Of a DNA stretch of 64,000 bases, positions 1 through 64,000 are shown in pieces. The DNA is from an uncultured Pelagibacteraceae bacterium (GTDB lineage: Bacteria > Pseudomonadota > Alphaproteobacteria > Pelagibacterales > Pelagibacteraceae): contig CACDSN010000001.1 in assembly GCA_902555465.1 (NCBI GenBank), positions 36,163-100,162 on the forward strand, in the 5' to 3' direction. The notes beneath the pieces were generated by a model, which made no database searches, had not been told where the DNA came from, and saw only the letters and a list, made by a program, of their open reading frames with translations. A program made the position numbers and the translations under genes. The stretch's first letter is position 1. The number at the start of each line of letters is the position of its first letter.

Positions 1-2
1 AA

Positions 3-83
3 GGAAAACAAAGAGAACAATTTGAATTAGTAAAAATAAAAATTGATGTGCTTAAGGCTGAACTAATTAATAGCCAAAATTAA
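3..83 (+). CDS. C-terminal end of an unidentified protein (5' cut by window)
   Basis: One forward frame is open from the window edge to a TAA at 81-83 and gives a 26-residue tail rich in Glu, Lys, Ile and Leu, ending in a plausible helix (KAELINSQN). The stop overlaps the stop of the leftward DUF4167 gene, which is the kind of convergent packing seen repeatedly in this window, so it is probably the end of a real gene. In some alphaproteobacteria clpB lies next to DUF4167, but the tail is too short to identify and does not obviously look like a ClpB C-terminus. Confidence 0.4.
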   Translation, partial: GKQREQFELVKIKIDVLKAELINSQN

Positions 84-451
84 ATTTTATTTTGACTTAA
101 CTCTTCATCAGATAATTTTTCTATTTTTGATTTATCTACTTCTTGGGAAGAGCCATTTTTTTTTTCATGTCCATTTGAAAGACTGGATGATAATCTTATA
201 AAATGTTCTGCATGTTGCATATAATTTTCGTAAAGTATTTTATCTCCAATTGAAAGTGCTTCCCTTGCTAAATCAGAGTATTTTTGTATGAGCTTCGGTG
301 AATTGAAATTGCCTCTATTATAATTTTTTCTTTTAAAATCTGATACATTTCCAAGACCTGAATTAAGATTATTTTCGTTAGAATTAATTTTAAGACCTCT
401 ATCGTATGAATTGCTTCTATATTTTCTTCTGTTATTTTTGAAATTTCTCAT
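80..451 (-). CDS. DUF4167 domain protein
   Basis: This 123-residue basic protein starts with an Arg/Asn-rich segment typical of nucleic-acid-binding tails. It contains a conserved helix pair around residues 56-88 (KYSDLAREALSIGDKILYEN, then the HAEHFIRL motif), which is the hallmark of DUF4167, a family almost confined to alphaproteobacteria and usually found beside prmC. The function of the family is not established. The Ser/Lys-rich C-terminus is low complexity. Its start codon overlaps the prmC stop, so it is the last gene of the prfA-prmC-DUF4167 operon. The family call is fairly secure; the role is unknown. Confidence 0.8.
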   Translation of the reverse strand: MRNFKNNRRKYRSNSYDRGLKINSNENNLNSGLGNVSDFKRKNYNRGNFNSPKLIQKYSDLAREALSIGDKILYENYMQHAEHFIRLSSSLSNGHEKKNGSSQEVDKSKIEKLSDEELSQNKI

Positions 452-1296
452 TAATTATTTTTTTTTGCTAAAAAGCATCTTTTAATTTTTTGATAATCAG
501 TAATTGTTTTAAATATATAGAAATCATTTTTCTTTAAAATTTCAGACACCTTATAGTGCTGACCAAAACCAATTTCGATTGCTAACATGCCGCTATTTTT
601 CAAAACAAATTTACTTTTTTTAATTACTTTATCGATAATTTTAAGTCCGTCTAAGCCACCATAAAGGGCCATTTTTGGCTCATAATCCTTTACATCTAAA
701 TCTAGATTGTTGTATCCAATTTTATTTATATAAGGTGGATTTGAGACTATTAAATCATATTTATTGCCACAAAATTTGTCAATATCTGAGTTAATAAATT
801 TAATTCTATTTTCGACCTGTTGTATTTTTGCATTAGTTTTTGCCATTTTAAGTGCAATTTTTGACAAATCTACTCCTGTACCCCTCCATTTACTATTCTC
901 TTTTAACAGGGAAATCAATATACACCCTGATCCAACACCAATATCTAAAACATTTATTTTTTTAATATCTTTATAATAATTTAGAACACCTTCCACCAAA
1001 AGTTCCGTCTCAAATCTTGGAGTTAAAACATCATTGTTTACTTTAAAATCATATTTCCAAAAAAATTTTTTCCCAAGAATAATCGATATTGGTTCTTTTT
1101 TTTTTCTTCTTATAATAAATCCTAAAAACTTATTTATCTCTTCTTGGTTTAATTCTTTATCTAAATTTAATAATATTTCTTCTCTGCTTTTATTTATTGA
1201 TTTTGAAAGTAACAATTGTGTATCTAAATCTGCTGAAAAAATAGAGTTTTTTTTTAAAATATTCAGTCCTTTGTCTAAAATATTTCTATAATTCAT
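451..1296 (-). CDS. prmC: Release factor glutamine methyltransferase PrmC (HemK)
   Basis: PrmC N5-methylates the Gln of the GGQ motif in release factors RF1 and RF2 using S-adenosylmethionine. The 281-residue protein has an N-terminal helical domain (about 1-85) and a class I methyltransferase domain. The SAM loop reads VLDIGVGSGCILISL, and the substrate-binding NPPY motif appears in LIVSNPPYIN; both are diagnostic of the family. Length is normal. The start codon overlaps the prfA stop (TAATG), so the enzyme is translationally coupled to its substrate gene. Both lie in one leftward operon in the cytoplasm-acting translation machinery set. Confidence 0.95.
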   Translation of the reverse strand: MNYRNILDKGLNILKKNSIFSADLDTQLLLSKSINKSREEILLNLDKELNQEEINKFLGFIIRRKKKEPISIILGKKFFWKYDFKVNNDVLTPRFETELLVEGVLNYYKDIKKINVLDIGVGSGCILISLLKENSKWRGTGVDLSKIALKMAKTNAKIQQVENRIKFINSDIDKFCGNKYDLIVSNPPYINKIGYNNLDLDVKDYEPKMALYGGLDGLKIIDKVIKKSKFVLKNSGMLAIEIGFGQHYKVSEILKKNDFYIFKTITDYQKIKRCFLAKKNN

Positions 1297-2373
1297 TAGT
1301 TTAAATTTTCTAATTGTTCTTCCTGTGCTTGTAAATTTAAACTTTCTACTACTTCATCAAAAATTTCACCTTGCATAAACTCCTCAAGCTTGTGAAGTGT
1401 AAGATTTATACGATGATCAGTAACTCGCCCCTGTGGATAATTATAAGTTCTAATTCTCTCTGATCTATCGCCTGTACCAATTTTGCTCTTTCTATCTTGT
1501 GATCTTTGATCATCTATTTTTTTTCTTTCATATTCATATAAACGTGAACGCAAAATTTTTAAAGCTTTTTCTCTATTTCTTATTTGAGATTTTTCATCTT
1601 GTTGGCTTACCACTATGTTGGTTGGTATATGAGTTACTCTAACTGCACTGTCAGTTGTATTTACACTTTGCCCCCCAGGTCCACTACTTCTAAAGACATC
1701 AATTCTCAAATCTTTATCTTCAATTTGAACATCAACCTCTTCCGCTTCAGGCAATACTGCCACTGTAGCCGCTGAAGTATGCACTCTTCCCTGTGTTTCA
1801 GTATCTGGTACACGTTGAACTCTATGAACTCCACTTTCATATTTTAGCACTGAATAAATATTTTTACCTTTTATTGATGCCACTACTTCCTTCAGACCAC
1901 CAGCATCACTTTTAGATATGCTAATAATTTCAAGTGACCATTTTTTTTTTATGGCAAACTTTTTCGTACATTTTAAATAAATCTGAAGCAAATAAACTTG
2001 CTTCTAGACCGCCTGTGCCTGCTCTAATTTCTAAGATTGCATTTTTTGTGTCTGCTTCATCTTTTGGTAGCATAAATAGTTTTAAAAGTATTTCGTTTTT
2101 TTTGTGTTTTTTATCAAGTTCATCAATTTCAGTTTTTGCCAAATCTTTAATTTCTTTGTCTGATGAAGTTTCACTTAAAATTTTTTCAAGATCTTTTTTA
2201 TTTTGATCAAAATCTAAATATTCATTAGCATTTTTAATTATGTCGTTCAAATTTGAATATTCTTTAGATTTTTTCGCAAAAGATTTACTATCTAAATTAG
2301 ATTTAGATAGTTCTTTTTCTAATTCTGAATGTTTATTAATAATTTCTTTTATTTTATTCAAAGGTAGTGACAT
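1296..2373 (-). CDS. prfA: Peptide chain release factor 1, interrupted by a +1 frameshift at an A10 run
   Basis: RF1 terminates translation at UAA and UAG. The N-terminal part (2373 down to about 1950) carries domain 1 and the start of domain 2 ([20 protein letters not shown]). The rest, including the anticodon-like PDT tripeptide in [12 protein letters not shown] and the catalytic GGQ in [13 protein letters not shown], lies in another frame down to 1296. The break is at a run of ten A residues (T run on the plus strand at 1941-1950). Removing one A gives [11 protein letters not shown] and a continuous 358-residue protein of normal length. Sequencing error, mutation or slippage rescue are all possible. 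RF1 is normally essential, so total loss is unlikely. Confidence 0.9.
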
Positions 2374-2380
2374 TTAGTAT

Positions 2381-3490
2381 TTATTTGATTTGAGATTTAG
2401 CTTTTAACTCAATATCTTGTTTTTCAATCAATGAGACAACCTTATCTATTAAGTCGCTGGTAGCAATTTTTTTAAACTGAGATCCATTTATATATAACAT
2501 ATGACTATTATTTCCCCCTCCAGTAACACCTACATCAGTATATGCTGCTTCACCAGGACCATTAACTACACATCCAATAATAGATAACGTTATTGGTGTT
2601 TTTATATGGGAAAGTTTTTCCTCTAATATCTTCACAGTTTCAATAACATTAAATCCTTGCCTTGCGCACGAAGGGCAAGAAATGATTTTTACACCCCTTT
2701 TTTTTAAATTTAATGATTTTAATATTTCGTTACCTATTTGAATTTCTTTGATTGGGTCGTCTGATAAAGAAACTCTGATTGTATCACCTATACCATCAAG
2801 CAATAAAGATCCGAGTCCTATGGAAGTTTTAATACTTCCAGGCACAAAACTGCCCGCTTCTGTAATTCCTAGGTGTAATGGATAGTCGATTTTTTTTGAA
2901 AGTTGTCGATATGACCATAATGACAAAAAAACATCCGAGGACTTTACGCTTACTTTTAAATTAAAAAAATCTTCATCCTCAAGTATTTTAACATTTCTTA
3001 GAGCGCTTTCTACTAACGCTTCAGGACATGGTTCTTTATACTTTTCTAAAATATCCTTTTCCAAAGATCCAGCGTTTACTCCTACTCTTATTGAACAATT
3101 ATTATTTTTAGCTGCTGATATTACATCCTTTACTTTTTGTTTATCTCCTATGTTACCAGGATTAATTCTTAGACATGATGCGCCGTTTTCTGCAGCCTCT
3201 AAAGCTCTCTTATAATGAAAGTGTATATCAGCAATAAGTGGTAGGTTTATATGCTTTGTTATTTCTTTTAAGGCTAAAGATGATGCTTCGTCAGGACAAG
3301 ATACTCTAACTAAATCTCCGCCCACCTCTTCAATTTGGTTGATTTGTTTTATTGTTGATTTTATATCCGTTGTTTTTGTATTTGTCATTGATTGTACAGA
3401 AATTGGATTGTCTCCACCTATTTTGACATTACCTACTGTGATTACCTTAGTTTTATTTCTTTTTATATCTCTAAATGGTCTAATACTCAT
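2381..3490 (-). CDS. ispG: 4-hydroxy-3-methylbut-2-enyl diphosphate synthase (flavodoxin type)
   Basis: IspG (GcpE) makes HMBPP from the cyclic diphosphate MEcPP in the MEP isoprenoid pathway, using a 4Fe-4S cluster. The 369-residue protein begins with a TIM-barrel half ([33 protein letters not shown]) and ends with the cluster-binding half. There I see [10 protein letters not shown] and [12 protein letters not shown], which supply the three Cys ligands, and a downstream catalytic-type Glu in GPGEA. It lies 7 bases upstream of prfA on the same strand and just after lysC, so co-transcription is likely. Length and motifs are normal. Confidence 0.96.
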
Positions 3491-3500
3491 AAAAATTAAC

Positions 3501-4715
3501 TCAATAATCTAATTTAAATTCTTTGTGAAGTACATCAACTGCTTTTTTTAAATTTTTTCTATCAACAAGGACCGATATTTTAATTTCTGAGGTAGAAATT
3601 ACTAAAATATTGATATTTTTTTTTGCTAAAGCATTAAACATTCTAAATGTTACACCTGGTGTAGTAATCATTCCAACTCCTACGATTGAGACTTTTGAAA
3701 CTTTTTTATCTATAATTATATTATTAAACTGAACTTTTTTATTTTTTTTTAATAGCTTTTCAGTTTTACTTAGATCGTCACTCTGTATTGTAAAAGTTAA
3801 ATCGGTTTCTTTTTTGCTAGATGAAATATTTTGAACAACCATATCTACATTTATAGAATTTCTAAAGAGCGGTTCAAAAATTTTAGCAGCAACTCCAGGT
3901 CTATCTTTTACTCCAATAAGAGTAATCTTTGCATCATTTTTTGTAAACGAAACTCCCCTAATAATATTCTTATTTGAAATATTTCTTTTTTTTGTAATTA
4001 ATGAACCTTTTAAGTTTTTAAATGTAGATTTAACTTCAATATCTATTCTGTTCAGCCTTGCATCTTGAATAGAATGTGGTTGCATCACTTTTGCTCCTAG
4101 TGATGCCATTTCGAGCATTTCCTCATAAGATATTTTTTGAATTTTTTTTGCTTTTGGTACTATCCGAGGATCAGTTGTATAAATACCATCTACATCTGTA
4201 TATATAATACATTTTTCAGCCTTAAGAAATTTTGCAAACATTATTGCGCTTGCATCTGATCCACCTCTTCCTGTTGTTGTTATACGATTTTCAAAATTAA
4301 TACCTTGAAAACCTGTTACGACAGGAATACCTCCCTTTCTTAAAAAATTTAGAATATTTTTTTTATTTATTTTTACTATTCGAGAATGTGAATAATTCCC
4401 AATAGTAAAAATTGGAATTTGCCAACTTTGCCATGATCTTGCTAGATGACCTTGTTCGTTAAGTCTTCCTGCTATTAAAGAGCAAGCAACTTGTTCACCT
4501 GTAGCTAAAACTGTGTCATATTCTGAGGGTGGAAAGTTTTTTGAGATTTTTTTAGTTAATTTTACCAACCTATTTGTCTCACCACTCATAGCTGATGATA
4601 CGACCACCACTTTATATCTCTTTTTTAAGTAACTAATAACTATTTTTGCAACATTTTTAATTCTATCGATAGAGCCAACTGATGTTCCTCCAAATTTTAA
4701 CACTACAATTTTCAT
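3501..4715 (-). CDS. lysC: Aspartate kinase
   Basis: Aspartokinase phosphorylates aspartate, the first step toward lysine, threonine and methionine. The 404-residue protein opens with the kinase signature [11 protein letters not shown] and has the substrate-binding [13 protein letters not shown] segment near residue 150. Two ACT domains follow at about 265-335 and 345-400, the second with [19 protein letters not shown], so feedback control by lysine and/or threonine is likely. Length matches the monofunctional alphaproteobacterial enzyme. It lies 10 bases upstream of ispG on the same strand and is divergent from ubiG. Confidence 0.95.
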
Positions 4716-4769
4716 TATTTATTCCTATATTATCTCTTAAAATATTTTGTTAAATTAAATTCAAAACTA

Positions 4770-5498
4770 ATGGCTAATAACACAATAAATAAAGAAGAAA
4801 TAGAAAAATTTAGTAATTTAGCAGAAGAATGGTGGGATCCAAATGGAAAATTTAAACCACTGCATAAATTTAATCCTATAAGAATAGAATATATAAAAAA
4901 CCATCTAGTTAAAGAGTTCAATATAAAAAACAAAAATAAACCGTTATCTAAATTAGAAATTTTAGACATTGGTTGTGGTGGAGGTTTATTGACAGAGCCC
5001 ATGTACAGGCTTGGAGGAAAATTAACTGGCGTTGATGCATCAAAAAAAAATATAAATATAGCCAAGATTCACGCAAAAAAGAAAAAGTTAAAAATAAATT
5101 ATATTTGTTCTTCGCCAGAAAAATTAAAGTCTAGTAAAAAATATGATGTAATTCTAAATATGGAAATTGTAGAGCATGTAAGAGATTTAAATTTTTTTAT
5201 AAAATCAAGTTCACATTTACTAAAAAAAAACGGAGTAATGTTTATTGCAACTATAAATAAAACTTTAAAATCTTATTTGCTAGCAATTATTGGGGCTGAA
5301 TATATTTTAAATTGGCTACCTGTAGGAACACACGATTGGTTTAAATTCGTTGAACCTCAAAAGCTCGAAAAATTGTGTAATAAAAATAATTTACAACTAT
5401 CTGAGATTAAAGGCTTAAAATACAATATAATAATGGATAAATGGGGTCTTAGTGAAGATACTAGTGTAAATTATATTTCAAAATTTAAAAAAATTTAA
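4770..5498 (+). CDS. ubiG: Ubiquinone biosynthesis O-methyltransferase UbiG
   Basis: UbiG performs both O-methylations of ubiquinone synthesis at the inner membrane. The 242-residue protein has the family N-terminus (EKFSNLAEEWWDPNGKFKPL), followed by the SAM-binding loop LDIGCGGGLLTEPM and the post-motif II stretch NMEIVEHV. The C-terminal segment TVGTHDW-like (PVGTHDWFKFVEP) is also typical. The ATG at 4770 gives the usual N-terminus. It is divergent from lysC, with only 54 bases between start codons, and its stop overlaps that of the convergent DUF1178 gene by four bases. Confidence 0.95.
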   Translation: MANNTINKEEIEKFSNLAEEWWDPNGKFKPLHKFNPIRIEYIKNHLVKEFNIKNKNKPLSKLEILDIGCGGGLLTEPMYRLGGKLTGVDASKKNINIAKIHAKKKKLKINYICSSPEKLKSSKKYDVILNMEIVEHVRDLNFFIKSSSHLLKKNGVMFIATINKTLKSYLLAIIGAEYILNWLPVGTHDWFKFVEPQKLEKLCNKNNLQLSEIKGLKYNIIMDKWGLSEDTSVNYISKFKKI

Positions 5499-5923
5499 TT
5501 TTCATTATCATTTATCCAAGGAATTAATGTTGTCTCAATTCCTTCCTCTTTTAGTTCTTTAACATCCCTAGTTGAGGCTTTTCCATAAATGCCTTTTTTT
5601 GATTTTTTATTTCCATAGTGAATTGATCTTGCCTCGTAAGAAAAGTTTTCACCTACATAATCAAAATTGTTTTTTATAAACCTTTGGAATTCTTTTATCT
5701 TGTATTTTACTTCTTTTTTTTTTTCTAATGTTTTTTGTTTACTTTCTGTTCTAAAATTTGAGGAAATTCTAGGAGACATAATAGATTTTTCTATTTTAAT
5801 TGAATTACAATTATTACATTTGATTAGTTTTAATTTTTTAAGCTTTTCAAATTCTTTTGAGGATGCAAACCAGCTATCAAAGGTATTATTACATTTTTTA
5901 CAATTCAATTGATACTTAATCAT
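5495..5923 (-). CDS. DUF1178 family zinc-ribbon protein
   Basis: The 142-residue protein starts with a zinc-ribbon-like pair of Cys-x2-Cys knuckles (LNCKKCNNTFDSWF at about 7-20 and IKCNNCNS near 35-42). A lysine-rich middle follows, then a C-terminal block with the FDYVGENFSYEARSIHYGN motif and a KEEGIETTLIPW ending. This combination is typical of DUF1178, found widely in alphaproteobacteria. No biochemical role is established. It is a short monocistronic gene convergent with ubiG and upstream of nothing on its own strand for about 40 bases. Confidence 0.85.
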   Translation of the reverse strand: MIKYQLNCKKCNNTFDSWFASSKEFEKLKKLKLIKCNNCNSIKIEKSIMSPRISSNFRTESKQKTLEKKKEVKYKIKEFQRFIKNNFDYVGENFSYEARSIHYGNKKSKKGIYGKASTRDVKELKEEGIETTLIPWINDNEN

Positions 5924-5961
5924 AATTCTTAAATAATAATAAAAAAAATATTTTCAATATA

Positions 5962-7257
5962 TTAAGATCTATAATCTGAGTTTATTTCTATATATTTTTT
6001 TGTTAAGTCCATCGTAAAAACTTCGAACTCTTTTTTTCCAGTTCCAATTTGAACAGTAATTTTTATCTCAATAGATTTCATATATTCAGCCACATCAGAC
6101 TCATTATAATTATTAGATAATTTTCCATTTTCAATTATTTTGTGAGGTCCAATAAATAAATTAAGTTTATTTAAATTTATTTTAACTTTGGCTTTTCCTA
6201 TAGCCATAATAATTCTTCCCCAATTTGGATCTTCGCCAGATATTGCAGTTTTTACAAGAGGTGAATTTGCGATTGAAAAACAAATTTTTTTTGCATCATT
6301 TTCATTTTTTGATTTTTCTACTTTAATATCTACAAATTTAGATGCGCCCTCTCCATCAGCTGCAACACTTTTAGCTAGATTTTTTAATACTGAATTAAGA
6401 GATTTTTCAAACTCATTAAGAGTTTTATCTTTATAGGATTTAATTTCTTTATTCTTAGCATATCCTGTGGAAAATAAACTTACCATATCGTTAGTGCTTG
6501 TGTCGCCATCGCAACTTATTGCATTAAAAGTATTTTGAATATTTTTTTTTAATAATTTTTTTAAAATGTTTCCATTTATCTTGGCATCTGTAAATACAAA
6601 ACCTAAGGTGGTTGCCATATCTGGATGTATCATGCCTGATCCTTTTGCGACCCCATAAATTTTTATTGGTGTGCCAGCTATCTTACATTCTTCCATTGAA
6701 AGTTTAGGCTTAGTATCTGTTGTAAGAATTCCCATTGCTGCTTTCATCCATACATATTTATTTTGTACATATTTAATACTGTTAACTAGATTTGGAATAG
6801 AGTCTGCAATTTTTTTTTCTGGAAAACTTTCACCTATAGTGCCCGTTGAAGCAAATAAAAGATTTTTTATTCTTATCTTTTTTGGCTCTTCTTCATCAAG
6901 ACTCTGTTTTTTTGATAAAGAATCTGCAAGCAATGAAGCGATATTATTAATAGACTTATAACCTTCCTTTCCTGTGAATGCATTTGCATTTCGAGTATTA
7001 ACAAGTAGTGCATATATTTTGTCTTTTGAATTATTTAAATTCCATTTTATATTTTCAGATTTAATATTCGACTGTGTATAAACGGTTGCGTGAGTAGCAC
7101 CTTTTCTAAAATAAAAGATAACTACCTCATCTCTCTTCTTGTCTTTATATAAATTTGCTGGAACAGCAGATATTCCAATACCATCCAAATGTTCAAGGTT
7201 TTGGTAAAAACCAATAGAATTAGACTTTATTTGGTAATTTTCTCTCTTAAAAAGCAT
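5962..7257 (-). CDS. argJ: Bifunctional glutamate N-acetyltransferase / amino-acid acetyltransferase ArgJ
   Basis: ArgJ transfers acetyl groups from N-acetylornithine to glutamate, recycling acetate in arginine synthesis, and some forms also use acetyl-CoA. The 431-residue precursor is expected to self-cleave before a conserved Thr; the site is seen in MAAMGILTTDTKPKL near residue 180. Other landmarks are the oxyanion-type ASTGTIGE segment, AKGSGMIHPDMATTL, and EDPNWGRIIMAIGKA near the C-terminus. Together with argF and argD at 18-20 kb this shows the cyclic arginine pathway. The gene is divergent from secA, separated by 61 bases. Confidence 0.96.
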   Translation of the reverse strand: MLFKRENYQIKSNSIGFYQNLEHLDGIGISAVPANLYKDKKRDEVVIFYFRKGATHATVYTQSNIKSENIKWNLNNSKDKIYALLVNTRNANAFTGKEGYKSINNIASLLADSLSKKQSLDEEEPKKIRIKNLLFASTGTIGESFPEKKIADSIPNLVNSIKYVQNKYVWMKAAMGILTTDTKPKLSMEECKIAGTPIKIYGVAKGSGMIHPDMATTLGFVFTDAKINGNILKKLLKKNIQNTFNAISCDGDTSTNDMVSLFSTGYAKNKEIKSYKDKTLNEFEKSLNSVLKNLAKSVAADGEGASKFVDIKVEKSKNENDAKKICFSIANSPLVKTAISGEDPNWGRIIMAIGKAKVKINLNKLNLFIGPHKIIENGKLSNNYNESDVAEYMKSIEIKITVQIGTGKKEFEVFTMDLTKKYIEINSDYRS

Positions 7258-7318
7258 ATATGTTTAAAAATAAAATAATATGATTATATAAGATTCATTT
7301 AAATAACAAATAAATCAT

Positions 7319-9838
7319 ATGCTAAATCCACTAAATTTTATATCAAAAATTTTCAAATCTTCTAATCAAAAAGAACTGGATAAATTGGGAGGAATAGTTG
7401 AGAAAATAAATGTTTTCGAAGAAAAATTCTCACAATTAGAAAATATTGACTTTCCAAAAAAAACTGATGAATTCAAAAATAAACTTAAAAACGGTACCAA
7501 AATAAATGATTTACTTCCAGAGGCATATTCTTTGGTAAGAGAGGCCTCAAAAAGAGTGCGCAATGAAAGACACTTTGATGTCCAATTAATAGGCGGAATA
7601 GTACTTAACCAAAATAAAATCGCTGAAATGAAAACTGGAGAAGGCAAAACCTTAACAATTGCTCTAGCGGCTTACTTAAATTCTCTTGAAGAGAAAGGTG
7701 TCCATGTTGTTACAGTTAATGACTATCTGGCAAAAAGAGATTGTGAAAATATGGGTAAAATTTTTAAATTTTTAGGTGTTTCAGCGGGATATATTAATTC
7801 AGGTCAAAATGATGATGAAAGAAGAATTAACTACAAATGTGATATTACTTATGCAACAAACAGTGAATTGGGTTTTGATTATTTAAGAGATAATATGAAA
7901 TTTTCAAAAGTGGAGATGGTTCAAAGAGGTCATAATTATGCGATTGTAGATGAAATTGACTCTTGTTTAATTGATGAGGCTAGAGTTCCCTTGATAATTT
8001 CTGGGCAAGCTGAAGATAAAACTGACCAATATATACTTATTAATAAACTAATTAAAAAATTAGAAAATGAAGATTATGATATTGACGAAAAAAATAGAAA
8101 TATTTTATTAACAAATCGTGGTATAGATAACATAGAAAAAATTTTTTCAGATGCTGGAATATTAAAAAATAATAATTTTTATGACCCAGAAAATCTTTCA
8201 TTAGTTCATTTGGTAAATCAATCTCTTAGAGCTAATTATATTTTTTCAAATGGCAAAGATTATATAGTTAAAGATAAAGAAATAGTTATTATTGACGATC
8301 AAACTGGTAGACAAATGCCTGGACGAAGATTTGGAGACGGTCTGCATCAAAGTTTAGAGGCAAAAGAAAACTTGAATATACAATTTGAAAATCAAACTTT
8401 AGCTTCGATAACATATCAAAACTACTTTAAGTTATATAAAAAGTTATGTGGTTGTACAGGAACAGCTATAACAGAAGCCCAAGAATTTTATGAAATTTAT
8501 AATTTAAATGTGATTACAATTCCAACAAACAAGCAAATGATTAGAAAAGATTTGAATGATCAAATTTACAGAACTGAAATTGAAAAAGACGATGCAATTG
8601 TAAAATTAGTAAATGAAAAGTATACTTTAGGCCAACCTATTTTAATATTCACAAGTAGTATAAATAAATCTGAACATTATTCAAAATTATTCAATAAAAA
8701 AAAAATAGATCATATTGTTTTAAATGCAAAAAATCATCACAAAGAAGCTGAAATTATTGCAAATGCTGGATCAAAAAAATCTGTAATTATAACAACCAGT
8801 ATATCAGGAAGAGGTGTTGATATAAAACTTGGTGGAAAAGATGCAGATAAATTGAAAAGAGATGAAATAAAAAAAATTGGTGGTCTATGTGTTATCGGAA
8901 CAGAAAGAATGGAGAGCAGAAGAGTGGACAATCAAGCCAGAGGAAGATCGGGCAGACAAGGAGATGAAGGTAACTCAATTTTTTTTGTAAGTCTTGAAGA
9001 CGATTTAATGAGAATTTTTGGATCCGACTCAATGAATAATATACTTGAAAAATTGGGTTTAAAAGATGGAGAAAGCATAGACCATCCTTGGATAAATAAA
9101 GCCCTTGAGAGAGCCCAACAAAAAGTAGAGGCAAGAAATTTTGATATAAGGAAATCATTACTTAAATTTGATGATGTTTTAAATGATCAAAGACATGTAA
9201 TTTTTTCACAAAGAAGAAAGGTAATTGATGCATCAAATTCTTATGAGTTTGCAGATAATTTTCTTAATCAGTTAGTTGATGAATTAATTGAATTCAAAAC
9301 AAAAAATATCGATTTTACAAATAATATTTCATCTATGTTTGGAAAAGCCTTTGATGATAATGAAATAAAAAATTTAAAAGTTTCTGAGAACAATAAATTT
9401 AAAGACATAATTTTAAACAAATTTACAAACAAAAGAAAAGAAAGATTAAATATCTTAGGTGAAGAACGTTCAAAAGATATTGAAAAAAGAATTTTCCTTC
9501 AACTAATTGATCAAAATTGGAAAACTCATATTCAATATCTTGAGCAGCTAAGACAAGTGATAGGTCTTCGTTCATATGGACAACGAGATCCTCTAATAGA
9601 ATATAAAAAAGAAGCATTTAATTTATTTGAAGATCTTCTGAATAGATTAAAATCCCAATTTATTGGATTATTATTAAATATTAAAATTGTTACAGATCAA
9701 CAAGCTGAGGAAAAAAAAGAAGATGATCAAGAAATTAAAAACAGGATTAAAAATATTATCAGAAAAAATATAGGAAGAAATGAACGTTGCCCTTGTAACT
9801 CGGGAAAAAAATATAAATATTGTTGTGGTGCTTTATAA
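7319..9838 (+). CDS. secA: Preprotein translocase ATPase SecA
   Basis: SecA drives secretory preproteins through SecYEG. The 839-residue protein has the nucleotide-binding fold 1 Walker A (AEMKTGEGKTLTIA, about residue 101), the DEAD-type box VDEIDSCLIDEAR, and NBD2 motifs ISGRGVDIKLGG and ARGRSGRQGDEG. The helical scaffold and wing domains follow. It ends with the SEC-C zinc motif (RCPCNSGKKYKYCCG) that binds SecB or ribosomes. Length is at the short end of the family, in line with a compact genome. The stop overlaps that of the convergent accA gene by six bases. Confidence 0.98.
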   Translation: MLNPLNFISKIFKSSNQKELDKLGGIVEKINVFEEKFSQLENIDFPKKTDEFKNKLKNGTKINDLLPEAYSLVREASKRVRNERHFDVQLIGGIVLNQNKIAEMKTGEGKTLTIALAAYLNSLEEKGVHVVTVNDYLAKRDCENMGKIFKFLGVSAGYINSGQNDDERRINYKCDITYATNSELGFDYLRDNMKFSKVEMVQRGHNYAIVDEIDSCLIDEARVPLIISGQAEDKTDQYILINKLIKKLENEDYDIDEKNRNILLTNRGIDNIEKIFSDAGILKNNNFYDPENLSLVHLVNQSLRANYIFSNGKDYIVKDKEIVIIDDQTGRQMPGRRFGDGLHQSLEAKENLNIQFENQTLASITYQNYFKLYKKLCGCTGTAITEAQEFYEIYNLNVITIPTNKQMIRKDLNDQIYRTEIEKDDAIVKLVNEKYTLGQPILIFTSSINKSEHYSKLFNKKKIDHIVLNAKNHHKEAEIIANAGSKKSVIITTSISGRGVDIKLGGKDADKLKRDEIKKIGGLCVIGTERMESRRVDNQARGRSGRQGDEGNSIFFVSLEDDLMRIFGSDSMNNILEKLGLKDGESIDHPWINKALERAQQKVEARNFDIRKSLLKFDDVLNDQRHVIFSQRRKVIDASNSYEFADNFLNQLVDELIEFKTKNIDFTNNISSMFGKAFDDNEIKNLKVSENNKFKDIILNKFTNKRKERLNILGEERSKDIEKRIFLQLIDQNWKTHIQYLEQLRQVIGLRSYGQRDPLIEYKKEAFNLFEDLLNRLKSQFIGLLLNIKIVTDQQAEEKKEDDQEIKNRIKNIIRKNIGRNERCPCNSGKKYKYCCGAL

Positions 9839-10939
9839 GAAAAAAATAAAAGCAATAATTATTCCAATTGCAGCTAAGATGCTTATATAAAATACCTTTT
9901 TTTTTAAAAACTCTTCTATCAATAAATTTATATTGTTTTTTTTAAATGATAGATTAGCAGAGGTATCTGTTTTGTTCGAGAAGCCACCTCCCCTTCCAAT
10001 TTGTAAAAATTTGTTCATTCTCCCAGAAACTATTTCATCATCACTAAGATTTTCAAAATATTCTAAGTTTTTTTTTATTGAATCTCGAACATTCTCTAAA
10101 GTTTTCTCACGATCTCTATGTGCTCCACCCAATGGCTCATCAATTATTTCATCAATTATTTTTAGTTTGAATAATTCTTTTGATGTAAGTCTCATTGCTT
10201 CTGCCGCCTCTAATGTTTTTTTTGGATCTCTCCATAAAATAGTTGCACATCCCTCGGGAGATATAACTGAATAAATTGCATTTTCTAACATAATTACTTT
10301 GCTAGCTGATGCCAGTGCTATAGCTCCACCAGAGCCACCCTCTCCAATAATAATTGAAATATTTGGAACTTTTAATTTAATACAAGCCTCTATTGATCTT
10401 GCAATAGCTTCTGCTTGACCTCTTTCCTCTGCGCCGACACCTGGGTAAGCTCCTGGTGTATCTATAAAGGTTATTATTGGAATATTAAATTTATTTGCAA
10501 GTTTCATTAATCTTATACTTTTTCTATAACCTTCAGGTCTCATCATCCCAAAATTTCTATCCAATCTTTCATCTAAATTTTCACCTTTTTCTTGCCCAAC
10601 TACTAAAACTGACTTTTCATTGAACTTAGCAAACCCAGCAATTACTGACTTATCTTCTCCATAAAATCTATCCCCAGATAAAGAAATAAAATCATCGAAT
10701 AAATTTTCTATGAAATATTTTGCCTTTGGACGATCTTCATGTCTTGCTACTTGAGTTTTTTGCCAGGCATTTAAATTAGAATAAATTTTTTCTAGTTTCT
10801 TATTGATCTTATCTTCAAATGATAAAATTTTGCTCGTATTTACCTCAGAAATTCCTTCTTTATTGAAAGGATCTTTTAAAATCTCAAGTTCCGCCTCTAA
10901 TTCTTTAACTTCACTTTCAAAATTTAGATAATTTTTCAT
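9833..10939 (-). CDS. accA: Acetyl-CoA carboxylase carboxyltransferase alpha subunit with a hydrophobic C-terminal tail
   Basis: AccA with AccD transfers carboxyl groups from carboxybiotin to acetyl-CoA, starting fatty acid synthesis. The core (about 1-310) has the family signatures WQKTQVARHEDRPKA, DTPGAYPGVGAEERGQ and the oxyanion-type GEGGSGGAIALASA. Usual AccA proteins stop near 310-330 residues, soon after the segment seen here as RMNKFLQIGR. This one runs to 368 and ends in a roughly 20-residue hydrophobic stretch (VFYISILAAIGIIIAFIFFL) preceded by three lysines. That looks like a tail anchor. A run of nine T on the plus strand at about 9897-9905 lies just before it, so a frameshift artefact is possible. 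accD lies at 32 kb. Confidence 0.95.
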   Translation of the reverse strand: MKNYLNFESEVKELEAELEILKDPFNKEGISEVNTSKILSFEDKINKKLEKIYSNLNAWQKTQVARHEDRPKAKYFIENLFDDFISLSGDRFYGEDKSVIAGFAKFNEKSVLVVGQEKGENLDERLDRNFGMMRPEGYRKSIRLMKLANKFNIPIITFIDTPGAYPGVGAEERGQAEAIARSIEACIKLKVPNISIIIGEGGSGGAIALASASKVIMLENAIYSVISPEGCATILWRDPKKTLEAAEAMRLTSKELFKLKIIDEIIDEPLGGAHRDREKTLENVRDSIKKNLEYFENLSDDEIVSGRMNKFLQIGRGGGFSNKTDTSANLSFKKNNINLLIEEFLKKKVFYISILAAIGIIIAFIFFL

Positions 10940-11039
10940 AATTTTAATATTTTATAAAATAAAGGCAACAAAGTGGCTCAATTTAACCGATTTACTATTA
11001 TATAAAATTTTCTTAAAACAAACTACTAAAAAAATACAT

Positions 11040-13190
11040 ATGTCAAAAAAATATATAAAAAAAGAAAACTTATCAATTTCAGAAGATCTCTTTAATTTTA
11101 TAAATATTGAAGCAATTACTGGTACAGATATTGATAAAGATAAATTTTGGAAAGGTTTAAGTAAAGTGGTCCATGAACTAAATCCAAAAAATATTGAATT
11201 ACTCAGAACAAGAAAAAAATTGCAAATGGATATAGACAGGTGGCATTTAGAAAATTTTGAAAAAGAATTTAATATAGAAGAATATAAATCTTACCTTGAA
11301 AAAATTGAATACCTTAAAAAAGAAGGCCCTGACTTTAAAATTAAAACTGAAAATATTGATAAAGAGATATCTAATATTGCTGGACCTCAACTTGTGGTAC
11401 CAATTACCAATGCAAGATATGCGCTAAATGCTGCAAATGCTAGATGGATGAGTCTTTATGATAGTTTATATGGAACAGATGTAATATCATCAGAAGAGTC
11501 AATAAGCGAAAGGTATGATCCTGAGAGAGGTCTTAGAGTAATTGAATATACTAAAAATTTTTTGGATGAAAATTTTAAATTAAAAAATTCGTCATGGAAA
11601 AAAATAGTCCAAATTTCGATTAAAAATCATAATTTAGAATTATTTACTGACAAAGGATTTACACAACTTCAAGATGATGAAAAATATATTGGATATAGAC
11701 TAGATAAAGAAAAAATTTCAGCTGTAATTTTAAAAAATAATAATCTTCATATTGAAATTATAATAAACCCAAATGCATTTAGTGCTAAAGGAGATCCTGC
11801 AGGTATATCAGATATAATTATAGAGTCTGCTATATCTACTATTTGTGATCATGAAGATTCTGTTGCAGCTGTAGATGCTGAAGACAAAATTCTTGGCTAT
11901 AGAAATTGGCTGGGTCTAATGAAAAAAGATCTTATAGCTGAATTTGAAAAAGATGGAAAAAAATTAAGAAGAAAACTAAACCCTAATAGAAACTATATTT
12001 CTAAAATGGGTAAAAAAGAAAATCTTCATGGCAGAGCACTTTTATTGAATAGGAATGTTGGTCATTTAATGACTAATTCAGCAGTTCTGTTAGAAGATGG
12101 ATCTGAAATTCCTGAGGGGATACTAGATGCTTTCATTACTTCTTTATGTGCAATGCATGATTTAAAAATTAAAAATAATTCAAGAACTGGCTCTATCTAT
12201 ATTGTAAAACCTAAGCAGCATGGTCCTGATGAAACCTCGTTTACCAATTTATTATTTTCAAAAGTTGAAGAAGTCTTGGGTTTAAAAAAATATACAATTA
12301 AGTGTGGAATTATGGATGAAGAGAGAAGAACTACTGTTAATTTAAAAGAATGTATAAGAACATTAGAACATCGAGTTTTCTTTATAAATACAGGATTTTT
12401 AGATCGAACAGGAGATGAGATGCACACATCAATGGAGGCCGGACCAATGATTAAAAAAGGAGATATGAAAACTTCTTCTTGGATAAATGCTTATGAAAAT
12501 AACAATGTAAATGTTGGTCTAAAATGTGGTTTCTCAGGTACAGCACAGATTGGAAAGGGAATGTGGGCTATGCCAGACAGGATGGCAGATATGTTAAATC
12601 AAAAAATTTCTCACTTAGAGGCAGGAGCAAATTGTGCATGGGTTCCTTCACCAACAGCCGCGGCTCTACATGCTCTACATTATCACAAAATAAATATTTT
12701 TGATAATCATGCTAAATTAAAAAATAGAAAATCTTCAAAATTAGATGATTTGTTAACTATTCCTGTTGTAAAAAAACCTAATTGGTCGATAGAAGAAATA
12801 AATAAAGAAATTTCAAATTCTGCACAAACTATTCTGGGTTATGTTGTCAGATGGATAGACCAAGGAATAGGATGTTCAAAGGTTCCAGATATAAATAATG
12901 TTGGTTTAATGGAAGATCGTGCTACTTTAAGAATATCGTCCCAACAAATAACAAATTGGCTATATCATGGAATTTGTAGCAGAAAACAAGTTTTGGAAAT
13001 CATGAAAAAAATGGCAAAAGTTGTTGATTTGCAAAATAAAAATGACAAACATTATCAAAATATGTCACCAAATTATGATAGATCTATAGCATTTAAAACT
13101 GCATGCGAACTTATATTTCAAGGCAAAGATCAACCCTCTGGATACACGGAACCATTATTGCATTTAAATAGACTTATTAAAAAAAATTAG
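11040..13190 (+). CDS. glcB: Malate synthase G
   Basis: Malate synthase G condenses glyoxylate with acetyl-CoA to malate in the glyoxylate/glycolate route. The 716-residue length is normal for isoform G. Recognisable blocks include GPQLVVPITNARYALNAANA near residue 118, the catalytic-loop Arg region TNSAVLLEDGSEIPEG, EERRTTVNLKECI, the FINTGFLDRTGDEMHTSMEAG block, and KGMWAMPDRMADM. The upstream 100-base gap holds no structure resembling the glycine riboswitch described for this gene in SAR11. The stop overlaps the convergent recR stop by four bases. Confidence 0.97.
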   Translation: MSKKYIKKENLSISEDLFNFINIEAITGTDIDKDKFWKGLSKVVHELNPKNIELLRTRKKLQMDIDRWHLENFEKEFNIEEYKSYLEKIEYLKKEGPDFKIKTENIDKEISNIAGPQLVVPITNARYALNAANARWMSLYDSLYGTDVISSEESISERYDPERGLRVIEYTKNFLDENFKLKNSSWKKIVQISIKNHNLELFTDKGFTQLQDDEKYIGYRLDKEKISAVILKNNNLHIEIIINPNAFSAKGDPAGISDIIIESAISTICDHEDSVAAVDAEDKILGYRNWLGLMKKDLIAEFEKDGKKLRRKLNPNRNYISKMGKKENLHGRALLLNRNVGHLMTNSAVLLEDGSEIPEGILDAFITSLCAMHDLKIKNNSRTGSIYIVKPKQHGPDETSFTNLLFSKVEEVLGLKKYTIKCGIMDEERRTTVNLKECIRTLEHRVFFINTGFLDRTGDEMHTSMEAGPMIKKGDMKTSSWINAYENNNVNVGLKCGFSGTAQIGKGMWAMPDRMADMLNQKISHLEAGANCAWVPSPTAAALHALHYHKINIFDNHAKLKNRKSSKLDDLLTIPVVKKPNWSIEEINKEISNSAQTILGYVVRWIDQGIGCSKVPDINNVGLMEDRATLRISSQQITNWLYHGICSRKQVLEIMKKMAKVVDLQNKNDKHYQNMSPNYDRSIAFKTACELIFQGKDQPSGYTEPLLHLNRLIKKN

Positions 13191-13792
13191 TCTTTTTTAA
13201 AAGAGTTTCTATTTTTAAATGCATAAATTAAAGTACCATCATCTAAACTTTCAATTTCACCACCAACCGGCAAACCCTGAGCAAGCTTAGAAATTTTTAC
13301 TTTGGTATTTTTAAGACTATCTTGAATATAGAATGCAGTTGTTTGACCTTCTATTGTAGCACTTGTAGCAAGTATAACCTCTTCTATTTTGTTTTTTTTT
13401 ACTCTCTCAACTAAAGCACCTATTAATAATTCATCTTTATTCATATTATTTGATGAAATTGTGCCACCTAAAATATGGAAATATCCTTGATAAACGCTCG
13501 ATGCTTCTATACTCCATTGATCAGCTATATTTTCTACTACACAAATTTTATTAAATTTTTGATTTAAATTTTCACAATTATTACAACCGCTTATATTTGA
13601 TTTTAATGAACCACAAGTTTTACATCTAGATATGTTTTTATAGACTTCAGCTAAGTTTTTAGCCATTGGTCTTATAAGTTCCTCTCTATTATTAATCATT
13701 TTTAGAACAATTCTTTTTGCAGATCTCGGTCCTAAACCAGGAAGCTTAGATATTAATTTTATCAATTCTTCTATTTCAGATATATTTTGCAT
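13187..13792 (-). CDS. recR: Recombination mediator RecR
   Basis: RecR works with RecO, and RecF where present, to load RecA on gapped DNA. The 201-residue protein has a helix-hairpin-helix (KLPGLGPRSAKRIVL, residues 14-28), a four-Cys zinc finger (RCKTCGSLKSNISGCNNC), a Toprim domain beginning ICVVENIADQWSIE, the FHILGGTISS loop and a Walker-B-like C-terminal region. All are standard. It ends the ffs-dnaX-ybaB-recR cluster, 8 bases downstream of the YbaB gene. Confidence 0.96.
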   Translation of the reverse strand: MQNISEIEELIKLISKLPGLGPRSAKRIVLKMINNREELIRPMAKNLAEVYKNISRCKTCGSLKSNISGCNNCENLNQKFNKICVVENIADQWSIEASSVYQGYFHILGGTISSNNMNKDELLIGALVERVKKNKIEEVILATSATIEGQTTAFYIQDSLKNTKVKISKLAQGLPVGGEIESLDDGTLIYAFKNRNSFKKD

Positions 13793-13800
13793 TTAAATAA

Positions 13801-14118
13801 TTATAGAGGCCATTTAAAACCTGGTATTCCAATATTTCCTGCTGATTTAGATATTTCTTCAGTAGTTTTAGATTTTAAGGAGGATTTTGCATTATTGTGA
13901 GCTGCTTTAATTAAGTCTTCAATAACATTTTTCTCTTCTTTTAAAAGTTTGTCTGAAATTTCAACTGAAATAATTTCACTTTCTCCATTTAATTTTATTT
14001 TAACTAATTCTCCTCCAGCGTTTCCGGTAACTTCAATTTTTTTAATTGCCTCTTCGCTTTCTTTCATCTTTTTTTCTAACTCTTTTGCTTTTTCAAGTAT
14101 TTTCGAAAAGTCTGTCAT
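13801..14118 (-). CDS. ybaB: YbaB/EbfC family nucleoid-associated protein
   Basis: The 105-residue protein has the YbaB pattern: an N-terminal coiled helix (about 5-30, AKELEKKMKESEEAIKK) followed by a beta hairpin with VTGNAGGELVKIKLNGE and a C-terminal helical segment ending IGIPGFKWPL. YbaB forms dimers that bind DNA non-specifically. It sits between dnaX and recR, the classical position, and its start overlaps the dnaX stop by four bases. Function is assigned by family and context. Confidence 0.93.
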   Translation of the reverse strand: MTDFSKILEKAKELEKKMKESEEAIKKIEVTGNAGGELVKIKLNGESEIISVEISDKLLKEEKNVIEDLIKAAHNNAKSSLKSKTTEEISKSAGNIGIPGFKWPL

Positions 14119-15761
14119 ATTTTATCTTTCTCTATTTCTAAAAGTTCTGCATCAGGAAATAATTTTTCAACCTCTTTGGAAAACTCAGTTTTTAATTCAC
14201 TTTTTAATAAATCATTTTTTATATTTTTTTTTTGTTCTTTTATAGTTGGCAAACCTTTTTTTTTTGAAAAAGATATAATCCATCTTTTTTTTGTCCACTC
14301 TAACAACTTGGCGCTTAATTCTTTAACAAAAGATTTATCAAGATTAGAATTAAATGAAATTTCAATTTTCTGATTTTCAAAACTAACTAATTTTAAATTA
14401 TTTTCCATTTCATATTTGATTTTTATTTCTTTCTTATCTTCACAGACCTGAATAAGTTTATTAAAATTATTAATTTCAATACTATCAATTTTGTTTTTTA
14501 CTTCAGGCGCAGAAATTATTTTCTCTTCTTGCTCAACGCTTTTTAGTTGTTCAATAGCATCTTGATTTAATTGATTTTTATTTTCAAATATTTTTTTATT
14601 AACCTTTAAGTCTTTTTTAAAATCATTTGTATCTTCTATACTATTATTTTTTAAAATTTCTTTTAGATATAATGATCTAATTAAAAACATTTCAACAAAT
14701 TGATGTTGATTTTTTATATAATCTATTTTTTCTAGATTATTTAATGTAAATTGCCAAAGCATTAGTATATCTTTTTTTGACAATTTTTTAGATAATAATT
14801 TAATTTTATCAAATTCATTATTATTTAAATCAAAGTTTGATCCATCCAGATTTATAAATTCAATATTTTTAAGATAATATAGAGTTTCTAAAAATTCATT
14901 TAAAAAAACTTTTGGCTCGACTCCTGAGATATAAATATTCTTATACAATTTGAGTGTATTATTTTCGTTTCCATCAATAATTTGGCTAATCAAATCAATT
15001 GTTTTGCTTTTTTCAAAGTAACCAAATATTTTATGAGCTGTTTTAAGATCAAGTTCATTACCATTATTGTCTAATAACATAGCTCTATCAAGCAATGATA
15101 AAGAGTCTCTTACAGAGCCTTCTGATAATTTTACTATCAATTTTATTGCCTCATTACTGATGTTTCCCTTTTCAAGGTCTTTAATTTTAATCAAGTAGTC
15201 AAATAATTCCTCAGAATTTACTCTTGAGAGATCATATCTTTGACATCTTGAAATTATTGTTACTGGGATTTTTTTTACATCTGTACTAGCAAATATAAAT
15301 TTCAGATAAGACGGTGGTTCCTCTAGTGTTTTTAGTAAAGCTGCAAATGCTGATTTAGAAAACATATGAACCTCATCACAAATAAAAATTTTGTATTTTG
15401 CTGTGGTTGGCTTGTATCTTGAGAACTCTATTAATTCTCTAACATCATCTACACTGGTTTTGCTTGCGGCATCTATTTCTAAAATATCAATATTATTTCC
15501 TTCAATAATCGATTTACAACTTTCACAAAAGTTTTTAGTACATAATTTTTCAACACCGTTTTCACAGTTCAATGCTTTCGCTACAATTCTGGCAGTGCTT
15601 GTTTTTCCTGATCCTCTAATTCCTAAAAACATATATGCATTTGGAATTCTATTGTTTTTTATTGAATTGAATAAACTCTCTCCAATTACTTTTTGACCTA
15701 CTAATTGGTCGAAGGTTTGAGGTCTATATTTTAGTGCTAGTACTTTGCTGTTTGAATTCAT
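14115..15761 (-). CDS. dnaX: DNA polymerase III subunit tau
   Basis: DnaX is the clamp-loader ATPase of the replicase. The 548-residue protein has Walker A FLGIRGSGKTSTARIVAKAL (about 45-64), a four-Cys zinc module (CENGVEKLCTKNFCESC), the DEVHMFS Walker B, the sensor SRCQRYD, and a lid domain. A Lys-rich, low-complexity tail follows, corresponding to tau domains IV and V. I see no clear programmed frameshift signal that would make a gamma form. Its start lies only about 10 bases from the mature SRP RNA end, so both are probably co-transcribed. Confidence 0.95.
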   Translation of the reverse strand: MNSNSKVLALKYRPQTFDQLVGQKVIGESLFNSIKNNRIPNAYMFLGIRGSGKTSTARIVAKALNCENGVEKLCTKNFCESCKSIIEGNNIDILEIDAASKTSVDDVRELIEFSRYKPTTAKYKIFICDEVHMFSKSAFAALLKTLEEPPSYLKFIFASTDVKKIPVTIISRCQRYDLSRVNSEELFDYLIKIKDLEKGNISNEAIKLIVKLSEGSVRDSLSLLDRAMLLDNNGNELDLKTAHKIFGYFEKSKTIDLISQIIDGNENNTLKLYKNIYISGVEPKVFLNEFLETLYYLKNIEFINLDGSNFDLNNNEFDKIKLLSKKLSKKDILMLWQFTLNNLEKIDYIKNQHQFVEMFLIRSLYLKEILKNNSIEDTNDFKKDLKVNKKIFENKNQLNQDAIEQLKSVEQEEKIISAPEVKNKIDSIEINNFNKLIQVCEDKKEIKIKYEMENNLKLVSFENQKIEISFNSNLDKSFVKELSAKLLEWTKKRWIISFSKKKGLPTIKEQKKNIKNDLLKSELKTEFSKEVEKLFPDAELLEIEKDKI

Positions 15762-15771
15762 AACTTTAATA

Positions 15772-15860
15772 GGAGACCAACCAACCTGAAAAAATACTCA
15801 ATACCCTTGCTTCCGTTAAGACCTAGGGGAGTTCATGGTACCTTCACCTGGATGGCCCCC
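15772..15860 (-). ncRNA. ffs: Signal recognition particle RNA (4.5S type)
   Basis: Read leftward, the RNA begins GGGGGCCA and ends UGGUCUCC; these ends pair over eight positions including two G-U pairs, giving the long SRP hairpin. The apical part holds AGGUCUUAACGGAAGCAAGG, the Ffh-binding domain IV, with the conserved AGGUC and GGAAGCA strands flanking a UAAC-like tetraloop in place of GNRA. The 89-nucleotide size and the position directly before dnaX are typical of alphaproteobacteria. End positions are set by the terminal helix and are approximate by one or two bases. Confidence 0.92.
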
Positions 15861-15904
15861 ATTACATTATATCAGTAATAATTTAAAATCTTCAATATGA
15901 TATC

Positions 15905-16732
15905 TTATTTTTTTCTAAGCTTATCTGCCTCGAAAACCCCCAAAACACTCATATCTTCACAATGATAATTTAAATCTTCTAAAGAATTTTTAATTTTTTG
16001 GTCATCTATATGACCTTCAACTTCACATAGAAAAAAATAAGATGAAAAAGAATTTTTTTCTGGAAAGCTTTGAAGTTTTATCATATTCACTCCGTTGATT
16101 GCCATTCCTTGCAAAGCACTATAAAGAGCAGCTGGTTTGCTTTTAAGTTTGAAAAGAAAAGATGTTACAAATAATCTTTTGTCATTTTCTGCTTGCATAA
16201 TATCTTTTCCTAACAATAAAAATCTTGTATAATTTTCTTGATTGTCTTGAATATCCTTTTTAAGAATCTCTAAATCATAAATTTCTGCACTCAATAATGA
16301 TGCGATGGCTGCTTTTGATTTATCTTTAGTTTCGGATACATATTTTGCTGATCCAGCCGTATCGGCTCTAACTTGTTCTACAAGATTGTTTTTTTTAAGA
16401 AAAATTGAGGACTGACTTATCGCTTGTGCATGTGAATAAACATTTTTTATATCTGAAATTTTACTACCTTTGATACCTAACAGATTATGACTAATTTTAT
16501 AAAAATGCTCTGCGTAAATATTTAATCTAAATTTAAATATCAAATATTCTATCCCAATGTTTCCTGTAGTTTTGTTAGACTCCGGAATAATTGCTAAAAT
16601 TTTATTATCATTCTTAGCTATTTCAAAACACTCATCAAATGTTTTGCATGGTATTGTTTCACATCCAGGATAATTTTTCTTTGCACAGCTCTCACTATAA
16701 CTTCCAGAGACACCTTGATAAGCTATTTTCAT
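15905..16732 (-). CDS. pheA: Prephenate dehydratase
   Basis: PheA converts prephenate to phenylpyruvate for phenylalanine synthesis. The 275-residue monofunctional protein has the N-terminal PDT domain (IAYQGVSGSYSE at the start, IPESNKTTGNIG, YSHAQAISQ) with the catalytic Thr-Arg-Phe motif in NYTRFLLLG near residue 190. A C-terminal ACT domain (KPAALYSALQGMAINGVNM) suggests phenylalanine feedback. No chorismate mutase domain is attached. It starts 3 bases after the kdsB stop on the same strand. Confidence 0.94.
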   Translation of the reverse strand: MKIAYQGVSGSYSESCAKKNYPGCETIPCKTFDECFEIAKNDNKILAIIPESNKTTGNIGIEYLIFKFRLNIYAEHFYKISHNLLGIKGSKISDIKNVYSHAQAISQSSIFLKKNNLVEQVRADTAGSAKYVSETKDKSKAAIASLLSAEIYDLEILKKDIQDNQENYTRFLLLGKDIMQAENDKRLFVTSFLFKLKSKPAALYSALQGMAINGVNMIKLQSFPEKNSFSSYFFLCEVEGHIDDQKIKNSLEDLNYHCEDMSVLGVFEADKLRKK

Positions 16733-16735
16733 AAT

Positions 16736-17473
16736 TTATGATTTATATTCCATAAGTTTTTTTATTTCCAGATAATCTTCATTTGTATCTACACCTACTG
16801 GCGAAGAATTTGCAAAAATTACATCTATTTTTATATTATTATCTAAAGCTCTAAGTTGCTCTAGCTTTAAATTTCTCTCGCTAGATGTTTGTTTTAAGCC
16901 TACAAATTTCTTAAGGATAGAAGTTTTATAAATGTAGACTCCTATATGATGATAAATATGTTCAGAATTTTCACTACTTACAGATCTTAAAAATTTTTGA
17001 GCTACTGAAATTTTATTATTTTCGATATTTTCATTGCAGACTACTTTAACAATATTTTGGTTTTTAATATTTTTTGTCTCAAGCTTACAAGCAAGTGTTG
17101 CTATTTCTGAATTATTTTTTACTGCAAGTTCATTTAAATTGATAATATCATTTTTATCAATTAAAGGTTCGTCGCCTTGTAGATTAATAATATAGTCAAT
17201 TTCATTTAAGTTAAGCTGCTCATAGGCCTCATATATACGATCGGTGCCAGTTACGTGTTTTTTTTTAGTTAATATACTTTTGCCATTATTTTTAACTACC
17301 TCTTGAAATATTTCTTGGTCACCAGTTGCAACATAAACTTCACCAATATTTGCAGACTTACCTTTTTCATAAACATGAATAATCAATGATTTATTGTTAA
17401 TTTTAAGGAGTGGCTTATTAGGTAATCTAGATGCTCCAAGTCTAGATGGTATTAAAATAATAGTTTTGTTCAT
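16736..17473 (-). CDS. kdsB: 3-deoxy-manno-octulosonate cytidylyltransferase
   Basis: KdsB activates Kdo as CMP-Kdo for lipopolysaccharide core synthesis. The 245-residue protein opens with the nucleotidyltransferase signature IPSRLGASRLPNKPLL and has the metal and substrate motifs LQGDEPLI near residue 96 and HIGVYIYKTSILKKF near 165. All are in the expected order. Together with kdsD, lptC and lptB at 22-25 kb it indicates that the organism builds and exports a Kdo-containing LPS. Confidence 0.95.
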   Translation of the reverse strand: MNKTIILIPSRLGASRLPNKPLLKINNKSLIIHVYEKGKSANIGEVYVATGDQEIFQEVVKNNGKSILTKKKHVTGTDRIYEAYEQLNLNEIDYIINLQGDEPLIDKNDIINLNELAVKNNSEIATLACKLETKNIKNQNIVKVVCNENIENNKISVAQKFLRSVSSENSEHIYHHIGVYIYKTSILKKFVGLKQTSSERNLKLEQLRALDNNIKIDVIFANSSPVGVDTNEDYLEIKKLMEYKS

Positions 17474-17571
17474 AAATCAAGTATTTATGCGTCTTTCAGC
17501 CGCTTAAATTAAACTAATTAAATATTATCTTTTTTGTTTAACATGTTATACGACGTAATTTAGTAAATATC

Positions 17572-18117
17572 ATGGATTCATTCGAAATAAATAAAATAGT
17601 AGCATCAATACTATTAATTGCTTTATTATTTATAGGGATAGGCAAAATATCTGATTTAATATTCCATGTGGATAAACCTGAAACCGCTGGATACAAAGTT
17701 GAACTTCCAGAAAATGGCACAGCAAATCAAATTTCTGAAACAAAAAATGAAGTCGTAGAAGAAGTTGATATTTCTGGTCTATTAGCTTTGGGAGATATTA
17801 CGCATGGAGAAAAGGTGTTTAAGAAGTGCTCTGCATGTCATGTTGTTGAAAAAGGAGGGGCTAATAAAATTGGGCCAGCACTTTACGGAGTTTTGGGAAG
17901 GAAAATTGCTGCAGTCGATGATTACAAATATTCTCAAGCTTTATCTGACTATGGTAAAGAATGGACTTTTGAAGAAATGAACGGTTACCTTAAAAAACCC
18001 CAGTCTTGGATAAAAGGCACAAAGATGAGTTTTTCTGGACTTAGAAAAGAAAAAGATAGAGCTTCAGTTATTCTTTATTTAAATCAGTTTTCAGATAGTC
18101 CACTAGAGTTACCTTAA
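17572..18117 (+). CDS. Membrane-anchored c-type cytochrome (CycM type)
   Basis: The 181-residue protein has an uncleaved N-terminal membrane helix (about 8-25), a short Glu/Thr-rich linker, and a class I cytochrome c domain. The heme site is CSACH near residue 85, GPALYGVLGR follows, and the likely axial Met lies in KGTKMSFSGL. This layout matches alphaproteobacterial CycM-type cytochromes, which carry electrons from the bc1 complex to terminal oxidase on the periplasmic face. It is divergent from kdsB across about 100 bases, and its stop overlaps argF by nine bases. Confidence 0.9.
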   Translation: MDSFEINKIVASILLIALLFIGIGKISDLIFHVDKPETAGYKVELPENGTANQISETKNEVVEEVDISGLLALGDITHGEKVFKKCSACHVVEKGGANKIGPALYGVLGRKIAAVDDYKYSQALSDYGKEWTFEEMNGYLKKPQSWIKGTKMSFSGLRKEKDRASVILYLNQFSDSPLELP

Positions 18118-19038
18118 TTTTCCAAAACTGTATAATAATATGCTTTTTTGAACATGTACTCTATTCAAAGCTTGTTGCCAAACTTTAGATTTTTTTCCTA
18201 AAAACACTTCTTCTGAAACTTCATCTCCTCTTGGAAGACAGTGAAGAAAAATTGAGTTTGGTCGAGTAACTTTCATTAAATTAGAATTAACTTTATAATT
18301 TTTAAAATCTCTAATTTTTTTAGCTTTATTAACTTTATCATTAAGAGAAAATACTTTGTCAGTGAATACTACATCAGCACTTTTTGCTGCTTTTTTTATA
18401 TCATTAAAAATATTAATTTTTCCTTTATTGTTTTTAACCCAATTCATGACAAACTTTGGTGGTCTATAATTTTTTGGACATCCAATATTTAGTTTAAACT
18501 TAAATTTTATAGAGGCTGCAATTAGTGAATTAAGTACATTATTGCAATCACCAATCCAACATATATTTAACTTGGATATTGGTTTTTTTTTAATTTCCTC
18601 TACAGTAAAAATATCTGAGAGTACTTGACATGGATGAGAGCTTGGACTCAATAAATTTATCAGTGGAATTGTCAAGTTTTTACTAAAATCTTCAATTTTT
18701 TTGTCACTATTTGTTCTCAACAAAAAAGCATCCCCATAGGTAGATAAAATTTTTGCTGTATCTACTAAACTTTCACCACCTTTTCCTAAATGTAATTCAC
18801 TTGTTTTAACTGTTATCGAATTCGCTGCTAATTGATTAATAGCAATATGAAAGCTTAATCTAGTTCGAGAACTAGGTTTTTCATACATTTGTATAAGGAG
18901 TTTGCCTTTTAATGGTTGGTCTTTATCAGCTTCAAGAGTATTAAAATTTTTTCTTTTCTTTTTTCTTTTCTTCGCATCATTAAGTATTTTTCTTAAATCT
19001 TTTGTTGGAATATCCTTTAAATTAGTAAAGTTTCTCAC
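18109..19038 (-). CDS. argF: Ornithine carbamoyltransferase
   Basis: The enzyme makes citrulline from ornithine and carbamoyl phosphate. The 309-residue protein carries the carbamoyl phosphate motif as KPSSRTRLSF (SSRTR in place of the usual STRTR), the HPCQVLSD block near residue 133, and the ornithine-site HCLPRGDEVSEEVF. Length is normal. It follows argD by two bases on the same strand, forming an argD-argF pair; argJ lies at 6-7 kb. Confidence 0.95.
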   Translation of the reverse strand: MRNFTNLKDIPTKDLRKILNDAKKRKKKRKNFNTLEADKDQPLKGKLLIQMYEKPSSRTRLSFHIAINQLAANSITVKTSELHLGKGGESLVDTAKILSTYGDAFLLRTNSDKKIEDFSKNLTIPLINLLSPSSHPCQVLSDIFTVEEIKKKPISKLNICWIGDCNNVLNSLIAASIKFKFKLNIGCPKNYRPPKFVMNWVKNNKGKINIFNDIKKAAKSADVVFTDKVFSLNDKVNKAKKIRDFKNYKVNSNLMKVTRPNSIFLHCLPRGDEVSEEVFLGKKSKVWQQALNRVHVQKSILLYSFGKLR

Positions 19039-19040
19039 AG

Positions 19041-20219
19041 TTATTTATAGTTTTTACAAACTTTCTCTATTATTTTTAATGCTAAATCAATTTCAGTCTT
19101 TTTTACATTTAGTGGAGGTAAAATTCTTACAACATTTTCAGCTGCTCTTATTGTTAACAAATTATTTTTCTCTAGCGATCTTATAAATTTTGTTTGATCA
19201 ACAAATAATTGTATTCCAATCAATAAACCTTTTCCTCTAATTTCCTTAATAATTTTTGGATAATTATTACTTATATGACTTAATCTTAAAAAGAAATAAT
19301 CTGACATTTTTTTTACATTATTTAAAAATTGGGGTTTGAAAATTTGATTCATAACCTCAACTCCTACAGCACAAGCATTCGGATTTCCCCCAAATGTAGA
19401 TCCATGACTTCCTGGAGACATAGCTCTCGCAACTTTATTGGTCATTAATACTGCACCTATAGGAAAGCCTCCACCTATACCTTTTGCTATTGGGACAATA
19501 TCAGGTTTAATTTTTGAAGTTTCAAAAGCAAAAAATTCTCCAGATCTACCTATTCCTGATTGTACCTCGTCAAGAATTAACAAAATTTTCTTTTCATTAC
19601 ATATTTTTCTTAAATACTTGAGACATTTGTCAGGAATAACCTTTATGCCACCTTCTCCCATTACAGACTCTATCATTATTGCGGCTGTATTTTTTGTTAT
19701 TTTTTTTCTTAAATTTAGAAATCTTGGTTTAAAATTCCTAAAATTAATATGATCGAAACCTGGAACTTTTGGTCCATACCCTTCTGTCATTTTTTTTGAA
19801 CCACTTGCATAAATTGCAGCTATTGTTCTTCCATGAAATGAATTTTTTATACATAAAATTCTATTTTTATTTGCTTTTCCAATAGAAAAAAAATATTTTC
19901 TTGCAATTTTAATTGCTGCCTCTGTAGCCTCTGCTCCACTATTTTGAAAGATAACTTTGTCTGCAAATGTTTTTTGTGTCAACATTTTTGCCAACTTTTC
20001 TGCTTCAGGAATTTGAAAAGCATTTGATACATGCCAGACCTTTTTAGCTTGATTATTTAAGGCTTTAACAAGATAAGGATTGGCATGTCCCAATGAGTTA
20101 ACAGCAATTCCTTGAACAAAATCTAAATATTTTTTTCTTTTAGTAGAATATAAAAAACTTCCCTTTCCATATTTAAAGGAAATTTTTCTTCTATTATAAT
20201 TATTTGCCAACGAGCTCAT
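19041..20219 (-). CDS. argD: Acetylornithine aminotransferase (class III)
   Basis: ArgD converts N-acetylglutamate semialdehyde to N-acetylornithine with PLP; it often doubles as succinyldiaminopimelate aminotransferase. Landmarks are FVQGIAVNSLGH, the PLP-phosphate FQNSGAEATEAAIKIAR, LILDEVQSGIGRSG, and the Schiff-base lysine in IAKGIGGGFPIGA. I chose the ATG at 20219 (SSLANNYNRR) because family proteins begin close to this point; an in-frame ATG at 20243 would add eight residues. It is the first gene of the argD-argF pair and is divergent from gcrA. Confidence 0.94.
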   Translation of the reverse strand: MSSLANNYNRRKISFKYGKGSFLYSTKRKKYLDFVQGIAVNSLGHANPYLVKALNNQAKKVWHVSNAFQIPEAEKLAKMLTQKTFADKVIFQNSGAEATEAAIKIARKYFFSIGKANKNRILCIKNSFHGRTIAAIYASGSKKMTEGYGPKVPGFDHINFRNFKPRFLNLRKKITKNTAAIMIESVMGEGGIKVIPDKCLKYLRKICNEKKILLILDEVQSGIGRSGEFFAFETSKIKPDIVPIAKGIGGGFPIGAVLMTNKVARAMSPGSHGSTFGGNPNACAVGVEVMNQIFKPQFLNNVKKMSDYFFLRLSHISNNYPKIIKEIRGKGLLIGIQLFVDQTKFIRSLEKNNLLTIRAAENVVRILPPLNVKKTEIDLALKIIEKVCKNYK

Positions 20220-20403
20220 AAATTTATTTTTTATCTTATACACAATTAAATCATATTGACTTTAATAAAATGCAACCATCGGTTAAATTATAATTTTGAA
20301 AAAAATTGTTAAAAAAACCAAAATAAAACTTGCTTATTTAATGTATTTATGAGTTACATAATGTTGTATATAAATATTAAATATACACAATATTTAGTAA
20401 AAT

Positions 20404-20907
20404 ATGAGCTGGGACGAGAGAAAAATACAAATTTTAAAAAACGAATGGGGAAAAGGTAAAACTGCCTCTCAAATAGCAGAAATGATAGGAGGAGTTAGTA
20501 GGAATGCAGTTATTGGCAAAGCTCATAGATTAAAACTCTCCACTAATATTAAATCTAGAAATAATTCATACAACCATTCAGCAAGAAACCAAATTTCTGA
20601 AAAGAAAATAAATATTAGCAAAAGGGCAAAATTTAGAAGTTTGGTTTTAGATAAAAATTTTGAAGAAGCAAAAAATATATCTTTAGAGGAGTTAACTGAA
20701 AATACATGTAAATATATGGAAGGACATCCTTCAGAAAAAAACTCTTCATTTTGTGGACGAAAAACTGTGGAAAAATTTTCATATTGCCCATTACATTTAA
20801 TGATCGTTTATCAAACACGGGAAAGTGTAAAAGGTAAAAAAGACGAGGTTGCACTTAAAGATGAAGATGTTCCGGTATTTTTAGAAAAAAAAGTTAAATC
20901 AGCTTAA
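20404..20907 (+). CDS. gcrA: GcrA cell cycle regulator
   Basis: GcrA is an alphaproteobacterial sigma-70 cofactor that acts at promoters bearing the CcrM-methylated GANTC site. The 167-residue protein starts with the diagnostic MSWDERKIQILKNEWGKGKT helix-turn-helix, then GGVSRNAVIGKAHRLKL. The C-terminal Cys-rich sigma-interaction segment has CKYMEGHP, SSFCGRKTV and YCPLHLMIVYQ. A 160-base A+T-rich gap upstream gives room for a promoter. The linker between domains is basic and low complexity. The gene is convergent with the NDUFA9-like gene. Confidence 0.95.
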   Translation: MSWDERKIQILKNEWGKGKTASQIAEMIGGVSRNAVIGKAHRLKLSTNIKSRNNSYNHSARNQISEKKINISKRAKFRSLVLDKNFEEAKNISLEELTENTCKYMEGHPSEKNSSFCGRKTVEKFSYCPLHLMIVYQTRESVKGKKDEVALKDEDVPVFLEKKVKSA

Positions 20908-20924
20908 ATCAATTAATACTTAAT

Positions 20925-21884
20925 CTAATTTTTTATATTTTTTGAAAATTCTCCTCCAGTCTTATACATATATGAATATTTGGATATTTCTTTATCAAAA
21001 AACTTTAAATTTGAATTGAGATTTAATTCTATATTGGTTTTATATTTACCCGAGGGCATGTTATCATAATTTAATAAAATTAATTGATCTTTTGTTAGTA
21101 AGGGTTTTTTCATAGTAAGCTCAAAAAAGTTTGCGAACATTTTAGCGACTGGCAAAGGTGTGGGAATTAAAAATCTTTTGATATTTAAAGATTTATTTAT
21201 TCTTTGAACAATTTCTTTAAAGTTTATTTTTTCAGGTCCAATACATTCTATTGTTTCACCTTTAACTTCTTTTAACATTATATTTTCTATAATTTCACAA
21301 ATATCTGTTACATGAATTGGATAAAAAATTGTTTTACCATTGTAATATATTGGAAAAACTGGCATAAGTTTAAGCATGCCAAGCAACATAGTACTAAAAC
21401 TATCATCTTGTGAAAAAATTATTGAAGGCTTAAGAATTACATAATTATTAAATATTTTTTTAATTTCATTTTCACCATTTAATTTACTAATTGCGTATTT
21501 GCTCTTATTGGCATTTTCAATTCCTAAAGCTGATAAATGAATAAATTGCTTTAAATTATTTTCTTTAGATAGAATTGCTAATTTTTTGGGTAATAAACAA
21601 TGTATATTATTAAAAGATGATTTGTTTTTTTCATTTAGTATCCCAATAAGATTTATACAGATATCTTTATCTTTAAATAAATTATTAAGTATATTTTGAT
21701 CAAATGTTTCAAGTTCAACTATATCTATCCACCCTGCATTGCCAGATTTCTTAAGAATATACCCTTTTCTATGGACATTCCTTGTGACTGCAGTAACTTT
21801 ACAATTGTTTCTTGTTAGTTTTCGAAGCAGATTCCTTCCTATTTGGCCAGTAGCTCCAAAAACTAGAATTTCTGTAGGTTTCAT
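20925..21884 (-). CDS. NAD(P)-binding complex I NDUFA9-like protein
   Basis: The protein has an N-terminal Rossmann motif ILVFGATGQIGRNLLRKL, a KSKYAISKLNGENEI segment resembling the YxxxK site of extended short-chain dehydrogenases, and VILKPSIIF. This profile fits the atypical SDR family related to mitochondrial complex I subunit NDUFA9, common in alphaproteobacteria; a quinone or complex I accessory role is inferred only. The frame is open for 43 more codons upstream, but the ATG at 21884 gives the family N-terminus and leaves 13 bases to the divergent rnd start. Confidence 0.8.
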   Translation of the reverse strand: MKPTEILVFGATGQIGRNLLRKLTRNNCKVTAVTRNVHRKGYILKKSGNAGWIDIVELETFDQNILNNLFKDKDICINLIGILNEKNKSSFNNIHCLLPKKLAILSKENNLKQFIHLSALGIENANKSKYAISKLNGENEIKKIFNNYVILKPSIIFSQDDSFSTMLLGMLKLMPVFPIYYNGKTIFYPIHVTDICEIIENIMLKEVKGETIECIGPEKINFKEIVQRINKSLNIKRFLIPTPLPVAKMFANFFELTMKKPLLTKDQLILLNYDNMPSGKYKTNIELNLNSNLKFFDKEISKYSYMYKTGGEFSKNIKN

Positions 21885-21897
21885 ATATATATATCTT

Positions 21898-22515
21898 ATG
21901 CAAGTTAATATTAAATTACATAAGAATGATTTGCCAGATGAAATAAGGCTGGATGACAAAAAGTCTTTAGCAATAGACTCCGAATTTTCAGGGCTAAACA
22001 TAAATAGAGACAAGCTTTATTTGGTGCAAATATCATCTGGTAATAATGATGCGCATATAATCCAGTTAAACCGCGAAAACTATGATGCACCCAATCTTAA
22101 AAAACTATTAAATAACAAAAAAATTGAAAAAATTTTTCATTATGCAAGAGCAGACATGGTATTTATAAATAAGTACTTAAAAATTGAAGTGAATAATGTG
22201 AGTTGTACAAAAATAATGAGTAAAATTGCTAGAAGTTACTCTGATAAACATGGTTTAAAAGATCTGGTTAAAGAATTTTTAGGTATAGAAATAAGCAAAC
22301 AGTATCAAAGCTCAGATTTTGGTGGTCAGCTAAATGAAAAACAATTAAAGTATTGTGCAAATGATGTAATTTATCTTCATAAAGTTTATTCATTTTTAAA
22401 AGAAATACTTGTTAGAGAAGATAGATATGAACTCTATAAAAAAGCAATCAATTGTATACAAACAAGAGTTGATTTAGATTTGGCTTCTTTTACTGAAGAT
22501 ATTTGGTCACATTAA
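21898..22515 (+). CDS. rnd: Short RNase D-like 3'-5' exonuclease
   Basis: This is a DEDDy 3'-5' exonuclease. Exo I is AIDSEFSGL (Asp and Glu), exo II is in FHYARADMVFI, and exo III is YCANDVIYLH (Tyr and Asp). The 205-residue form contains only the nuclease domain and lacks the C-terminal HRDC domains of E. coli RNase D, as in many alphaproteobacteria. RNA processing or tRNA maturation is likely. I took the ATG at 21898; the longer frame upstream runs antisense through the neighbouring gene and is not credible. Confidence 0.88.
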   Translation: MQVNIKLHKNDLPDEIRLDDKKSLAIDSEFSGLNINRDKLYLVQISSGNNDAHIIQLNRENYDAPNLKKLLNNKKIEKIFHYARADMVFINKYLKIEVNNVSCTKIMSKIARSYSDKHGLKDLVKEFLGIEISKQYQSSDFGGQLNEKQLKYCANDVIYLHKVYSFLKEILVREDRYELYKKAINCIQTRVDLDLASFTEDIWSH

Positions 22516-22518
22516 ATT

Positions 22519-23490
22519 ATGAAAAATAGTTTTTACTCAATTGGTAAAGAAGTTGTTCAAGCAGAGATAAATGCTCTTAAAAATCTTAAAAAATCTATAA
22601 GTAAAGATTTTGATAAAATTGTAAATGCAATAATAAAATGTAAGGGAAAAATTATTTTTTCAGGAGTAGGTAAATCTGGGATAATATCAAAAAAAATATC
22701 ATCTACATTTTGCTCCATTGGCATTTCATCTTTTTACGTTGATGCAGGCTCCTGTTCTCATGGAGATTTAGGTGTAATTCAATCAGGAGATATAGTTGTC
22801 TTAATTAGTCACAGTGGTGAGTCTGATGAATTAAAAAATATAATTCAATATGTAAAAAGAAATAGAAATATCCCTTTAATTGGTATTACAACAAAGAAAA
22901 ATTCATTACTTTATAAATCAAGTAATTTAAAATTTTTACTTCCTAGCATAACTGAGGCTGGACCAGGAAATTATATTCCAACATCGAGTACAACTATTCA
23001 AATCTGTCTTGGTGATGCATTGGCGATATCAACTATTTATCGTAGAAAATTTTCAAAACTGGATTTTAAAAAATTTCATCCTAGTGGTGCTTTAGGTGCA
23101 AAATTAAAGACTGTAGAAGATTTAATGTACAAAGGAAAAAATATCCCATTTATAAACGAAAGATCTAACATAAAAAATGCGCTTAAAATTCTTAATAAAA
23201 AAAATTTAGGTATATTAATTGTTAAAAATTCAAAAGGAAATTCGATAGGTATTATTTCTGATGGAGATATTAAAAGGATAAGCTCAAAAACTGACAATAT
23301 AAATAATTTAATTATTAAAAATGTAATGAAAAAAAATCCAATTATGGTACATGAAAATACACTTGCTGCCGAAGCGTTATCAGTAATGAACAACAAAAAA
23401 ATTACTGCATTGTGTGTTTACAAAAAAAATAAAAAAAAGGTAACTGGTATAGTTCATATGCATAATATTCTTGATGCAAACATTACCTAA
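22519..23490 (+). CDS. kdsD: Arabinose-5-phosphate isomerase
   Basis: KdsD (KpsF family) makes arabinose 5-phosphate, the precursor of Kdo. The 323-residue protein has an N-terminal SIS domain with FSGVGKSGIISKK, the SHSGES sugar-phosphate loop near residue 95, SHGDLGVI and FHPSGALGAKL, then two CBS domains (about 200-320). Length is standard. It starts 3 bases after rnd and leads directly into lptC and lptB, so this is an LPS-related operon. Confidence 0.93.
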   Translation: MKNSFYSIGKEVVQAEINALKNLKKSISKDFDKIVNAIIKCKGKIIFSGVGKSGIISKKISSTFCSIGISSFYVDAGSCSHGDLGVIQSGDIVVLISHSGESDELKNIIQYVKRNRNIPLIGITTKKNSLLYKSSNLKFLLPSITEAGPGNYIPTSSTTIQICLGDALAISTIYRRKFSKLDFKKFHPSGALGAKLKTVEDLMYKGKNIPFINERSNIKNALKILNKKNLGILIVKNSKGNSIGIISDGDIKRISSKTDNINNLIIKNVMKKNPIMVHENTLAAEALSVMNNKKITALCVYKKNKKKVTGIVHMHNILDANIT

Positions 23491-23491
23491 A

Positions 23492-24103
23492 ATGAAATTA
23501 AGTCTTATTTTTCAAATAATATTAACACTTTTCATAATAATTATTTTGGCTGGTTTCTATTACACATATATTGTTAAAAAAAATAATACTAATTTGGAAA
23601 CTTTAAAAGATGGAAATTCAAAAAATATCGATAAAATTATAGAGGATGAAATTTCAAATGAATTAACAAATATTGAGTATAATTCTTACGATAATTTAGG
23701 AAATTCTTATTATATAAATGCCAAAAGAGCTGTCGTAAATATAAAAAATCAAGAACAAGGAATAGTTAATTTGGAAAATGTTACGTCCGTTATTAGTTTA
23801 AAAAATAAAGGTATAATTAATATTTATTCAAAAAATGCAATTTATGAAAAAAAGAATCATGATACATTATTTTACGGAAATGTTAAAATAGAATATCTAG
23901 ATAACATTATAAAATCTGATAATGCTGATATCTCATTTTCTCAAAATATTTCGAAAATTTACAATAATGTTGTTTATATGAGTGATAATTCAAATCTATC
24001 TACTGATGTAATATTAATAAATATGAAAACTGGAGATTTAAAAATAAAAATGATAGATAGATCGAAAAAAGTAAAAATTAAAACAAAATATGACTTTAAT
24101 TAA
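23492..24103 (+). CDS. lptC: LPS export protein LptC
   Basis: LptC is the bitopic inner-membrane protein that passes LPS from LptB2FG to the periplasmic LptA bridge. The roughly 203-residue protein has one N-terminal membrane helix (about 4-25) and a beta-rich periplasmic domain (KRAVVNIKNQEQGIVNLENV, NAIYEKKNHDTLFYGNVKIE). I prefer the ATG at 23492, just after the kdsD stop; an in-frame ATG at 23471 would overlap kdsD. No separate lptA lies between it and lptB, which is a change from the common lptC-lptA-lptB order. Confidence 0.85.
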   Translation: MKLSLIFQIILTLFIIIILAGFYYTYIVKKNNTNLETLKDGNSKNIDKIIEDEISNELTNIEYNSYDNLGNSYYINAKRAVVNIKNQEQGIVNLENVTSVISLKNKGIINIYSKNAIYEKKNHDTLFYGNVKIEYLDNIIKSDNADISFSQNISKIYNNVVYMSDNSNLSTDVILINMKTGDLKIKMIDRSKKVKIKTKYDFN

Positions 24104-24863
24104 AAAATTTAGAATTAAATCTTTTAAAGAAGAAAAGCCTATAATTGAAATTAAAAATCTAACTATTACATATGGAAATAGACAGATTGTTGAGCAGCTT
24201 AATTTAAGTATTCAAAATTCTGAAATTTGCGGTTTGCTAGGACCAAATGGTGCAGGTAAAAGTAGTATTTACCATTGTATCATTGGGTTAGTTAAGCCAA
24301 CTTATGGAGAAATTTTTATTAATGGTATTGATGTAACAAATATACCTACACATCTTAGATGTACTAAATTTGGCATATCTTGGGTGCCTCAATATGGTGG
24401 ATCCTGGTCAGATTTAACTACCTTCGAAAACCTTATGGCAATAGCTGAGTTGCATATTAATAATAAGGAAGAAAGACTATTAAAAATAAATAGTTTGATC
24501 AGGAAATTTGAACTAGAAAATGTTATAAAGTTAAAATCAAAATATCTATCGGGAGGACAGGCTAGAAAACTTACATTGGCTATGGCCATGGTAAAAAACA
24601 CCAAAATTTTAATTTTGGACGAACCGTTTGCTGCCCTTGATCCACAAAGTGTGAGAATGATACAACAAATTATTGTAAGTCTTCAAATGTTTGAAAGAAT
24701 CTCAGTTTCAATATCTGATCATAGTTCGAGAGACTTATTATCATGTGTAGATTCAGCAATGGTTTTATCTGATGGAAAGATTGTTGCTAAAGGTACACCT
24801 CAACAATTAGTAAAAAATACAAGGGCAATTGAAAAATATTTTGGCGAAGGTTTTAAAATTTAG
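24090..24863 (+). CDS. lptB: LPS export ABC transporter ATPase LptB
   Basis: This ABC ATPase powers LPS extraction by LptFG. The 257-residue protein has Walker A GPNGAGKSSIYH, Q-loop region WVPQYGGSW, signature LSGGQARKLTLA, Walker B ILILDEPFAALDP and H-loop SDHSSRD. Sequence around IEIKNLTITYGNRQIVEQL fits the LptB branch. It overlaps the end of lptC by 14 bases. The first roughly 17 residues precede the usual family start, so a slightly later start is possible. Confidence 0.93.
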   Translation: MTLIKKFRIKSFKEEKPIIEIKNLTITYGNRQIVEQLNLSIQNSEICGLLGPNGAGKSSIYHCIIGLVKPTYGEIFINGIDVTNIPTHLRCTKFGISWVPQYGGSWSDLTTFENLMAIAELHINNKEERLLKINSLIRKFELENVIKLKSKYLSGGQARKLTLAMAMVKNTKILILDEPFAALDPQSVRMIQQIIVSLQMFERISVSISDHSSRDLLSCVDSAMVLSDGKIVAKGTPQQLVKNTRAIEKYFGEGFKI

Positions 24864-24869
24864 GAAAAA

Positions 24870-26195
24870 GTGGAAAATCAGGTCAAAATAGAAAAAAGAA
24901 TATCTCCATTTAAAAAAACGATTACAGTTTCAAGTGATAAAAGTATTAGTATAAGGTGTATATTGCTTTCATCAATTGCAATTGGAAAATCAAAATTATT
25001 TAATGTCCTAAATTCTGAAGACATAGAAAATACTCTTCAAACAATAAAAAAAATTGGTGTTAATTATAAAAAAAAAAAAGAATATTTAGAAATTGATGGT
25101 GTCGGGATTAATGGTTTTAAAATTAAAAATAAAACAATTTTAAATGCAGGAAATTCTGGGACACTTGCTAGATGTATTTTGGGCCTTTGTTCTGCTACAA
25201 AATATAAAATCAAATTAGTCGGCGACAAAAGCCTCTCTAAAAGAGATTTTTCAAGAGTAATAAATCCATTAAATTCTTTTGGAGTTATAATTAAATCAAA
25301 AAAAGACATGCTACCATTAGAAATGACTGGCTCTCAATTACTGAGGCCAATTAAGTATTATGAAAACAAAGGAAGCGCTCAAATCAAAACTTGTATTATT
25401 CTAAGCGCAATCAACACTCCAGGTGTAACTAAAATAAAAGCGGCTAAGAGCAGGACGCACACCGAACTCCTTTTGAAAAGTTTTAATTATCCAATTACTG
25501 TTAAAAAAACAAAAAAATTTGATTTTATTAGTATAAAAGGATTGAATCAGTTTAGCTCATTTGATTATAAAATACCTGGCGACATAAGCTCTGCATCTTT
25601 TTTTATTGTTCTCACTTTGCTGTCTAAAAATTCCCAATTAATTATTAAAGACATAAATATTAATCCCTCACGAATGGGCATATTTAAAATTTTAAATAAA
25701 ATGAATGCTAAAATTAAAATTATAAATAAGAGAAATTATAAAGGTGAAAAGTTAGGTGACATTAAAGTTGAAAGTACAAAATATTTAAAATCAATTAATT
25801 GTCCTGCTAGCTTAAACAGTTCCGCAATCGATGAATTTCTTTTGATCTTTCTCGTTGCAGCTAAAAGTCATGGGATTTCAAAATTTAAAAATTTAGGTGA
25901 ACTTAATAAAAAAGAAAGCCCAAGGTTAGATATAGCGATAAAATTTTTGAAAATGATTGGAATTAAAGTTGATAGAGATAATGATAATATTAAAATTACT
26001 GGTAGTCCAAATATAAAACTGAAAAATTCTTATCATATTAGAAATTTTTTAAAGGATCATCGAGTATTCATGATGTCTGTAGTCGCTGCTTTAACTTTAG
26101 GTGGAAAATTCAAAATAAATGATAAGGACGCCGTCAACACTTCTTTTCCAAATTTTTTGAGAATATTAAGTAAACTTGGAGCAAAGATAAATTGA
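24870..26195 (+). CDS. aroA: 3-phosphoshikimate 1-carboxyvinyltransferase (EPSP synthase)
   Basis: AroA forms EPSP in the shikimate pathway. The 441-residue protein, read from a GTG at 24870, shows the SDKSISIRCILLSSIA N-terminal motif, NAGNSGTLARCILGL near residue 93, the SAQIKTCIILSAI segment, SRTHTELLLKSF and PGDISSASFFI. A run of twelve A at about 25048-25059 keeps frame here (KKKK), in contrast to the A10 runs in prfA and cmk. The stop overlaps the TTG start of cmk, so the two are translationally coupled. Confidence 0.94.
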   Translation: MENQVKIEKRISPFKKTITVSSDKSISIRCILLSSIAIGKSKLFNVLNSEDIENTLQTIKKIGVNYKKKKEYLEIDGVGINGFKIKNKTILNAGNSGTLARCILGLCSATKYKIKLVGDKSLSKRDFSRVINPLNSFGVIIKSKKDMLPLEMTGSQLLRPIKYYENKGSAQIKTCIILSAINTPGVTKIKAAKSRTHTELLLKSFNYPITVKKTKKFDFISIKGLNQFSSFDYKIPGDISSASFFIVLTLLSKNSQLIIKDININPSRMGIFKILNKMNAKIKIINKRNYKGEKLGDIKVESTKYLKSINCPASLNSSAIDEFLLIFLVAAKSHGISKFKNLGELNKKESPRLDIAIKFLKMIGIKVDRDNDNIKITGSPNIKLKNSYHIRNFLKDHRVFMMSVVAALTLGGKFKINDKDAVNTSFPNFLRILSKLGAKIN

Positions 26196-26849
26196 GAAAA
26201 AGAAAAAATATTATTACTGTAGCAATAGACTCTCCTGCGGCTGCAGGAGCTGGTACCCAAGCAAAACTTATAGCTAAGCACTATAACCTTTTGCAATTAG
26301 ATACAGGAAGAATATATCGTGTAATTGGCAAAATGAGATTAGACAATCCAAAAAAATTTAATCTTTCACTAATCAAAAAGAAAATTAAGAAATTAACTGT
26401 AAAAAATTTACAAAATAAAAACTTATTGTCTGATAAAGTAGCTGTATCAGCGTCAATAATTGCTAAAGAAAAAAAAAATTAGGGATGTCGTTAAAAAATT
26501 TCAACAAAACTATGCATACAATCCCCCAAAAAAATACAACGGATCAGTACTTGATGGAAGAGATATTACTAGTGTTATTTTTAAAGATGCTATGTTTAAA
26601 TTTTTTATCACAGCAAATATTAAAGTACGTGCGAGAAGAAGATTTAAAGAATATAAAAATCAAAACAAAAAAATATCTTTCAATAAAGTGTTAAAAAGCC
26701 TTAAAAATAGGGATAAATCAGATCGTCAAAGAAAATATGGTCCGTTAAAAAAAACAAAAGATAGTATATTGCTAAATTCTACTAAACTTAGTAGAAGACA
26801 ATGCTTTTTAAAAATAAAAGCGATTATGGATAGGAAATTAAATAAATAA
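26192..26849 (+). CDS. cmk: Cytidylate kinase homologue, frameshifted and with altered P-loop
   Basis: The product resembles CMP kinase: LLQLDTGRIYRVIG matches the CMP-binding region, GSVLDGRDITSVIF the core, and ARRRFKEY and DRQRKYGPLKK the lid and later sites. Two defects are visible. A run of ten A at 26469-26478 breaks the frame after residue about 96; with nine A the protein reads AKEKKIRDVVKKFQQNY and is 218 residues, a normal length. The P-loop reads DSPAAAGAGTQAK where the family has DGPxxxGKGT, so the ATP-binding Lys is replaced by Ala. Translation would start at a TTG overlapping aroA. The aroA-cmk-rpsA order is classical. Confidence 0.85.
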
Positions 26850-28582
26850 TGGAAGTATATAAAGATATTTCAAGTTCTCAGAGTCAAAAATTCAAAAAAT
26901 TATTAATCGATAACTTCTCAAAAACTAAAATTGAAGAAGGTAAAATACTTACAGGTACAATTACCAAAATTACTGAAAAACACATTTATTTGTTGATAGA
27001 TGGGATGAAAAGTGAAGCTTTAATAGATATAAATGAAGCAAAATCGATTTACAATGAAAAAAAAATTAAAGAAAATGATAAACTGGAAGTTTATTTAGAA
27101 AAAATAGAAGACCCAAAAACGGGTGAGGTTATTGTATCTGCATCAAAAGCACAAAAAATTAGAGGGTTTTATACTTTAGAGAAAGCTTTTGAAGCGGGCG
27201 AAATCATAAAAGGGAAGTTTATTAGTAAAATAAAAGGTGGGTTAATTGGATCTCATGTGGATACAGGTACACTTTTTTTTGTCCCGGGGAGCCAGGTAGA
27301 CACTAAAGTTTTAAAATCTTTTGATCATTTGTTCGGCGTAGAATTGGATTTCAAAATAATTAAGATAGATAAAATAAGAGGAAATATTCTTTGCTCAAGA
27401 AGAGAAGTAATTAGCTCAGTTAAAAAAGAAGACAAAGCCAAAATATTAGAGAAGTATAAAGTCGGGGATATTATTAAAAATGCTGTCGTCAAGGGCTACT
27501 CGAGTTTTGGTTGCTTTTTTGAAGTAAATAATGAAATCGATGTTTTGGTTCATTTACAAGAAATATCTTATTCTAGAATTAATCACCCTGACGAAGTTTT
27601 CACGATAGGTGAGAGACACGATTTAAAAGTTATATCAATTGACAATGAAAAAATGCAGATTTCATGTTCGATTAAAGCATTAACGCCTGATCCATTTGAA
27701 AATATCTCAAACTACGAAGCTGGCAAAACTTACAAAGCAAAAGTAATTAAGGTAGTTGATTATGGCGCGTTCTGTGAACTGCAAGCTGGTTTAACATGTT
27801 TACTTCATTCAAGTGAAATAAGCTGGGGTAGAAAAAATGTTTCTCCAAGTAAGTTTTTTAAAGTAAATGATGAAATTAATTGTGTTATTACTGACGTGGA
27901 TCGCGAGAAAAAAAGAATTGCTATATCTTATAAGCTTGCAAAAGAAAATCCATATGAAAACTTTGAAAAAAAATATCCTGTAAATTCTACAATTAAATGC
28001 AAGATTTCTAATATAAAAGATCTAGCTATGTATTTAAATATAGAAGAGTTTGATATCGACGGATTTTGCCATGCAAGTGATCTGTCGTATTCAGCAAAAC
28101 CTGAAGATGAAATTAAAAAATATAAAAAAGGTGATGAATTAGAAGTTAAAATATTAGAAATTAAAAGTAAGGAACAAAAAATTAAATTTGGTGTAAAACA
28201 ATTAAAGGATGATCCATTTAATATTTTCAATGGAAAAAAAGTAAATGATATATTGACTGTAAAAGTAGTATCTACAAATTCAAAAGGAATTATGGTTTCC
28301 CCAGAAGGAAATGATCTGGAATTTTTGATTAAAAAAAACGACCTAGCTATAAATGTTGAGGAATCAAGGAATTACAATAGATTTCAAGTGGGTGATCGTT
28401 TAGATGTTGCAATTGCAGATATATCTTTGGAAAAAAGAAAAGTGTCACTGAGTGTTAAATTATTAGAACAGAACCTAAATGCTGAAGCTGTATCTAAATT
28501 TGGTTCTGATGCTTCAGGTAAAAACCTACCTTTTTCATCACTCTCTGAAAAATTAGGTAAAAAAAAGAAAGAAGATAAATAA
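26849..28582 (+). CDS. rpsA: 30S ribosomal protein S1
   Basis: S1 recruits mRNA to the 30S subunit. The 577-residue protein contains six S1 RNA-binding repeats in tandem; clear ones begin near GKILTGTITKITEKHIYLLI, IIKNAVVKGYSSFGCFFEVN and YKAKVIKVVDYGAFCELQAG. Length and six-repeat layout are as in other proteobacteria. The first base of its ATG is the last base of the cmk stop, so loss of cmk translation by the frameshift could reduce coupling to this essential gene. ihfB follows. Confidence 0.97.
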   Translation: MEVYKDISSSQSQKFKKLLIDNFSKTKIEEGKILTGTITKITEKHIYLLIDGMKSEALIDINEAKSIYNEKKIKENDKLEVYLEKIEDPKTGEVIVSASKAQKIRGFYTLEKAFEAGEIIKGKFISKIKGGLIGSHVDTGTLFFVPGSQVDTKVLKSFDHLFGVELDFKIIKIDKIRGNILCSRREVISSVKKEDKAKILEKYKVGDIIKNAVVKGYSSFGCFFEVNNEIDVLVHLQEISYSRINHPDEVFTIGERHDLKVISIDNEKMQISCSIKALTPDPFENISNYEAGKTYKAKVIKVVDYGAFCELQAGLTCLLHSSEISWGRKNVSPSKFFKVNDEINCVITDVDREKKRIAISYKLAKENPYENFEKKYPVNSTIKCKISNIKDLAMYLNIEEFDIDGFCHASDLSYSAKPEDEIKKYKKGDELEVKILEIKSKEQKIKFGVKQLKDDPFNIFNGKKVNDILTVKVVSTNSKGIMVSPEGNDLEFLIKKNDLAINVEESRNYNRFQVGDRLDVAIADISLEKRKVSLSVKLLEQNLNAEAVSKFGSDASGKNLPFSSLSEKLGKKKKEDK

Positions 28583-28591
28583 ATAAAAAAA

Positions 28592-28885
28592 TTGTCTGTA
28601 TCTAGATCGGAAATAGTTAAAAAAATATCAAAAAATTTTCCAAACCTTTTCATTAAAGATATTAATAAATTATTAAACATTTTTTTGTATGAGATTACAA
28701 AAGCGCTATCTAATGGGGAAAGGGTTGAGCTAAGAGATACTATTGGAACTTTTGAAACTAGAGTTCAAAAAAGAAGAGTATCTCTTAATCCAAAAACTTT
28801 AGAGAAAGTAAATGTGCCTGAAAAAAAAAGTATTATATATAAATCCTCTAAAGAATGGAAAATCAAGATAAATGAAAAGAAGTAA
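28592..28885 (+). CDS. ihfB: Integration host factor beta-like (HU/IHF family)
   Basis: The 97-residue protein has the HU/IHF fold: an N-terminal helical dimer part ([15 protein letters not shown]), the RVELRDTIGTFETRVQ strand region and a beta arm with NPKTLEKVNVPEKK that includes the DNA-intercalating Pro. Position directly after rpsA is the standard ihfB position in alphaproteobacteria. The arm reads SLNPKT in place of the usual RNPKT, a modest divergence. Start is TTG at 28592. It overlaps pyrF by 14 bases. Confidence 0.9.
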   Translation: MSVSRSEIVKKISKNFPNLFIKDINKLLNIFLYEITKALSNGERVELRDTIGTFETRVQKRRVSLNPKTLEKVNVPEKKSIIYKSSKEWKIKINEKK

Positions 28886-29567
28886 AAAAATTGTTTTTAT
28901 AGCTATAGATACTTCAGATATTAACCAAGTAAAAAAAATTATCCAAGATACGAAGAATAGCAACTATCAAATTATTCCTAAATTTGGTCATCAATTTTTT
29001 TACAGTAGAAATGGGAGAAAATTTTTAGAAAAATTTAAAGGTAATTATTTCCTTGATTTAAAAATTATGGATGTGAGCAATACAGCCATGAATGCGATTG
29101 ACTCAATTAGGGATCTCAAGGGATGTAGATATACTACAGTTCATGCTCACGGTGGTCTTAAAATGATGAAAACTGTTGTTAAAAAAGCAAGATTAACAAA
29201 AAAATTAATTCTTGGAGTGACCGTTCTTACTAGTTTAGACAATAAAGGTATTAAAGAAATTGGACATACAAAAACTATTAATCAATTAGTTTTAAAACAA
29301 GCAGGCTTAATTAAGAAAGCTGGATGTTTTGGTGTAGTTGCGTCTGCACACGAGTCAAAATTAATTAAGAAAAAATATAGAAATTTATTTGTTGTAACTC
29401 CAGGGATAAGATTACCTGGTGACAAGAAAGATGATCAATCTCGCGTTGTAACACCTCGCGATGCATTATTTAAATATAAAGCTGATGCAATCGTAATTGG
29501 TAGATCTTTAACTCGAAACAATGTTAAAAATAATTTAAAAAAGTTAATTGATCATTTAAACAAATGA
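28872..29567 (+). CDS. pyrF: Orotidine 5'-phosphate decarboxylase
   Basis: PyrF makes UMP from OMP. The 231-residue TIM barrel shows the catalytic charged network in YFLDLKIMDVSNTA (Asp, Lys and the second Asp kept, though the usual F-H-D reads I-M-D), the TVHAHGGLKMM strand, and the phosphate-binding RLPGDKKDDQSRVVTPRDA and AIVIGRSLTR blocks. All expected landmarks are in order. It overlaps ihfB and trpF at its two ends. Confidence 0.94.
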   Translation: MKRSKKIVFIAIDTSDINQVKKIIQDTKNSNYQIIPKFGHQFFYSRNGRKFLEKFKGNYFLDLKIMDVSNTAMNAIDSIRDLKGCRYTTVHAHGGLKMMKTVVKKARLTKKLILGVTVLTSLDNKGIKEIGHTKTINQLVLKQAGLIKKAGCFGVVASAHESKLIKKKYRNLFVVTPGIRLPGDKKDDQSRVVTPRDALFKYKADAIVIGRSLTRNNVKNNLKKLIDHLNK

Positions 29568-30196
29568 TCAAAGGTGTAAAAATTTGCGGTGTTTCAGATT
29601 TCAAAACATTAAATTACTTACTTAGCCACCCTTACCCTCCAAAATTTATTGGCTTCATAACAAATTATGAAAAAAGCAAAAGATTTGTTGAATTTCAAAA
29701 GTTAAAAGAATTGGTTGATATTAACAAAAAACAAATAAATTTTACTAGTGTTCTTGTTTCTCCAACTAACGAAATTTTAGAAAAAATTAAAGACTTAAAT
29801 TTTGATTATTATCAGCTTTATGATGTAACTCCAGAGCGGACTAGAGAAATTAAAAAGAAGTATAAAATTAAAATAATTTCAGCCATCACGGTTTCAAATT
29901 TCCAAGATGTAGAAAAATATAAAGACTATTCTGAGATATCAGATATAATACTTTTTGATGGTAAAGGTTACCATAAATCAGAAAGTTTTGATCATAGTCT
30001 TTTAAAAGATGTGCCTGACTCATTAAATAAAATGATTGCTGGCGACATACAAATTGAAAATATAGTTAATTTAAAGGGGTCAAACTATATGATTGATATT
30101 TCGGGCGCTTTAGAAGATGAAAATGGCAAAAAAGATTTAAAAAAAATAGATAAGTTGTTAAATATAGTAAATTTAAATATGAAAAAACATGATTAA
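29564..30196 (+). CDS. trpF: Phosphoribosylanthranilate isomerase
   Basis: TrpF isomerises phosphoribosylanthranilate in tryptophan synthesis. The 210-residue protein starts with the family VKICGVSDFKTL (catalytic Cys present) and has a late barrel motif, MIDISGALEDENGKKD, where the family shows DVSSGVE. A central LFDGKG replaces the usual LLD-type strand. It is a divergent but recognisable member. It overlaps pyrF by four and trpB by eight bases in the pyrF-trpF-trpB-trpA run. Confidence 0.88.
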   Translation: MIKGVKICGVSDFKTLNYLLSHPYPPKFIGFITNYEKSKRFVEFQKLKELVDINKKQINFTSVLVSPTNEILEKIKDLNFDYYQLYDVTPERTREIKKKYKIKIISAITVSNFQDVEKYKDYSEISDIILFDGKGYHKSESFDHSLLKDVPDSLNKMIAGDIQIENIVNLKGSNYMIDISGALEDENGKKDLKKIDKLLNIVNLNMKKHD

Positions 30197-31418
30197 AATA
30201 AAAAAAGGTATCCCTTTATACGATCAGTGTGATGAGAATGGATATTGGGGTAAAGTATTTGGCTCATCCTATATACCAGAAACACTTTTTCAACCTCTTG
30301 AAGATCTTTCTAATGCTTTTGAAAAATTAAGAAAAAATAAAAAATTTCTAAAAGAAAGAGATGAAATGTATGCTAAATTTATTGGAAGACCTACCCCATT
30401 TCTTAAACTAAATAATTTATCTAAACATTTAGGTGGTGCCCAAATATATGCAAAACATGAGGCAATGGCCAACTCTCAAAGTCATAAGCTCAACAATGCT
30501 TTGCTACACTGTTTAATTGCCAAATACACTAATAAAAAAGTAGTGGTTGGGGACACTGGTGCGGGGATGGCAGGATCAGGTTTAGCGATGGCTGCAGCAG
30601 CAACAGGACTCAAGGCTATAATTTTTCAGGGTGAAAAAGATTATTTACGGCAAGCTCCAAACTCTATGAGAATGAGGTTACTAGGTGCTGAAATAAACGT
30701 AGTTAAAAGTGGGTCACGACAATTAGTTGACGCTGTCTCCGAAAGCATTAGATATTTTGTAGCTAACTGTGACAAGGTTCACCTCGCAGTAGGATCAAGT
30801 GTGGGCCCAAGTATCTACACTCGAATATGCGCTTACGCTCAGTCTGTAATTTCAAAAGAACTAAAAAAACAAATTCAAGAAGAATTTGGAAGAATTCCAA
30901 AGAACTTGAGTCTCGTAGCAGCCGTCGGCGGCGGTAGCTCGAGTCTTGGGTTCTGGATGCATATGATTGATAGTGGATGCAAATTAATTGGTTGCGAGGC
31001 TGGAGGACCAAAAAAATTTAGAAACAAACATGCGGCTCCATTAACATATGGTTCAAAACTTGGAATTTTACATGGAGCGGCTCAATATGTAATGCAAGAT
31101 AAAAATTTTCAAATTGCTGATACAGAATCGGTTAGTGCGGGTTTGGATTATCCTGGCTGTTCAGCGATCCATTCATGGTTAAAACAACAAAAAAGAGCAA
31201 CATATGTTGCGCCTAGCGATGAGGAAACATTGGAGGCTTTTAAACTTTGTTCAAGATTAGAGGGAATTCAAGCATCTCTAGAGCCCTCACATGCTCTAGC
31301 TCATGTTTGTAAAATTGCTCCAAAAATGAAGAAGACAGATAAAATTATTACTCTGATTTGTGGAAATGCGATGAAAGATTTTGGAATAATAGCAGAAAAA
31401 TTAGGAGTTAAAATTTGA
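30189..31418 (+). CDS. trpB: Tryptophan synthase beta subunit, divergent active site
   Basis: TrpB joins indole with serine using PLP. The 409-residue protein has the PLP-lysine motif SHKLNNALLHC, the RQAPNSMRMRLLGAE block, a phosphate loop GGGSSSLGFW, and the SVSAGLDYPG and EPSHALAHV segments. The position of the catalytic Glu (family ETGAGQHG) reads DTGAGMAG, so Glu is replaced by Asp and the Gln-His pair is lost. The fold assignment is firm. Activity as standard tryptophan synthase is likely but not certain given these changes. It lies between trpF and trpA with short overlaps. Confidence 0.92.
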   Translation: MIKIKKGIPLYDQCDENGYWGKVFGSSYIPETLFQPLEDLSNAFEKLRKNKKFLKERDEMYAKFIGRPTPFLKLNNLSKHLGGAQIYAKHEAMANSQSHKLNNALLHCLIAKYTNKKVVVGDTGAGMAGSGLAMAAAATGLKAIIFQGEKDYLRQAPNSMRMRLLGAEINVVKSGSRQLVDAVSESIRYFVANCDKVHLAVGSSVGPSIYTRICAYAQSVISKELKKQIQEEFGRIPKNLSLVAAVGGGSSSLGFWMHMIDSGCKLIGCEAGGPKKFRNKHAAPLTYGSKLGILHGAAQYVMQDKNFQIADTESVSAGLDYPGCSAIHSWLKQQKRATYVAPSDEETLEAFKLCSRLEGIQASLEPSHALAHVCKIAPKMKKTDKIITLICGNAMKDFGIIAEKLGVKI

Positions 31419-32218
31419 CAAACTTATTAATTAAAAAAACATTTGATGAGTGTAAAAAACAAAAAAGACCTGCGCTCATATCGTATACAGTATTAGGTGA
31501 CCCTAATTTGAATCAATCAATTAAAATACTAAATTCTATATCTGCAAATATTGATTTGCTAGAATTGGGTATTCCATTTAATTGTCCCATAGGTGATGGC
31601 CCAGCTATACAAGACTCTTCTTACAGATCTTTGTCCAATGGTTTTAAAAACAAAGATCTTTTTAAATCGGTTAAGAAATTTAAAAATAAAAATAAAGAAA
31701 AACCTATAATCTTAATGTTATACTACCAAACAGTATTTCAATATGGAGAGAATAAATTTATAAAAGATTGTAAAAAAAATCTTGTTTCGGGATTAATTAT
31801 TGTTGATTTACCGTGGCCATTAAATAAAAAATTTTCAGAAAAATGCAAGAAAAACTCTATCTGTTTTGTTCAATTAGTAAGCCCTACTACAAAAAAGGAT
31901 CGTTTAAAAGAGATAGTAAAGCATAGTCATGAACTTGTGTATATGATTTCAATGCTATCTACAACTGGAGGCAGACTAAAGGTTAGTTCAAAAAATATTT
32001 TAAAAAGATACAATTATGTAAAATCGATTGATAAATCTAAATATTATATCATTGGATTTGGTATTACAGAAAACAACATATCTAGCCTAAAATCAGCTCA
32101 AGGATTGGTTTGTGGATCAAATTTATGTAGAAATATAACGGATTCTATTAAAAAAAATCTTAATCCTGCCAAAAATTTATATAAACTGACTTTAAAGTTA
32201 AAAAATAAAATTAAATAG
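31415..32218 (+). CDS. trpA: Tryptophan synthase alpha subunit
   Basis: TrpA cleaves indole-3-glycerol phosphate and passes indole to TrpB. In this 267-residue protein the catalytic Glu lies in LLELGIPFNCPIGDGPAIQ near residue 50, and the second catalytic Asp (GDGP) is kept, while the family SDP reads NCP. The late phosphate-binding loops are divergent (TTGGRLKVS, IGFGI, GLVCGSNL) but aligned in order. The start overlaps the trpB stop by four bases. Like TrpB it looks fast-evolving. Confidence 0.9.
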   Translation: MTNLLIKKTFDECKKQKRPALISYTVLGDPNLNQSIKILNSISANIDLLELGIPFNCPIGDGPAIQDSSYRSLSNGFKNKDLFKSVKKFKNKNKEKPIILMLYYQTVFQYGENKFIKDCKKNLVSGLIIVDLPWPLNKKFSEKCKKNSICFVQLVSPTTKKDRLKEIVKHSHELVYMISMLSTTGGRLKVSSKNILKRYNYVKSIDKSKYYIIGFGITENNISSLKSAQGLVCGSNLCRNITDSIKKNLNPAKNLYKLTLKLKNKIK

Positions 32219-32221
32219 ATC

Positions 32222-33157
32222 ATGAATTGGATAAACAGAATTAAAAAGTTTGGTGAAAGTATAAAACAAAACATCAACAAAAAATTTCCTACTAAATCTG
32301 AAAGAGAAAGCAGTCCTTGGACTTCATGCCACGGCCAGCCTATCTTGCGATCTGACCTTGAAAAAAATTTATTTGTTTGCCAATCATGTAACCATCATCA
32401 TAGAATCAATCCTCTTCAAAGATTTGAGATGTTATTTGACAATGGTAATTATGAAGTTTTAAAGACACCGATAGCTCAAGACGATCCATTGTCCTGGATG
32501 GATACTAAGTCTTATAAAGATAGATTGAAGGAAGCTAGAAAAAAAACCAAACAAGATTGTGCAATTTTAGTTGCAACAGGAAAAATAAATGGAATAGATA
32601 CAACGGTAGCAGCATCAAATTTTGATTTCATCGGTGGTAGTCTTGGGGCAAGTGAAACTGAGGCGATAATTTATGCGATAGATCATTGCATAAAAACCAA
32701 ACAACCGTTTATAAATGTATGTGCGTCTGGTGGAGCCCGGATGTATGAGAGTTTAGTTGCACTTTCTGGAATGACAAAAGTTACTTTAGCAATTAATGAA
32801 CTTAAGTCTAATTCCCTTCCATATTTTGTGGTTTATTCGAATCCAGTTGCGGGCGGTGTCACTGCTTCGATGGCAATGCTCGGCGATATACAAATAGCAG
32901 AAAATAAAGATTGTCTTATTGCGTTCAGTGGTAGGCGCGTAGTTCAGTCAACCCTTAAAGAGGAATTGCCACCAGATTTTCAAACCGCAGATTTTTGCCT
33001 TAAACACGGAATGATTGATCGTATTGCAGATAGAAAAGATTTAGCAAAAGAAATAGGTTTGTTATTATCTATATTGCTAAAGACAAATTCTGAAGTAAAT
33101 TCAGAAAATAATGAACAAACTTCAGAACTTAGTATACAAAATAAAGAAGCATCCTAA
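32222..33157 (+). CDS. accD: Acetyl-CoA carboxylase carboxyltransferase beta subunit
   Basis: AccD pairs with AccA (9.8-10.9 kb). The 311-residue protein has the N-terminal zinc-ribbon region and a crotonase-fold core: NFDFIGGSLGASETEA, NVCASGGARMYESLVAL, and NPVAGGVTASMAMLGD. The ribbon normally has two CxxC pairs; here the first is reduced to a single Cys (WTSCHGQPIL), and the second is intact (VCQSCNHHHR). A His might replace one ligand. A Glu/Asn/Ser-rich tail ends the protein. It follows trpA by three bases. Confidence 0.94.
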   Translation: MNWINRIKKFGESIKQNINKKFPTKSERESSPWTSCHGQPILRSDLEKNLFVCQSCNHHHRINPLQRFEMLFDNGNYEVLKTPIAQDDPLSWMDTKSYKDRLKEARKKTKQDCAILVATGKINGIDTTVAASNFDFIGGSLGASETEAIIYAIDHCIKTKQPFINVCASGGARMYESLVALSGMTKVTLAINELKSNSLPYFVVYSNPVAGGVTASMAMLGDIQIAENKDCLIAFSGRRVVQSTLKEELPPDFQTADFCLKHGMIDRIADRKDLAKEIGLLLSILLKTNSEVNSENNEQTSELSIQNKEAS

Positions 33158-33175
33158 ATATATTGTTAATCAGAT

Positions 33176-34432
33176 ATGATTAACTCTGAGATCTATTACA
33201 AAAGTCTACAAAAAAAATACAGCAGAAGTATTTCATTGGGTTTATCTAGAGTTAAAAAAGCTTTAATTCTTTTAAATTCACCACATTTAAAATTAAAAAG
33301 GCCAATAAACATAATAGGTAGCGATGGCAAGTTCACTTGTGTTAAAGCGCTCCAATATTTCCTTCAAGCAAATGGTAATACTGCAACCGCGAACTTTTCA
33401 CCTCATCTTTATGATTTACGAACTCGTTTCTGGTTAAAAAATAGATTTATTTCTTTAAAAGAAATTAAAAAATATGAAAAAAAAATCTCAAAACTTAAAA
33501 TTAAACTTAGCTTATTTGAGGTTTTAACTTTAATTCATATCTTAGCGGCCTCAAAGGAAAATGCTGATTTTTCTTTGCAGGAAGCGGGTCTTCTGTTCAA
33601 GGGGGATGCATCCCGAGTATGGGATAAGCCTTTTATACAGATATGTACAAATTTAAATAAGCAGCATCTTGAGTGGGTTTATCCTAAAACTATTAATGAA
33701 ATTTGTAGACAAAAAGTTGGTTATATGAGCAATAATACAAATATTTATATAGGAAAACAGAAGCCAAAAGTTTTAAGAATAGTAAAAAAAATACTTAAAA
33801 AGAATAAGAGTAATATTACTTATCCCTCTTCTTGGAAAATAATTAATAAAAAGAAAAAGTTATTTTACAAGGACAATAAAAATTTAATTAAAATTAATTC
33901 TAATTATATTCACAGCAAAGGATTGATTGATAATCTCGGTTTAGCAATCAAAATTGCACTAGACTTAAATATAAAATCAAAAATAATTCAAAAAACTATA
34001 CCTAAAATTAAATTTGAAGGAAGATTAGATTATATTAAAAAAGGCAAACTAAGAAAATATTTAAATAAAAATGAAGCTCTTCTTTTAGATGGTGCTCATT
34101 CTAATGCTTCAGCACAAAACTTATATAGTTATCTAAAAACCTTGAAAGGACCTATTTACGGGGTCTGGGCCATGCAAAAAAATAAAATGCCATCACAATT
34201 TTTAAAAAATTTTCAAGGTGTATTTAAAAAAATAATAACTATGAATATTGATGGCGAGCCAAATTCATGTACTGCTGAAGATCTTAAAATAATTGCTATT
34301 AAAAGAGGATATTCTGTTGATAAAGCAAAAAATATTCGAGATGCTTTTAAAAAGTTAAGTTCAAATAAAGCAAAGACAATTTGTGTTTTTGGAAGCTTAT
34401 ACCACGTAGGAAATGTATTAAGTAAAAATTAA
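33176..34432 (+). CDS. folC: Folylpolyglutamate / dihydrofolate synthase, divergent
   Basis: The position after accD and before trxA is the classical folC site. The 418-residue protein keeps the Mur-ligase-like layout: an ATP loop IIGSDGKFTCVKAL (family GTNGKGS), the NFSPHLYDLRTRF block matching YTSPHL, FEGRLDYI, LLDGAHSNASA and a late GVWAMQKNKM. The glycine-rich loop and central motifs differ from consensus, so the protein is divergent, but the order of landmarks is right. It adds glutamates to folates. Its stop overlaps the convergent trxA stop by four bases. Confidence 0.87.
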   Translation: MINSEIYYKSLQKKYSRSISLGLSRVKKALILLNSPHLKLKRPINIIGSDGKFTCVKALQYFLQANGNTATANFSPHLYDLRTRFWLKNRFISLKEIKKYEKKISKLKIKLSLFEVLTLIHILAASKENADFSLQEAGLLFKGDASRVWDKPFIQICTNLNKQHLEWVYPKTINEICRQKVGYMSNNTNIYIGKQKPKVLRIVKKILKKNKSNITYPSSWKIINKKKKLFYKDNKNLIKINSNYIHSKGLIDNLGLAIKIALDLNIKSKIIQKTIPKIKFEGRLDYIKKGKLRKYLNKNEALLLDGAHSNASAQNLYSYLKTLKGPIYGVWAMQKNKMPSQFLKNFQGVFKKIITMNIDGEPNSCTAEDLKIIAIKRGYSVDKAKNIRDAFKKLSSNKAKTICVFGSLYHVGNVLSKN

Positions 34433-34752
34433 CTAATATTACTTTCAATCCAAGATTTTAAATCAGACTTACTTGTCAATCCAACCTTTGTATCTTTGAG
34501 TTGTCCATCAACATGCAGAATCATTGTAGGAATTCCACGTACATTAAATTTTACCGGAATGTTAGGGTTTTCATCAATGTTATGTTTTGCTATTACAACA
34601 CCTTTTTCCTTTAACTCTTCGGAAAGATCCTCAAGAATGGGAGAAATTTGAACGCATGGGGCACACCAAGTAGCCCAAAAATCTGTTATACAAATTTTGT
34701 GTTCTTTAATTAAATTTTCAAAATTATCATCAGTAGATTTTATTGTAGCCAT
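34429..34752 (-). CDS. trxA: Thioredoxin with a WCAPC active site
   Basis: The 107-residue protein is a single thioredoxin domain with DFWATWCAPCVQISPIL near residue 24 and the cis-Pro loop RGIPTMILHVDG near 73. The usual active site is WCGPC; here the Gly is Ala, which may shift the redox potential. Its place after folC is conserved. It marks the left boundary of the accessory island: the next genes are not core genes. Confidence 0.93.
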   Translation of the reverse strand: MATIKSTDDNFENLIKEHKICITDFWATWCAPCVQISPILEDLSEELKEKGVVIAKHNIDENPNIPVKFNVRGIPTMILHVDGQLKDTKVGLTSKSDLKSWIESNIS

Positions 34753-34807
34753 AGTATTTTAATATTTATTCTAAAAAATAAGTCAAGATTAATATGGAAG
34801 TTATCAT

Positions 34808-35944
34808 TTAATTCACGATACTTTTTATCTTTTTTTCTTCTGCATCTTCAATGCCTGGAACAACTTTTTCGTCTTCAGTAGTTGAATGAAGTTTGGAACC
34901 ACCTTCTAAACCATGATCATCTTTTAACTTGATAATCAAGTTTTCAAGCCCACTTTTTTTACCATAAGTACTATTAATTAAACTCTCCAAGGCATTTCTA
35001 TGTGTCTTAAAACTAGAAAATAATGTTTTGATGTTGTTTCTTACAACTGTGTATTTGTCCCAAACTGCCTCAGCATCTTTTACAACATTATCAACAATTG
35101 AAATTTGTTTGTGTTGATTTTTTAGACTTGTAACATTTGCAATTAAAGCCATAATAGATATTGGGCCTGCTAAAATAACCTTATTTTCTGCAGCAAAATC
35201 TAGCAATTCCTTGTCATACTCAATTGCAGACAAATAACATGTATCAAATGGCATAAACATAATTACATATTGAAATGACTTTAAATTATATAATTTAGTA
35301 TAATTTTTTTTGGCAAGACTTTTGATGTGATCCCTAACTGATGCTAAATGTTTATTTATATGTGCACTTCTAAGTTTAGGATCTTTTTCATTAGCAAAAT
35401 CCTCAAAGTTTTTAAGTGAAACCTTGCAATCAATAACAATACTATTTTCTTCAGGAAGGGTAATTATAAAATCAGGATTAACTCTTTTGCTTAATCCTGT
35501 AACTGGGTCTTTATTAATTTGTCCCTCTCTAACAGTAAAATCTTGATCTTTAACTAAACCGTTTTTTTCAAGTAATCTTTGTAATTTTTTTTCATTGTAT
35601 TCCCCTTGGTATTTAACATTGCCAACGAGCTTTTCATGAAAATTTCTATACTCTTGAACTAAAGAAGTATATTCCTGAAAACTTTTATCAGACACCTCTT
35701 TATAAGAGTCTGCGTTTTTTGAATTTTGTACTAAGATTTCTTTATCTTTTTTTAGTTGTTCAATATAGTCATCTTTCACGGTTATTGTATTTTCAAGATT
35801 ATTAATTTGACTATCTAGTTTAATAATTTCAGGACTATTAAGATCTATACCTTCTTGGTTTTTTTTATTTTTTAATATATAAAAAATTAAACCTCCTAAA
35901 ATTAGAACCAAAATAATTACTGTAAATGATAGAATTGTTGTCAT
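34808..35944 (-). CDS. rmuC: RmuC-domain protein, membrane-anchored
   Basis: The 378-residue protein has one N-terminal membrane helix (about 3-25), a coiled coil (about 40-110) and an RmuC domain with the nuclease-like core: GLSKRVNPDFIITLPEENSI, VIDCKVSLKNFEDF and MFMPFDTCYLSA. RmuC proteins are linked to limits on DNA rearrangement and have a predicted PD-(D/E)XK-like fold; substrate is not established. A strong ribosome site (AAAGGAG) precedes the ATG. It is the last gene of the leftward island operon, 16 bases after the ATPase/zinc-protease gene, so here it may serve that cluster. Confidence 0.85.
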   Translation of the reverse strand: MTTILSFTVIILVLILGGLIFYILKNKKNQEGIDLNSPEIIKLDSQINNLENTITVKDDYIEQLKKDKEILVQNSKNADSYKEVSDKSFQEYTSLVQEYRNFHEKLVGNVKYQGEYNEKKLQRLLEKNGLVKDQDFTVREGQINKDPVTGLSKRVNPDFIITLPEENSIVIDCKVSLKNFEDFANEKDPKLRSAHINKHLASVRDHIKSLAKKNYTKLYNLKSFQYVIMFMPFDTCYLSAIEYDKELLDFAAENKVILAGPISIMALIANVTSLKNQHKQISIVDNVVKDAEAVWDKYTVVRNNIKTLFSSFKTHRNALESLINSTYGKKSGLENLIIKLKDDHGLEGGSKLHSTTEDEKVVPGIEDAEEKKIKSIVN

Positions 35945-35960
35945 ATTTCTCCTTTATAAG

Positions 35961-37550
35961 TTAGTTTTTCATTAAATGCGACCATTGTTTAGAATATTTT
36001 TGAACACTCTTATTATTATCAATGCACTTTTGTATTAATACAGTAAGTGAGTCACTAAACTCTCTTGATCCATCATCATGACCTAAGGTATGTGATAGTT
36101 CATGTAAAAATACAGACATCATCTTGCCAAATGATTCGTTAAATAAAGTTTTGTGTAAATAAATCAATTTTGAATTATGATCTGACGAATTTTTTAATTC
36201 TCCTAAAATATCTTTACAAGTTATAGTTCTAAATTTTACCTCGTATAAAGGATCATCATATTCATCCCCTGAAAATAATTTTGAAAAACTTGGACTAATA
36301 CTCTTTGCGGCATCAAAACAAAAATTAATGGCTTTCTTTTCTCTTGTGGTTAATTCCATTGTTTTTTTGTTTTTAATTCTTTTTTCAGCAGCTTTCTTAT
36401 TTTTGATGAATTTATCTAGAGCAGATTCAACACCAAAATTTGTAAAATATGCTGGTAGTAGTTTTTTACTCTTTTTTTCTTTATTTGTTTTTTGTCTTAT
36501 CCAGTTTTGAACTTTAGTGGAGAACCAATCATTGTAGGAAATTTCTCTACTCCAAGTCCACCTGGACTCTGCGTAAAAACCTTCTTTAAATAGTTCTTTT
36601 AAATACTTATCATCTTTTAATCTTCCATATGAATTTGATGCAATTGCACTTAACAATAAATGTCCAGTAGACCATATATCTTTAGAATTTTCTAAAATAT
36701 ATCTTATGGCAACATTTCTGGGTAGATCGGCATAATAAAAACCAGATCTTGCGAATATTGAAAAAAATGTACTTTGTAGCTTTGTATCGAATGCTTGTCG
36801 ATCTCTGTCTATTTTTGTTTTCTTCTCTAAAGCGCTATAAGCTTTATCAATTGAGATAACGACAGGTATTCCTTTAATATCAACTCTTTTTAGACCCTTA
36901 TAAAACCCATAACCATTTTTTTCTGTAGATTTGTAAATGGTAATATCGTTATAAGAATGAAGGACCTCACCTATAACTGGATTCTTTGAATAAAAAAAGT
37001 TCCTTAAACCAAATTGAAAACTTTTTTTTAACTTTTTATCAATTGTATTTATAATTAAGTAATTTCCATCAATTTTATTAATTTTAAAATAATTATAAAC
37101 CAATGGTCTTAATTCTGTTTCCGGAACTTCTTTACCAACAGTAATAATTAAAGCTTTATCACCAGATAACAAAATAGGATTAAAAATTCCTATTCTTGCT
37201 AAATCTGAAAAACATTTTTTAATTCCTTCACCATGAGCACCAATTTGTCTGTATGATTTTTCTGATTTAGTGGAACCTATATAATATAGTCTCTCTAATG
37301 AGTACTCATTTGGTGCGTGAACTTTAATTTGGTCATCTTCTGTTTTGATTTTAATTTTATCTATCCCAATGTTAGCCTCCACACAACCATCGACCATATT
37401 TTGTAAACAATCTCTACTTAATTTATCATGATCCCAAACTTCTTCTCCCCAGGCGGTAGTAACTGCGCTTTCTACGCTTTTTATGTACTCTGCTTGATTG
37501 ATTTCTTTTAGTTCTAAAAGTAAATCTTTTAATTTTGAAATGTTATTCAT
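35961..37550 (-). CDS. GHKL-like ATPase domain fused to a metzincin-like zinc site
   Basis: I recognise two modules in this 529-residue protein. Residues about 30-200 resemble a GHKL (Hsp90/MutL-like) ATPase: an N-box RDCLQNMVDGC (46-56), a YIGSTKSEKS segment and the G2-type loop IGAHGEGIKKCF (103-114). The DxGxG motif is not evident (VHAPNEY), so ATP use is uncertain. Residues 483-493 read HELSHTLGHDD, an HExxHxxGxxD zinc-metalloprotease motif of metzincin type. The middle is Lys-rich. It is co-operonic with WGR, small-protein and RmuC genes. A stress- or phage-triggered protease is an inference from this architecture; no named family comes to mind. Confidence 0.75.
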   Translation of the reverse strand: MNNISKLKDLLLELKEINQAEYIKSVESAVTTAWGEEVWDHDKLSRDCLQNMVDGCVEANIGIDKIKIKTEDDQIKVHAPNEYSLERLYYIGSTKSEKSYRQIGAHGEGIKKCFSDLARIGIFNPILLSGDKALIITVGKEVPETELRPLVYNYFKINKIDGNYLIINTIDKKLKKSFQFGLRNFFYSKNPVIGEVLHSYNDITIYKSTEKNGYGFYKGLKRVDIKGIPVVISIDKAYSALEKKTKIDRDRQAFDTKLQSTFFSIFARSGFYYADLPRNVAIRYILENSKDIWSTGHLLLSAIASNSYGRLKDDKYLKELFKEGFYAESRWTWSREISYNDWFSTKVQNWIRQKTNKEKKSKKLLPAYFTNFGVESALDKFIKNKKAAEKRIKNKKTMELTTREKKAINFCFDAAKSISPSFSKLFSGDEYDDPLYEVKFRTITCKDILGELKNSSDHNSKLIYLHKTLFNESFGKMMSVFLHELSHTLGHDDGSREFSDSLTVLIQKCIDNNKSVQKYSKQWSHLMKN

Positions 37551-37848
37551 TTTCCCCTCTTGATTGGTTTATTTTTTTTGTTTCTTCTAATTCATCTTGA
37601 ATTACTTTGATTAAAGTCACTCCTTTATTATAAATATGAGCATCTCTCGAATCTTGTATAAATTTAAATACTTTCAAAGGTAAAAAATAAATAGAAAGGA
37701 TTAAATTTAGAAATTTTCTTTCAGAATAATATTTTTTCTTAGCTTTTTCAGATATTGATTTATGAAAGAAATATAAATCCCAATCATTTTTCCACATTTT
37801 ATAAAAAATCAATCTTTCTTTTAAAATATTTCTATATTTGCTTTGCAT
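37543..37848 (-). CDS. Small basic hypothetical protein
   Basis: The 101-residue product is rich in Lys, Tyr and Phe, with one moderately hydrophobic segment (FLNLILSIYFLPLKVFKFI, about 45-63) that may be an amphipathic or membrane-associated helix, then a charged C-terminus. I do not recognise a family. It overlaps the start of the ATPase/zinc-protease gene by eight bases and begins one base after the WGR gene stop, so it is translated as part of that operon. Confidence 0.65.
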   Translation of the reverse strand: MQSKYRNILKERLIFYKMWKNDWDLYFFHKSISEKAKKKYYSERKFLNLILSIYFLPLKVFKFIQDSRDAHIYNKGVTLIKVIQDELEETKKINQSRGENE

Positions 37849-37849
37849 A

Positions 37850-38059
37850 CTAATGTTGAATGTATCCTTTGTTAATTTTTTCTCTTATTTTTTTATCAGC
37901 AAATTTTTTTGCCTCCTGCTCATTTATAAATTCTTTGATTTGTTCCTGCGGATTTTGAATTCCAATTCTTCCAAAAACAACTTTTACTAAAATACCTTTT
38001 TGTGATATTTCCCAAAATTTATTTGAAACTTCGTTTTTAAATTCAAAATATTTTTTCAT
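37850..38059 (-). CDS. Small WGR-domain protein
   Basis: The 69-residue protein is one WGR-type domain: KYFEFKNEVSNKFWEISQKG, then VKVVFGRIGIQNPQEQIKEF with the GRIG core in place of WGR, and a helix EQEAKKFADKKIREKINKGY. WGR domains bind DNA ends or nucleic acids in PARPs and in bacterial MolR-type proteins. A full consensus ribosome site AGGAGG precedes the ATG, unusually strong for this window. It is the first gene of the leftward WGR / small protein / GHKL-zincin / RmuC operon and could be its DNA-sensing part (inference). Confidence 0.8.
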   Translation of the reverse strand: MKKYFEFKNEVSNKFWEISQKGILVKVVFGRIGIQNPQEQIKEFINEQEAKKFADKKIREKINKGYIQH

Positions 38060-38063
38060 TTTA

Positions 38064-38379
38064 ACCTCCTATATTTATTTTTTTATTAAAGTTATGATTT
38101 ATTGCATGATATTCCCTTCTCAGGGGAACTCTGATTTTCTTAAAAGGAAAGATAACTTCAAAGATTATCAGCTGTAATGCCTGGTTAAGACTAGCGAGAA
38201 AGGATAATAACCCAGACATTACTTCGTCCCCCTTTTTGAGAGCGCTTATGAAAGGTAAACAATTAGTTTTTTTTCCAGAGGGAGTTATGACAGAAAGTAG
38301 AGAAGAAAGGATCTCCCTCTTATTCAGCAAACTAATTATTTTATTTATCATAATACTACTTATATAGTCATTTTTACAC
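38064..38379. other. G+C-richer structured segment between divergent island operons
   Basis: This stretch stands out as richer in G and C than its surroundings. The leftward frame is open for 108 codons, but its last codons are made by the AGGAGG ribosome site of the WGR gene, and the forward strand is also open for 86 codons, so I cannot call either coding. Small inverted repeats are visible: TTCCC/GGGAA near 38112-38128, GATAA/TTATC near 38151-38169, and a perfect AGAGGGAG/CTCCCTCT pair at 38277-38284 and 38313-38320. It may be a structured leader or small RNA, or the relic of a gene. Confidence 0.4.
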
Positions 38380-38380
38380 G

Positions 38381-38438
38381 CTGTCAACAGTTATTTTTGA
38401 TTTGACATTTTTTTTTTACACTGTATAAACAGTATATA
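38381..38438 (+). promoter_or_regulatory. Near-consensus promoter with two CTGT/ACAG dyads
   Basis: A TTGACA box at 38402-38407 and a TATAAA box at 38424-38429, 16 bases apart, form the clearest sigma-70 type promoter in the window and point at the repressor-like gene starting at 38448. Two similar dyads lie beside it: CTGTCAACAG at 38381-38390 and ACTGTATAAACAGT at 38420-38433. Each is preceded by TTTTTACAC, so they form an imperfect direct repeat. The second covers the -10 box. They look like operators, perhaps for the S24-like product (autoregulation is inferred). Confidence 0.6.
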
Positions 38439-38447
38439 TAAAGAATC

Positions 38448-39932
38448 ATGAATTTAAATAAATTAAACAAAGTAATACGTTCAATTAGTGAAAAAACTAA
38501 AAACCGTGAATTACTAGAAAAAATTCTTAAAGAGTGCGGCATGAGCAGGTCTAACTGCAGTAATTTGATGGTTTATAATCGGGGATCCTCTTTTGATCAT
38601 TACGTTTATAGGTACAAAGAAGAGCAATTTCCTCGTGAATTTTCATACTTGTTTCTTAATGCAGCTTTTTCATCTCTATATTTAAAAAACTTAAAAAAAG
38701 TAAGAAATAAGAAAAAATCCTTAGAATATGTTAAAAAAAATAAAGATAGACTTTGGTATGACCAAAGTAAAAATTTTTATGAAATTATTTCTAATTGCAG
38801 AAATCAAGATATAAAAAATAAACTTATAATACCAGCTCTTGAATTGCACGCTCTAAATTTAATTAGGTTAGGTAACATGGATCAAAATAATAATTATAAT
38901 GAAAATTATGTTGAAAACTATCTAAGAATTTCCTTTTCAGATGCATTTAATTATATAGAAGAGTCAGATCAAGAAAACTTACAGAATGAACTTCCAACAA
39001 AAAAATTTAAACAATATGAAAAGTTAATACAAAATTTAAAAAACTTCTATCCAATTATAGAACATCTACGAAAAATTTTTATGAAAGAATTTCTTGCTCC
39101 TGATGATTATAAAAAAATAAAAGTTGTAACCCCAACATTAATCGGCTCTAGTAATTATGAAGATATGTTGTTTTCAAAAAGTTTTTTAAGAGATGAACTG
39201 AAAATATCTGACATAAATAATTTATTTATGTTGGTTATAGATGACGAAAATATGAAAGGTAGTTTTGAGGTAAATGACAAAGTATTGATACATGAACATC
39301 CAAGTTATCGATCATTAAAAGATAATAAATCACCTAAGAACAGCTCTTATCGATTTAAAGATGGTGTTTATGCAATTACAATTCCAGATTTTTCAAAAAA
39401 AAACAAACTCGGAGAAAAATTTGCAGTAAGAAGATTGCAATTTAATTATACATACCAAGGAGACTATGAAATACCTGAGTTTTTGCAAGAGGAGGCTGAA
39501 AAAGATATCAATAAAGTTTTTGCAAAAGGTATAGATAAAGTTAGTTTATTTCAGGTTGATGAATTAGTCCAAAAATATGGTATTGGAAATCCTTTGCTTG
39601 TTGAGAAGTTAAAACCAATAATTAATCTAGAAGAATCACAAGAAGATTTCTATTTTGGTAAAAAAGTTCAAAAAGATAAAAATCAAAAAGTTATGGTAAG
39701 TATTATTAGTGATAATCAAAAATATCGACCAATAACTGTTAACATCGACGCCTTAACTATTGTTGGAAAGGTAAAATGGAAATCTAGTTTTGCAAATGAA
39801 CTTCTTGAAAATAATGATTTTAGAACAAAAAATAATTTTTATGAACCAATGGATAAAAATGACTTGTTCGATGAAAAAGAAATACCTGAATTTGATTTAT
39901 TTTTTGACCAAAATAAAAAGGAGATAGCTTAA
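38448..39932 (+). CDS. Repressor-like protein with a degenerate, split S24 (LexA/CI) domain
   Basis: I recognise no full-length family for this 494-residue protein. Residues 259-332 resemble the start of a LexA/CI (S24) peptidase domain: MLVIDDENMKGSFEVNDKVL, then DGVYAITI and KFAVRRLQF. Residues 416-446 resemble its end: VSIISDNQKYRPITV and LTIVGKVKW. The catalytic Ser position reads Asn268 and the Lys position Arg328, so self-cleavage seems lost, and about 80 residues are inserted between the halves. The N-terminal 220 residues are helical and may bind DNA. It sits behind the dyad promoter and is coupled to the exonuclease gene (TAATGG). Confidence 0.6.
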   Translation: MNLNKLNKVIRSISEKTKNRELLEKILKECGMSRSNCSNLMVYNRGSSFDHYVYRYKEEQFPREFSYLFLNAAFSSLYLKNLKKVRNKKKSLEYVKKNKDRLWYDQSKNFYEIISNCRNQDIKNKLIIPALELHALNLIRLGNMDQNNNYNENYVENYLRISFSDAFNYIEESDQENLQNELPTKKFKQYEKLIQNLKNFYPIIEHLRKIFMKEFLAPDDYKKIKVVTPTLIGSSNYEDMLFSKSFLRDELKISDINNLFMLVIDDENMKGSFEVNDKVLIHEHPSYRSLKDNKSPKNSSYRFKDGVYAITIPDFSKKNKLGEKFAVRRLQFNYTYQGDYEIPEFLQEEAEKDINKVFAKGIDKVSLFQVDELVQKYGIGNPLLVEKLKPIINLEESQEDFYFGKKVQKDKNQKVMVSIISDNQKYRPITVNIDALTIVGKVKWKSSFANELLENNDFRTKNNFYEPMDKNDLFDEKEIPEFDLFFDQNKKEIA

Positions 39933-41395
39933 TGGAACAATTTACTTGTTACTTAGATGCTGAAACAACATCAGGATCACATATAAACGCAGATTTACTC
40001 TCTTACTCTGCAATACTTGTAAGAGATAAAGACTTAAAAATTGTTGATAGTATTGATTTATTTGCTCGACCTAGAATTTCTAGATCATATGAGTGTGATG
40101 CCTTATTAGTAAATGGCTTAAATCCATATGATATTTATGACAAAGAAAAACATACTTATAGTAATCACGGTATTGCAAAAAAACTCAGTGAAACATTTAC
40201 AAAATGGAAAAACAAAGGTCACGTTAAATTTAATGCTTATGCAGGGTTTAATTTTGACTTCCTATTAACTTCTCATACATGGTTTTCAAATTTATATAGC
40301 TTCCCATGGTTATTCTCTACAAATGCTTGCCAAATGGATACACTTCCTCTTGCAAGAAACATGGAATATTATAATCCAAATATATTAAAGACTGACATAA
40401 ACAAAAAAAATCATAAAATTTTTAAACTAGCTTCTTTATGTGCGATGAATGGTTTTCCTATTAAAGATAGCCACACAGCCAAGGATGATACACTTGGTTT
40501 AAAAAATTTAACTGAGTATTTAAAAAAAAATGATAGTGAACTATTTAATAAAAATTTACAATTTATTAACAAAAAAGATGTTTTACCTTACGTAAAAAAT
40601 CTAAAATATTTTTATACAACAGAAACTTTTTTTTCAAAAACAAGACAGTTTGCATGTTGTTTTTTAACTGAACATAGTTTCTACGCTGGATATATACTTG
40701 CTTTTGATCTAAAGCATGATCCGAAAGATATATTTGAAGGTAAGAGTAATCAAGAATTATCAAAACTTCTTTTTGCAACACCTGTAAAAATGAGAACTAT
40801 AAAATCAAATAGACTTCCTTTAATTTTAAAACCTGAAGAAAAATGGGTACAAAGTATACAAGATGAATATTCAGCTATTGGTAAAGATGAACTTGAAAAA
40901 AGAGCTGACTATATAATTAAAAATAGATCTGAGATTGCAACAAAGATAAATGTAATATTAAAAGATAAATTTGAAGAAAAAAGTTTAGATCAAACAAAAC
41001 TAAAACCTGAGGAAAAAATATTTGCTTTAAAACCTTCAAAAGACACTCAAAGATATATGAATGACTTTGTCATAGCAAATAAAATGGAAGAAAAACAAAG
41101 AATTGCTCAAAACTTCAATGGTGATGAAGATTTAAAACATCTATCTGAATTAATTTTGATTGATGAATATGGTAAAGAAGCTTTTGCTGATAAAGACTAT
41201 AAAAGAATTAGAAAAGGTATAAGTCAAAGACTACTTTCTACTAATAACGAAAGTTATCCTACAATACCTTCTCAATTTTTAAGAATTGATGAAATTAGAG
41301 TTCAAGAAAAACATGACAAAGAAAAATTAAAAAAAGTTGAGTTAATTAATAGTCATTTAGAAAAAATGTCTGAAGACCATGAAAAGTATCTATGA
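39932..41395 (+). CDS. Exonuclease I-like DEDDh 3'-5' exonuclease
   Basis: The 487-residue protein has the three DEDDh exonuclease motifs: CYLDAETTSGSH (residues 5-16, Asp and Glu), FNAYAGFNFDFLLTSHTW near 100-115, and KDSHTAKDDTLGLKNL near 180. Spacing and length resemble E. coli exonuclease I (SbcB), a single-strand 3'-5' DNA exonuclease. The second half has an SbcB-like LPLILKPEEKW stretch. A Lys/Glu-rich tail follows. A good ribosome site (AAGGAG) lies before the ATG. In this island it may process DNA ends for defence (inference); a plain core sbcB is less likely given its company. Confidence 0.8.
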   Translation: MEQFTCYLDAETTSGSHINADLLSYSAILVRDKDLKIVDSIDLFARPRISRSYECDALLVNGLNPYDIYDKEKHTYSNHGIAKKLSETFTKWKNKGHVKFNAYAGFNFDFLLTSHTWFSNLYSFPWLFSTNACQMDTLPLARNMEYYNPNILKTDINKKNHKIFKLASLCAMNGFPIKDSHTAKDDTLGLKNLTEYLKKNDSELFNKNLQFINKKDVLPYVKNLKYFYTTETFFSKTRQFACCFLTEHSFYAGYILAFDLKHDPKDIFEGKSNQELSKLLFATPVKMRTIKSNRLPLILKPEEKWVQSIQDEYSAIGKDELEKRADYIIKNRSEIATKINVILKDKFEEKSLDQTKLKPEEKIFALKPSKDTQRYMNDFVIANKMEEKQRIAQNFNGDEDLKHLSELILIDEYGKEAFADKDYKRIRKGISQRLLSTNNESYPTIPSQFLRIDEIRVQEKHDKEKLKKVELINSHLEKMSEDHEKYL

Positions 41396-41583
41396 CAATA
41401 ATTAATTCAGAAAAGATAGAAATAGAAATTCAAGAACAGAAAATAGAAAAACCAGGAGCTAAATATTTAGTATTGATTAAAACAAATAATAATGAACTTA
41501 AAATATATTCATCTAATAATAAGCCCTATGTTAGACATACTGAAGATTTGGGAAATATTGTAAAAGAAAAAACTATCTCTTAG
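41392..41583 (+). CDS. Small hypothetical protein
   Basis: The 63-residue product is acidic and strand-rich (KIEIEIQEQKIEKPGAKYLV), with no family I recognise. Its ATG overlaps the exonuclease stop by four bases (ATGA), and its stop overlaps that of the convergent PD-(D/E)XK gene by eleven bases. The coupling argues for a real gene, possibly a small partner of the exonuclease. Confidence 0.5.
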   Translation: MTIINSEKIEIEIQEQKIEKPGAKYLVLIKTNNNELKIYSSNNKPYVRHTEDLGNIVKEKTIS

Positions 41584-42259
41584 AAACCATCTCATAGAAA
41601 AGGTCTACCCTTTTCATAGCATCTTCCTGTAGTTTTATAAACTCTTGTCCTTCCACTTCAAATTTTTGAAAGGTCAAATCTGTTGAACACATCAAAATCA
41701 CACCTTTAGTAATATTTGAGTTAAAAACTTTATTATGAGCAAGGGAATATAGAGCCACCTGAAGTAGATATGAAGTAATCCACTCTTTTTTTTTTGGAGA
41801 TCGACTATTCTTGAAATCCAAAATTGCTTCTGCTCCTGAATAAATACCTACAGCATCACAAGTCCCTGAAAATTTTTGTGGGTACCAGAGGGTTGCTTCT
41901 ACACCATATATCTCTGTAAATTTTTCTTTAATTCCATGTTCAATTATTTCATTAGCCATTTTTTCAGCTAGATCGTCCTTTTCCAATAAATCTCCATTTA
42001 AACGATTTGTTAAAAAATTTTCTAATATTTTGTGCATAGCTGAGCCACGTGAAGTTGCTTCATTTGATATTCTCTGACTCTCCTCTTTTCCAACATCTGC
42101 TTGCCATTTACGTAAAGCTTCTTTATCTTTTTCGGGTTTAGTGAGCTCTAAAATTTCAGTACAACTTGGAAGTTTTTCATTATCAATAGAATAATACCTC
42201 ATGCCATTAATTATACTTCTGGATGATTTTGGATAATTATATATTTTATTCCATCTCAT
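41573..42259 (-). CDS. PD-(D/E)XK (RecB/Cas4/MGME1-like) nuclease
   Basis: The 228-residue protein has the RecB-type nuclease pattern: a GSAMHKILENFL segment (His near residue 74), GTCDAVGIY with the metal-binding Asp near 137, LDFKNSRS as the (D/E)xK site near 149, and the trailing motif YLLQVALYSLAHNK. This matches single-domain exonucleases of the Cas4/MGME1/phage-exonuclease group. It has its own promoter region divergent from the TerB-MORC operon and converges on the exonuclease I-like gene, so two nucleases sit head to head. Confidence 0.8.
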   Translation of the reverse strand: MRWNKIYNYPKSSRSIINGMRYYSIDNEKLPSCTEILELTKPEKDKEALRKWQADVGKEESQRISNEATSRGSAMHKILENFLTNRLNGDLLEKDDLAEKMANEIIEHGIKEKFTEIYGVEATLWYPQKFSGTCDAVGIYSGAEAILDFKNSRSPKKKEWITSYLLQVALYSLAHNKVFNSNITKGVILMCSTDLTFQKFEVEGQEFIKLQEDAMKRVDLFYEMVSKR

Positions 42260-42271
42260 AATTACTTAATA

Positions 42272-42331
42272 ATTTGTTATATTAATTAATCAATAATTAT
42301 TAAAGTAAAAGATAATTTATGTATAACAAAT
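42272..42331. promoter_or_regulatory. Divergent promoter region with a 10-base inverted repeat
   Basis: The 117-base gap between the leftward PD-(D/E)XK gene and the rightward TerB-like gene contains ATTTGTTATA at 42272-42281 and its exact complement TATAACAAAT at 42322-42331, with 40 bases between. One half lies near each start and each includes a TATA-like element. It may be a looped operator or paired binding sites. In such A+T-rich DNA a chance repeat of this size is possible. Confidence 0.35.
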
Positions 42332-42376
42332 AATATTAATCATAGCTTAAAACAAAAAAAAATATTAACATCTATT

Positions 42377-42724
42377 ATGACTGAAGAAAAAAATATCAAT
42401 ATATTAAAATTGCTTCTCCTCATGGCGTTCGCTGATAAAGTTTTTATGGAGGAAGAGAAAGATTTAATTACAAAAATTTCGTCTGAGCTAAAAATTTCTA
42501 ACGATACAATTAACAAACTTATTGATGAGATTGAAAAAATTAAAAATATAACTGAAGAGTGTAGAAAAATAGCAAAAGAAATTCAAAATCAAAAAGATAG
42601 GGACAAAACAATAAAATTGTTAGTTGAATTAATGGCTACTGATAAAATAATTCATAAGAAAGAATTATTTGCAACTCAAATTATTGCCGAAGAATGGGGA
42701 CAGTTAGTTACAGAAGAAGAATAG
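42377..42724 (+). CDS. TerB-like domain protein
   Basis: The 115-residue helical protein has the TerB-type pattern: LLLMAFADKVFMEEEKDLI near the N-terminus and a repeat-like ELMATDKIIHKKELFATQ near residue 85, each with acidic residues that in TerB bind metal. TerB-like domains occur in tellurite and phage-defence gene clusters. It ends one base before the MORC-like ATPase start, so it is the first gene of the restriction-like operon. Its role there is not known to me. Confidence 0.65.
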   Translation: MTEEKNINILKLLLLMAFADKVFMEEEKDLITKISSELKISNDTINKLIDEIEKIKNITEECRKIAKEIQNQKDRDKTIKLLVELMATDKIIHKKELFATQIIAEEWGQLVTEEE

Positions 42725-42725
42725 T

Positions 42726-43916
42726 ATGAAATATACTACAATATTAGAAAAATTAAGATCTCACGGATACACGCTCCCACAATCCTTGGCGGAACTTGCT
42801 GATAACAGCATTACTCATAACGCTAAAAATATCTGGGTATACATGTTCTGGAGTGATGATACTGGAAAAAATTCTTTTATCATGGTTGTAGATGATGGAA
42901 ATGGTATGGATGAGAACGAATTATTAAATAGAGCCTTAACTTTCCCTGATCAAAAAAATAATTACAAAGGAAAAAATAATCACTCAGTTTTTGGTGCGGG
43001 GTTAAAAACTGGTTCATTTAATCATTGTAGATCTATTACTATCATTACTAAAAAAAATGAGTTACTTAAAAAAACCTTAAACTTTAAAGATGGTATTACT
43101 GATAATATGCCGAGTTGTATTAATCATAAATTTATTAAGTCCCATTTAGAAAAATTTGCAAAACAAGAGTCTGGAACTATTATCTTATGGACTGATTTAG
43201 ATAGAATTACAGAACTTCGGGCTGTTGATAGAGGTCCTAATTTTTATGATGACTGTGATAAATCTAAAAAACATTTCAAATTAGTTTATCATAAGTATTT
43301 ATTGGAAAAAAAAATAAATTTATACTTTAACGGAACTGATGAAGTTAATAGGACTAAAGCTTTTGATCCTTTTTACAAAAGCAACACAGAAACTATAAAG
43401 CTACCAGATTCAGAAATAAGTTTTTTAAAGGGTGGAGCTACTACTTTGAAACCATATATAATCCCAATAGACACAGGTAAAGAAAATTTAGGCAAAAGTA
43501 AAAACGATCTTCAAGGATTGTATTTTTTAAGAAATAATAGAGTGATTGATTATGGTGGTTGGTTTGATCTTGGAGAAAAGAATGTAGATAAAATATGGGC
43601 TTCAAATGAAAGATATAATAGGCTTAGAATAGAAGTTACAATACCAATTGAAACTAGTAAAGATTGGATAACGACAGATAAGACCAAGGTAATTATACCA
43701 GGGTATGCAGAAAGCAAAATTCGGAAATCTTTAGTTCAAATTAGAAAAGATTATTTAGAAAAAATAGGTCAAATGAGAGAAGATCAAGAAAAGGAACCTG
43801 TAAATGAAACATTGAAACAAAAAAGAGAATTAAATAGAATTATCAATAATGAAAATTTGGATGATGAAGATTTATTAAAACTTAAAGAGTATATTAATAA
43901 AATAAAAAAAAATTAA
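42726..43916 (+). CDS. MORC/paraMORC-like GHKL ATPase
   Basis: The 396-residue protein carries a full GHKL ATPase site: the N-box PQSLAELADNSITH (19-31), the G1 motif VVDDGNGMDE (54-63) and the G2 motif FGAGLKTGSF (89-98), then an S5-like second domain. The lack of a hinge or transmitter domain and the neighbours Z1, DUF4420 and AIPR place it with the MORC-like ATPases that Iyer, Abhiman and Aravind linked to prokaryotic restriction-modification systems. Such ATPases probably clamp or remodel DNA for the helicase and nuclease. The Z1 gene begins 9 bases downstream. Confidence 0.88.
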   Translation: MKYTTILEKLRSHGYTLPQSLAELADNSITHNAKNIWVYMFWSDDTGKNSFIMVVDDGNGMDENELLNRALTFPDQKNNYKGKNNHSVFGAGLKTGSFNHCRSITIITKKNELLKKTLNFKDGITDNMPSCINHKFIKSHLEKFAKQESGTIILWTDLDRITELRAVDRGPNFYDDCDKSKKHFKLVYHKYLLEKKINLYFNGTDEVNRTKAFDPFYKSNTETIKLPDSEISFLKGGATTLKPYIIPIDTGKENLGKSKNDLQGLYFLRNNRVIDYGGWFDLGEKNVDKIWASNERYNRLRIEVTIPIETSKDWITTDKTKVIIPGYAESKIRKSLVQIRKDYLEKIGQMREDQEKEPVNETLKQKRELNRIINNENLDDEDLLKLKEYINKIKKN

Positions 43917-43925
43917 ATTAATTAA

Positions 43926-46900
43926 ATGAGTGAAGAGTTAAATAATCAAAAACAATTGTTAAATGCATATAAATTAACATTTGCTTCAAAGAAAGGTTTT
44001 TCTAATCCATCCTCATGGTATCCTCGCACTGCTAAAGAAATAGATAATTTGCTTAAATCATTTATAAAAGATTTCTCAGATGCAAAAAAATTTGAAAAAG
44101 AACTTAAAGATTTTTTAGAAACTTCTTATGCCCAAGTAATAGAAAACGATGTTACTTTAATTGCAAAAAAAAGAGATCATATCCCATGGCTCGATGATAA
44201 AAGAAAAGTTTGGAAAAATGCTAACAGTACAAACTCACAATTCGCTTGGTATAAAAGCAAATCAGGATTTAAATTAGGTAACGCATTTGATGATCTGGAT
44301 GACTCTACTGATGAAATATTATCATTATTAGAAGATCCTACAAGACATGGGAAATGGATGACCAGAGGTATGATCGTTGGAGATGTACAATCTGGGAAAA
44401 CTTCACATTATAATGGTTTAATTAATAAAGCTGTTGATACCGGATATAAATTAATAATTGTTTTAAGTGGCTCGTATAATGCGCTAAGAGCACAAACTCA
44501 AAAAAGAATTGAAGATAATACAATAAAGACAACACAACCAGGTCAGCTTAATAAAGTTTTTTTTGCAACATCAAAACCTGATTATATTTACAAAGAAGGA
44601 CTAAGAATAATTCAAGCAGAAAATGATTTTAGTGCTTCTACAGCTAAACAAATATCTATGACAAATTTAGATCCCACCATCTTAGTTGTAAAAAAACATG
44701 TTTCAGTTTTAGCCAATATTTTGATGTGGCTAAATAAACAAGATGGAATGGAAAAAACTGAAAAAGAATGGGAATGGAAAGAGTCAAAATGGAAAAATGA
44801 TACTCATAGACAACTTTTACCAAAACATCAATTGGCATGTGATCAACCTTTATTAGTTATCGACGATGAATGTGACAGTGCATCAATCGATATTTCTCCT
44901 AGAAAAACTAAAGGAACGCAAGACGAATGGGATGAGGAAAAACAAGAAGAATTTAAAAAAATAGATCCTTCAAAAACCAATCAGCTCATTCGAAGAATAT
45001 TAATGTGCTTTAAAAGAAGTACATACATTGGCTATACAGCCACTCCACTCGCAAATGCTTTTATAAATTATTCTTCATACAAGCATGATGAAGGCTTAGA
45101 TATTTTTCCTAAAGATTTTATTAGGTTGTTAAAAAGATATGAGGATCATATTGGTCCTGAAGATGTTTTTGGAATAGCTGAAAAAAATTATGATCCTGAT
45201 GAGGAAGTTGTAAGTTTATCAGAAAATATCGATAAAAATGAATTTCCACAGGTTAAATGGGTATATGATTATAGAAATGATCATGATGATCCAATATTTA
45301 AAAAAGAAGATGGCACCATTGATGAAGAGGCCAGAGATAAAAAATATAGAGAAGAAGCTAAAGATGGGGATGAAATAAAAGGATGGTTGCCACTTTACCA
45401 TAAAAATGGAGCACAATGTTTATATAAAGAGGAAGATATTATTCCACCGAGTTTAAGAGAGGCTATAAATACTTTTTTAATAAATATAGCAGTAAGATAT
45501 TTAAGAAAAAAAGTTAACAATCATAATTCAATGCTTATTCACGTGAGTAGATTTAAAAATGTTCAAGGCAATGTATTTAATCAGGTTAAAAAATATTTAG
45601 ATCAATTAAAAAAAAATGTGCAATATGGGCAAGACAAAAAAATTAAAGAGATTATCAAAAATGAATTTGATAATATTTGGAATCATGATATTCAAAAAAA
45701 TATTAATTTAACTAAATTTCCTGAAAGTAAAAAGTTTAAATTTGATTCTATCTGGAATAAAATATTAGAAGTAATTACTTCAGAAAATAATCCTTTGGAC
45801 ATAGTTCAAATAAATAGTCAATCAGATGATATTCTGGATTATGATCGTCATAAAAATGGTTGGAACGTAATTGTTATTGGTGGTGCAGCAATATCAAGAG
45901 GTATAACATTAGAGGGATTAACGGTAAGCTATTTTACACGTGTTGCTAAACTACCAACTTCTGACACACTTATTCAAATGGGAAGGTGGTTTGGATATAG
46001 AAAAGGATATGAAGACTTATGGCGAGTATATGTACCAAAAGTTTTGCATATTTTGTTTAGGCAGTTTTCATTTACAATGGAAAAAGCTAGAGAAAAATTT
46101 CAGGATCTTTCTGAACAAAATAGAAGTCCAGCAGACTATGCAATTGAAGTTCCATGTTTTCCTGGGTGGAATCTTGTTTCAAAAACAAAAGCCAGAGATA
46201 TAAAAATTATACCTGAACCATATTCATCCTTTACAGCTACAAGCAGAACTCCCGTTATGTATTATAAAGATGAAAAAAGAATTGAGAATATAGAGTTAAC
46301 TAAAAGTTTAATAAATAGTTTACCATCTAAATTTGAAACAGAAATCGAAATTAATAAAAAACTTAAAGAAGGAAAGATTTGGAATCCAATACCATTTGAT
46401 GATGAAAAAATTGATAATACTCTACCAATTGAGGAAATTAGAGAAAAAGTTTTTAAAAAAGGATATGATCAGGTAAAATTGAGAAAAGCTTATTTATGGA
46501 GAAACGTAGATGTAAATAAGATAATTAAATACTTTGGTAATTATAAGTGTCCACCTACTCAAGAATGGACATGTAAAATTATTGCAGCACAAATTAAAGC
46601 ATTAAATGAATTTAAAAAAATAAGCAATTGGAACATAGGAATTTTTAGTATTAATCAAGGACCAAAATATTCAAACTTAAAATTTGAAAAAAATAATATA
46701 GAAGTAGCTTTGCAACAAAGATCAATTAAAACTCCATATAGTAATTTTTTTTCTATAAAAACCTTATCAGATCCAAATGCAGAATTTGCAGATGTTGATG
46801 CAGAGGAGTACAATAAAGGAATAGAAGGATGGTTAAACTTGTACAAAAAAACTGGAAAGTGTGTAATTAAGAGACGAAAGATTAATTTTCTACCCGCGCA

Positions 46901-47147
46901 ATTTAAACAAAAACTTAGACAGAGAAGAAAAGAAGGTCTCCTTATAATTTATCCGTGGAGCACAAAATTTAAAGAGCAATTTAATCCAGAAAAAGATGTT
47001 TATATTGGTTGGCAAATTATAACTCCTCCTAGCAGAAATGAGGATGATGATGATAAACTAATCTACAATGTTGCAATGAATCAAGCTGCTAGAGAACATA
47101 GAGAAGCTGAGTATAAGGAATTTTTTAATCCAGATCTTTTCTCATAA
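43926..47147 (+). CDS. Z1-domain superfamily II helicase-like ATPase
   Basis: The 1073-residue protein is the largest in the island. Walker A is VGDVQSGKTSHYNG (residues 151-164), Walker B LLVIDDECDSASID near 310, motif III-like YIGYTATPLANAF near 360, and the RecA2 motifs GGAAISRGITLEGLTVSYF and LIQMGRWFGYR near 650-690. These are hallmarks of Z1, the endonuclease-associated helicase-like family. It is expected to translocate on or remodel DNA for the nuclease next door. Genes flank it within 10 bases on both sides. Confidence 0.93.
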   Translation: MSEELNNQKQLLNAYKLTFASKKGFSNPSSWYPRTAKEIDNLLKSFIKDFSDAKKFEKELKDFLETSYAQVIENDVTLIAKKRDHIPWLDDKRKVWKNANSTNSQFAWYKSKSGFKLGNAFDDLDDSTDEILSLLEDPTRHGKWMTRGMIVGDVQSGKTSHYNGLINKAVDTGYKLIIVLSGSYNALRAQTQKRIEDNTIKTTQPGQLNKVFFATSKPDYIYKEGLRIIQAENDFSASTAKQISMTNLDPTILVVKKHVSVLANILMWLNKQDGMEKTEKEWEWKESKWKNDTHRQLLPKHQLACDQPLLVIDDECDSASIDISPRKTKGTQDEWDEEKQEEFKKIDPSKTNQLIRRILMCFKRSTYIGYTATPLANAFINYSSYKHDEGLDIFPKDFIRLLKRYEDHIGPEDVFGIAEKNYDPDEEVVSLSENIDKNEFPQVKWVYDYRNDHDDPIFKKEDGTIDEEARDKKYREEAKDGDEIKGWLPLYHKNGAQCLYKEEDIIPPSLREAINTFLINIAVRYLRKKVNNHNSMLIHVSRFKNVQGNVFNQVKKYLDQLKKNVQYGQDKKIKEIIKNEFDNIWNHDIQKNINLTKFPESKKFKFDSIWNKILEVITSENNPLDIVQINSQSDDILDYDRHKNGWNVIVIGGAAISRGITLEGLTVSYFTRVAKLPTSDTLIQMGRWFGYRKGYEDLWRVYVPKVLHILFRQFSFTMEKAREKFQDLSEQNRSPADYAIEVPCFPGWNLVSKTKARDIKIIPEPYSSFTATSRTPVMYYKDEKRIENIELTKSLINSLPSKFETEIEINKKLKEGKIWNPIPFDDEKIDNTLPIEEIREKVFKKGYDQVKLRKAYLWRNVDVNKIIKYFGNYKCPPTQEWTCKIIAAQIKALNEFKKISNWNIGIFSINQGPKYSNLKFEKNNIEVALQQRSIKTPYSNFFSIKTLSDPNAEFADVDAEEYNKGIEGWLNLYKKTGKCVIKRRKINFLPAQFKQKLRQRRKEGLLIIYPWSTKFKEQFNPEKDVYIGWQIITPPSRNEDDDDKLIYNVAMNQAAREHREAEYKEFFNPDLFS

Positions 47148-47152
47148 AATTT

Positions 47153-48142
47153 ATGAACAATGCAGAATTTCAAAAAAAATTAAGTGATGCATGGCTTGAA
47201 TTAACCAAAAAAAGACAAAAAGATAAAAAATTTGAGGGGGAACAGGCCGGTATAAAAGCTTACGATATCTATTGGCTAACTCTTAATCAAAATAATCTTC
47301 CTGGAATAATTATAAATTTAAAAGAAGGACATAGTTTTAACTTTTCAAAATTCCCCAAAGGTAAAGGATGGAATTTCATTAATAGTGGAAATAAAATTAC
47401 CATGAACGTTAATGAGGAAAAATATAAAGATTTTTTTATTAAATTGACAAATCTTATTCTTGCAAAAATATATTTAGAAAATCTTATTGGAGAAAAAAGT
47501 GTTAAATGTTTTTTGGAAAATTTGTTCTCTGCTAAAGATTTTTTTGAAGAGGATAACGTACCAAGAAAACTTACAAAAGAATCTCAGATAGGTTTATATG
47601 GTGAGATTTATGTTTTAAGTAAAATTCTTGTAAAAAAACTGGCAAATGAAATAGCAATTTCTGCATGGACTGGTCCTTCAAAAAAACATGATTTCACAAC
47701 AGAAAATAAATTGATCGAAGTTAAAACAACTGTGACCAACACAAAAAAAATTAATACATCAAGCACTAATCAAATAGCACCTGTTTTTGATAAAAAACTG
47801 GAACTTGTATTTTTACAAATGAAGAAATCAAATACAGGACTATCACTTAATGAAATAATAGATGAGTACACAAATAAGTTAAAAAGTGAATCTGAATTGT
47901 TGTATAATGATTTTTTATTAAAATTAATACAATGCAACTACTTAGATATGCATCGAGAAGAATATAAAGAAAAATATTTAATAGATAAAAATAATTTTTA
48001 TGAAATTAGAGAAAATTTTCCTTATATTAAAAGAGTAGAAACTCCAGTTGAAATATCTGATCTTTCTATAACATATAAGATTGATCTTGATAAATGTGAA
48101 GAATTCAGAATAAATGAGGACAATTTATTGGAAAAACTATGA
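47153..48142 (+). CDS. DUF4420 PD-(D/E)XK endonuclease
   Basis: The 329-residue protein has a PD-(D/E)XK core: an N-terminal Glu in IGLYGEIYVLSKIL near residue 147, the Asp in KKHDFTTENK near 181 and the IEVKTTV active site near 190. The pattern matches DUF4420, the nuclease-fold partner of Z1 and MORC-like ATPases. It is the likely cutting subunit. The stop overlaps the AIPR start (ATGA). Confidence 0.88.
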   Translation: MNNAEFQKKLSDAWLELTKKRQKDKKFEGEQAGIKAYDIYWLTLNQNNLPGIIINLKEGHSFNFSKFPKGKGWNFINSGNKITMNVNEEKYKDFFIKLTNLILAKIYLENLIGEKSVKCFLENLFSAKDFFEEDNVPRKLTKESQIGLYGEIYVLSKILVKKLANEIAISAWTGPSKKHDFTTENKLIEVKTTVTNTKKINTSSTNQIAPVFDKKLELVFLQMKKSNTGLSLNEIIDEYTNKLKSESELLYNDFLLKLIQCNYLDMHREEYKEKYLIDKNNFYEIRENFPYIKRVETPVEISDLSITYKIDLDKCEEFRINEDNLLEKL

Positions 48143-50187
48143 AGTCTGATTTTAAACAATCAATTAAAGATGCTTATTTAAAAAGTTTTTTTTTAAGAAC
48201 AAAAAATGAAATTGAGGATAGTGATGATCAAGCTAATTCTGTGCTTACAAAAATTTATACTGATATTTTATATGATAATGGAACTATTTCAGACTATGAA
48301 CTTTTATATTTTGAAAAGGAAATATCTAGAAATTCAAATATTAAAATAAATGGATATTCGTTTAGTGAAGAGGACTTAAGATTAGATTTATTTATAACCC
48401 ACTATGATCCATCTGAAAAAATTCAAGAGATAAAGTATAATAGTGTTCTTGAATTAATTGAGAATGCAAAAAACTTTTATTTACAATCAGCTAAAAAACT
48501 TTACGAAAAAATTAATAAAAAAGAAGATGCTTATGATATTTCAAAAATTATATATAAAAATGTTAATGAGATTTCTACAGTTAGAATATTTGTTTTGACA
48601 AATTGTAAATGTGAAAAAACACCTCCAATGGAACGAGTTGGGAGAATTGAATTTCAAAACTATCTCTTAGATTTAGGAAGAATATATAGCTCAAGTCTTG
48701 GAGGCCCAGACTCAACTAATATCAGAATAGATTTTACTAAATTTAAGGAAAAAGTTAGGTGTATGTTGGCACACAAAACCCCTGATAAAATTAGTAGTTA
48801 TATGGCTTTTATTCCAGGTGATGTTTTATTTAATATTTACAGATTATTTGGACAAAGGTTACTCAATCTAAATGTAAGATCTTTTTTACAACTAGGAACT
48901 AAAATAAACAAAGGTATCAAAGAAACATTGATAAATGAACCTGAACGTTTTTTTTCATATAATAATGGAATTGTAGTGGTGGTTGATAGTATTGAGGTTG
49001 GTCAAGATAAAGAGGGTCCATTTTTAAAATCAGCTAGTGGATTTCAAATAGTAAATGGAGGCCAAACAACAGCTACACTTTTTAGAACCAAGAAACAAAA
49101 TAGTAGAGTAAATTTTTCAAATGTTGTTGTACCTGCGAAAATTACATTAGTAAAAAAAGAAATTTTAAGCCAGGTAGTTCCAAAAATTTCAGAGTATGCC
49201 AATACTCAGAATGTTGTTAAAAAGGCAGATTTTTCATCAAGCCATCCTTTTCATTTAAGTATTAAAAATCTTTCAAATAAAATTAGAACCTCAGAAGGTC
49301 ATCAATGGTTTTATGAAAGAATGCGTGGAGAATATCAAATGCAAAAAATGAAACAAAAGGATCTTGGTAAAAATAAAAAATCAAAATATCTAGAGGTTTC
49401 CCCATCCAATATGAAGTTTACAAAAGAAGATCTGGCAAAATTTATAAATTGTTGGCACTACTTAGACCCACATGTTGCATGTACAGGTGCTCAAAAAAGC
49501 TTTGTTACTTTTATGAATTCACTTAATGATAAAAAGTTTCATGAAAAACTTGATGATGATTTCTTTCGAAAATATTGTTCAGTTTCAATTCTTTTTAATA
49601 AAACAACAAAAATTATTAAAGACAATAATGATATAAGCGGTTATAGATCTCAATTATTAAATTACACTATTTCATTACTATCTTACCATACAAGTAGAAA
49701 AATAAACTTTGATATTATTTGGGCTGATCAAAATATATCCTCACAACTTCAAGAAATAATTAAATCTTGGAGTTTTAAAATTTATGAAATAATTCAGAAA
49801 ACAGCCAAAGGAAGGAATATTTCTGAGTGGTGTAAAAAAGAAGAATGCTGGGAAGATATAATGGATAGATCTTTTACTTTTACAAATACTCCACCAGAGT
49901 TTACAAATTTAAAAAAAGTTGCTGGAAAGCCAATTAGAGTAGCTAAAGAAATTTTCTCACCTGAAGATATGGACAATATTAAAAAATGCAAGAGTTTAAG
50001 TACAAGAGATTGGGAAAAAATGATTGCATGGGCACAAGAGTCAGATGAATTTCATTATGTTCAATTACAAATAGCAACTAGTCTTTGGATGCAATCACTT
50101 TCTAATTGGAAAAGGCAACCTTCTCCCAAACAAGCTAAAAGCGCCTTAAAAATAATTGAAAAAGCTGAAGAAGCAGAAATAATTTAA
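48139..50187 (+). CDS. AIPR family phage-resistance protein
   Basis: The 682-residue protein contains the AIPR (abortive infection phage resistance) core: FFSYNNGIVVVVDSIEV, ASGFQIVNGGQTTATLF near residue 304 and SEYANTQNVVKKADFSSSHPF. The family is named from Lactococcus abortive-infection proteins and recurs in MORC/Z1/DUF4420 operons. Its biochemistry is unclear; DNA or RNA recognition has been proposed. It ends the operon. Its stop is directly next to the stop of the convergent methyltransferase, with no spacer. Confidence 0.9.
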   Translation: MKSDFKQSIKDAYLKSFFLRTKNEIEDSDDQANSVLTKIYTDILYDNGTISDYELLYFEKEISRNSNIKINGYSFSEEDLRLDLFITHYDPSEKIQEIKYNSVLELIENAKNFYLQSAKKLYEKINKKEDAYDISKIIYKNVNEISTVRIFVLTNCKCEKTPPMERVGRIEFQNYLLDLGRIYSSSLGGPDSTNIRIDFTKFKEKVRCMLAHKTPDKISSYMAFIPGDVLFNIYRLFGQRLLNLNVRSFLQLGTKINKGIKETLINEPERFFSYNNGIVVVVDSIEVGQDKEGPFLKSASGFQIVNGGQTTATLFRTKKQNSRVNFSNVVVPAKITLVKKEILSQVVPKISEYANTQNVVKKADFSSSHPFHLSIKNLSNKIRTSEGHQWFYERMRGEYQMQKMKQKDLGKNKKSKYLEVSPSNMKFTKEDLAKFINCWHYLDPHVACTGAQKSFVTFMNSLNDKKFHEKLDDDFFRKYCSVSILFNKTTKIIKDNNDISGYRSQLLNYTISLLSYHTSRKINFDIIWADQNISSQLQEIIKSWSFKIYEIIQKTAKGRNISEWCKKEECWEDIMDRSFTFTNTPPEFTNLKKVAGKPIRVAKEIFSPEDMDNIKKCKSLSTRDWEKMIAWAQESDEFHYVQLQIATSLWMQSLSNWKRQPSPKQAKSALKIIEKAEEAEII

Positions 50188-51207
50188 TTAACTAGCTTTT
50201 TTATTATTTATATATTTATTTTCATCTAATAAAAGATAGCTAACTATTTTATAACAAATTTTTTCTACAACATTAATTGGAACTGCATTACCTGCTTGTT
50301 GATATGCATATGTTTTTTTAACAGGTATTTTAAATTTTTCTGGAAAGCCTTGTAGTCTGAAAGCCTCTCTTGGTGAGAGCATTCTTGGATTTTTATTTTC
50401 ACCCCTATATATCAAACATTCCCCTCCATCTTTTCCATATCTTGAAGATATTGTCCTTGTAAATTTATCACTTGGATACGTCATTTTATATCCAAAACCT
50501 TTGCCCGCTTTTTCATTTCTTAATTTTCTCTTTTTATGACTTTTCCAAAGAAGATCAGAAATTACATATTCTTTATTTGGATATAAATCTAAAAAATCTT
50601 CGACTTTTGTTTTCTTATATGTTGGTTTTGGATAAACAAATTCACTATTTTTATTTAAAAATCCTACAATAAAAATTCTTGTTCTTTTTTGTGCCAAACC
50701 AAAGTCTTTTGCATCTAAAACTTCAGGTTCAGGTACATAATAATTTTTTCTAAGTAACTTAAGAATTAATTTTAAAGCATTTCCATTATCATAGTTTTTT
50801 AAATGCTGAACATTTTCTAAAAGAAAAGCTTTAGGTTTTTTTTTATTAAGTATTTCCAATATATTAAAAAATAAGTTTCCCTGGTCTTTGTCTTTAAAAC
50901 CATGACTTCTTTTAAGGAAATTTCTATTTGAAATTCCCGCTTTCGAAAAAGGCTGACAAGGAAATCCTGCAAGCAGAATATCATGATCAGGTATTTTTTT
51001 ATTTATTTCATTTATTTTCACAGTTTTTATATCTTCTAATAAAGGTGTATTGGGGAAATTAGCATTATAAGTCTTTTGACAATAAGAGTTTAAATCTGAA
51101 TACAACTTACACTCATCAATAAGTCCTAATTTTTTAATTGCTTTATTTAGCGCAATTCTCATTCCACCAACTCCAGCAAAAAGATCGACAGAGGTAATTT
51201 TTTTCAT
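50188..51207 (-). CDS. DNA cytosine-5 methyltransferase
   Basis: The 339-residue protein has the C5-methylase motifs in order: I (VDLFAGVGGMRIAL), IV with the catalytic Cys (AGFPCQPFSKAG), VI (LLENVQHL), VIII (AQKRTRIFIVG), IX (LSPREAFRLQGFP) and X (YQQAGNAVPINV). The target domain is short, so the site is probably 4 to 6 bases. I chose the ATG at 51207, just before motif I; ATGs at 51225, 51234 and 51267 would add up to 20 residues. It is the likely protective enzyme of the MORC/Z1/DUF4420/AIPR system, although transcribed against it. Confidence 0.93.
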   Translation of the reverse strand: MKKITSVDLFAGVGGMRIALNKAIKKLGLIDECKLYSDLNSYCQKTYNANFPNTPLLEDIKTVKINEINKKIPDHDILLAGFPCQPFSKAGISNRNFLKRSHGFKDKDQGNLFFNILEILNKKKPKAFLLENVQHLKNYDNGNALKLILKLLRKNYYVPEPEVLDAKDFGLAQKRTRIFIVGFLNKNSEFVYPKPTYKKTKVEDFLDLYPNKEYVISDLLWKSHKKRKLRNEKAGKGFGYKMTYPSDKFTRTISSRYGKDGGECLIYRGENKNPRMLSPREAFRLQGFPEKFKIPVKKTYAYQQAGNAVPINVVEKICYKIVSYLLLDENKYINNKKAS

Positions 51208-51290
51208 ATTTGATTCTTTTTTCATTATATTCATTTTCAGAACAAATTTCAGTCTTAATAAAAACATTTTGATTTGCTTTAATCAATTTT

Positions 51291-51596
51291 ATGAAAAATT
51301 CAGAAATTCATGAAATTTCAAATATTATATCAAAAGAATTAAGGTTATTTTCGGATCCGGTAAGATTATTAGTTCCTAAATTACTTATACATGCAAAGAA
51401 TCGTAGAAATTTTTTTATTTTATTTGAGTTATCTAAGTTTCAATCTACAAGAAATCTAATTCTTAAAATCATTAAGAAAGATCAAAATGTTACAAAAAAG
51501 CTTGAGGAGCTAATAAAAAAAAGGGCCAACAAAGCTCTTGAAAAAAAGATTTATTTTACAATAAAAAAACTTAGAGAAAATAAAACACTAAATTGA
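51291..51596 (+). CDS. Hypothetical helical protein
   Basis: The 101-residue product is highly basic and predicted helical (EIHEISNIISKELRLFSDP, then repeated Lys-rich helices). I recognise no family. It is divergent from the methyltransferase across an 83-base gap and overlaps the next small gene (TGATG). A small DNA-binding or control protein of the restriction system is possible but not shown. Confidence 0.55.
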   Translation: MKNSEIHEISNIISKELRLFSDPVRLLVPKLLIHAKNRRNFFILFELSKFQSTRNLILKIIKKDQNVTKKLEELIKKRANKALEKKIYFTIKKLRENKTLN

Positions 51597-51787
51597 TGAT
51601 AGATTATATTTTTTATTTATGTGTTGATATTCTTATCTGGTTAGCAAAAATAACGGGAACATCTTACGAATTTATAAATATTTTAATATTTGTGATCGGA
51701 TACCCATTATTTATTATTTTTTTAATAACAATTATATATTGGCAATACAAAAAAATTAAAAAACTAAACAAAGAATTTAATATATGA
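51596..51787 (+). CDS. Small membrane protein
   Basis: The roughly 63-residue product has two hydrophobic helices (about 2-17 and 24-44) and a Lys-rich C-terminus, so it is probably an inner-membrane protein with both ends inside. I recognise no family. I chose the ATG at 51596 overlapping the previous stop; an in-frame TTG lies one codon upstream. Its stop overlaps the next ATG (ATATGA). Confidence 0.55.
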   Translation: MIDYIFYLCVDILIWLAKITGTSYEFINILIFVIGYPLFIIFLITIIYWQYKKIKKLNKEFNI

Positions 51788-52368
51788 AACGCATAATTTT
51801 TTTCATTTTCCTTCATTTAATTATATTTTTAACATTAATTACTTCTTATACTTATGCTGAAGAAAAAGTTTTTACTTGCAAACCAGTTTTTGCAAGCATT
51901 CAATTAAAGAATGGAGAATATTATTCCGAGTCAACTGACGACGAAAGTACTCCTTTTATTGATTCATTGCCTATAACACGGTTTCTGATTGATGATGATG
52001 ATGTATTCTACAAAAATAATGAAAATAGAAAATTTGAACAACTTATTTCTACTGAGCATATTTCTAATTTAAATTTAGAAAGTGAAGAAGCAAATGTTTT
52101 TAAAAAAATATGGGATGTTTTTTTAGAATGGGACCAAATATTAAATCTTAAACATTTTAAAACTTTTATTTATCCTTACAAATCATTTAGAGAAAATGGC
52201 GATTATGATCTTTCTATGAAACGTGTAAGCATACATAAAGAAAATTATAAAACATCTGAAATAACTGTTCCTATTTCAGATGATAGGCCATCTTATTTTG
52301 TTGAAAGATCCTGTGATGGTGTAATTCAATATTTTTTTGAAAAAAAACACAATAGAAAACTATCTTAA
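51784..52368 (+). CDS. Secreted or periplasmic hypothetical protein
   Basis: The 194-residue product has a clear signal peptide (MKR, hydrophobic core to about residue 22, cleavage likely after SYTYA), then an acidic mature domain with two cysteines (FTCKP and RSCDG) that could form a disulfide. I recognise no family. It is coupled to the small membrane protein gene. The pair is an envelope cassette unrelated in appearance to the restriction genes. Confidence 0.6.
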   Translation: MKRIIFFIFLHLIIFLTLITSYTYAEEKVFTCKPVFASIQLKNGEYYSESTDDESTPFIDSLPITRFLIDDDDVFYKNNENRKFEQLISTEHISNLNLESEEANVFKKIWDVFLEWDQILNLKHFKTFIYPYKSFRENGDYDLSMKRVSIHKENYKTSEITVPISDDRPSYFVERSCDGVIQYFFEKKHNRKLS

Positions 52369-52431
52369 AGTATATACCTGTTCTTAAAAAAGAAATGCAA
52401 CTCTCCTAGTAGGATGGTATATTAGTAATCA

Positions 52432-52635
52432 ATGAAAAAGAAGACAAAGACTGAGCCTACTTTAAAATCAATGACTGCGCTTTATAAAAAACGTGGATTT
52501 AAAAGACCAGCTGCCCATGCAAAACAATATATGCTTGGTTACACTGCTGCAAAAAAAGGAAGCATAGATTCAAAAACTACAAAAAAATGGTCTAATAGGG
52601 ATAAATACGGCAGAGTAAAAAAGTCAAAAAAATAA
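52432..52635 (+). CDS. Small basic hypothetical protein
   Basis: The 67-residue product is strongly basic, with a central motif FKRPAAHAKQYMLGYTAAKKG and a Lys/Ser-rich tail. I recognise no family, but the pattern suggests nucleic-acid binding. It has its own 63-base upstream gap, which holds a short TCCTA/TAGGA palindrome near 52398-52408. The next gene follows 13 bases later on the same strand. Confidence 0.5.
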   Translation: MKKKTKTEPTLKSMTALYKKRGFKRPAAHAKQYMLGYTAAKKGSIDSKTTKKWSNRDKYGRVKKSKK

Positions 52636-52648
52636 AAATTTTAATTTT

Positions 52649-53167
52649 ATGAAAGATAAACATTTATACCAGAGAAGAACCGATGGTGATTATAAAGGCT
52701 ATACAGAAGAAAGTTTTTATTTTAATTCAACTGAAAACCTTTGGTGTTGGAAACAAACTTCAACAGGAAACATCTATAAAGCAAAAACTATAGAAAAGTT
52801 AAGAGAATTAAAATCAAAACATAAAGTTGGTTCTGGCAACTACGAACATGAAAAAGATACTTCATTACCTGAAGGGTTTATTGGTACAGATGAGTTTGTC
52901 AAACTTGTCAAAATTGAGAGTATGAGTAGAGAATATATTGGTAGATTGTTAAAAAGAGCCTCAACATCATCAGAAGGTTATGATAAAAGAGGTTTGGATA
53001 GAAGAAAAAGAGGAATTAAATTTGTAAATTGCCTTAAAAAATCTGGAATAGAGTACGATAAAATTCTTCATAAAAGCAAATATTTTAAAAGAAAAGTTTG
53101 GATATTTAAAAAGGTTAATGAGGAAAAAATAAAAAAGTTTAAAGAATTTTGGCTTAATAAAGAATAA
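52649..53167 (+). CDS. Hypothetical protein
   Basis: The 172-residue product begins with an aromatic region (LWCWKQTSTGNIYKAKTIEK) and has a second half that looks helix-turn-helix-like (TDEFVKLVKIESMSREYIGR, then GIKFVNCLKKSG). I recognise no family; DNA binding is only a guess from charge and helix pattern. It is the last gene of the accessory island, and its stop lies three bases from the convergent hisG stop. Confidence 0.5.
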   Translation: MKDKHLYQRRTDGDYKGYTEESFYFNSTENLWCWKQTSTGNIYKAKTIEKLRELKSKHKVGSGNYEHEKDTSLPEGFIGTDEFVKLVKIESMSREYIGRLLKRASTSSEGYDKRGLDRRKRGIKFVNCLKKSGIEYDKILHKSKYFKRKVWIFKKVNEEKIKKFKEFWLNKE

Positions 53168-53170
53168 AAG

Positions 53171-53851
53171 TTATCTAGAAAGTAATTTGATAATTTTTTT
53201 AACCTCTTTTTTATTTTGTGATTTTTTTGAAGCAAAAAGACACGCTGAAGACTTTAAAATTATTTCTAAAATTTTTAAATTATTTTGACGTAAAGTTTCA
53301 CCCGTTGAACTCAAATCTACTATAAGGTCCGATTTTCCAATTATATGTGAATTTTCTGTCGCCCCGAGAGAAGATATAAGTTCGTACTGAGTAATACCTT
53401 TTTCGTTAAACCACTCTCTACTTAAGTTCTTAAATTTTGTTGCAACTCTCATAAGTCTTTTCTTTTTTTTATAAAACTCAAAAGATATTTCCTCTAAATC
53501 TGCAGAATTAACACAGTCAATCCAGGATGTGGGTACAGCCGCCACAAGATCGCTTCTTCCCCAATCAAATTCTTTTATCAAAGACACTTTAGATTGAATA
53601 CCTGGTTCACTTTCACGCCATAAATCTTTTCCACTTATCCCTATTGCACAAACATTTTTCCCTAAAGCTTCTATAATTTCAGTTGCATTCATATACATCA
53701 CTCTGACATATGGAAATCCTTTGATAAACCCAATTAAAGATCTTTCTGATTTTGAAATAATTTTTAATCCATTTTTTTTAAAGATTTTTTCTGCTTGAAA
53801 TTTGAGACGACCCTTAGATAATGTTGCAATATTTATTACTTCTTTTTTCAT
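53171..53851 (-). CDS. hisG: ATP phosphoribosyltransferase, short form
   Basis: HisG catalyses the first step of histidine synthesis. At 226 residues it is the short form, which lacks the C-terminal regulatory domain and needs HisZ. Landmarks are IATLSKGRLKFQAEKIF at the start, VCAIGISGKDLWRE, and the PRPP loop in DLIVDLSSTGETLRQNNL near residue 180. The start overlaps the hisZ stop by four bases. It is the first core gene to the right of the island. Confidence 0.93.
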   Translation of the reverse strand: MKKEVINIATLSKGRLKFQAEKIFKKNGLKIISKSERSLIGFIKGFPYVRVMYMNATEIIEALGKNVCAIGISGKDLWRESEPGIQSKVSLIKEFDWGRSDLVAAVPTSWIDCVNSADLEEISFEFYKKKKRLMRVATKFKNLSREWFNEKGITQYELISSLGATENSHIIGKSDLIVDLSSTGETLRQNNLKILEIILKSSACLFASKKSQNKKEVKKIIKLLSR

Positions 53852-54888
53852 AGCATGCTCATATCTATTGCTGCACCAACAGCATTTATATTTTTTTTAC
53901 TTCCAAGATTTTTTAATAAACCATCATAACGACCTCCTGATAGAAGCACATTTTTTTTTCCTTTTTTAGCTACTGTTATGTTGAAAACCATGCCTGAATA
54001 ATACTCAAGTGAACGATTTATGTTTGTTGAGAAATTTATTTTTATGTTTTTTAAATTTTTATTTACTGGAAAATAGTCATCACTAATAAATAAATTTAAT
54101 TTATTTTTCTTAAAGAATTTATTTAATATCTCTGGTGCTTTTGTAATTCTACAAGAAATTTTTAAATAATCTTTTATAGTATTTACATTTTTTTTATCAG
54201 TTTCTAATCTTGGTTCTTTATAATTTTTTAAATCAAAGCGTTCTAAAATATTTTTAAGTGTTCTACCTGAGTATAGAGTGTTTGGATCTTGCTTTCTAAA
54301 TTTTTCTGCTATTTTTTTGTCTTTTTCTACGGCAATAGGATTTATATCTGTATTACTAGAAAGCTTGTTTAATAATTGATTGAAGTATGCTTCTCTACAA
54401 AAATGTCTTTTGATCCTATCTTTCCATCTTGGGGCCAAAGATAATCTATCAACTAACGCATTAAATATTTCAATATTACTTATATTTAGTTCACCTTTTT
54501 TAAATTTTGATTTTTTAAAAATTTCTATAGAAGTTTGTATAATCTCTTTGTCATCTTTATATTTATTATCACCTGCAAAAATTTCGTACCCAGTTTGATT
54601 GATTACTGGAGAATTGATATTTTTATTTTGTTTACGGAATGCCTCTCCACTATAAAACCATTTAGTTTTTGTTTTAATATTATTATTTATGAACTTTACC
54701 GCACTGTTAACAGATAAATCAGGTACTAGTGACCATTCTTTTTGATTTTGGTCATAAAAAGAAAAGAGAAATTGTTTGTAGCTACCGCCCGATCTTTTAA
54801 GAACATATTTCGACTCAATGATATTGTCTAATTTAATGCTCTTAAATCTTTTTGATTTAAGGATTTTAAATAAGTTTTTTGATTTCAT
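53848..54888 (-). CDS. hisZ: ATP phosphoribosyltransferase regulatory subunit HisZ
   Basis: HisZ is a catalytically inactive histidyl-tRNA synthetase paralogue that activates short HisG and mediates histidine feedback. The 346-residue protein lacks a complete synthetase active site but keeps class II-like segments: SFYDQNQKEWSLVPDLSVNS, KWFYSGEAFRKQ, and a late LLSGGRYDGLLKNLG matching the HisA-like GGRYD motif. No anticodon-binding domain follows. It overlaps hisS by 23 bases and hisG by four. Confidence 0.9.
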   Translation of the reverse strand: MKSKNLFKILKSKRFKSIKLDNIIESKYVLKRSGGSYKQFLFSFYDQNQKEWSLVPDLSVNSAVKFINNNIKTKTKWFYSGEAFRKQNKNINSPVINQTGYEIFAGDNKYKDDKEIIQTSIEIFKKSKFKKGELNISNIEIFNALVDRLSLAPRWKDRIKRHFCREAYFNQLLNKLSSNTDINPIAVEKDKKIAEKFRKQDPNTLYSGRTLKNILERFDLKNYKEPRLETDKKNVNTIKDYLKISCRITKAPEILNKFFKKNKLNLFISDDYFPVNKNLKNIKINFSTNINRSLEYYSGMVFNITVAKKGKKNVLLSGGRYDGLLKNLGSKKNINAVGAAIDMSML

Positions 54889-56254
54889 TTACTAGGTTTT
54901 CTTTTGAAACTGTGACTTGATCATTTTCTTTTTCAGAATTTAATTTTTTAATTAAAAGTTTATTTTCATTAAATTCGTTTTCACCCATTATTATTGCAAT
55001 ATCTGTATTTTTACGATCAGCATATTGAAGTTGTTTCTTTAAATTTTTATTTTGATCTAGATATATTTCTGAAACAATTCCATTTTCTCTTAATTTACTA
55101 ACAATCTCATAACAATTTTTTATATATTTTTTATCTAGGATACACATTAAAACTGGTTGTTGTTTTTTAACTTTAAGTTCTTTAATTTGATTGAGTCCAT
55201 ATAATAATCTATCAATACCTATGCTCATGCCGGATCCTTTGTAATCAGCACCTTTAAATCTAGAAATAAGACTATTATAACGGCCACCACTGGCACAACT
55301 TCCTGCTGGTACTTCTTTCCCTTTGGCATTTTTTACTTTAAAATTTAGATTTGTCTCAACCAAAAACGAAGAATAATAGGAAAGTCCCCGGGTAATACAT
55401 ATATTAGGCTGGACTTGTCCTGAATTTGTTCCATATGATAATACCTCGTACAATTCTTCTAATTCATTTATACCTTCAATGCTTAATTGATTTTTCATAT
55501 TAGATTTAAATTCACTTATATTTTTAAGATCAATTGCATTTTTTATTTGACTAACTTGATCATCAGATAATTGACATCCTTTTATAAATGCTCCTGAGCC
55601 ATCTTTACGACCCTCTTTTAATAATTGCTCTATACCTTGGAAACCAAGCCTTTCTAGTTTATCTACGGTTTTAAGTACCTGGTATTGCTTATCCTCAGGA
55701 ATTTTAATTTCTGATAATAAGCCTTGAAGAATTTTTTTATTGGAAACATTAATAGTAAATTGTTCCTTTTTAAGTCCACATTCTAAAAAAGAGTCCGCAA
55801 TTAGATTACATATTTCTGCATCCACTTGAGCCTCATTAGCATCTCCAATTATATCTGAATCAAATTGTGTGAAAGACCTAAAGCGTGTTACATCCGCTTT
55901 GTCTTGGCGAAATACATCCCCACAAGCAAATCTTTTAAAAGGAAATACTAAATCCATATAATTTTGTGCTATGAATCTAGAAAGTGGGGCACTTAAATCA
56001 TATCTTAATGTAAGTTCCTCCTTTTCATCTTTAAATGAAAAAACATCACTCATCGGATTTGATGGGTCATCTGCTAGAAATGAGCCTATATTTGAACTAA
56101 ACTCAAAAGCAGGTGTCTCTAGCGGTTCATAGCCATAACCAAGAAAAACCCTTTCAATTTTTGAAATTATCTTTTTCTTTAATTCTAATTCTGGCCCATA
56201 CCTATCTTTAAATCCCTTAGGTAGGCCTGGTATTAATTTTTTATCTTTAGTCAT
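54866..56254 (-). CDS. hisS: Histidyl-tRNA synthetase, alphaproteobacterial type
   Basis: The 462-residue class II synthetase has motif 2 in FPFKRFACGDVFRQDKADVTRFRSFTQ-type context (the FRQDKADVTRFRSF part is clear), the histidine loop RGLSYYSSFLVE, motif 3 GSGMSIGIDRLLYGL and a C-terminal anticodon-binding domain. FRQDKADVTR in place of the usual FRxExPQxGR-type motif fits the divergent HisRS group described in alphaproteobacteria that reads a tRNA-His without G-1. Its cognate tRNA lies 27 bases upstream. Confidence 0.94.
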   Translation of the reverse strand: MTKDKKLIPGLPKGFKDRYGPELELKKKIISKIERVFLGYGYEPLETPAFEFSSNIGSFLADDPSNPMSDVFSFKDEKEELTLRYDLSAPLSRFIAQNYMDLVFPFKRFACGDVFRQDKADVTRFRSFTQFDSDIIGDANEAQVDAEICNLIADSFLECGLKKEQFTINVSNKKILQGLLSEIKIPEDKQYQVLKTVDKLERLGFQGIEQLLKEGRKDGSGAFIKGCQLSDDQVSQIKNAIDLKNISEFKSNMKNQLSIEGINELEELYEVLSYGTNSGQVQPNICITRGLSYYSSFLVETNLNFKVKNAKGKEVPAGSCASGGRYNSLISRFKGADYKGSGMSIGIDRLLYGLNQIKELKVKKQQPVLMCILDKKYIKNCYEIVSKLRENGIVSEIYLDQNKNLKKQLQYADRKNTDIAIIMGENEFNENKLLIKKLNSEKENDQVTVSKENLVNEIKKLI

Positions 56255-56265
56255 TTTTTGATATT

Positions 56266-56282
56266 ATAGCTTTTTTTGCTAT
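56266..56282 (-). promoter_or_regulatory. Small stem-loop between tRNA-His and hisS
   Basis: In the leftward transcript the spacer begins with ATAGC, seven A residues, then GCTAT, giving a 5-base stem whose first base is the final A of the tRNA CCA end. It ends 11 bases before the hisS ATG. If tRNA-His and hisS share a transcript, this hairpin would compete with the free tRNA 3' end and could affect processing or hisS translation; that is inference. Confidence 0.35.
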
Positions 56283-56355
56283 GGTACCCGATCCAGTATT
56301 CGCAACTGGCCCTCAACTTCCACAGAGTTACGTGCTTCTACTACACCAATCGGGC
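56282..56355 (-). tRNA. tRNA-His (anticodon GUG), atypical D and T loops
   Basis: The cloverleaf is complete: acceptor GCCCGAU/AUCGGGU, D stem GUGU/GCAC, anticodon stem UAACU/AGUUG with loop CUGUGGA (GUG at 34-36, G37), T stem CCAGU/ACUGG, and encoded CCA. No G-1 is encoded (the preceding base is U), position 1-72 is G-U, and position 73 is A. This is the alphaproteobacterial tRNA-His type read by divergent HisRS (studied in Caulobacter). The 7-base D loop AGUAGAA lacks the G18G19 pair, and the T loop UGCGAAU has G at position 55. Length is 74. Confidence 0.9.
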
Positions 56356-56522
56356 ATATACCTTTCTTTGTTTTATACTAATTGTTAATAAATTTAAATT
56401 TTAAAATGATTAATAAATGGCCTTACAGCCATGGTGAAAATGTCTGTGTGTTTGTCTGAATGTAATAATTTTTTTAATCATTAATGCTTAAATAACACTA
56501 AAATTAAAAATTTCAAGACTGA

Positions 56523-56570
56523 ATTGTATAGGAATACTGTCAAAATAATTCTAACAGTCTCCTATACAAT
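56523..56570 (-). terminator. Long stem-loop downstream of cspA
   Basis: Arms 56523-56533 and 56560-56570 pair perfectly over 11 bases (ATTGTATAGGA with TCCTATACAAT). After a small internal loop, 56536-56540 and 56554-56558 add five more pairs (ACTGT/ACAGT) around a 13-base loop. It lies 20 bases after the cspA stop in the direction of transcription. No strong U run follows, so it may terminate transcription weakly or protect the cspA mRNA 3' end. The remaining bases to tRNA-His (56356-56522) are A+T rich, with one further short hairpin (ATGGC/GCCAT near 56417-56432). Confidence 0.6.
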
Positions 56571-56589
56571 ATTTTAAGTGATTTAGATT

Positions 56590-56808
56590 TTAAGACTCAA
56601 CTTTAATGTTAACAGCCGCAGGTCCTTTTCCTGAATCTTCTGATAATTCAAAAGATATTGCCTGGCCTTCATTTACAAATTTTAATCCGGCATCACGAAC
56701 ACTCGATGCATGCAGAAAAACGTCTTTGTGATCTTTAGGTTCATCAACTTCAATAAAGCCGTAGCCTTTTTTACTGTTGTACCATTTAATCTTACCTTTA
56801 TGACTCAT
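56590..56808 (-). CDS. cspA: Cold-shock family RNA chaperone
   Basis: The 72-residue protein is one cold-shock domain with RNP1 KGYGFIEV (residues 14-21) and RNP2 DVFLHAS (28-34). It binds single-stranded nucleic acids and melts mRNA structure. The leader contains AAGCTAA/TTAGCTT (a 7-base hairpin) and a purine-rich GAAGAAAGAG ribosome site. A strong stem-loop follows the gene. Which member of the Csp group it is cannot be told from sequence alone. Confidence 0.93.
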   Translation of the reverse strand: MSHKGKIKWYNSKKGYGFIEVDEPKDHKDVFLHASSVRDAGLKFVNEGQAISFELSEDSGKGPAAVNIKVES

Positions 56809-56904
56809 ATTCTTTACTCTTTCTTCTTTGTTGTTTATTAAGCTAAAAATTAGCTTGTGCGTTTGTTAATGGATTTTTAAAATTTATTCAAGAAGTTATT
56901 TTGC

Positions 56905-56980
56905 TGGTGGAACCCTCTTGAATCGAACAAGATCCTAACGCTTTTCAGGCGTTCGTGCGCACCTGCTACACCAGGGTTCC
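56905..56980 (-). tRNA. tRNA-Phe (anticodon GAA)
   Basis: The 76-base cloverleaf has acceptor GGAACCC/GGGUUCC, D stem GUGU/GCAC with a 9-base loop containing GG, anticodon stem AACGC/GCGUU with loop CUGAAAA (GAA at 34-36), T stem UCUUG/CAAGA with loop UUCGAUU, discriminator A and encoded CCA. All are standard. Its 5' end lies four bases after the infA stop, so it must be cut out of an infA transcript unless a promoter lies inside infA. Confidence 0.96.
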
Positions 56981-56984
56981 TAAT

Positions 56985-57206
56985 TTAATATCTCCACGTT
57001 ACACGACAACGTCCGGTATCGTAAGGGCTAACCTGACATAAAACTTCGTCTCCTTCTAATAAACGTATTCTTCCCTTTTTAAGTTTTCCTGCCGTATATC
57101 CTATAACTTTATGTCCGTTATCAATTAACAAAATTTCAAACATGGCATTTGGGAGGGCTTTTAAAATTTTCCCTCGAAATTCCATTATACCCTCTTCTTT
57201 AGCCAA
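56985..57206 (-). CDS. infA: Translation initiation factor IF-1
   Basis: IF-1 occupies the ribosomal A site during initiation. The 73-residue protein is a single S1/OB fold with the family N-terminus AKEEGIMEFRGKILKALPNA, GHKVIGYTAGKLKKGRIRLLEGD, and an ending in SPYDTGRCRVTWRY (family SPYDLTRGRIVYR). It begins two bases after the hisD stop and ends four bases before tRNA-Phe, so hisD, infA, tRNA-Phe and perhaps cspA form one leftward unit. Confidence 0.94.
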   Translation of the reverse strand: MAKEEGIMEFRGKILKALPNAMFEILLIDNGHKVIGYTAGKLKKGRIRLLEGDEVLCQVSPYDTGRCRVTWRY

Positions 57207-57208
57207 AT

Positions 57209-58472
57209 TTATTTACTCCTCATTCTTGATTTAATAGATTTTGAATGAGCTTTTAAGCCTTCAAAATCACTGAGATGTATCGCAAATTTCCCAATTTTTG
57301 CAACACCTTTTTTTGAAAGATTTACATAGCTTATTTTTTTATAAAAATCATTTACATTCAAACCAGAGGAAAACCTTGAACTTCCTAAGGTTGGAAGAGT
57401 ATGTTGGCTTCCAGAATTATAATCAGTTACTGCCATCGGAGTATACTTGCCAATGCAAATAGAGCCTGCATTTACAATATGGTTTAAATATTTTTTGTAA
57501 TTGTTTACATTTAGCTCAAGATGTTCTGGAGCTACTTCATTAATAACTTGAATAATCTGTTTGTCATTTTTGACATAGAATAATTAGACCATGTTTTTTT
57601 AAACTTTTAGTAGCAATGTTTTTTCTTTCTAAATTTTGTAAATTTTCTAAAATATTTTTTTGAACCTTGTTTATTATTTCTTTATTTTTTGTGACTAAAA
57701 TACATTGGCTTTCAGGTCCATGTTCAGATTGTCCAACTAAAGATGTACAAATTTCATTTATATCTGTTTTTCTATCAGCAAGTACTAAAATTTCACTTGG
57801 TCCAGCTATGCCATCAATACCAACAGCACCAAAGACTAAACGTTTTGCTTCTGCGGTAATATCAGATCCAGGGCCTACAATTTTATTTACATTTTGAATA
57901 TAAGCTAAATTACCAATAGCTTGAGCCCCACCACATGTGATTACTTCAGATACACCACATTTTTTTGCAGCATACATAACCGCTGGGTTTAATTTTCCAT
58001 TTATTCTTGGATTTGCAACTATAATTTTTTTGACTTTAGAAATTTGTGCAGGTATGGCGCACATTAAAAGTGTACTTGGCAAATTTGCTGGCACATAAAT
58101 ACCTACCGACTCCAGTGGTATATTTTTGTAATCAATTTTATTATTATACTTATCGGTAAAATTAATATCTTTTGGTTTTTGCAAAGCATGAAATTTAAAA
58201 ATTCTAGAATATGCAAAATCAATTGCTTTCTTTATTTTTGGTTCTAATTGTGTAATTGAACTATTAATCTCTTGTTTTGATGCATAAATTTTACTGTTTT
58301 TTGAAAATCTTTTTTCATATTTAATAACTGCTTTTAGCTTGTTTTTTTTTACATCATTAAGAATGTTAGAAACAATTGAGGTATCGATAGATTTTCTAGA
58401 TCTTCTTATTTCTAAAAATTCGATTAATTTTTTTTTATAATTTTTATTTTTACAGTTTAAAATTTTAATCAT
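57209..58472 (-). CDS. hisD: Histidinol dehydrogenase, interrupted by a +1 frameshift
   Basis: HisD oxidises histidinol to histidine in the last step of the pathway. The first part (58472 to about 57570) has GPGSDITAEAKRLVFG, GIAGPSEILVLAD and the zinc-site segment VGQSEHGPESQC. The second part, in another frame, has INEVAPEHLEL, AVTDYNSGSQHTLPT (with a zinc-ligand Asp) and LSDFEGLKAHSKS. Reading breaks between about 57564 and 57586. Dropping one base in CTATGTC gives LIILVKNDKQ and a 420-residue protein of normal length. No homopolymer is present. Neither fragment alone has all zinc ligands. Confidence 0.88.
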
Positions 58473-58863
58473 TTGTAACTTTTACATCTTCTAATGTACA
58501 TTCAATTACTTCACAAAAAAGGTTTATAATTCCATTATTTGAAAATAATAGAACTATTTCATTGTTATTTTCTTTTTTATAGGATTCTACGGCAAGTAAT
58601 TCTAGGACATTGTCTTCACTGTTTTGGTCAATATTTTTAGACTTTGATGTTTCTATAAATTCAAATTTTAAAATACTATTTATTTTATCCTTGCTATTAC
58701 TCTTTTCCCTGTTTTCTCTTTCAAGAGATAGTAGAAATATTTTATTTTCTTTTAAAAATTTTATTTCAGATTGTTTAATTTTTGCCTCTGAACACAAGGC
58801 GGATATTACCCTAAGATCTTCTTGGTTTTGAGCTATTATTTTTTTTAAAAATTTATCTGCCAT
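58465..58863 (-). CDS. DUF2948 family protein
   Basis: The 132-residue protein shows the DUF2948 pattern: QNQEDLRVISALCSEAKIKQ near the start, IKFLKENKIFLLSLERENRE, a LELLAVESY strand, and a C-terminal INLFCEVIECTLEDV. DUF2948 is alphaproteobacterial and usually lies between murA and hisD, as it does here. Function is unknown. It overlaps hisD by eight bases and follows the murA stop directly. Confidence 0.82.
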   Translation of the reverse strand: MADKFLKKIIAQNQEDLRVISALCSEAKIKQSEIKFLKENKIFLLSLERENREKSNSKDKINSILKFEFIETSKSKNIDQNSEDNVLELLAVESYKKENNNEIVLLFSNNGIINLFCEVIECTLEDVKVTND

Positions 58864-60132
58864 TTAGTTTATTGAAGATATTTTTACACCAATTTTTTTA
58901 AGTTTTTTTTCAAGATTATAATAACCTCTTAAACCATGGTAAACTCTTTCAATTTTACTAACACCTTTTGCAGCTATAGCTCCAAGAATAATTGAAAATG
59001 TAGTTCTAAGATCTGAAGAAATACAATCTGCAGATTTGAGTTCCTTTTGGCCAATAATAATTGCTTTGTTTTTTTTAACTCTTATGGAAGCCCCCATCCT
59101 ATTCAATTCAGGGGCAGTCATAAATCTGTTAGAAAATATTGTTTCATTAACGAGACTTTTGCCAGGTACCTTAGTCAATACAGCTAATATGATAGGCATA
59201 TTATCTGTTGCAAATGCAGGCCAAGGTCCTGTCTTTATTTTTACAGAATTTAATTTTTTTGCTTGTGATAGCAGAATTGAATTACTATTAATTCCAATCT
59301 TGTATCCAATTTTTTTTAAAATTCCTAATTCAGTTCTTAAATTTTTTGGATTGATATTATTTACTTTAATTTGTTTGTTAGTTATTGCACCAACACATAA
59401 ATAACTAAATGCTTCAATTCTATCCCCAATAATATTATGGCTGCCACTAATCAATTCTTTTACACCAGTAACTTTAATAGATCTTTTTCCTATAAATTTT
59501 ATATCCGCTCCAGAATTATTTAAAAAATTAATTAAATCTAATACCTCAGGTTCAATTGAAATATTTTTTATAACATGAGATCCTTTCGCTAAGGTGGATG
59601 CCATTATCAAATTTGATGTCCCAGTTACTGTTACTTTTGGAAATTTATATTTGCTTCCAATTAAGCCTTTTTTTGCTGAAATATTTACATAACCTTTGTT
59701 TAGACTATTTATTGCTCCCAAACTTCTAAAACCTGCAAGATGCCAGTTTGTATCTCTAATCCCAAGTGCACAACCACCTCCAAGACTCGTTTGAATTTTT
59801 TTATTATGATATCTAGCTAATAATGGACCCATAGTTAAAACACCAGCTCTCATCGTTGAAACTAAATTATAAGGAACAATCAATTTATGATTTTTTTTGT
59901 TATTGATGGTCATTATTTTTTTTGACTCTGAAAAATCAACTTTAGAACCTAAAGCAACCAAAAGATCTTTCATAGTAAGCACATCTTTTACAAATGGAAC
60001 ATTTTTGAGAGTCACTTTTTTTTTAAACAAAATAGATGCAGCCATTAAAGGGAGGCAGGAATTTTTAGCACCACTAATGTCTACTTCTCCCTTAATACCT
60101 TTGTTAGGGCCTTTAATTATAAATTTCTTCAT
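58864..60132 (-). CDS. murA: UDP-N-acetylglucosamine 1-carboxyvinyltransferase
   Basis: MurA starts peptidoglycan synthesis by adding enolpyruvate to UDP-GlcNAc. The 422-residue protein has the N-terminal Lys-Asn pair in DISGAKNSCLPLMAA, the catalytic-loop Cys in LGGGCALGIRDTNWHL near residue 115 (the fosfomycin target), VTGTSNLIMAS, GDRIEAFSYLCVGA and FATDNMPIILAVLT. All are in standard order. It is four bases downstream of dcd on the same strand. Confidence 0.96.
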   Translation of the reverse strand: MKKFIIKGPNKGIKGEVDISGAKNSCLPLMAASILFKKKVTLKNVPFVKDVLTMKDLLVALGSKVDFSESKKIMTINNKKNHKLIVPYNLVSTMRAGVLTMGPLLARYHNKKIQTSLGGGCALGIRDTNWHLAGFRSLGAINSLNKGYVNISAKKGLIGSKYKFPKVTVTGTSNLIMASTLAKGSHVIKNISIEPEVLDLINFLNNSGADIKFIGKRSIKVTGVKELISGSHNIIGDRIEAFSYLCVGAITNKQIKVNNINPKNLRTELGILKKIGYKIGINSNSILLSQAKKLNSVKIKTGPWPAFATDNMPIILAVLTKVPGKSLVNETIFSNRFMTAPELNRMGASIRVKKNKAIIIGQKELKSADCISSDLRTTFSIILGAIAAKGVSKIERVYHGLRGYYNLEKKLKKIGVKISSIN

Positions 60133-60136
60133 TATA

Positions 60137-60688
60137 CTATTTTGATTTTGCTAAAGTAATTCCTGTTTGGCCTTGATATTTGCCTTCTCTATCTGCATAA
60201 GAAATTTCTGGTTGTTCTCCTTGAAAAAACAAAATTTGTGCTGCTCCGCTATTGGCATAAAGCCGAATCTGATTAGAGGTATGGTTACTAAATTCTAAAA
60301 CGAGATTCCCACACCAACCTGCTTCGAGAACTGTAGGTGGAGTGCCTAAGCCACATCTTGCATAAGTAGATTTAGCAGTAACAAGACCTGTTACATTACG
60401 TGGCATTTTAAAGTATTCTAAGCTACTAGCTAATGCAAAAGAATTTGGTGGAATTAAAATAGAATCTTCGCCATTTATTGTTATAAAATTATCCTCACTA
60501 AAATTTTTAGGATCTGCCGTTGCTCCTTTTATATTTGTAAATATTTTAAATTCAGATCCACATCTAAGATCATAACCAAAGGAATTAAGTCCATGGCTAA
60601 TTCCTTTTGAAACACTTTTGTTCACAAAAGGATCTATCATTTGCTCTTCTGTGGCAAGTATGGTTATTTGCTTATCGTTTAGTATCAT
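60137..60688 (-). CDS. dcd: dCTP deaminase
   Basis: Dcd turns dCTP into dUTP, the source of dTTP in this type of pathway. The 183-residue trimeric-dUTPase-fold protein has LNSFGYDLRCGSEF, ILIPPNSFALASSLEY, AKSTYARCGL, the catalytic-region TVLEAGWCGNLVLEF and a GKYQGQTGITLAKSK ending that closes over the base. Length is normal. Its start overlaps the end of a small upstream reading frame. Confidence 0.95.
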   Translation of the reverse strand: MILNDKQITILATEEQMIDPFVNKSVSKGISHGLNSFGYDLRCGSEFKIFTNIKGATADPKNFSEDNFITINGEDSILIPPNSFALASSLEYFKMPRNVTGLVTAKSTYARCGLGTPPTVLEAGWCGNLVLEFSNHTSNQIRLYANSGAAQILFFQGEQPEISYADREGKYQGQTGITLAKSK

Positions 60689-60788
60689 CTTTTTTAATAA
60701 TTTTTTTTTGTAAAAGTTTTCTTTTTTTTAGGTTTTTTTTTAAAGCATTCTCAAGATCAAGCTTTGAGGGCTTCCGTTTCTTATTCAT
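60672..60788 (-). CDS. Very small basic protein
   Basis: A 38-codon frame from an ATG at 60788 encodes a Lys/Arg-rich helix (KRKPSKLDLENALKKNLKKR). It overlaps the dcd start by 17 bases. A heptad-like Leu pattern (LDLENALKKNL) and tight packing between its neighbours suggest a real gene, but it is too short for composition to be convincing. I recognise no family. Confidence 0.4.
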   Translation of the reverse strand: MNKKRKPSKLDLENALKKNLKKRKLLQKKIIKKDDTKR

Positions 60789-60795
60789 GATATAA

Positions 60796-61008
60796 TTATT
60801 TTTTGTCTGGATTTGTTAAATGATCTAGTGTGATCACAGTATCAAGAGGAATCCCTTTATCTTCATTCTTAGGTTCTTCTACTAAACCTTTTTCTAATGC
60901 TTTTGCATTTTTCTTAGCTAGTTTTTCAAGCCTTCTTTTTTCTTTCTTGGCCTGTTTCTCCATTTTGATCTGGCCTTCAAATGCTCTTCTGGTGTAATGT
61001 ATTCCCAT
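60796..61008 (-). CDS. Small charged hypothetical protein
   Basis: The 70-residue product has an N-terminal GIHYTRRAFEGQIKMEKQAK, a Lys/Arg/Ala-rich helix and an acidic end (IPLDTVITLDHLTNPDKK). The conserved-looking edges around a charged helix suggest a real protein, perhaps nucleic-acid or ribosome associated, but I recognise no family. It lies 7 bases upstream of the small gene at 60788 and has an 84-base gap to tRNA-Thr. Confidence 0.6.
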   Translation of the reverse strand: MGIHYTRRAFEGQIKMEKQAKKEKRRLEKLAKKNAKALEKGLVEEPKNEDKGIPLDTVITLDHLTNPDKK

Positions 61009-61092
61009 GGTGAAATCCTTTATTCGGAAGATACTTATAAATTAAGTCAATAGTTTGTCAAACTTAGTTTTATGCAATATTATTGAAAAAAA

Positions 61093-61167
61093 GCCCTGAT
61101 AGTTAAATGGTTATAACAGTGACATGGTAAGTCACAATTCCCGATTCGACTCCGGGTCAGGGCACCA
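61093..61167 (+). tRNA. tRNA-Thr (anticodon GGU)
   Basis: The 75-base cloverleaf has acceptor GCCCUGA/UCAGGGC, D stem GUUA/UAAC with loop AAUGGUUA, anticodon stem GUGAC/GUCAC with loop AUGGUAA (GGU at 34-36), T loop UUCGACU, discriminator A and encoded CCA. The T stem CCCGA/CCGGG has an A-C mismatch at the 53-61 position where nearly all tRNAs have G-C. The next gene on the other strand ends only one base after the CCA. Confidence 0.94.
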
Positions 61168-61168
61168 G

Positions 61169-61885
61169 TTATTTAAAAAAAAAATTTCTTAAAAATGCAG
61201 CAATCAACACTAGAATAATTATTCCAGTAATAGGCAAATAAATTTCTGGAGTGAAAATTAATTCAAAAAAAGTTGGTGGCTCGATATTTTCTTCTAATAC
61301 TTTATTTATCCCAGCTCCCAATGAAACACCTATAAAAAGTTGTGGTGTCATCCCAACTAAAGATCCAAAAAAGAAATTTCTAACTTTAACATTAAATAAG
61401 GTGGGCAATATATTTGTAATAAAGAAAGGTATACCTGGTAAGTTTCTATAAATAATAAAAAATATAAATTCATTCTTTTTAAATTTATCAGTTAAAAAAC
61501 TAAATTTATTTGCAAATTTTTCTTTGATAATTTCCTTTAAAAAAAAGTTTGCAAACATGTATAGAAAGGTTGCGCCAGTAGATAAACCAAATACGACTAG
61601 AAAAGTGCCTAACCATTTACCAAATATGAAGCCACCGGTAAGAAAAATTGGCGTACCAAAACCACAAAGTAAAACCCAAATTACAGTAATTAAAAAAAAT
61701 ATTAGACTTGATAAGATTAAATTATTATTCTTAATTGATTCTAAGGTGTCTCTATTAGCCTTTATCAATTCATAACTTGTAAAATCCTGAATTGAAAAAT
61801 ATTGAAAAAAAAACCATAAAAAAATCGAAATTATGAATATGTATGAAATTCCTAGAATTATTTTGATATTTTTTGTCTTGTTCAT
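61169..61885 (-). CDS. TVP38/TMEM64 (VTT/DedA-like) membrane protein
   Basis: The 238-residue protein has five or six hydrophobic helices (near 8-28, 52-75, 78-100, 100-120, 155-180 and 205-235). The VTT-domain landmarks are GFGTPIFLTGGFIFG, GATFLYMFANFF, and IYRNLPGIPFFITNILPTLF followed by FGSLVGMTPQLFIG. VTT/DedA proteins act as lipid scramblases or in membrane homeostasis; the substrate here is unknown. It is convergent with tRNA-Thr and divergent from rpmH. Confidence 0.85.
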   Translation of the reverse strand: MNKTKNIKIILGISYIFIISIFLWFFFQYFSIQDFTSYELIKANRDTLESIKNNNLILSSLIFFLITVIWVLLCGFGTPIFLTGGFIFGKWLGTFLVVFGLSTGATFLYMFANFFLKEIIKEKFANKFSFLTDKFKKNEFIFFIIYRNLPGIPFFITNILPTLFNVKVRNFFFGSLVGMTPQLFIGVSLGAGINKVLEENIEPPTFFELIFTPEIYLPITGIIILVLIAAFLRNFFFK

Positions 61886-61971
61886 AGGTGTAATTTATTA
61901 AAAATACCTGTACTTATATAGTTTTATTTTCTATAAGAACAAAAAAATTTTTAATATTTATATTATAACCT

Positions 61972-62106
61972 ATGAAAAGAACCTGGCATCCAAGTAGAGT
62001 AAAAAGAAAAAGAAAACATGGTTTTAGATCTAGAATGTCTACTAAAAAAAGACAAAAGGTTCTAAAAAATAGAAGAAAAAAAGGTAGAAAAAAACTTTCA
62101 GTTTAA
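61972..62106 (+). CDS. rpmH: 50S ribosomal protein L34
   Basis: The 44-residue protein matches L34 throughout ([20 protein letters not shown], then the [22 protein letters not shown] tail in basic repeats). The ATG at 61972 gives the invariant MKRT start. Its stop overlaps the rnpA ATG (TAATG), the standard coupling in the rpmH-rnpA-yidD-yidC cluster that begins here. Confidence 0.97.
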
Positions 62107-62447
62107 TGAAGAGTAAAATCTCAAGTCTTTCTAAAAGTGAAGATTTTAAAAATTTGTTAAATGGAAAAAGAATTTCAAATCCTTACTCAACAATCTTTTT
62201 TAAAAAAATTTCCTCTAAAAGTAATAAGCTTTTAAATGTAAGCTTTGTTGCAAAGAAAAAAATTGGAAATGCTGTGAAGCGAAATAAAATTAAAAGAAGG
62301 TTAAGAAATATTATGAATGATGCTATTAAAAGAATAAATATGAATTTAAATTATTCATACTTGTTCATAGCAAAGAAAAATATGTATGATGCTGAATATA
62401 AAATGATAAAAGACTCAATACTTAAAGATTTAATAAAGGTAAGATGA
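62106..62447 (+). CDS. rnpA: Ribonuclease P protein component
   Basis: RnpA helps the RNase P RNA trim tRNA 5' ends. The 113-residue protein has the SLSKSEDFKNLLNGKRISNP N-terminus, VSFVAKKKIGNAVKRNKIKR containing the RNR-type motif, and RRLRNIMNDAIKR. Basic composition and length are normal. It overlaps rpmH and yidD by one and four bases. Confidence 0.94.
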   Translation: MKSKISSLSKSEDFKNLLNGKRISNPYSTIFFKKISSKSNKLLNVSFVAKKKIGNAVKRNKIKRRLRNIMNDAIKRINMNLNYSYLFIAKKNMYDAEYKMIKDSILKDLIKVR

Positions 62448-62668
62448 TTAAAAAAATATTTATTTGTATAATTAAAATATATAAATTAATTCTATCACCT
62501 GTTTTAGGACAAAGTTGTAGATATTTACCAACTTGCTCTGATTATTTTATAGATTGTTTAAATGAGTACGGAGTAATTAAAGGAACAATTAAAGGAATAA
62601 AAAGGATTTTGTCATGTCACCCATTTGGTGGGCAGGGTTATCACCCAGCTAAGAAAGGTAAAAATTAA
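62444..62668 (+). CDS. yidD: Membrane protein insertion efficiency factor YidD
   Basis: The 74-residue protein has an amphipathic N-terminal helix (FICIIKIYKLILSPVLG) and the family Cys pattern SCRYLPTCSDYFIDCL, then KGIKRILSCHPFGGQGYHPA. YidD sits on the cytoplasmic face of the inner membrane and assists YidC-dependent insertion. It overlaps yidC by one base. Confidence 0.95.
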   Translation: MIKKIFICIIKIYKLILSPVLGQSCRYLPTCSDYFIDCLNEYGVIKGTIKGIKRILSCHPFGGQGYHPAKKGKN

Positions 62669-64000
62669 TGGACCTTAAAAATACACTTGCAGCTGTTTCA
62701 TTAAGTGCGGCGATAATTGTAATTTGGGGTTTATTTATGCAACCTAGTCCACAGGAATTAAAAGAAGCACAATTAGAAAAAGAAAAAAGAGAACTTGTAG
62801 AAAATGAAGATGCGCCAAAATTATTTGAAAAAGACGAAACAAAAGTAATCAGTAGAGAGAACGCTATAGATGAAAGCGAAAGAGTAATTTTTGAAAATCA
62901 AAATGTTGTTGGTTCAATATCTTTGAATGGTGCGGTCATTGATGATTTAACATTCAAAAATTATACGATATCAGTTAATGGAAATGAAAAAGTAACTTTA
63001 TTAAATCCTAAGGAAATGAAAACTGGTTACTACATTGATTCTGGATGGGCAATTAATAATAATGAAGTTGATACTCCAAATAATAAATCGAATTGGAAAG
63101 TTGTGGGAAATAATAAACTGACTCCAAATAATCCTGTTAGGTTAATTTGGAGTAATGATAATAATATTACTTTTGAAAAAATTATTAAGCTAGACGATAA
63201 ATATTTATTCAATATCGAACAAAAGATAATAAATAATTCTGAAAAAACTTATAGCTTTTATCCTTACGGACAAGTTATTAGAAATACAGCACCAGAAGTA
63301 ACAAATTTTTATATTCTTCACGAAGGTCTTCTTGGTGTATTTGATGGTAATTTAGTTGAGGAGGACTATGACGATATTGAAGAAAAATCATATTCAAAAA
63401 ATGCAGAGGAAGGATATGTTGCAATAGTAGATAAATATTGGGTTGCTAGCATTGTGCCTGAAAAAAATAAATCATTTAGAGCTGATTTTGATTACAAAAA
63501 TAAATTTAAAGCAAGTTTTATAGAAAATAAACCAACAGTAGTTGGTGCAAACGAGACTAAATCAAATAAATTTAAAGTTATTGTTGCCGCAAAAGAGGTT
63601 GATATTATTGATGGATATGCAGAAAACCAAAACATTAGTAAATTTGATTTGGTAATTGATTGGGGCTGGTTTTACTGGCTTGTAAAAAATCTATTCTTTG
63701 CAATAGATTATTTCTACAAACTTACAGGTAATTTTGGAATTGCAATAATACTAATTACTGTCTGTATAAGAATTGCATTCTTTCCGCTTGCTAATATGTC
63801 TTTTAAATCTATGGCGCGTATGAAACTGCTACAGCCTGAAATGGCAAGACTAAAAGAACTTCACAAGGAAGATAAAGTAAAACTACAACAGGAAATGATG
63901 GCTTTATATAGAAGAGAAAAAGTAAATCCTTTGAGTGGTTGTTTTCCCATTTTACTCCAGATTCCATTTTTCTTTGCTATTTATAAAATGTTATTTGTAA
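62668..64000 (+). CDS. yidC: Membrane insertase YidC (3' end beyond window)
   Basis: YidC inserts and folds inner-membrane proteins. The frame starts at the ATG at 62668 and stays open to the window end (444 codons). A first membrane helix (about 6-24) is followed by a charged linker and the large periplasmic domain (GSISLNGAVIDDLTFKNY and onwards). The conserved insertase core begins at WFYWLVKNLFFAIDYF and includes GIAIILITVCIRIAFFPLAN with the groove Arg, then the C1 coiled region and FPILLQIPFFFAIYKML. The last helices are missing only because the window stops. Confidence 0.96.
   Translation, partial: MDLKNTLAAVSLSAAIIVIWGLFMQPSPQELKEAQLEKEKRELVENEDAPKLFEKDETKVISRENAIDESERVIFENQNVVGSISLNGAVIDDLTFKNYTISVNGNEKVTLLNPKEMKTGYYIDSGWAINNNEVDTPNNKSNWKVVGNNKLTPNNPVRLIWSNDNNITFEKIIKLDDKYLFNIEQKIINNSEKTYSFYPYGQVIRNTAPEVTNFYILHEGLLGVFDGNLVEEDYDDIEEKSYSKNAEEGYVAIVDKYWVASIVPEKNKSFRADFDYKNKFKASFIENKPTVVGANETKSNKFKVIVAAKEVDIIDGYAENQNISKFDLVIDWGWFYWLVKNLFFAIDYFYKLTGNFGIAIILITVCIRIAFFPLANMSFKSMARMKLLQPEMARLKELHKEDKVKLQQEMMALYRREKVNPLSGCFPILLQIPFFFAIYKMLFV

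What the first reader, a model, noticed from the sequence alone, without database searches (positions are those of the whole stretch)
34808..38059. Unrecognised operon: WGR protein, small protein, GHKL-like/zinc-protease fusion, RmuC
Four leftward genes with 1-16 base gaps or overlaps join a DNA-binding-type WGR domain, an ATPase-like module fused to an HExxHxxGxxD zinc site, and a membrane-anchored RmuC nuclease-fold protein. I know no described defence or repair system with this set. A sensing (WGR), switching (GHKL), protease-output and DNA-processing logic is plausible, so this is the best candidate for a new system here. The domain calls are from motifs; the system idea is inference.
Basis: partly seen in the sequence, partly recalled or inferred. 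Interest (0 to 1): 0.75.

Follow-up and report, generated by a model that had tools for sequence, protein, structure and literature searches.

The report
SAR11 RmuC nuclease cassette with protease
A small fraction of SAR11 ocean bacteria swap their ordinary RmuC/exonuclease DNA-handling genes for a larger, horizontally exchanged gene cassette that adds a DNA-binding WGR protein, an Hsp90-like protein with a probable metal-protease end, and a structured RNA leader; it looks like a distant, unrecognised cousin of the Shield anti-phage system, but no function has been shown.

Summary
The four genes are real, and the operon is kept in at least 11 other SAR11 genomes. The unit is larger than described: a divergent pair (HTH/S24-like regulator + ExoI-type DEDDh exonuclease) faces WGR, a 101-aa protein, the 529-aa protein and membrane-anchored RmuC. 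RmuC and ExoI are not special to it: nearly all SAR11 carry them at this same trx–hisG locus. But the cassette's RmuC and ExoI are separate, strongly supported clades, so cassette alleles travel together and replace the resident ones. WGR and the 529-aa protein co-occur in 397 genomes (7 both, 2 and 4 alone; p = 4e-11). A GHKL fold is supported for the 529-aa N-half (no G1 box anywhere); the HExxH end is conserved even in a 24%-identical homologue, but its fold stayed unresolved. The "108-aa ORF" upstream of WGR is not coding: it is a structured leader RNA whose CU-loop hairpin recurs, with changed but paired stems, in three other lineages. An MZA defence system lies next door. Closest precedent: Shield II, a membrane RmuC nuclease plus a metallopeptidase regulator. 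Best reading: an inducible RmuC-based defence cassette gated by the GHKL-peptidase; function untested.

The parts
34808..35944 (-). RmuC: N-terminal membrane helix + PD-(D/E)XK-type RmuC domain (PDFI...VIDCK site)
   Evidence: PF02646 4.6e-50; TM segment and site retained in cassette members; only RmuC of this genome
35961..37550 (-). GHKL-like + HExxH protein (529 aa), 'GHKLZn'
   Evidence: AF2/Foldseek Hsp90/RIIA-like N-half; invariant HExxHxxG..DG in 16 homologues incl. a 24% identical one; 19/5/110 substitutions by codon position
37543..37848 (-). 101-aa protein with a central hydrophobic stretch; small partner, also next to RmuC in a genome where GHKLZn was not found
   Evidence: conserved in L004-L014, L102, L068; weak relative in L103; 6/4/16 substitutions
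37850..38059 (-). single-domain WGR protein (69 aa)
   Evidence: PF05406 4.5e-15; co-occurrence with GHKLZn Fisher p=4e-11
38058..38360 (-). non-coding structured leader RNA (replaces the mechanical 108-aa ORF 38061-38387)
   Evidence: no codon-position bias 16/9/13; fold z -2.65; three-sequence consensus with 3 two-sided changes
38246..38356 (-). leader hairpin 1: outer 13-bp stem, inner 8-bp stem (38277-38320), CU-rich loop UCCUUUCU...CUUUCUG
   Evidence: z -4.48; same design in L103, L026, L027 with changed, paired stems
38174..38222 (-). leader hairpin 2: 11-bp stem, similar AUCCUUUCU loop
38381..38460 (-). divergent promoter region with palindromes ACTGTTTATACAGT (38420-38433) and CTGTTGACAG (38381-38390): probable operators
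   Evidence: sequence; other loci carry TTGTCA-N2-TGACAA at the equivalent place; formal promoter scan not above chance
38448..39932 (+). probable repressor: S24-like C-terminus lacking the Ser/Lys dyad, HTH-like N-terminus (inferred by eye)
   Evidence: PF00717 1.3e-5; alignment; divergent partner in all 11 loci L004-L014
39932..41395 (+). ExoI/SbcB-like DEDDh exonuclease, cassette allele
   Evidence: NF008746 1.3e-14; D9 E11 D109 H181 D186 invariant; cassette clade 100/100
41573..42259 (-). PD-(D/E)XK nuclease, resident SAR11 gene of this locus
   Evidence: PF12705 2.4e-7; in most genomes between RmuC and ExoI

Best explanation
This is a horizontally exchanged RmuC cassette of SAR11 that replaces the resident RmuC-nuclease-ExoI genes between trx/folC and hisG, and it most likely works as an inducible defence (or selfish-DNA control) system of the Shield type. 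Proposed logic: the HTH/S24-like protein represses both divergent promoters; WGR reads abnormal DNA (ends, nicks, replication intermediates of phage); the GHKL half of the 529-aa protein changes conformation on that signal and unleashes its HExxH peptidase; the peptidase acts on the membrane-held RmuC encoded 16 bases downstream (releasing or removing it), so RmuC and ExoI degrade DNA; the leader RNA tunes translation. Shown: gene set, cassette exchange, co-inheritance, GHKL fold prediction, conserved catalytic motifs, structured leader. Inferred: defence role, repression, sensing, protease-to-RmuC step, RNA function.
For: Gene order kept in 11 genomes. Cassette RmuC clade (12 rows) and ExoI clade (13 rows), both 100/100, against 29 resident genomes with the hisG-RmuC-PDEXK-ExoI-trx type of order, while accD needs 7 label changes on its tree. 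WGR x GHKLZn p=4e-11. The locus also carries MzaB-E, a methyltransferase and other restriction/defence-like genes. RmuC keeps TM anchor and PD...DxK site; ExoI keeps DEDDh. Precedent: Shield ShdA is a membrane RmuC nuclease, apparently toxic when unanchored, and its neighbour ShdB is a metallopeptidase-fold protein that binds ShdA and lowers its level; the authors themselves suggest release by cleavage (PMC10270631).
Against: RmuC, ExoI and the PDEXK nuclease are housekeeping-like in SAR11, so the cassette could be a repair variant. L102 has the operon without GHKLZn, so the peptidase is not essential. No G1 box, so ATP binding is doubtful. Zincin fold unresolved. No viral, phage or plasmid homologue. 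GHKLZn in G944 has no RmuC on its contig. No phage data.
Confidence: 0.42

Rival explanations
1. Allelic variant of a SAR11 DNA-repair/recombination locus: RmuC, ExoI and accessory nucleases process ends and limit recombination or DNA uptake; WGR and the GHKL protein tune this, with no dedicated anti-phage role.
For: RmuC in 48/61 relatives at the same locus next to ExoI and PDEXK; cassette genomes keep a single RmuC, the cassette's, where tested (G000, G022, G043), so it probably also does the resident's job; WGR and BRCT (L027) are repair-type domains.
Against: Patchy distribution (9/397), allele swapping, own regulator, neighbouring MZA and methyltransferase genes are typical of defence islands.
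Confidence: 0.3
2. The HExxH protein is the activator of the operon, not of RmuC: it cleaves the divergent HTH/S24-like regulator (ImmA/IrrE-like logic), switching on both transcripts.
For: A regulator with a degenerate S24 domain (Ser and Lys lost) is divergently encoded in all 11 loci and cannot self-cleave in the window; palindromic operators in the shared promoter region.
Against: L102 keeps the regulator and lacks GHKLZn; L103 likewise; most regulator homologues have lost the S24 region; no ImmA/IrrE family hit.
Confidence: 0.2
3. The 529-aa protein is a non-enzymatic Hsp90/RIIA-like scaffold; both the ATPase and peptidase activities are lost.
For: G1 box missing everywhere; C-terminal fold not recovered; third-ligand spacing varies.
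Against: H482, E483, H486, G489 and DG are invariant over 24% identity; N-box and G2 are kept.
Confidence: 0.15
4. Chance neighbours with no joint function.
For: The locus is a recombination hotspot where genes come and go.
Against: Order and tight spacing kept among proteins only 36-69% identical; co-occurrence and congruent clades.
Confidence: 0.04

Closest known systems
Shield II/III (ShdA + ShdB), Pseudomonas anti-phage system (PMC10270631)
   Same: Membrane-anchored RmuC-domain nuclease encoded beside a metallopeptidase-type protein; patchy, in defence islands.
   Different: ShdB is M15-like with no GHKL domain; Shield has no WGR, ExoI, regulator or leader RNA and was reported only in Pseudomonas; here the RmuC also replaces a resident housekeeping RmuC.
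RTasRmuC / RTasSbcB models of PADLOC (DRT-associated)
   Same: RmuC and ExoI of the window hit them (1e-44, 2e-23).
   Different: No reverse transcriptase was seen among the scanned locus genes; the hits reflect general RmuC/SbcB homology.
Phage RIIA and Hsp90/TRAP1 GHKL proteins
   Same: Foldseek matches of the N-terminal region.
   Different: GHKLZn lacks the G1 box and ends in an HExxH module not reported for RIIA in the literature searched.
WGR proteins (PARPs, MolR-type)
   Same: One WGR domain.
   Different: WGR alone, 69 aa, no catalytic partner in the same chain.

Membership tests
Shield | RmuC domain with N-terminal membrane anchor (ShdA) | tested here: met
   PF02646 4.6e-50 and hydrophobic helix at residues 4-21
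Shield | ShdB: M15-type metallopeptidase | tested here: not met
   No peptidase family hit for the 529-aa or 101-aa protein; HExxH is not the M15 motif (established knowledge)
Shield | Anti-phage activity and non-specific DNase of RmuC domain | not testable with these tools
   needs bench work
RmuC family | RmuC domain with PD-(D/E)XK site | tested here: met
   PDFI...VIDCK
GHKL ATPases | N-box (E/D..N..D) | tested here: met
   RD/E-x-x-QN-x-x-D conserved
GHKL ATPases | G1 box DxGxG | tested here: not met
   absent in all aligned homologues
GHKL ATPases | G2 box and Bergerat fold | tested here: met
   GxxGEG invariant; Foldseek to Hsp90/topoisomerase II/RIIA, lid region low confidence
Zincin/metzincin peptidases | HExxH with third ligand | tested here: inconclusive
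   HExxHxxG..DG invariant, but spacing +6 or +5 to Asp
Zincin/metzincin peptidases | Zincin fold | tested here: inconclusive
   pLDDT about 50
Exonuclease I (SbcB) | DEDDh catalytic residues | tested here: met
   D9 E11 D109 H181 D186 invariant in 10 sequences; NF008746 is below its curated cut-off
DRT (UG reverse transcriptase systems) | reverse transcriptase gene | tested here: not met
   none among the scanned neighbouring genes; whole genome not scanned for RT

The most novel reading that the evidence does not exclude
A new kind of RNA-controlled, WGR-sensing immune cassette in SAR11 in which an Hsp90-like conformational switch carries its own metalloprotease and licenses a membrane-tethered RmuC nuclease, built by replacing the host's own RmuC/ExoI genes with dedicated alleles.
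Probability: 0.25. Interest if true: 0.85.

Novelty: new variant of a known kind. Interest (0 to 1): 0.57.

Why it matters
SAR11 is among the most abundant cells in the sea and is heavily infected by phages, yet no paper in the held library links Pelagibacter to RmuC, and a search on SAR11, defence systems and islands brought no description of this locus (titles and abstracts only). If right, the resident SAR11 RmuC locus is a defence hotspot where housekeeping nucleases are swapped for regulated versions. It also gives a natural test of how RmuC nucleases are held in check: a second, unrelated peptidase beside a membrane RmuC, after Shield. The CU-loop leader hairpin is an RNA element not in Rfam.

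Tried and rejected
Homologues in phages, plasmids and viral contigs: none. PDB sequence search: no convincing hit (a weak adamalysin match, E 0.13, at the HExxH helix). Profile of nine sequences incl. Isolated C-terminal domain model: failed, pLDDT 49. Rfam on the leader: no hit. 108-aa ORF as a gene: rejected by codon-position counts. Hairpin as a genome-wide element: other sequence matches in 61 genomes lie outside the cassette; those examined are in or beside coding genes without this hairpin. An unrelated 10-bp hairpin with a similar loop lies in L061, not pursued. RmuC-ExoI linkage as a sign of the four-gene system: rejected, it is ancestral in SAR11. Published GHKL-zincin fusions: none found. 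Automatic alignment of the hairpins misplaced the stems, so pairs were counted on hand-set stems.
Full report
WHAT IS THERE. The window comes from a SAR11 (Pelagibacteraceae) genome of 1.16 Mb in 39 contigs, 92% complete (nearest named relatives). The four leftward ORFs are as described, with a 1-base gap, an 8-base overlap and a 16-base gap. WGR (4.5e-15) and RmuC (4.6e-50) are firm; the 529-aa and 101-aa proteins match no Pfam, NCBIfam, PADLOC or PHROG family above chance. Divergently, 38448-39932 has an S24-like C-terminus and 39932-41395 is an ExoI/SbcB-like exonuclease.

THE 529-aa PROTEIN. Homologues keep an N-box (R-D/E-x-x-Q-N-x-x-D), a G2-type GxxGEG and an invariant DRxR motif (D247-R250 of the alignment numbering), but none has the G1 box DxGxG. 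AlphaFold2 with 15 sequences gave mean pLDDT 73.7, good for about residues 1-370, low in the lid (88-107) and C-terminus. Foldseek matches are TRAP1/Hsp90, phage T6 topoisomerase II ATPase and yeast Hsp90 in the PDB (best E 1.2e-4) and many RIIA/HATPase proteins among viral models. So a GHKL-type fold is supported, ATP use is not. The C-terminal HExxHxxG..DG..xFS motif is invariant in 16 sequences, including a 24%-identical homologue from another class (G944). In three divergent members the Asp is one residue closer, which breaks the strict metzincin spacing. A model of the C-terminal domain alone failed (pLDDT 49). 'Probable metallopeptidase' rests on motif conservation only.

CONSERVATION OF THE OPERON. 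A genome-collection scan found 11 further SAR11 loci. L004-L014 keep divergent regulator+ExoI, WGR, the 101-aa protein, GHKLZn and RmuC; in L013 my ORF list misses WGR. Many add a ~135-aa protein in front, and a ~192-aa protein plus a ~1120-aa Cas4/RNase H/helicase-type protein behind. The window form lacks these; no ~1120-aa protein was found in its genome. In 397 Pelagibacterales genomes GHKLZn occurs in 9 (6 of 151 high-quality ones) and WGR in 11. Seven have both, two and four have one: Fisher p = 4e-11 (this treats genomes as independent, which related genomes are not, and takes the two 397-genome draws to be the same). The two GHKLZn-only genomes are divergent (G461, G043). Of the WGR-only ones, G722 (L102) has the full operon but no GHKLZn, G753 (L103) has ExoI-regulator, a 127-aa protein, RmuC and WGR, G539 is cut by a contig end, and G512 is another context. 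GHKLZn is therefore a usual but dispensable member.

THE LOCUS. RmuC is in 48 of 61 relatives (18 of 19 high-quality), and without GHKLZn it lies in the same place: hisS-hisZ-hisG-RmuC-PDEXK-ExoI-trx><folC, or ExoI-RmuC-trx in the other family (his gene names are my reading of the neighbouring ORFs). So RmuC and ExoI are resident genes. In cassette genomes the resident alleles are gone: the window's genome has a single RmuC, the cassette's. Trees show cassette RmuC (11 GHKLZn genomes + L102) and cassette ExoI (11 + L102 + L103) as 100/100 clades, with L026+L027 a second clade in both. Long branches (L015, L103) are unsure. Flanking genes are mosaic: accD needs 7 label changes on its tree, while a very divergent folC allele goes with the cassette in 10 genomes but not in L012 or L102. 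The simplest account is exchange of the whole block by recombination in shared flanks.

DEFENCE CONTEXT. PADLOC/NCBIfam place MzaB (7e-36), MzaC (1e-107), MzaD (2e-16) and MzaE (1e-86) at 42726-50187, directly beyond the cassette, followed by a C5 methyltransferase. Other genomes hold methyltransferase- and helicase-like genes in the same gap (L007, L008, by appearance).

REGULATION AND A LEADER RNA. The divergent regulator's S24 region in the window reads DENM...AVRRLQ, without the Ser and Lys of active S24 peptidases; most relatives have lost this region. Its N-terminus looks HTH-like by eye, without a family hit. The shared promoter region has palindromes: ACTGTTTATACAGT and CTGTTGACAG in the window, TTGTCAAATGACAA in L006-L011. 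Between this and WGR lies a 108-aa mechanical ORF. Against L004 its substitutions fall 16/9/13 over codon positions, whereas WGR has 2/0/11, GHKLZn 19/5/110 and RmuC 24/12/69. It is not coding. It folds well (z -2.65 for 303 nt; -4.48 for hairpin 1) and the fold is kept in L004 and L005 with three two-sided changes, though L004 alone has only z -1.16. The hairpin has an inner 8-bp stem and a 28-nt loop UCCUUUCU...CUUUCUG. The same design stands upstream of the cassette in L103, L026 and L027 (z -5.0, -5.2, -9.8). The inner 8-bp stem, in the five sequences counted, is fully paired with more than one pair type at 7 of 8 positions; L103 keeps 4 pairs plus a long outer stem. The loop was spotted first and the stems afterwards; the shuffled control gives 0.8 such hairpins with a stem of 6 or more per 1.1 Mb of held loci. 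L006-L014 and L102 lack it. Function is unknown; cis-control of translation is a guess.

MECHANISM. The nearest tested precedent is Shield (PMC10270631): ShdA is a membrane-bound RmuC nuclease, clones without the anchor could not be obtained, and ShdB, a metallopeptidase-fold neighbour, binds ShdA and lowers its level; the authors raise release by cleavage as a possibility. Here a probable metallopeptidase is encoded 16 bases before a membrane RmuC. I therefore propose that the 529-aa protein controls RmuC, with WGR as DNA sensor and ExoI as co-nuclease, under a repressor. Every functional step is inference. It works like Shield at most; it is not filed as Shield, because the ShdB M15 feature is not met.

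VERDICT. A real, unrecognised, horizontally exchanged cassette; larger than reported and built on resident genes; with a new structured leader RNA. Function likely but not shown to be defence.

Noticed in passing
window 42726-50187 (+): MZA-type defence system (MzaB-E homologues; MzaA not sought) in a SAR11 genome, adjacent to the cassette.
   Followed up: partly
window 50188-51267 (-): C5 cytosine DNA methyltransferase (PF00145 1.9e-79) after the MZA genes.
   Followed up: no
window 33176-34432 (+) and loci L004-L014: A very divergent folC allele (about 28% identical to the usual SAR11 one) travels with the cassette in 10 genomes but not in L012 or L102.
   Followed up: partly
L027 6574-7190: WGR and a BRCT protein encoded side by side near a divergent cassette; both domains occur in PARPs.
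   Followed up: no
L026 2176-3126, L027 11210-12187: ARPP-1 domain protein (PF20208 2e-57 in L026) between GHKLZn and RmuC in the second cassette type.
   Followed up: no
L062 (G012) 3349-9825: Another variant of the locus: p192-like, DUF2130, 694-aa protein, p135-like, ExoI, RmuC.
   Followed up: no
L044 6353-7912 (-): Distant GHKL+HExxH homologue beside large two-component-type sensor genes in another class.
   Followed up: partly
leader loop 38304-38311 (-) and L033 13197 (-): The loop motif UCCUUUCU equals the 3' end stretch around the anti-Shine-Dalgarno of this genome's own 16S rRNA (CCTCCTTTCT); may be chance.
   Followed up: no
L061 10300-10450 (+): Strong nested hairpin (-43.7 kcal/mol for 150 nt) beside another defence-like gene group in G004.
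   Followed up: no
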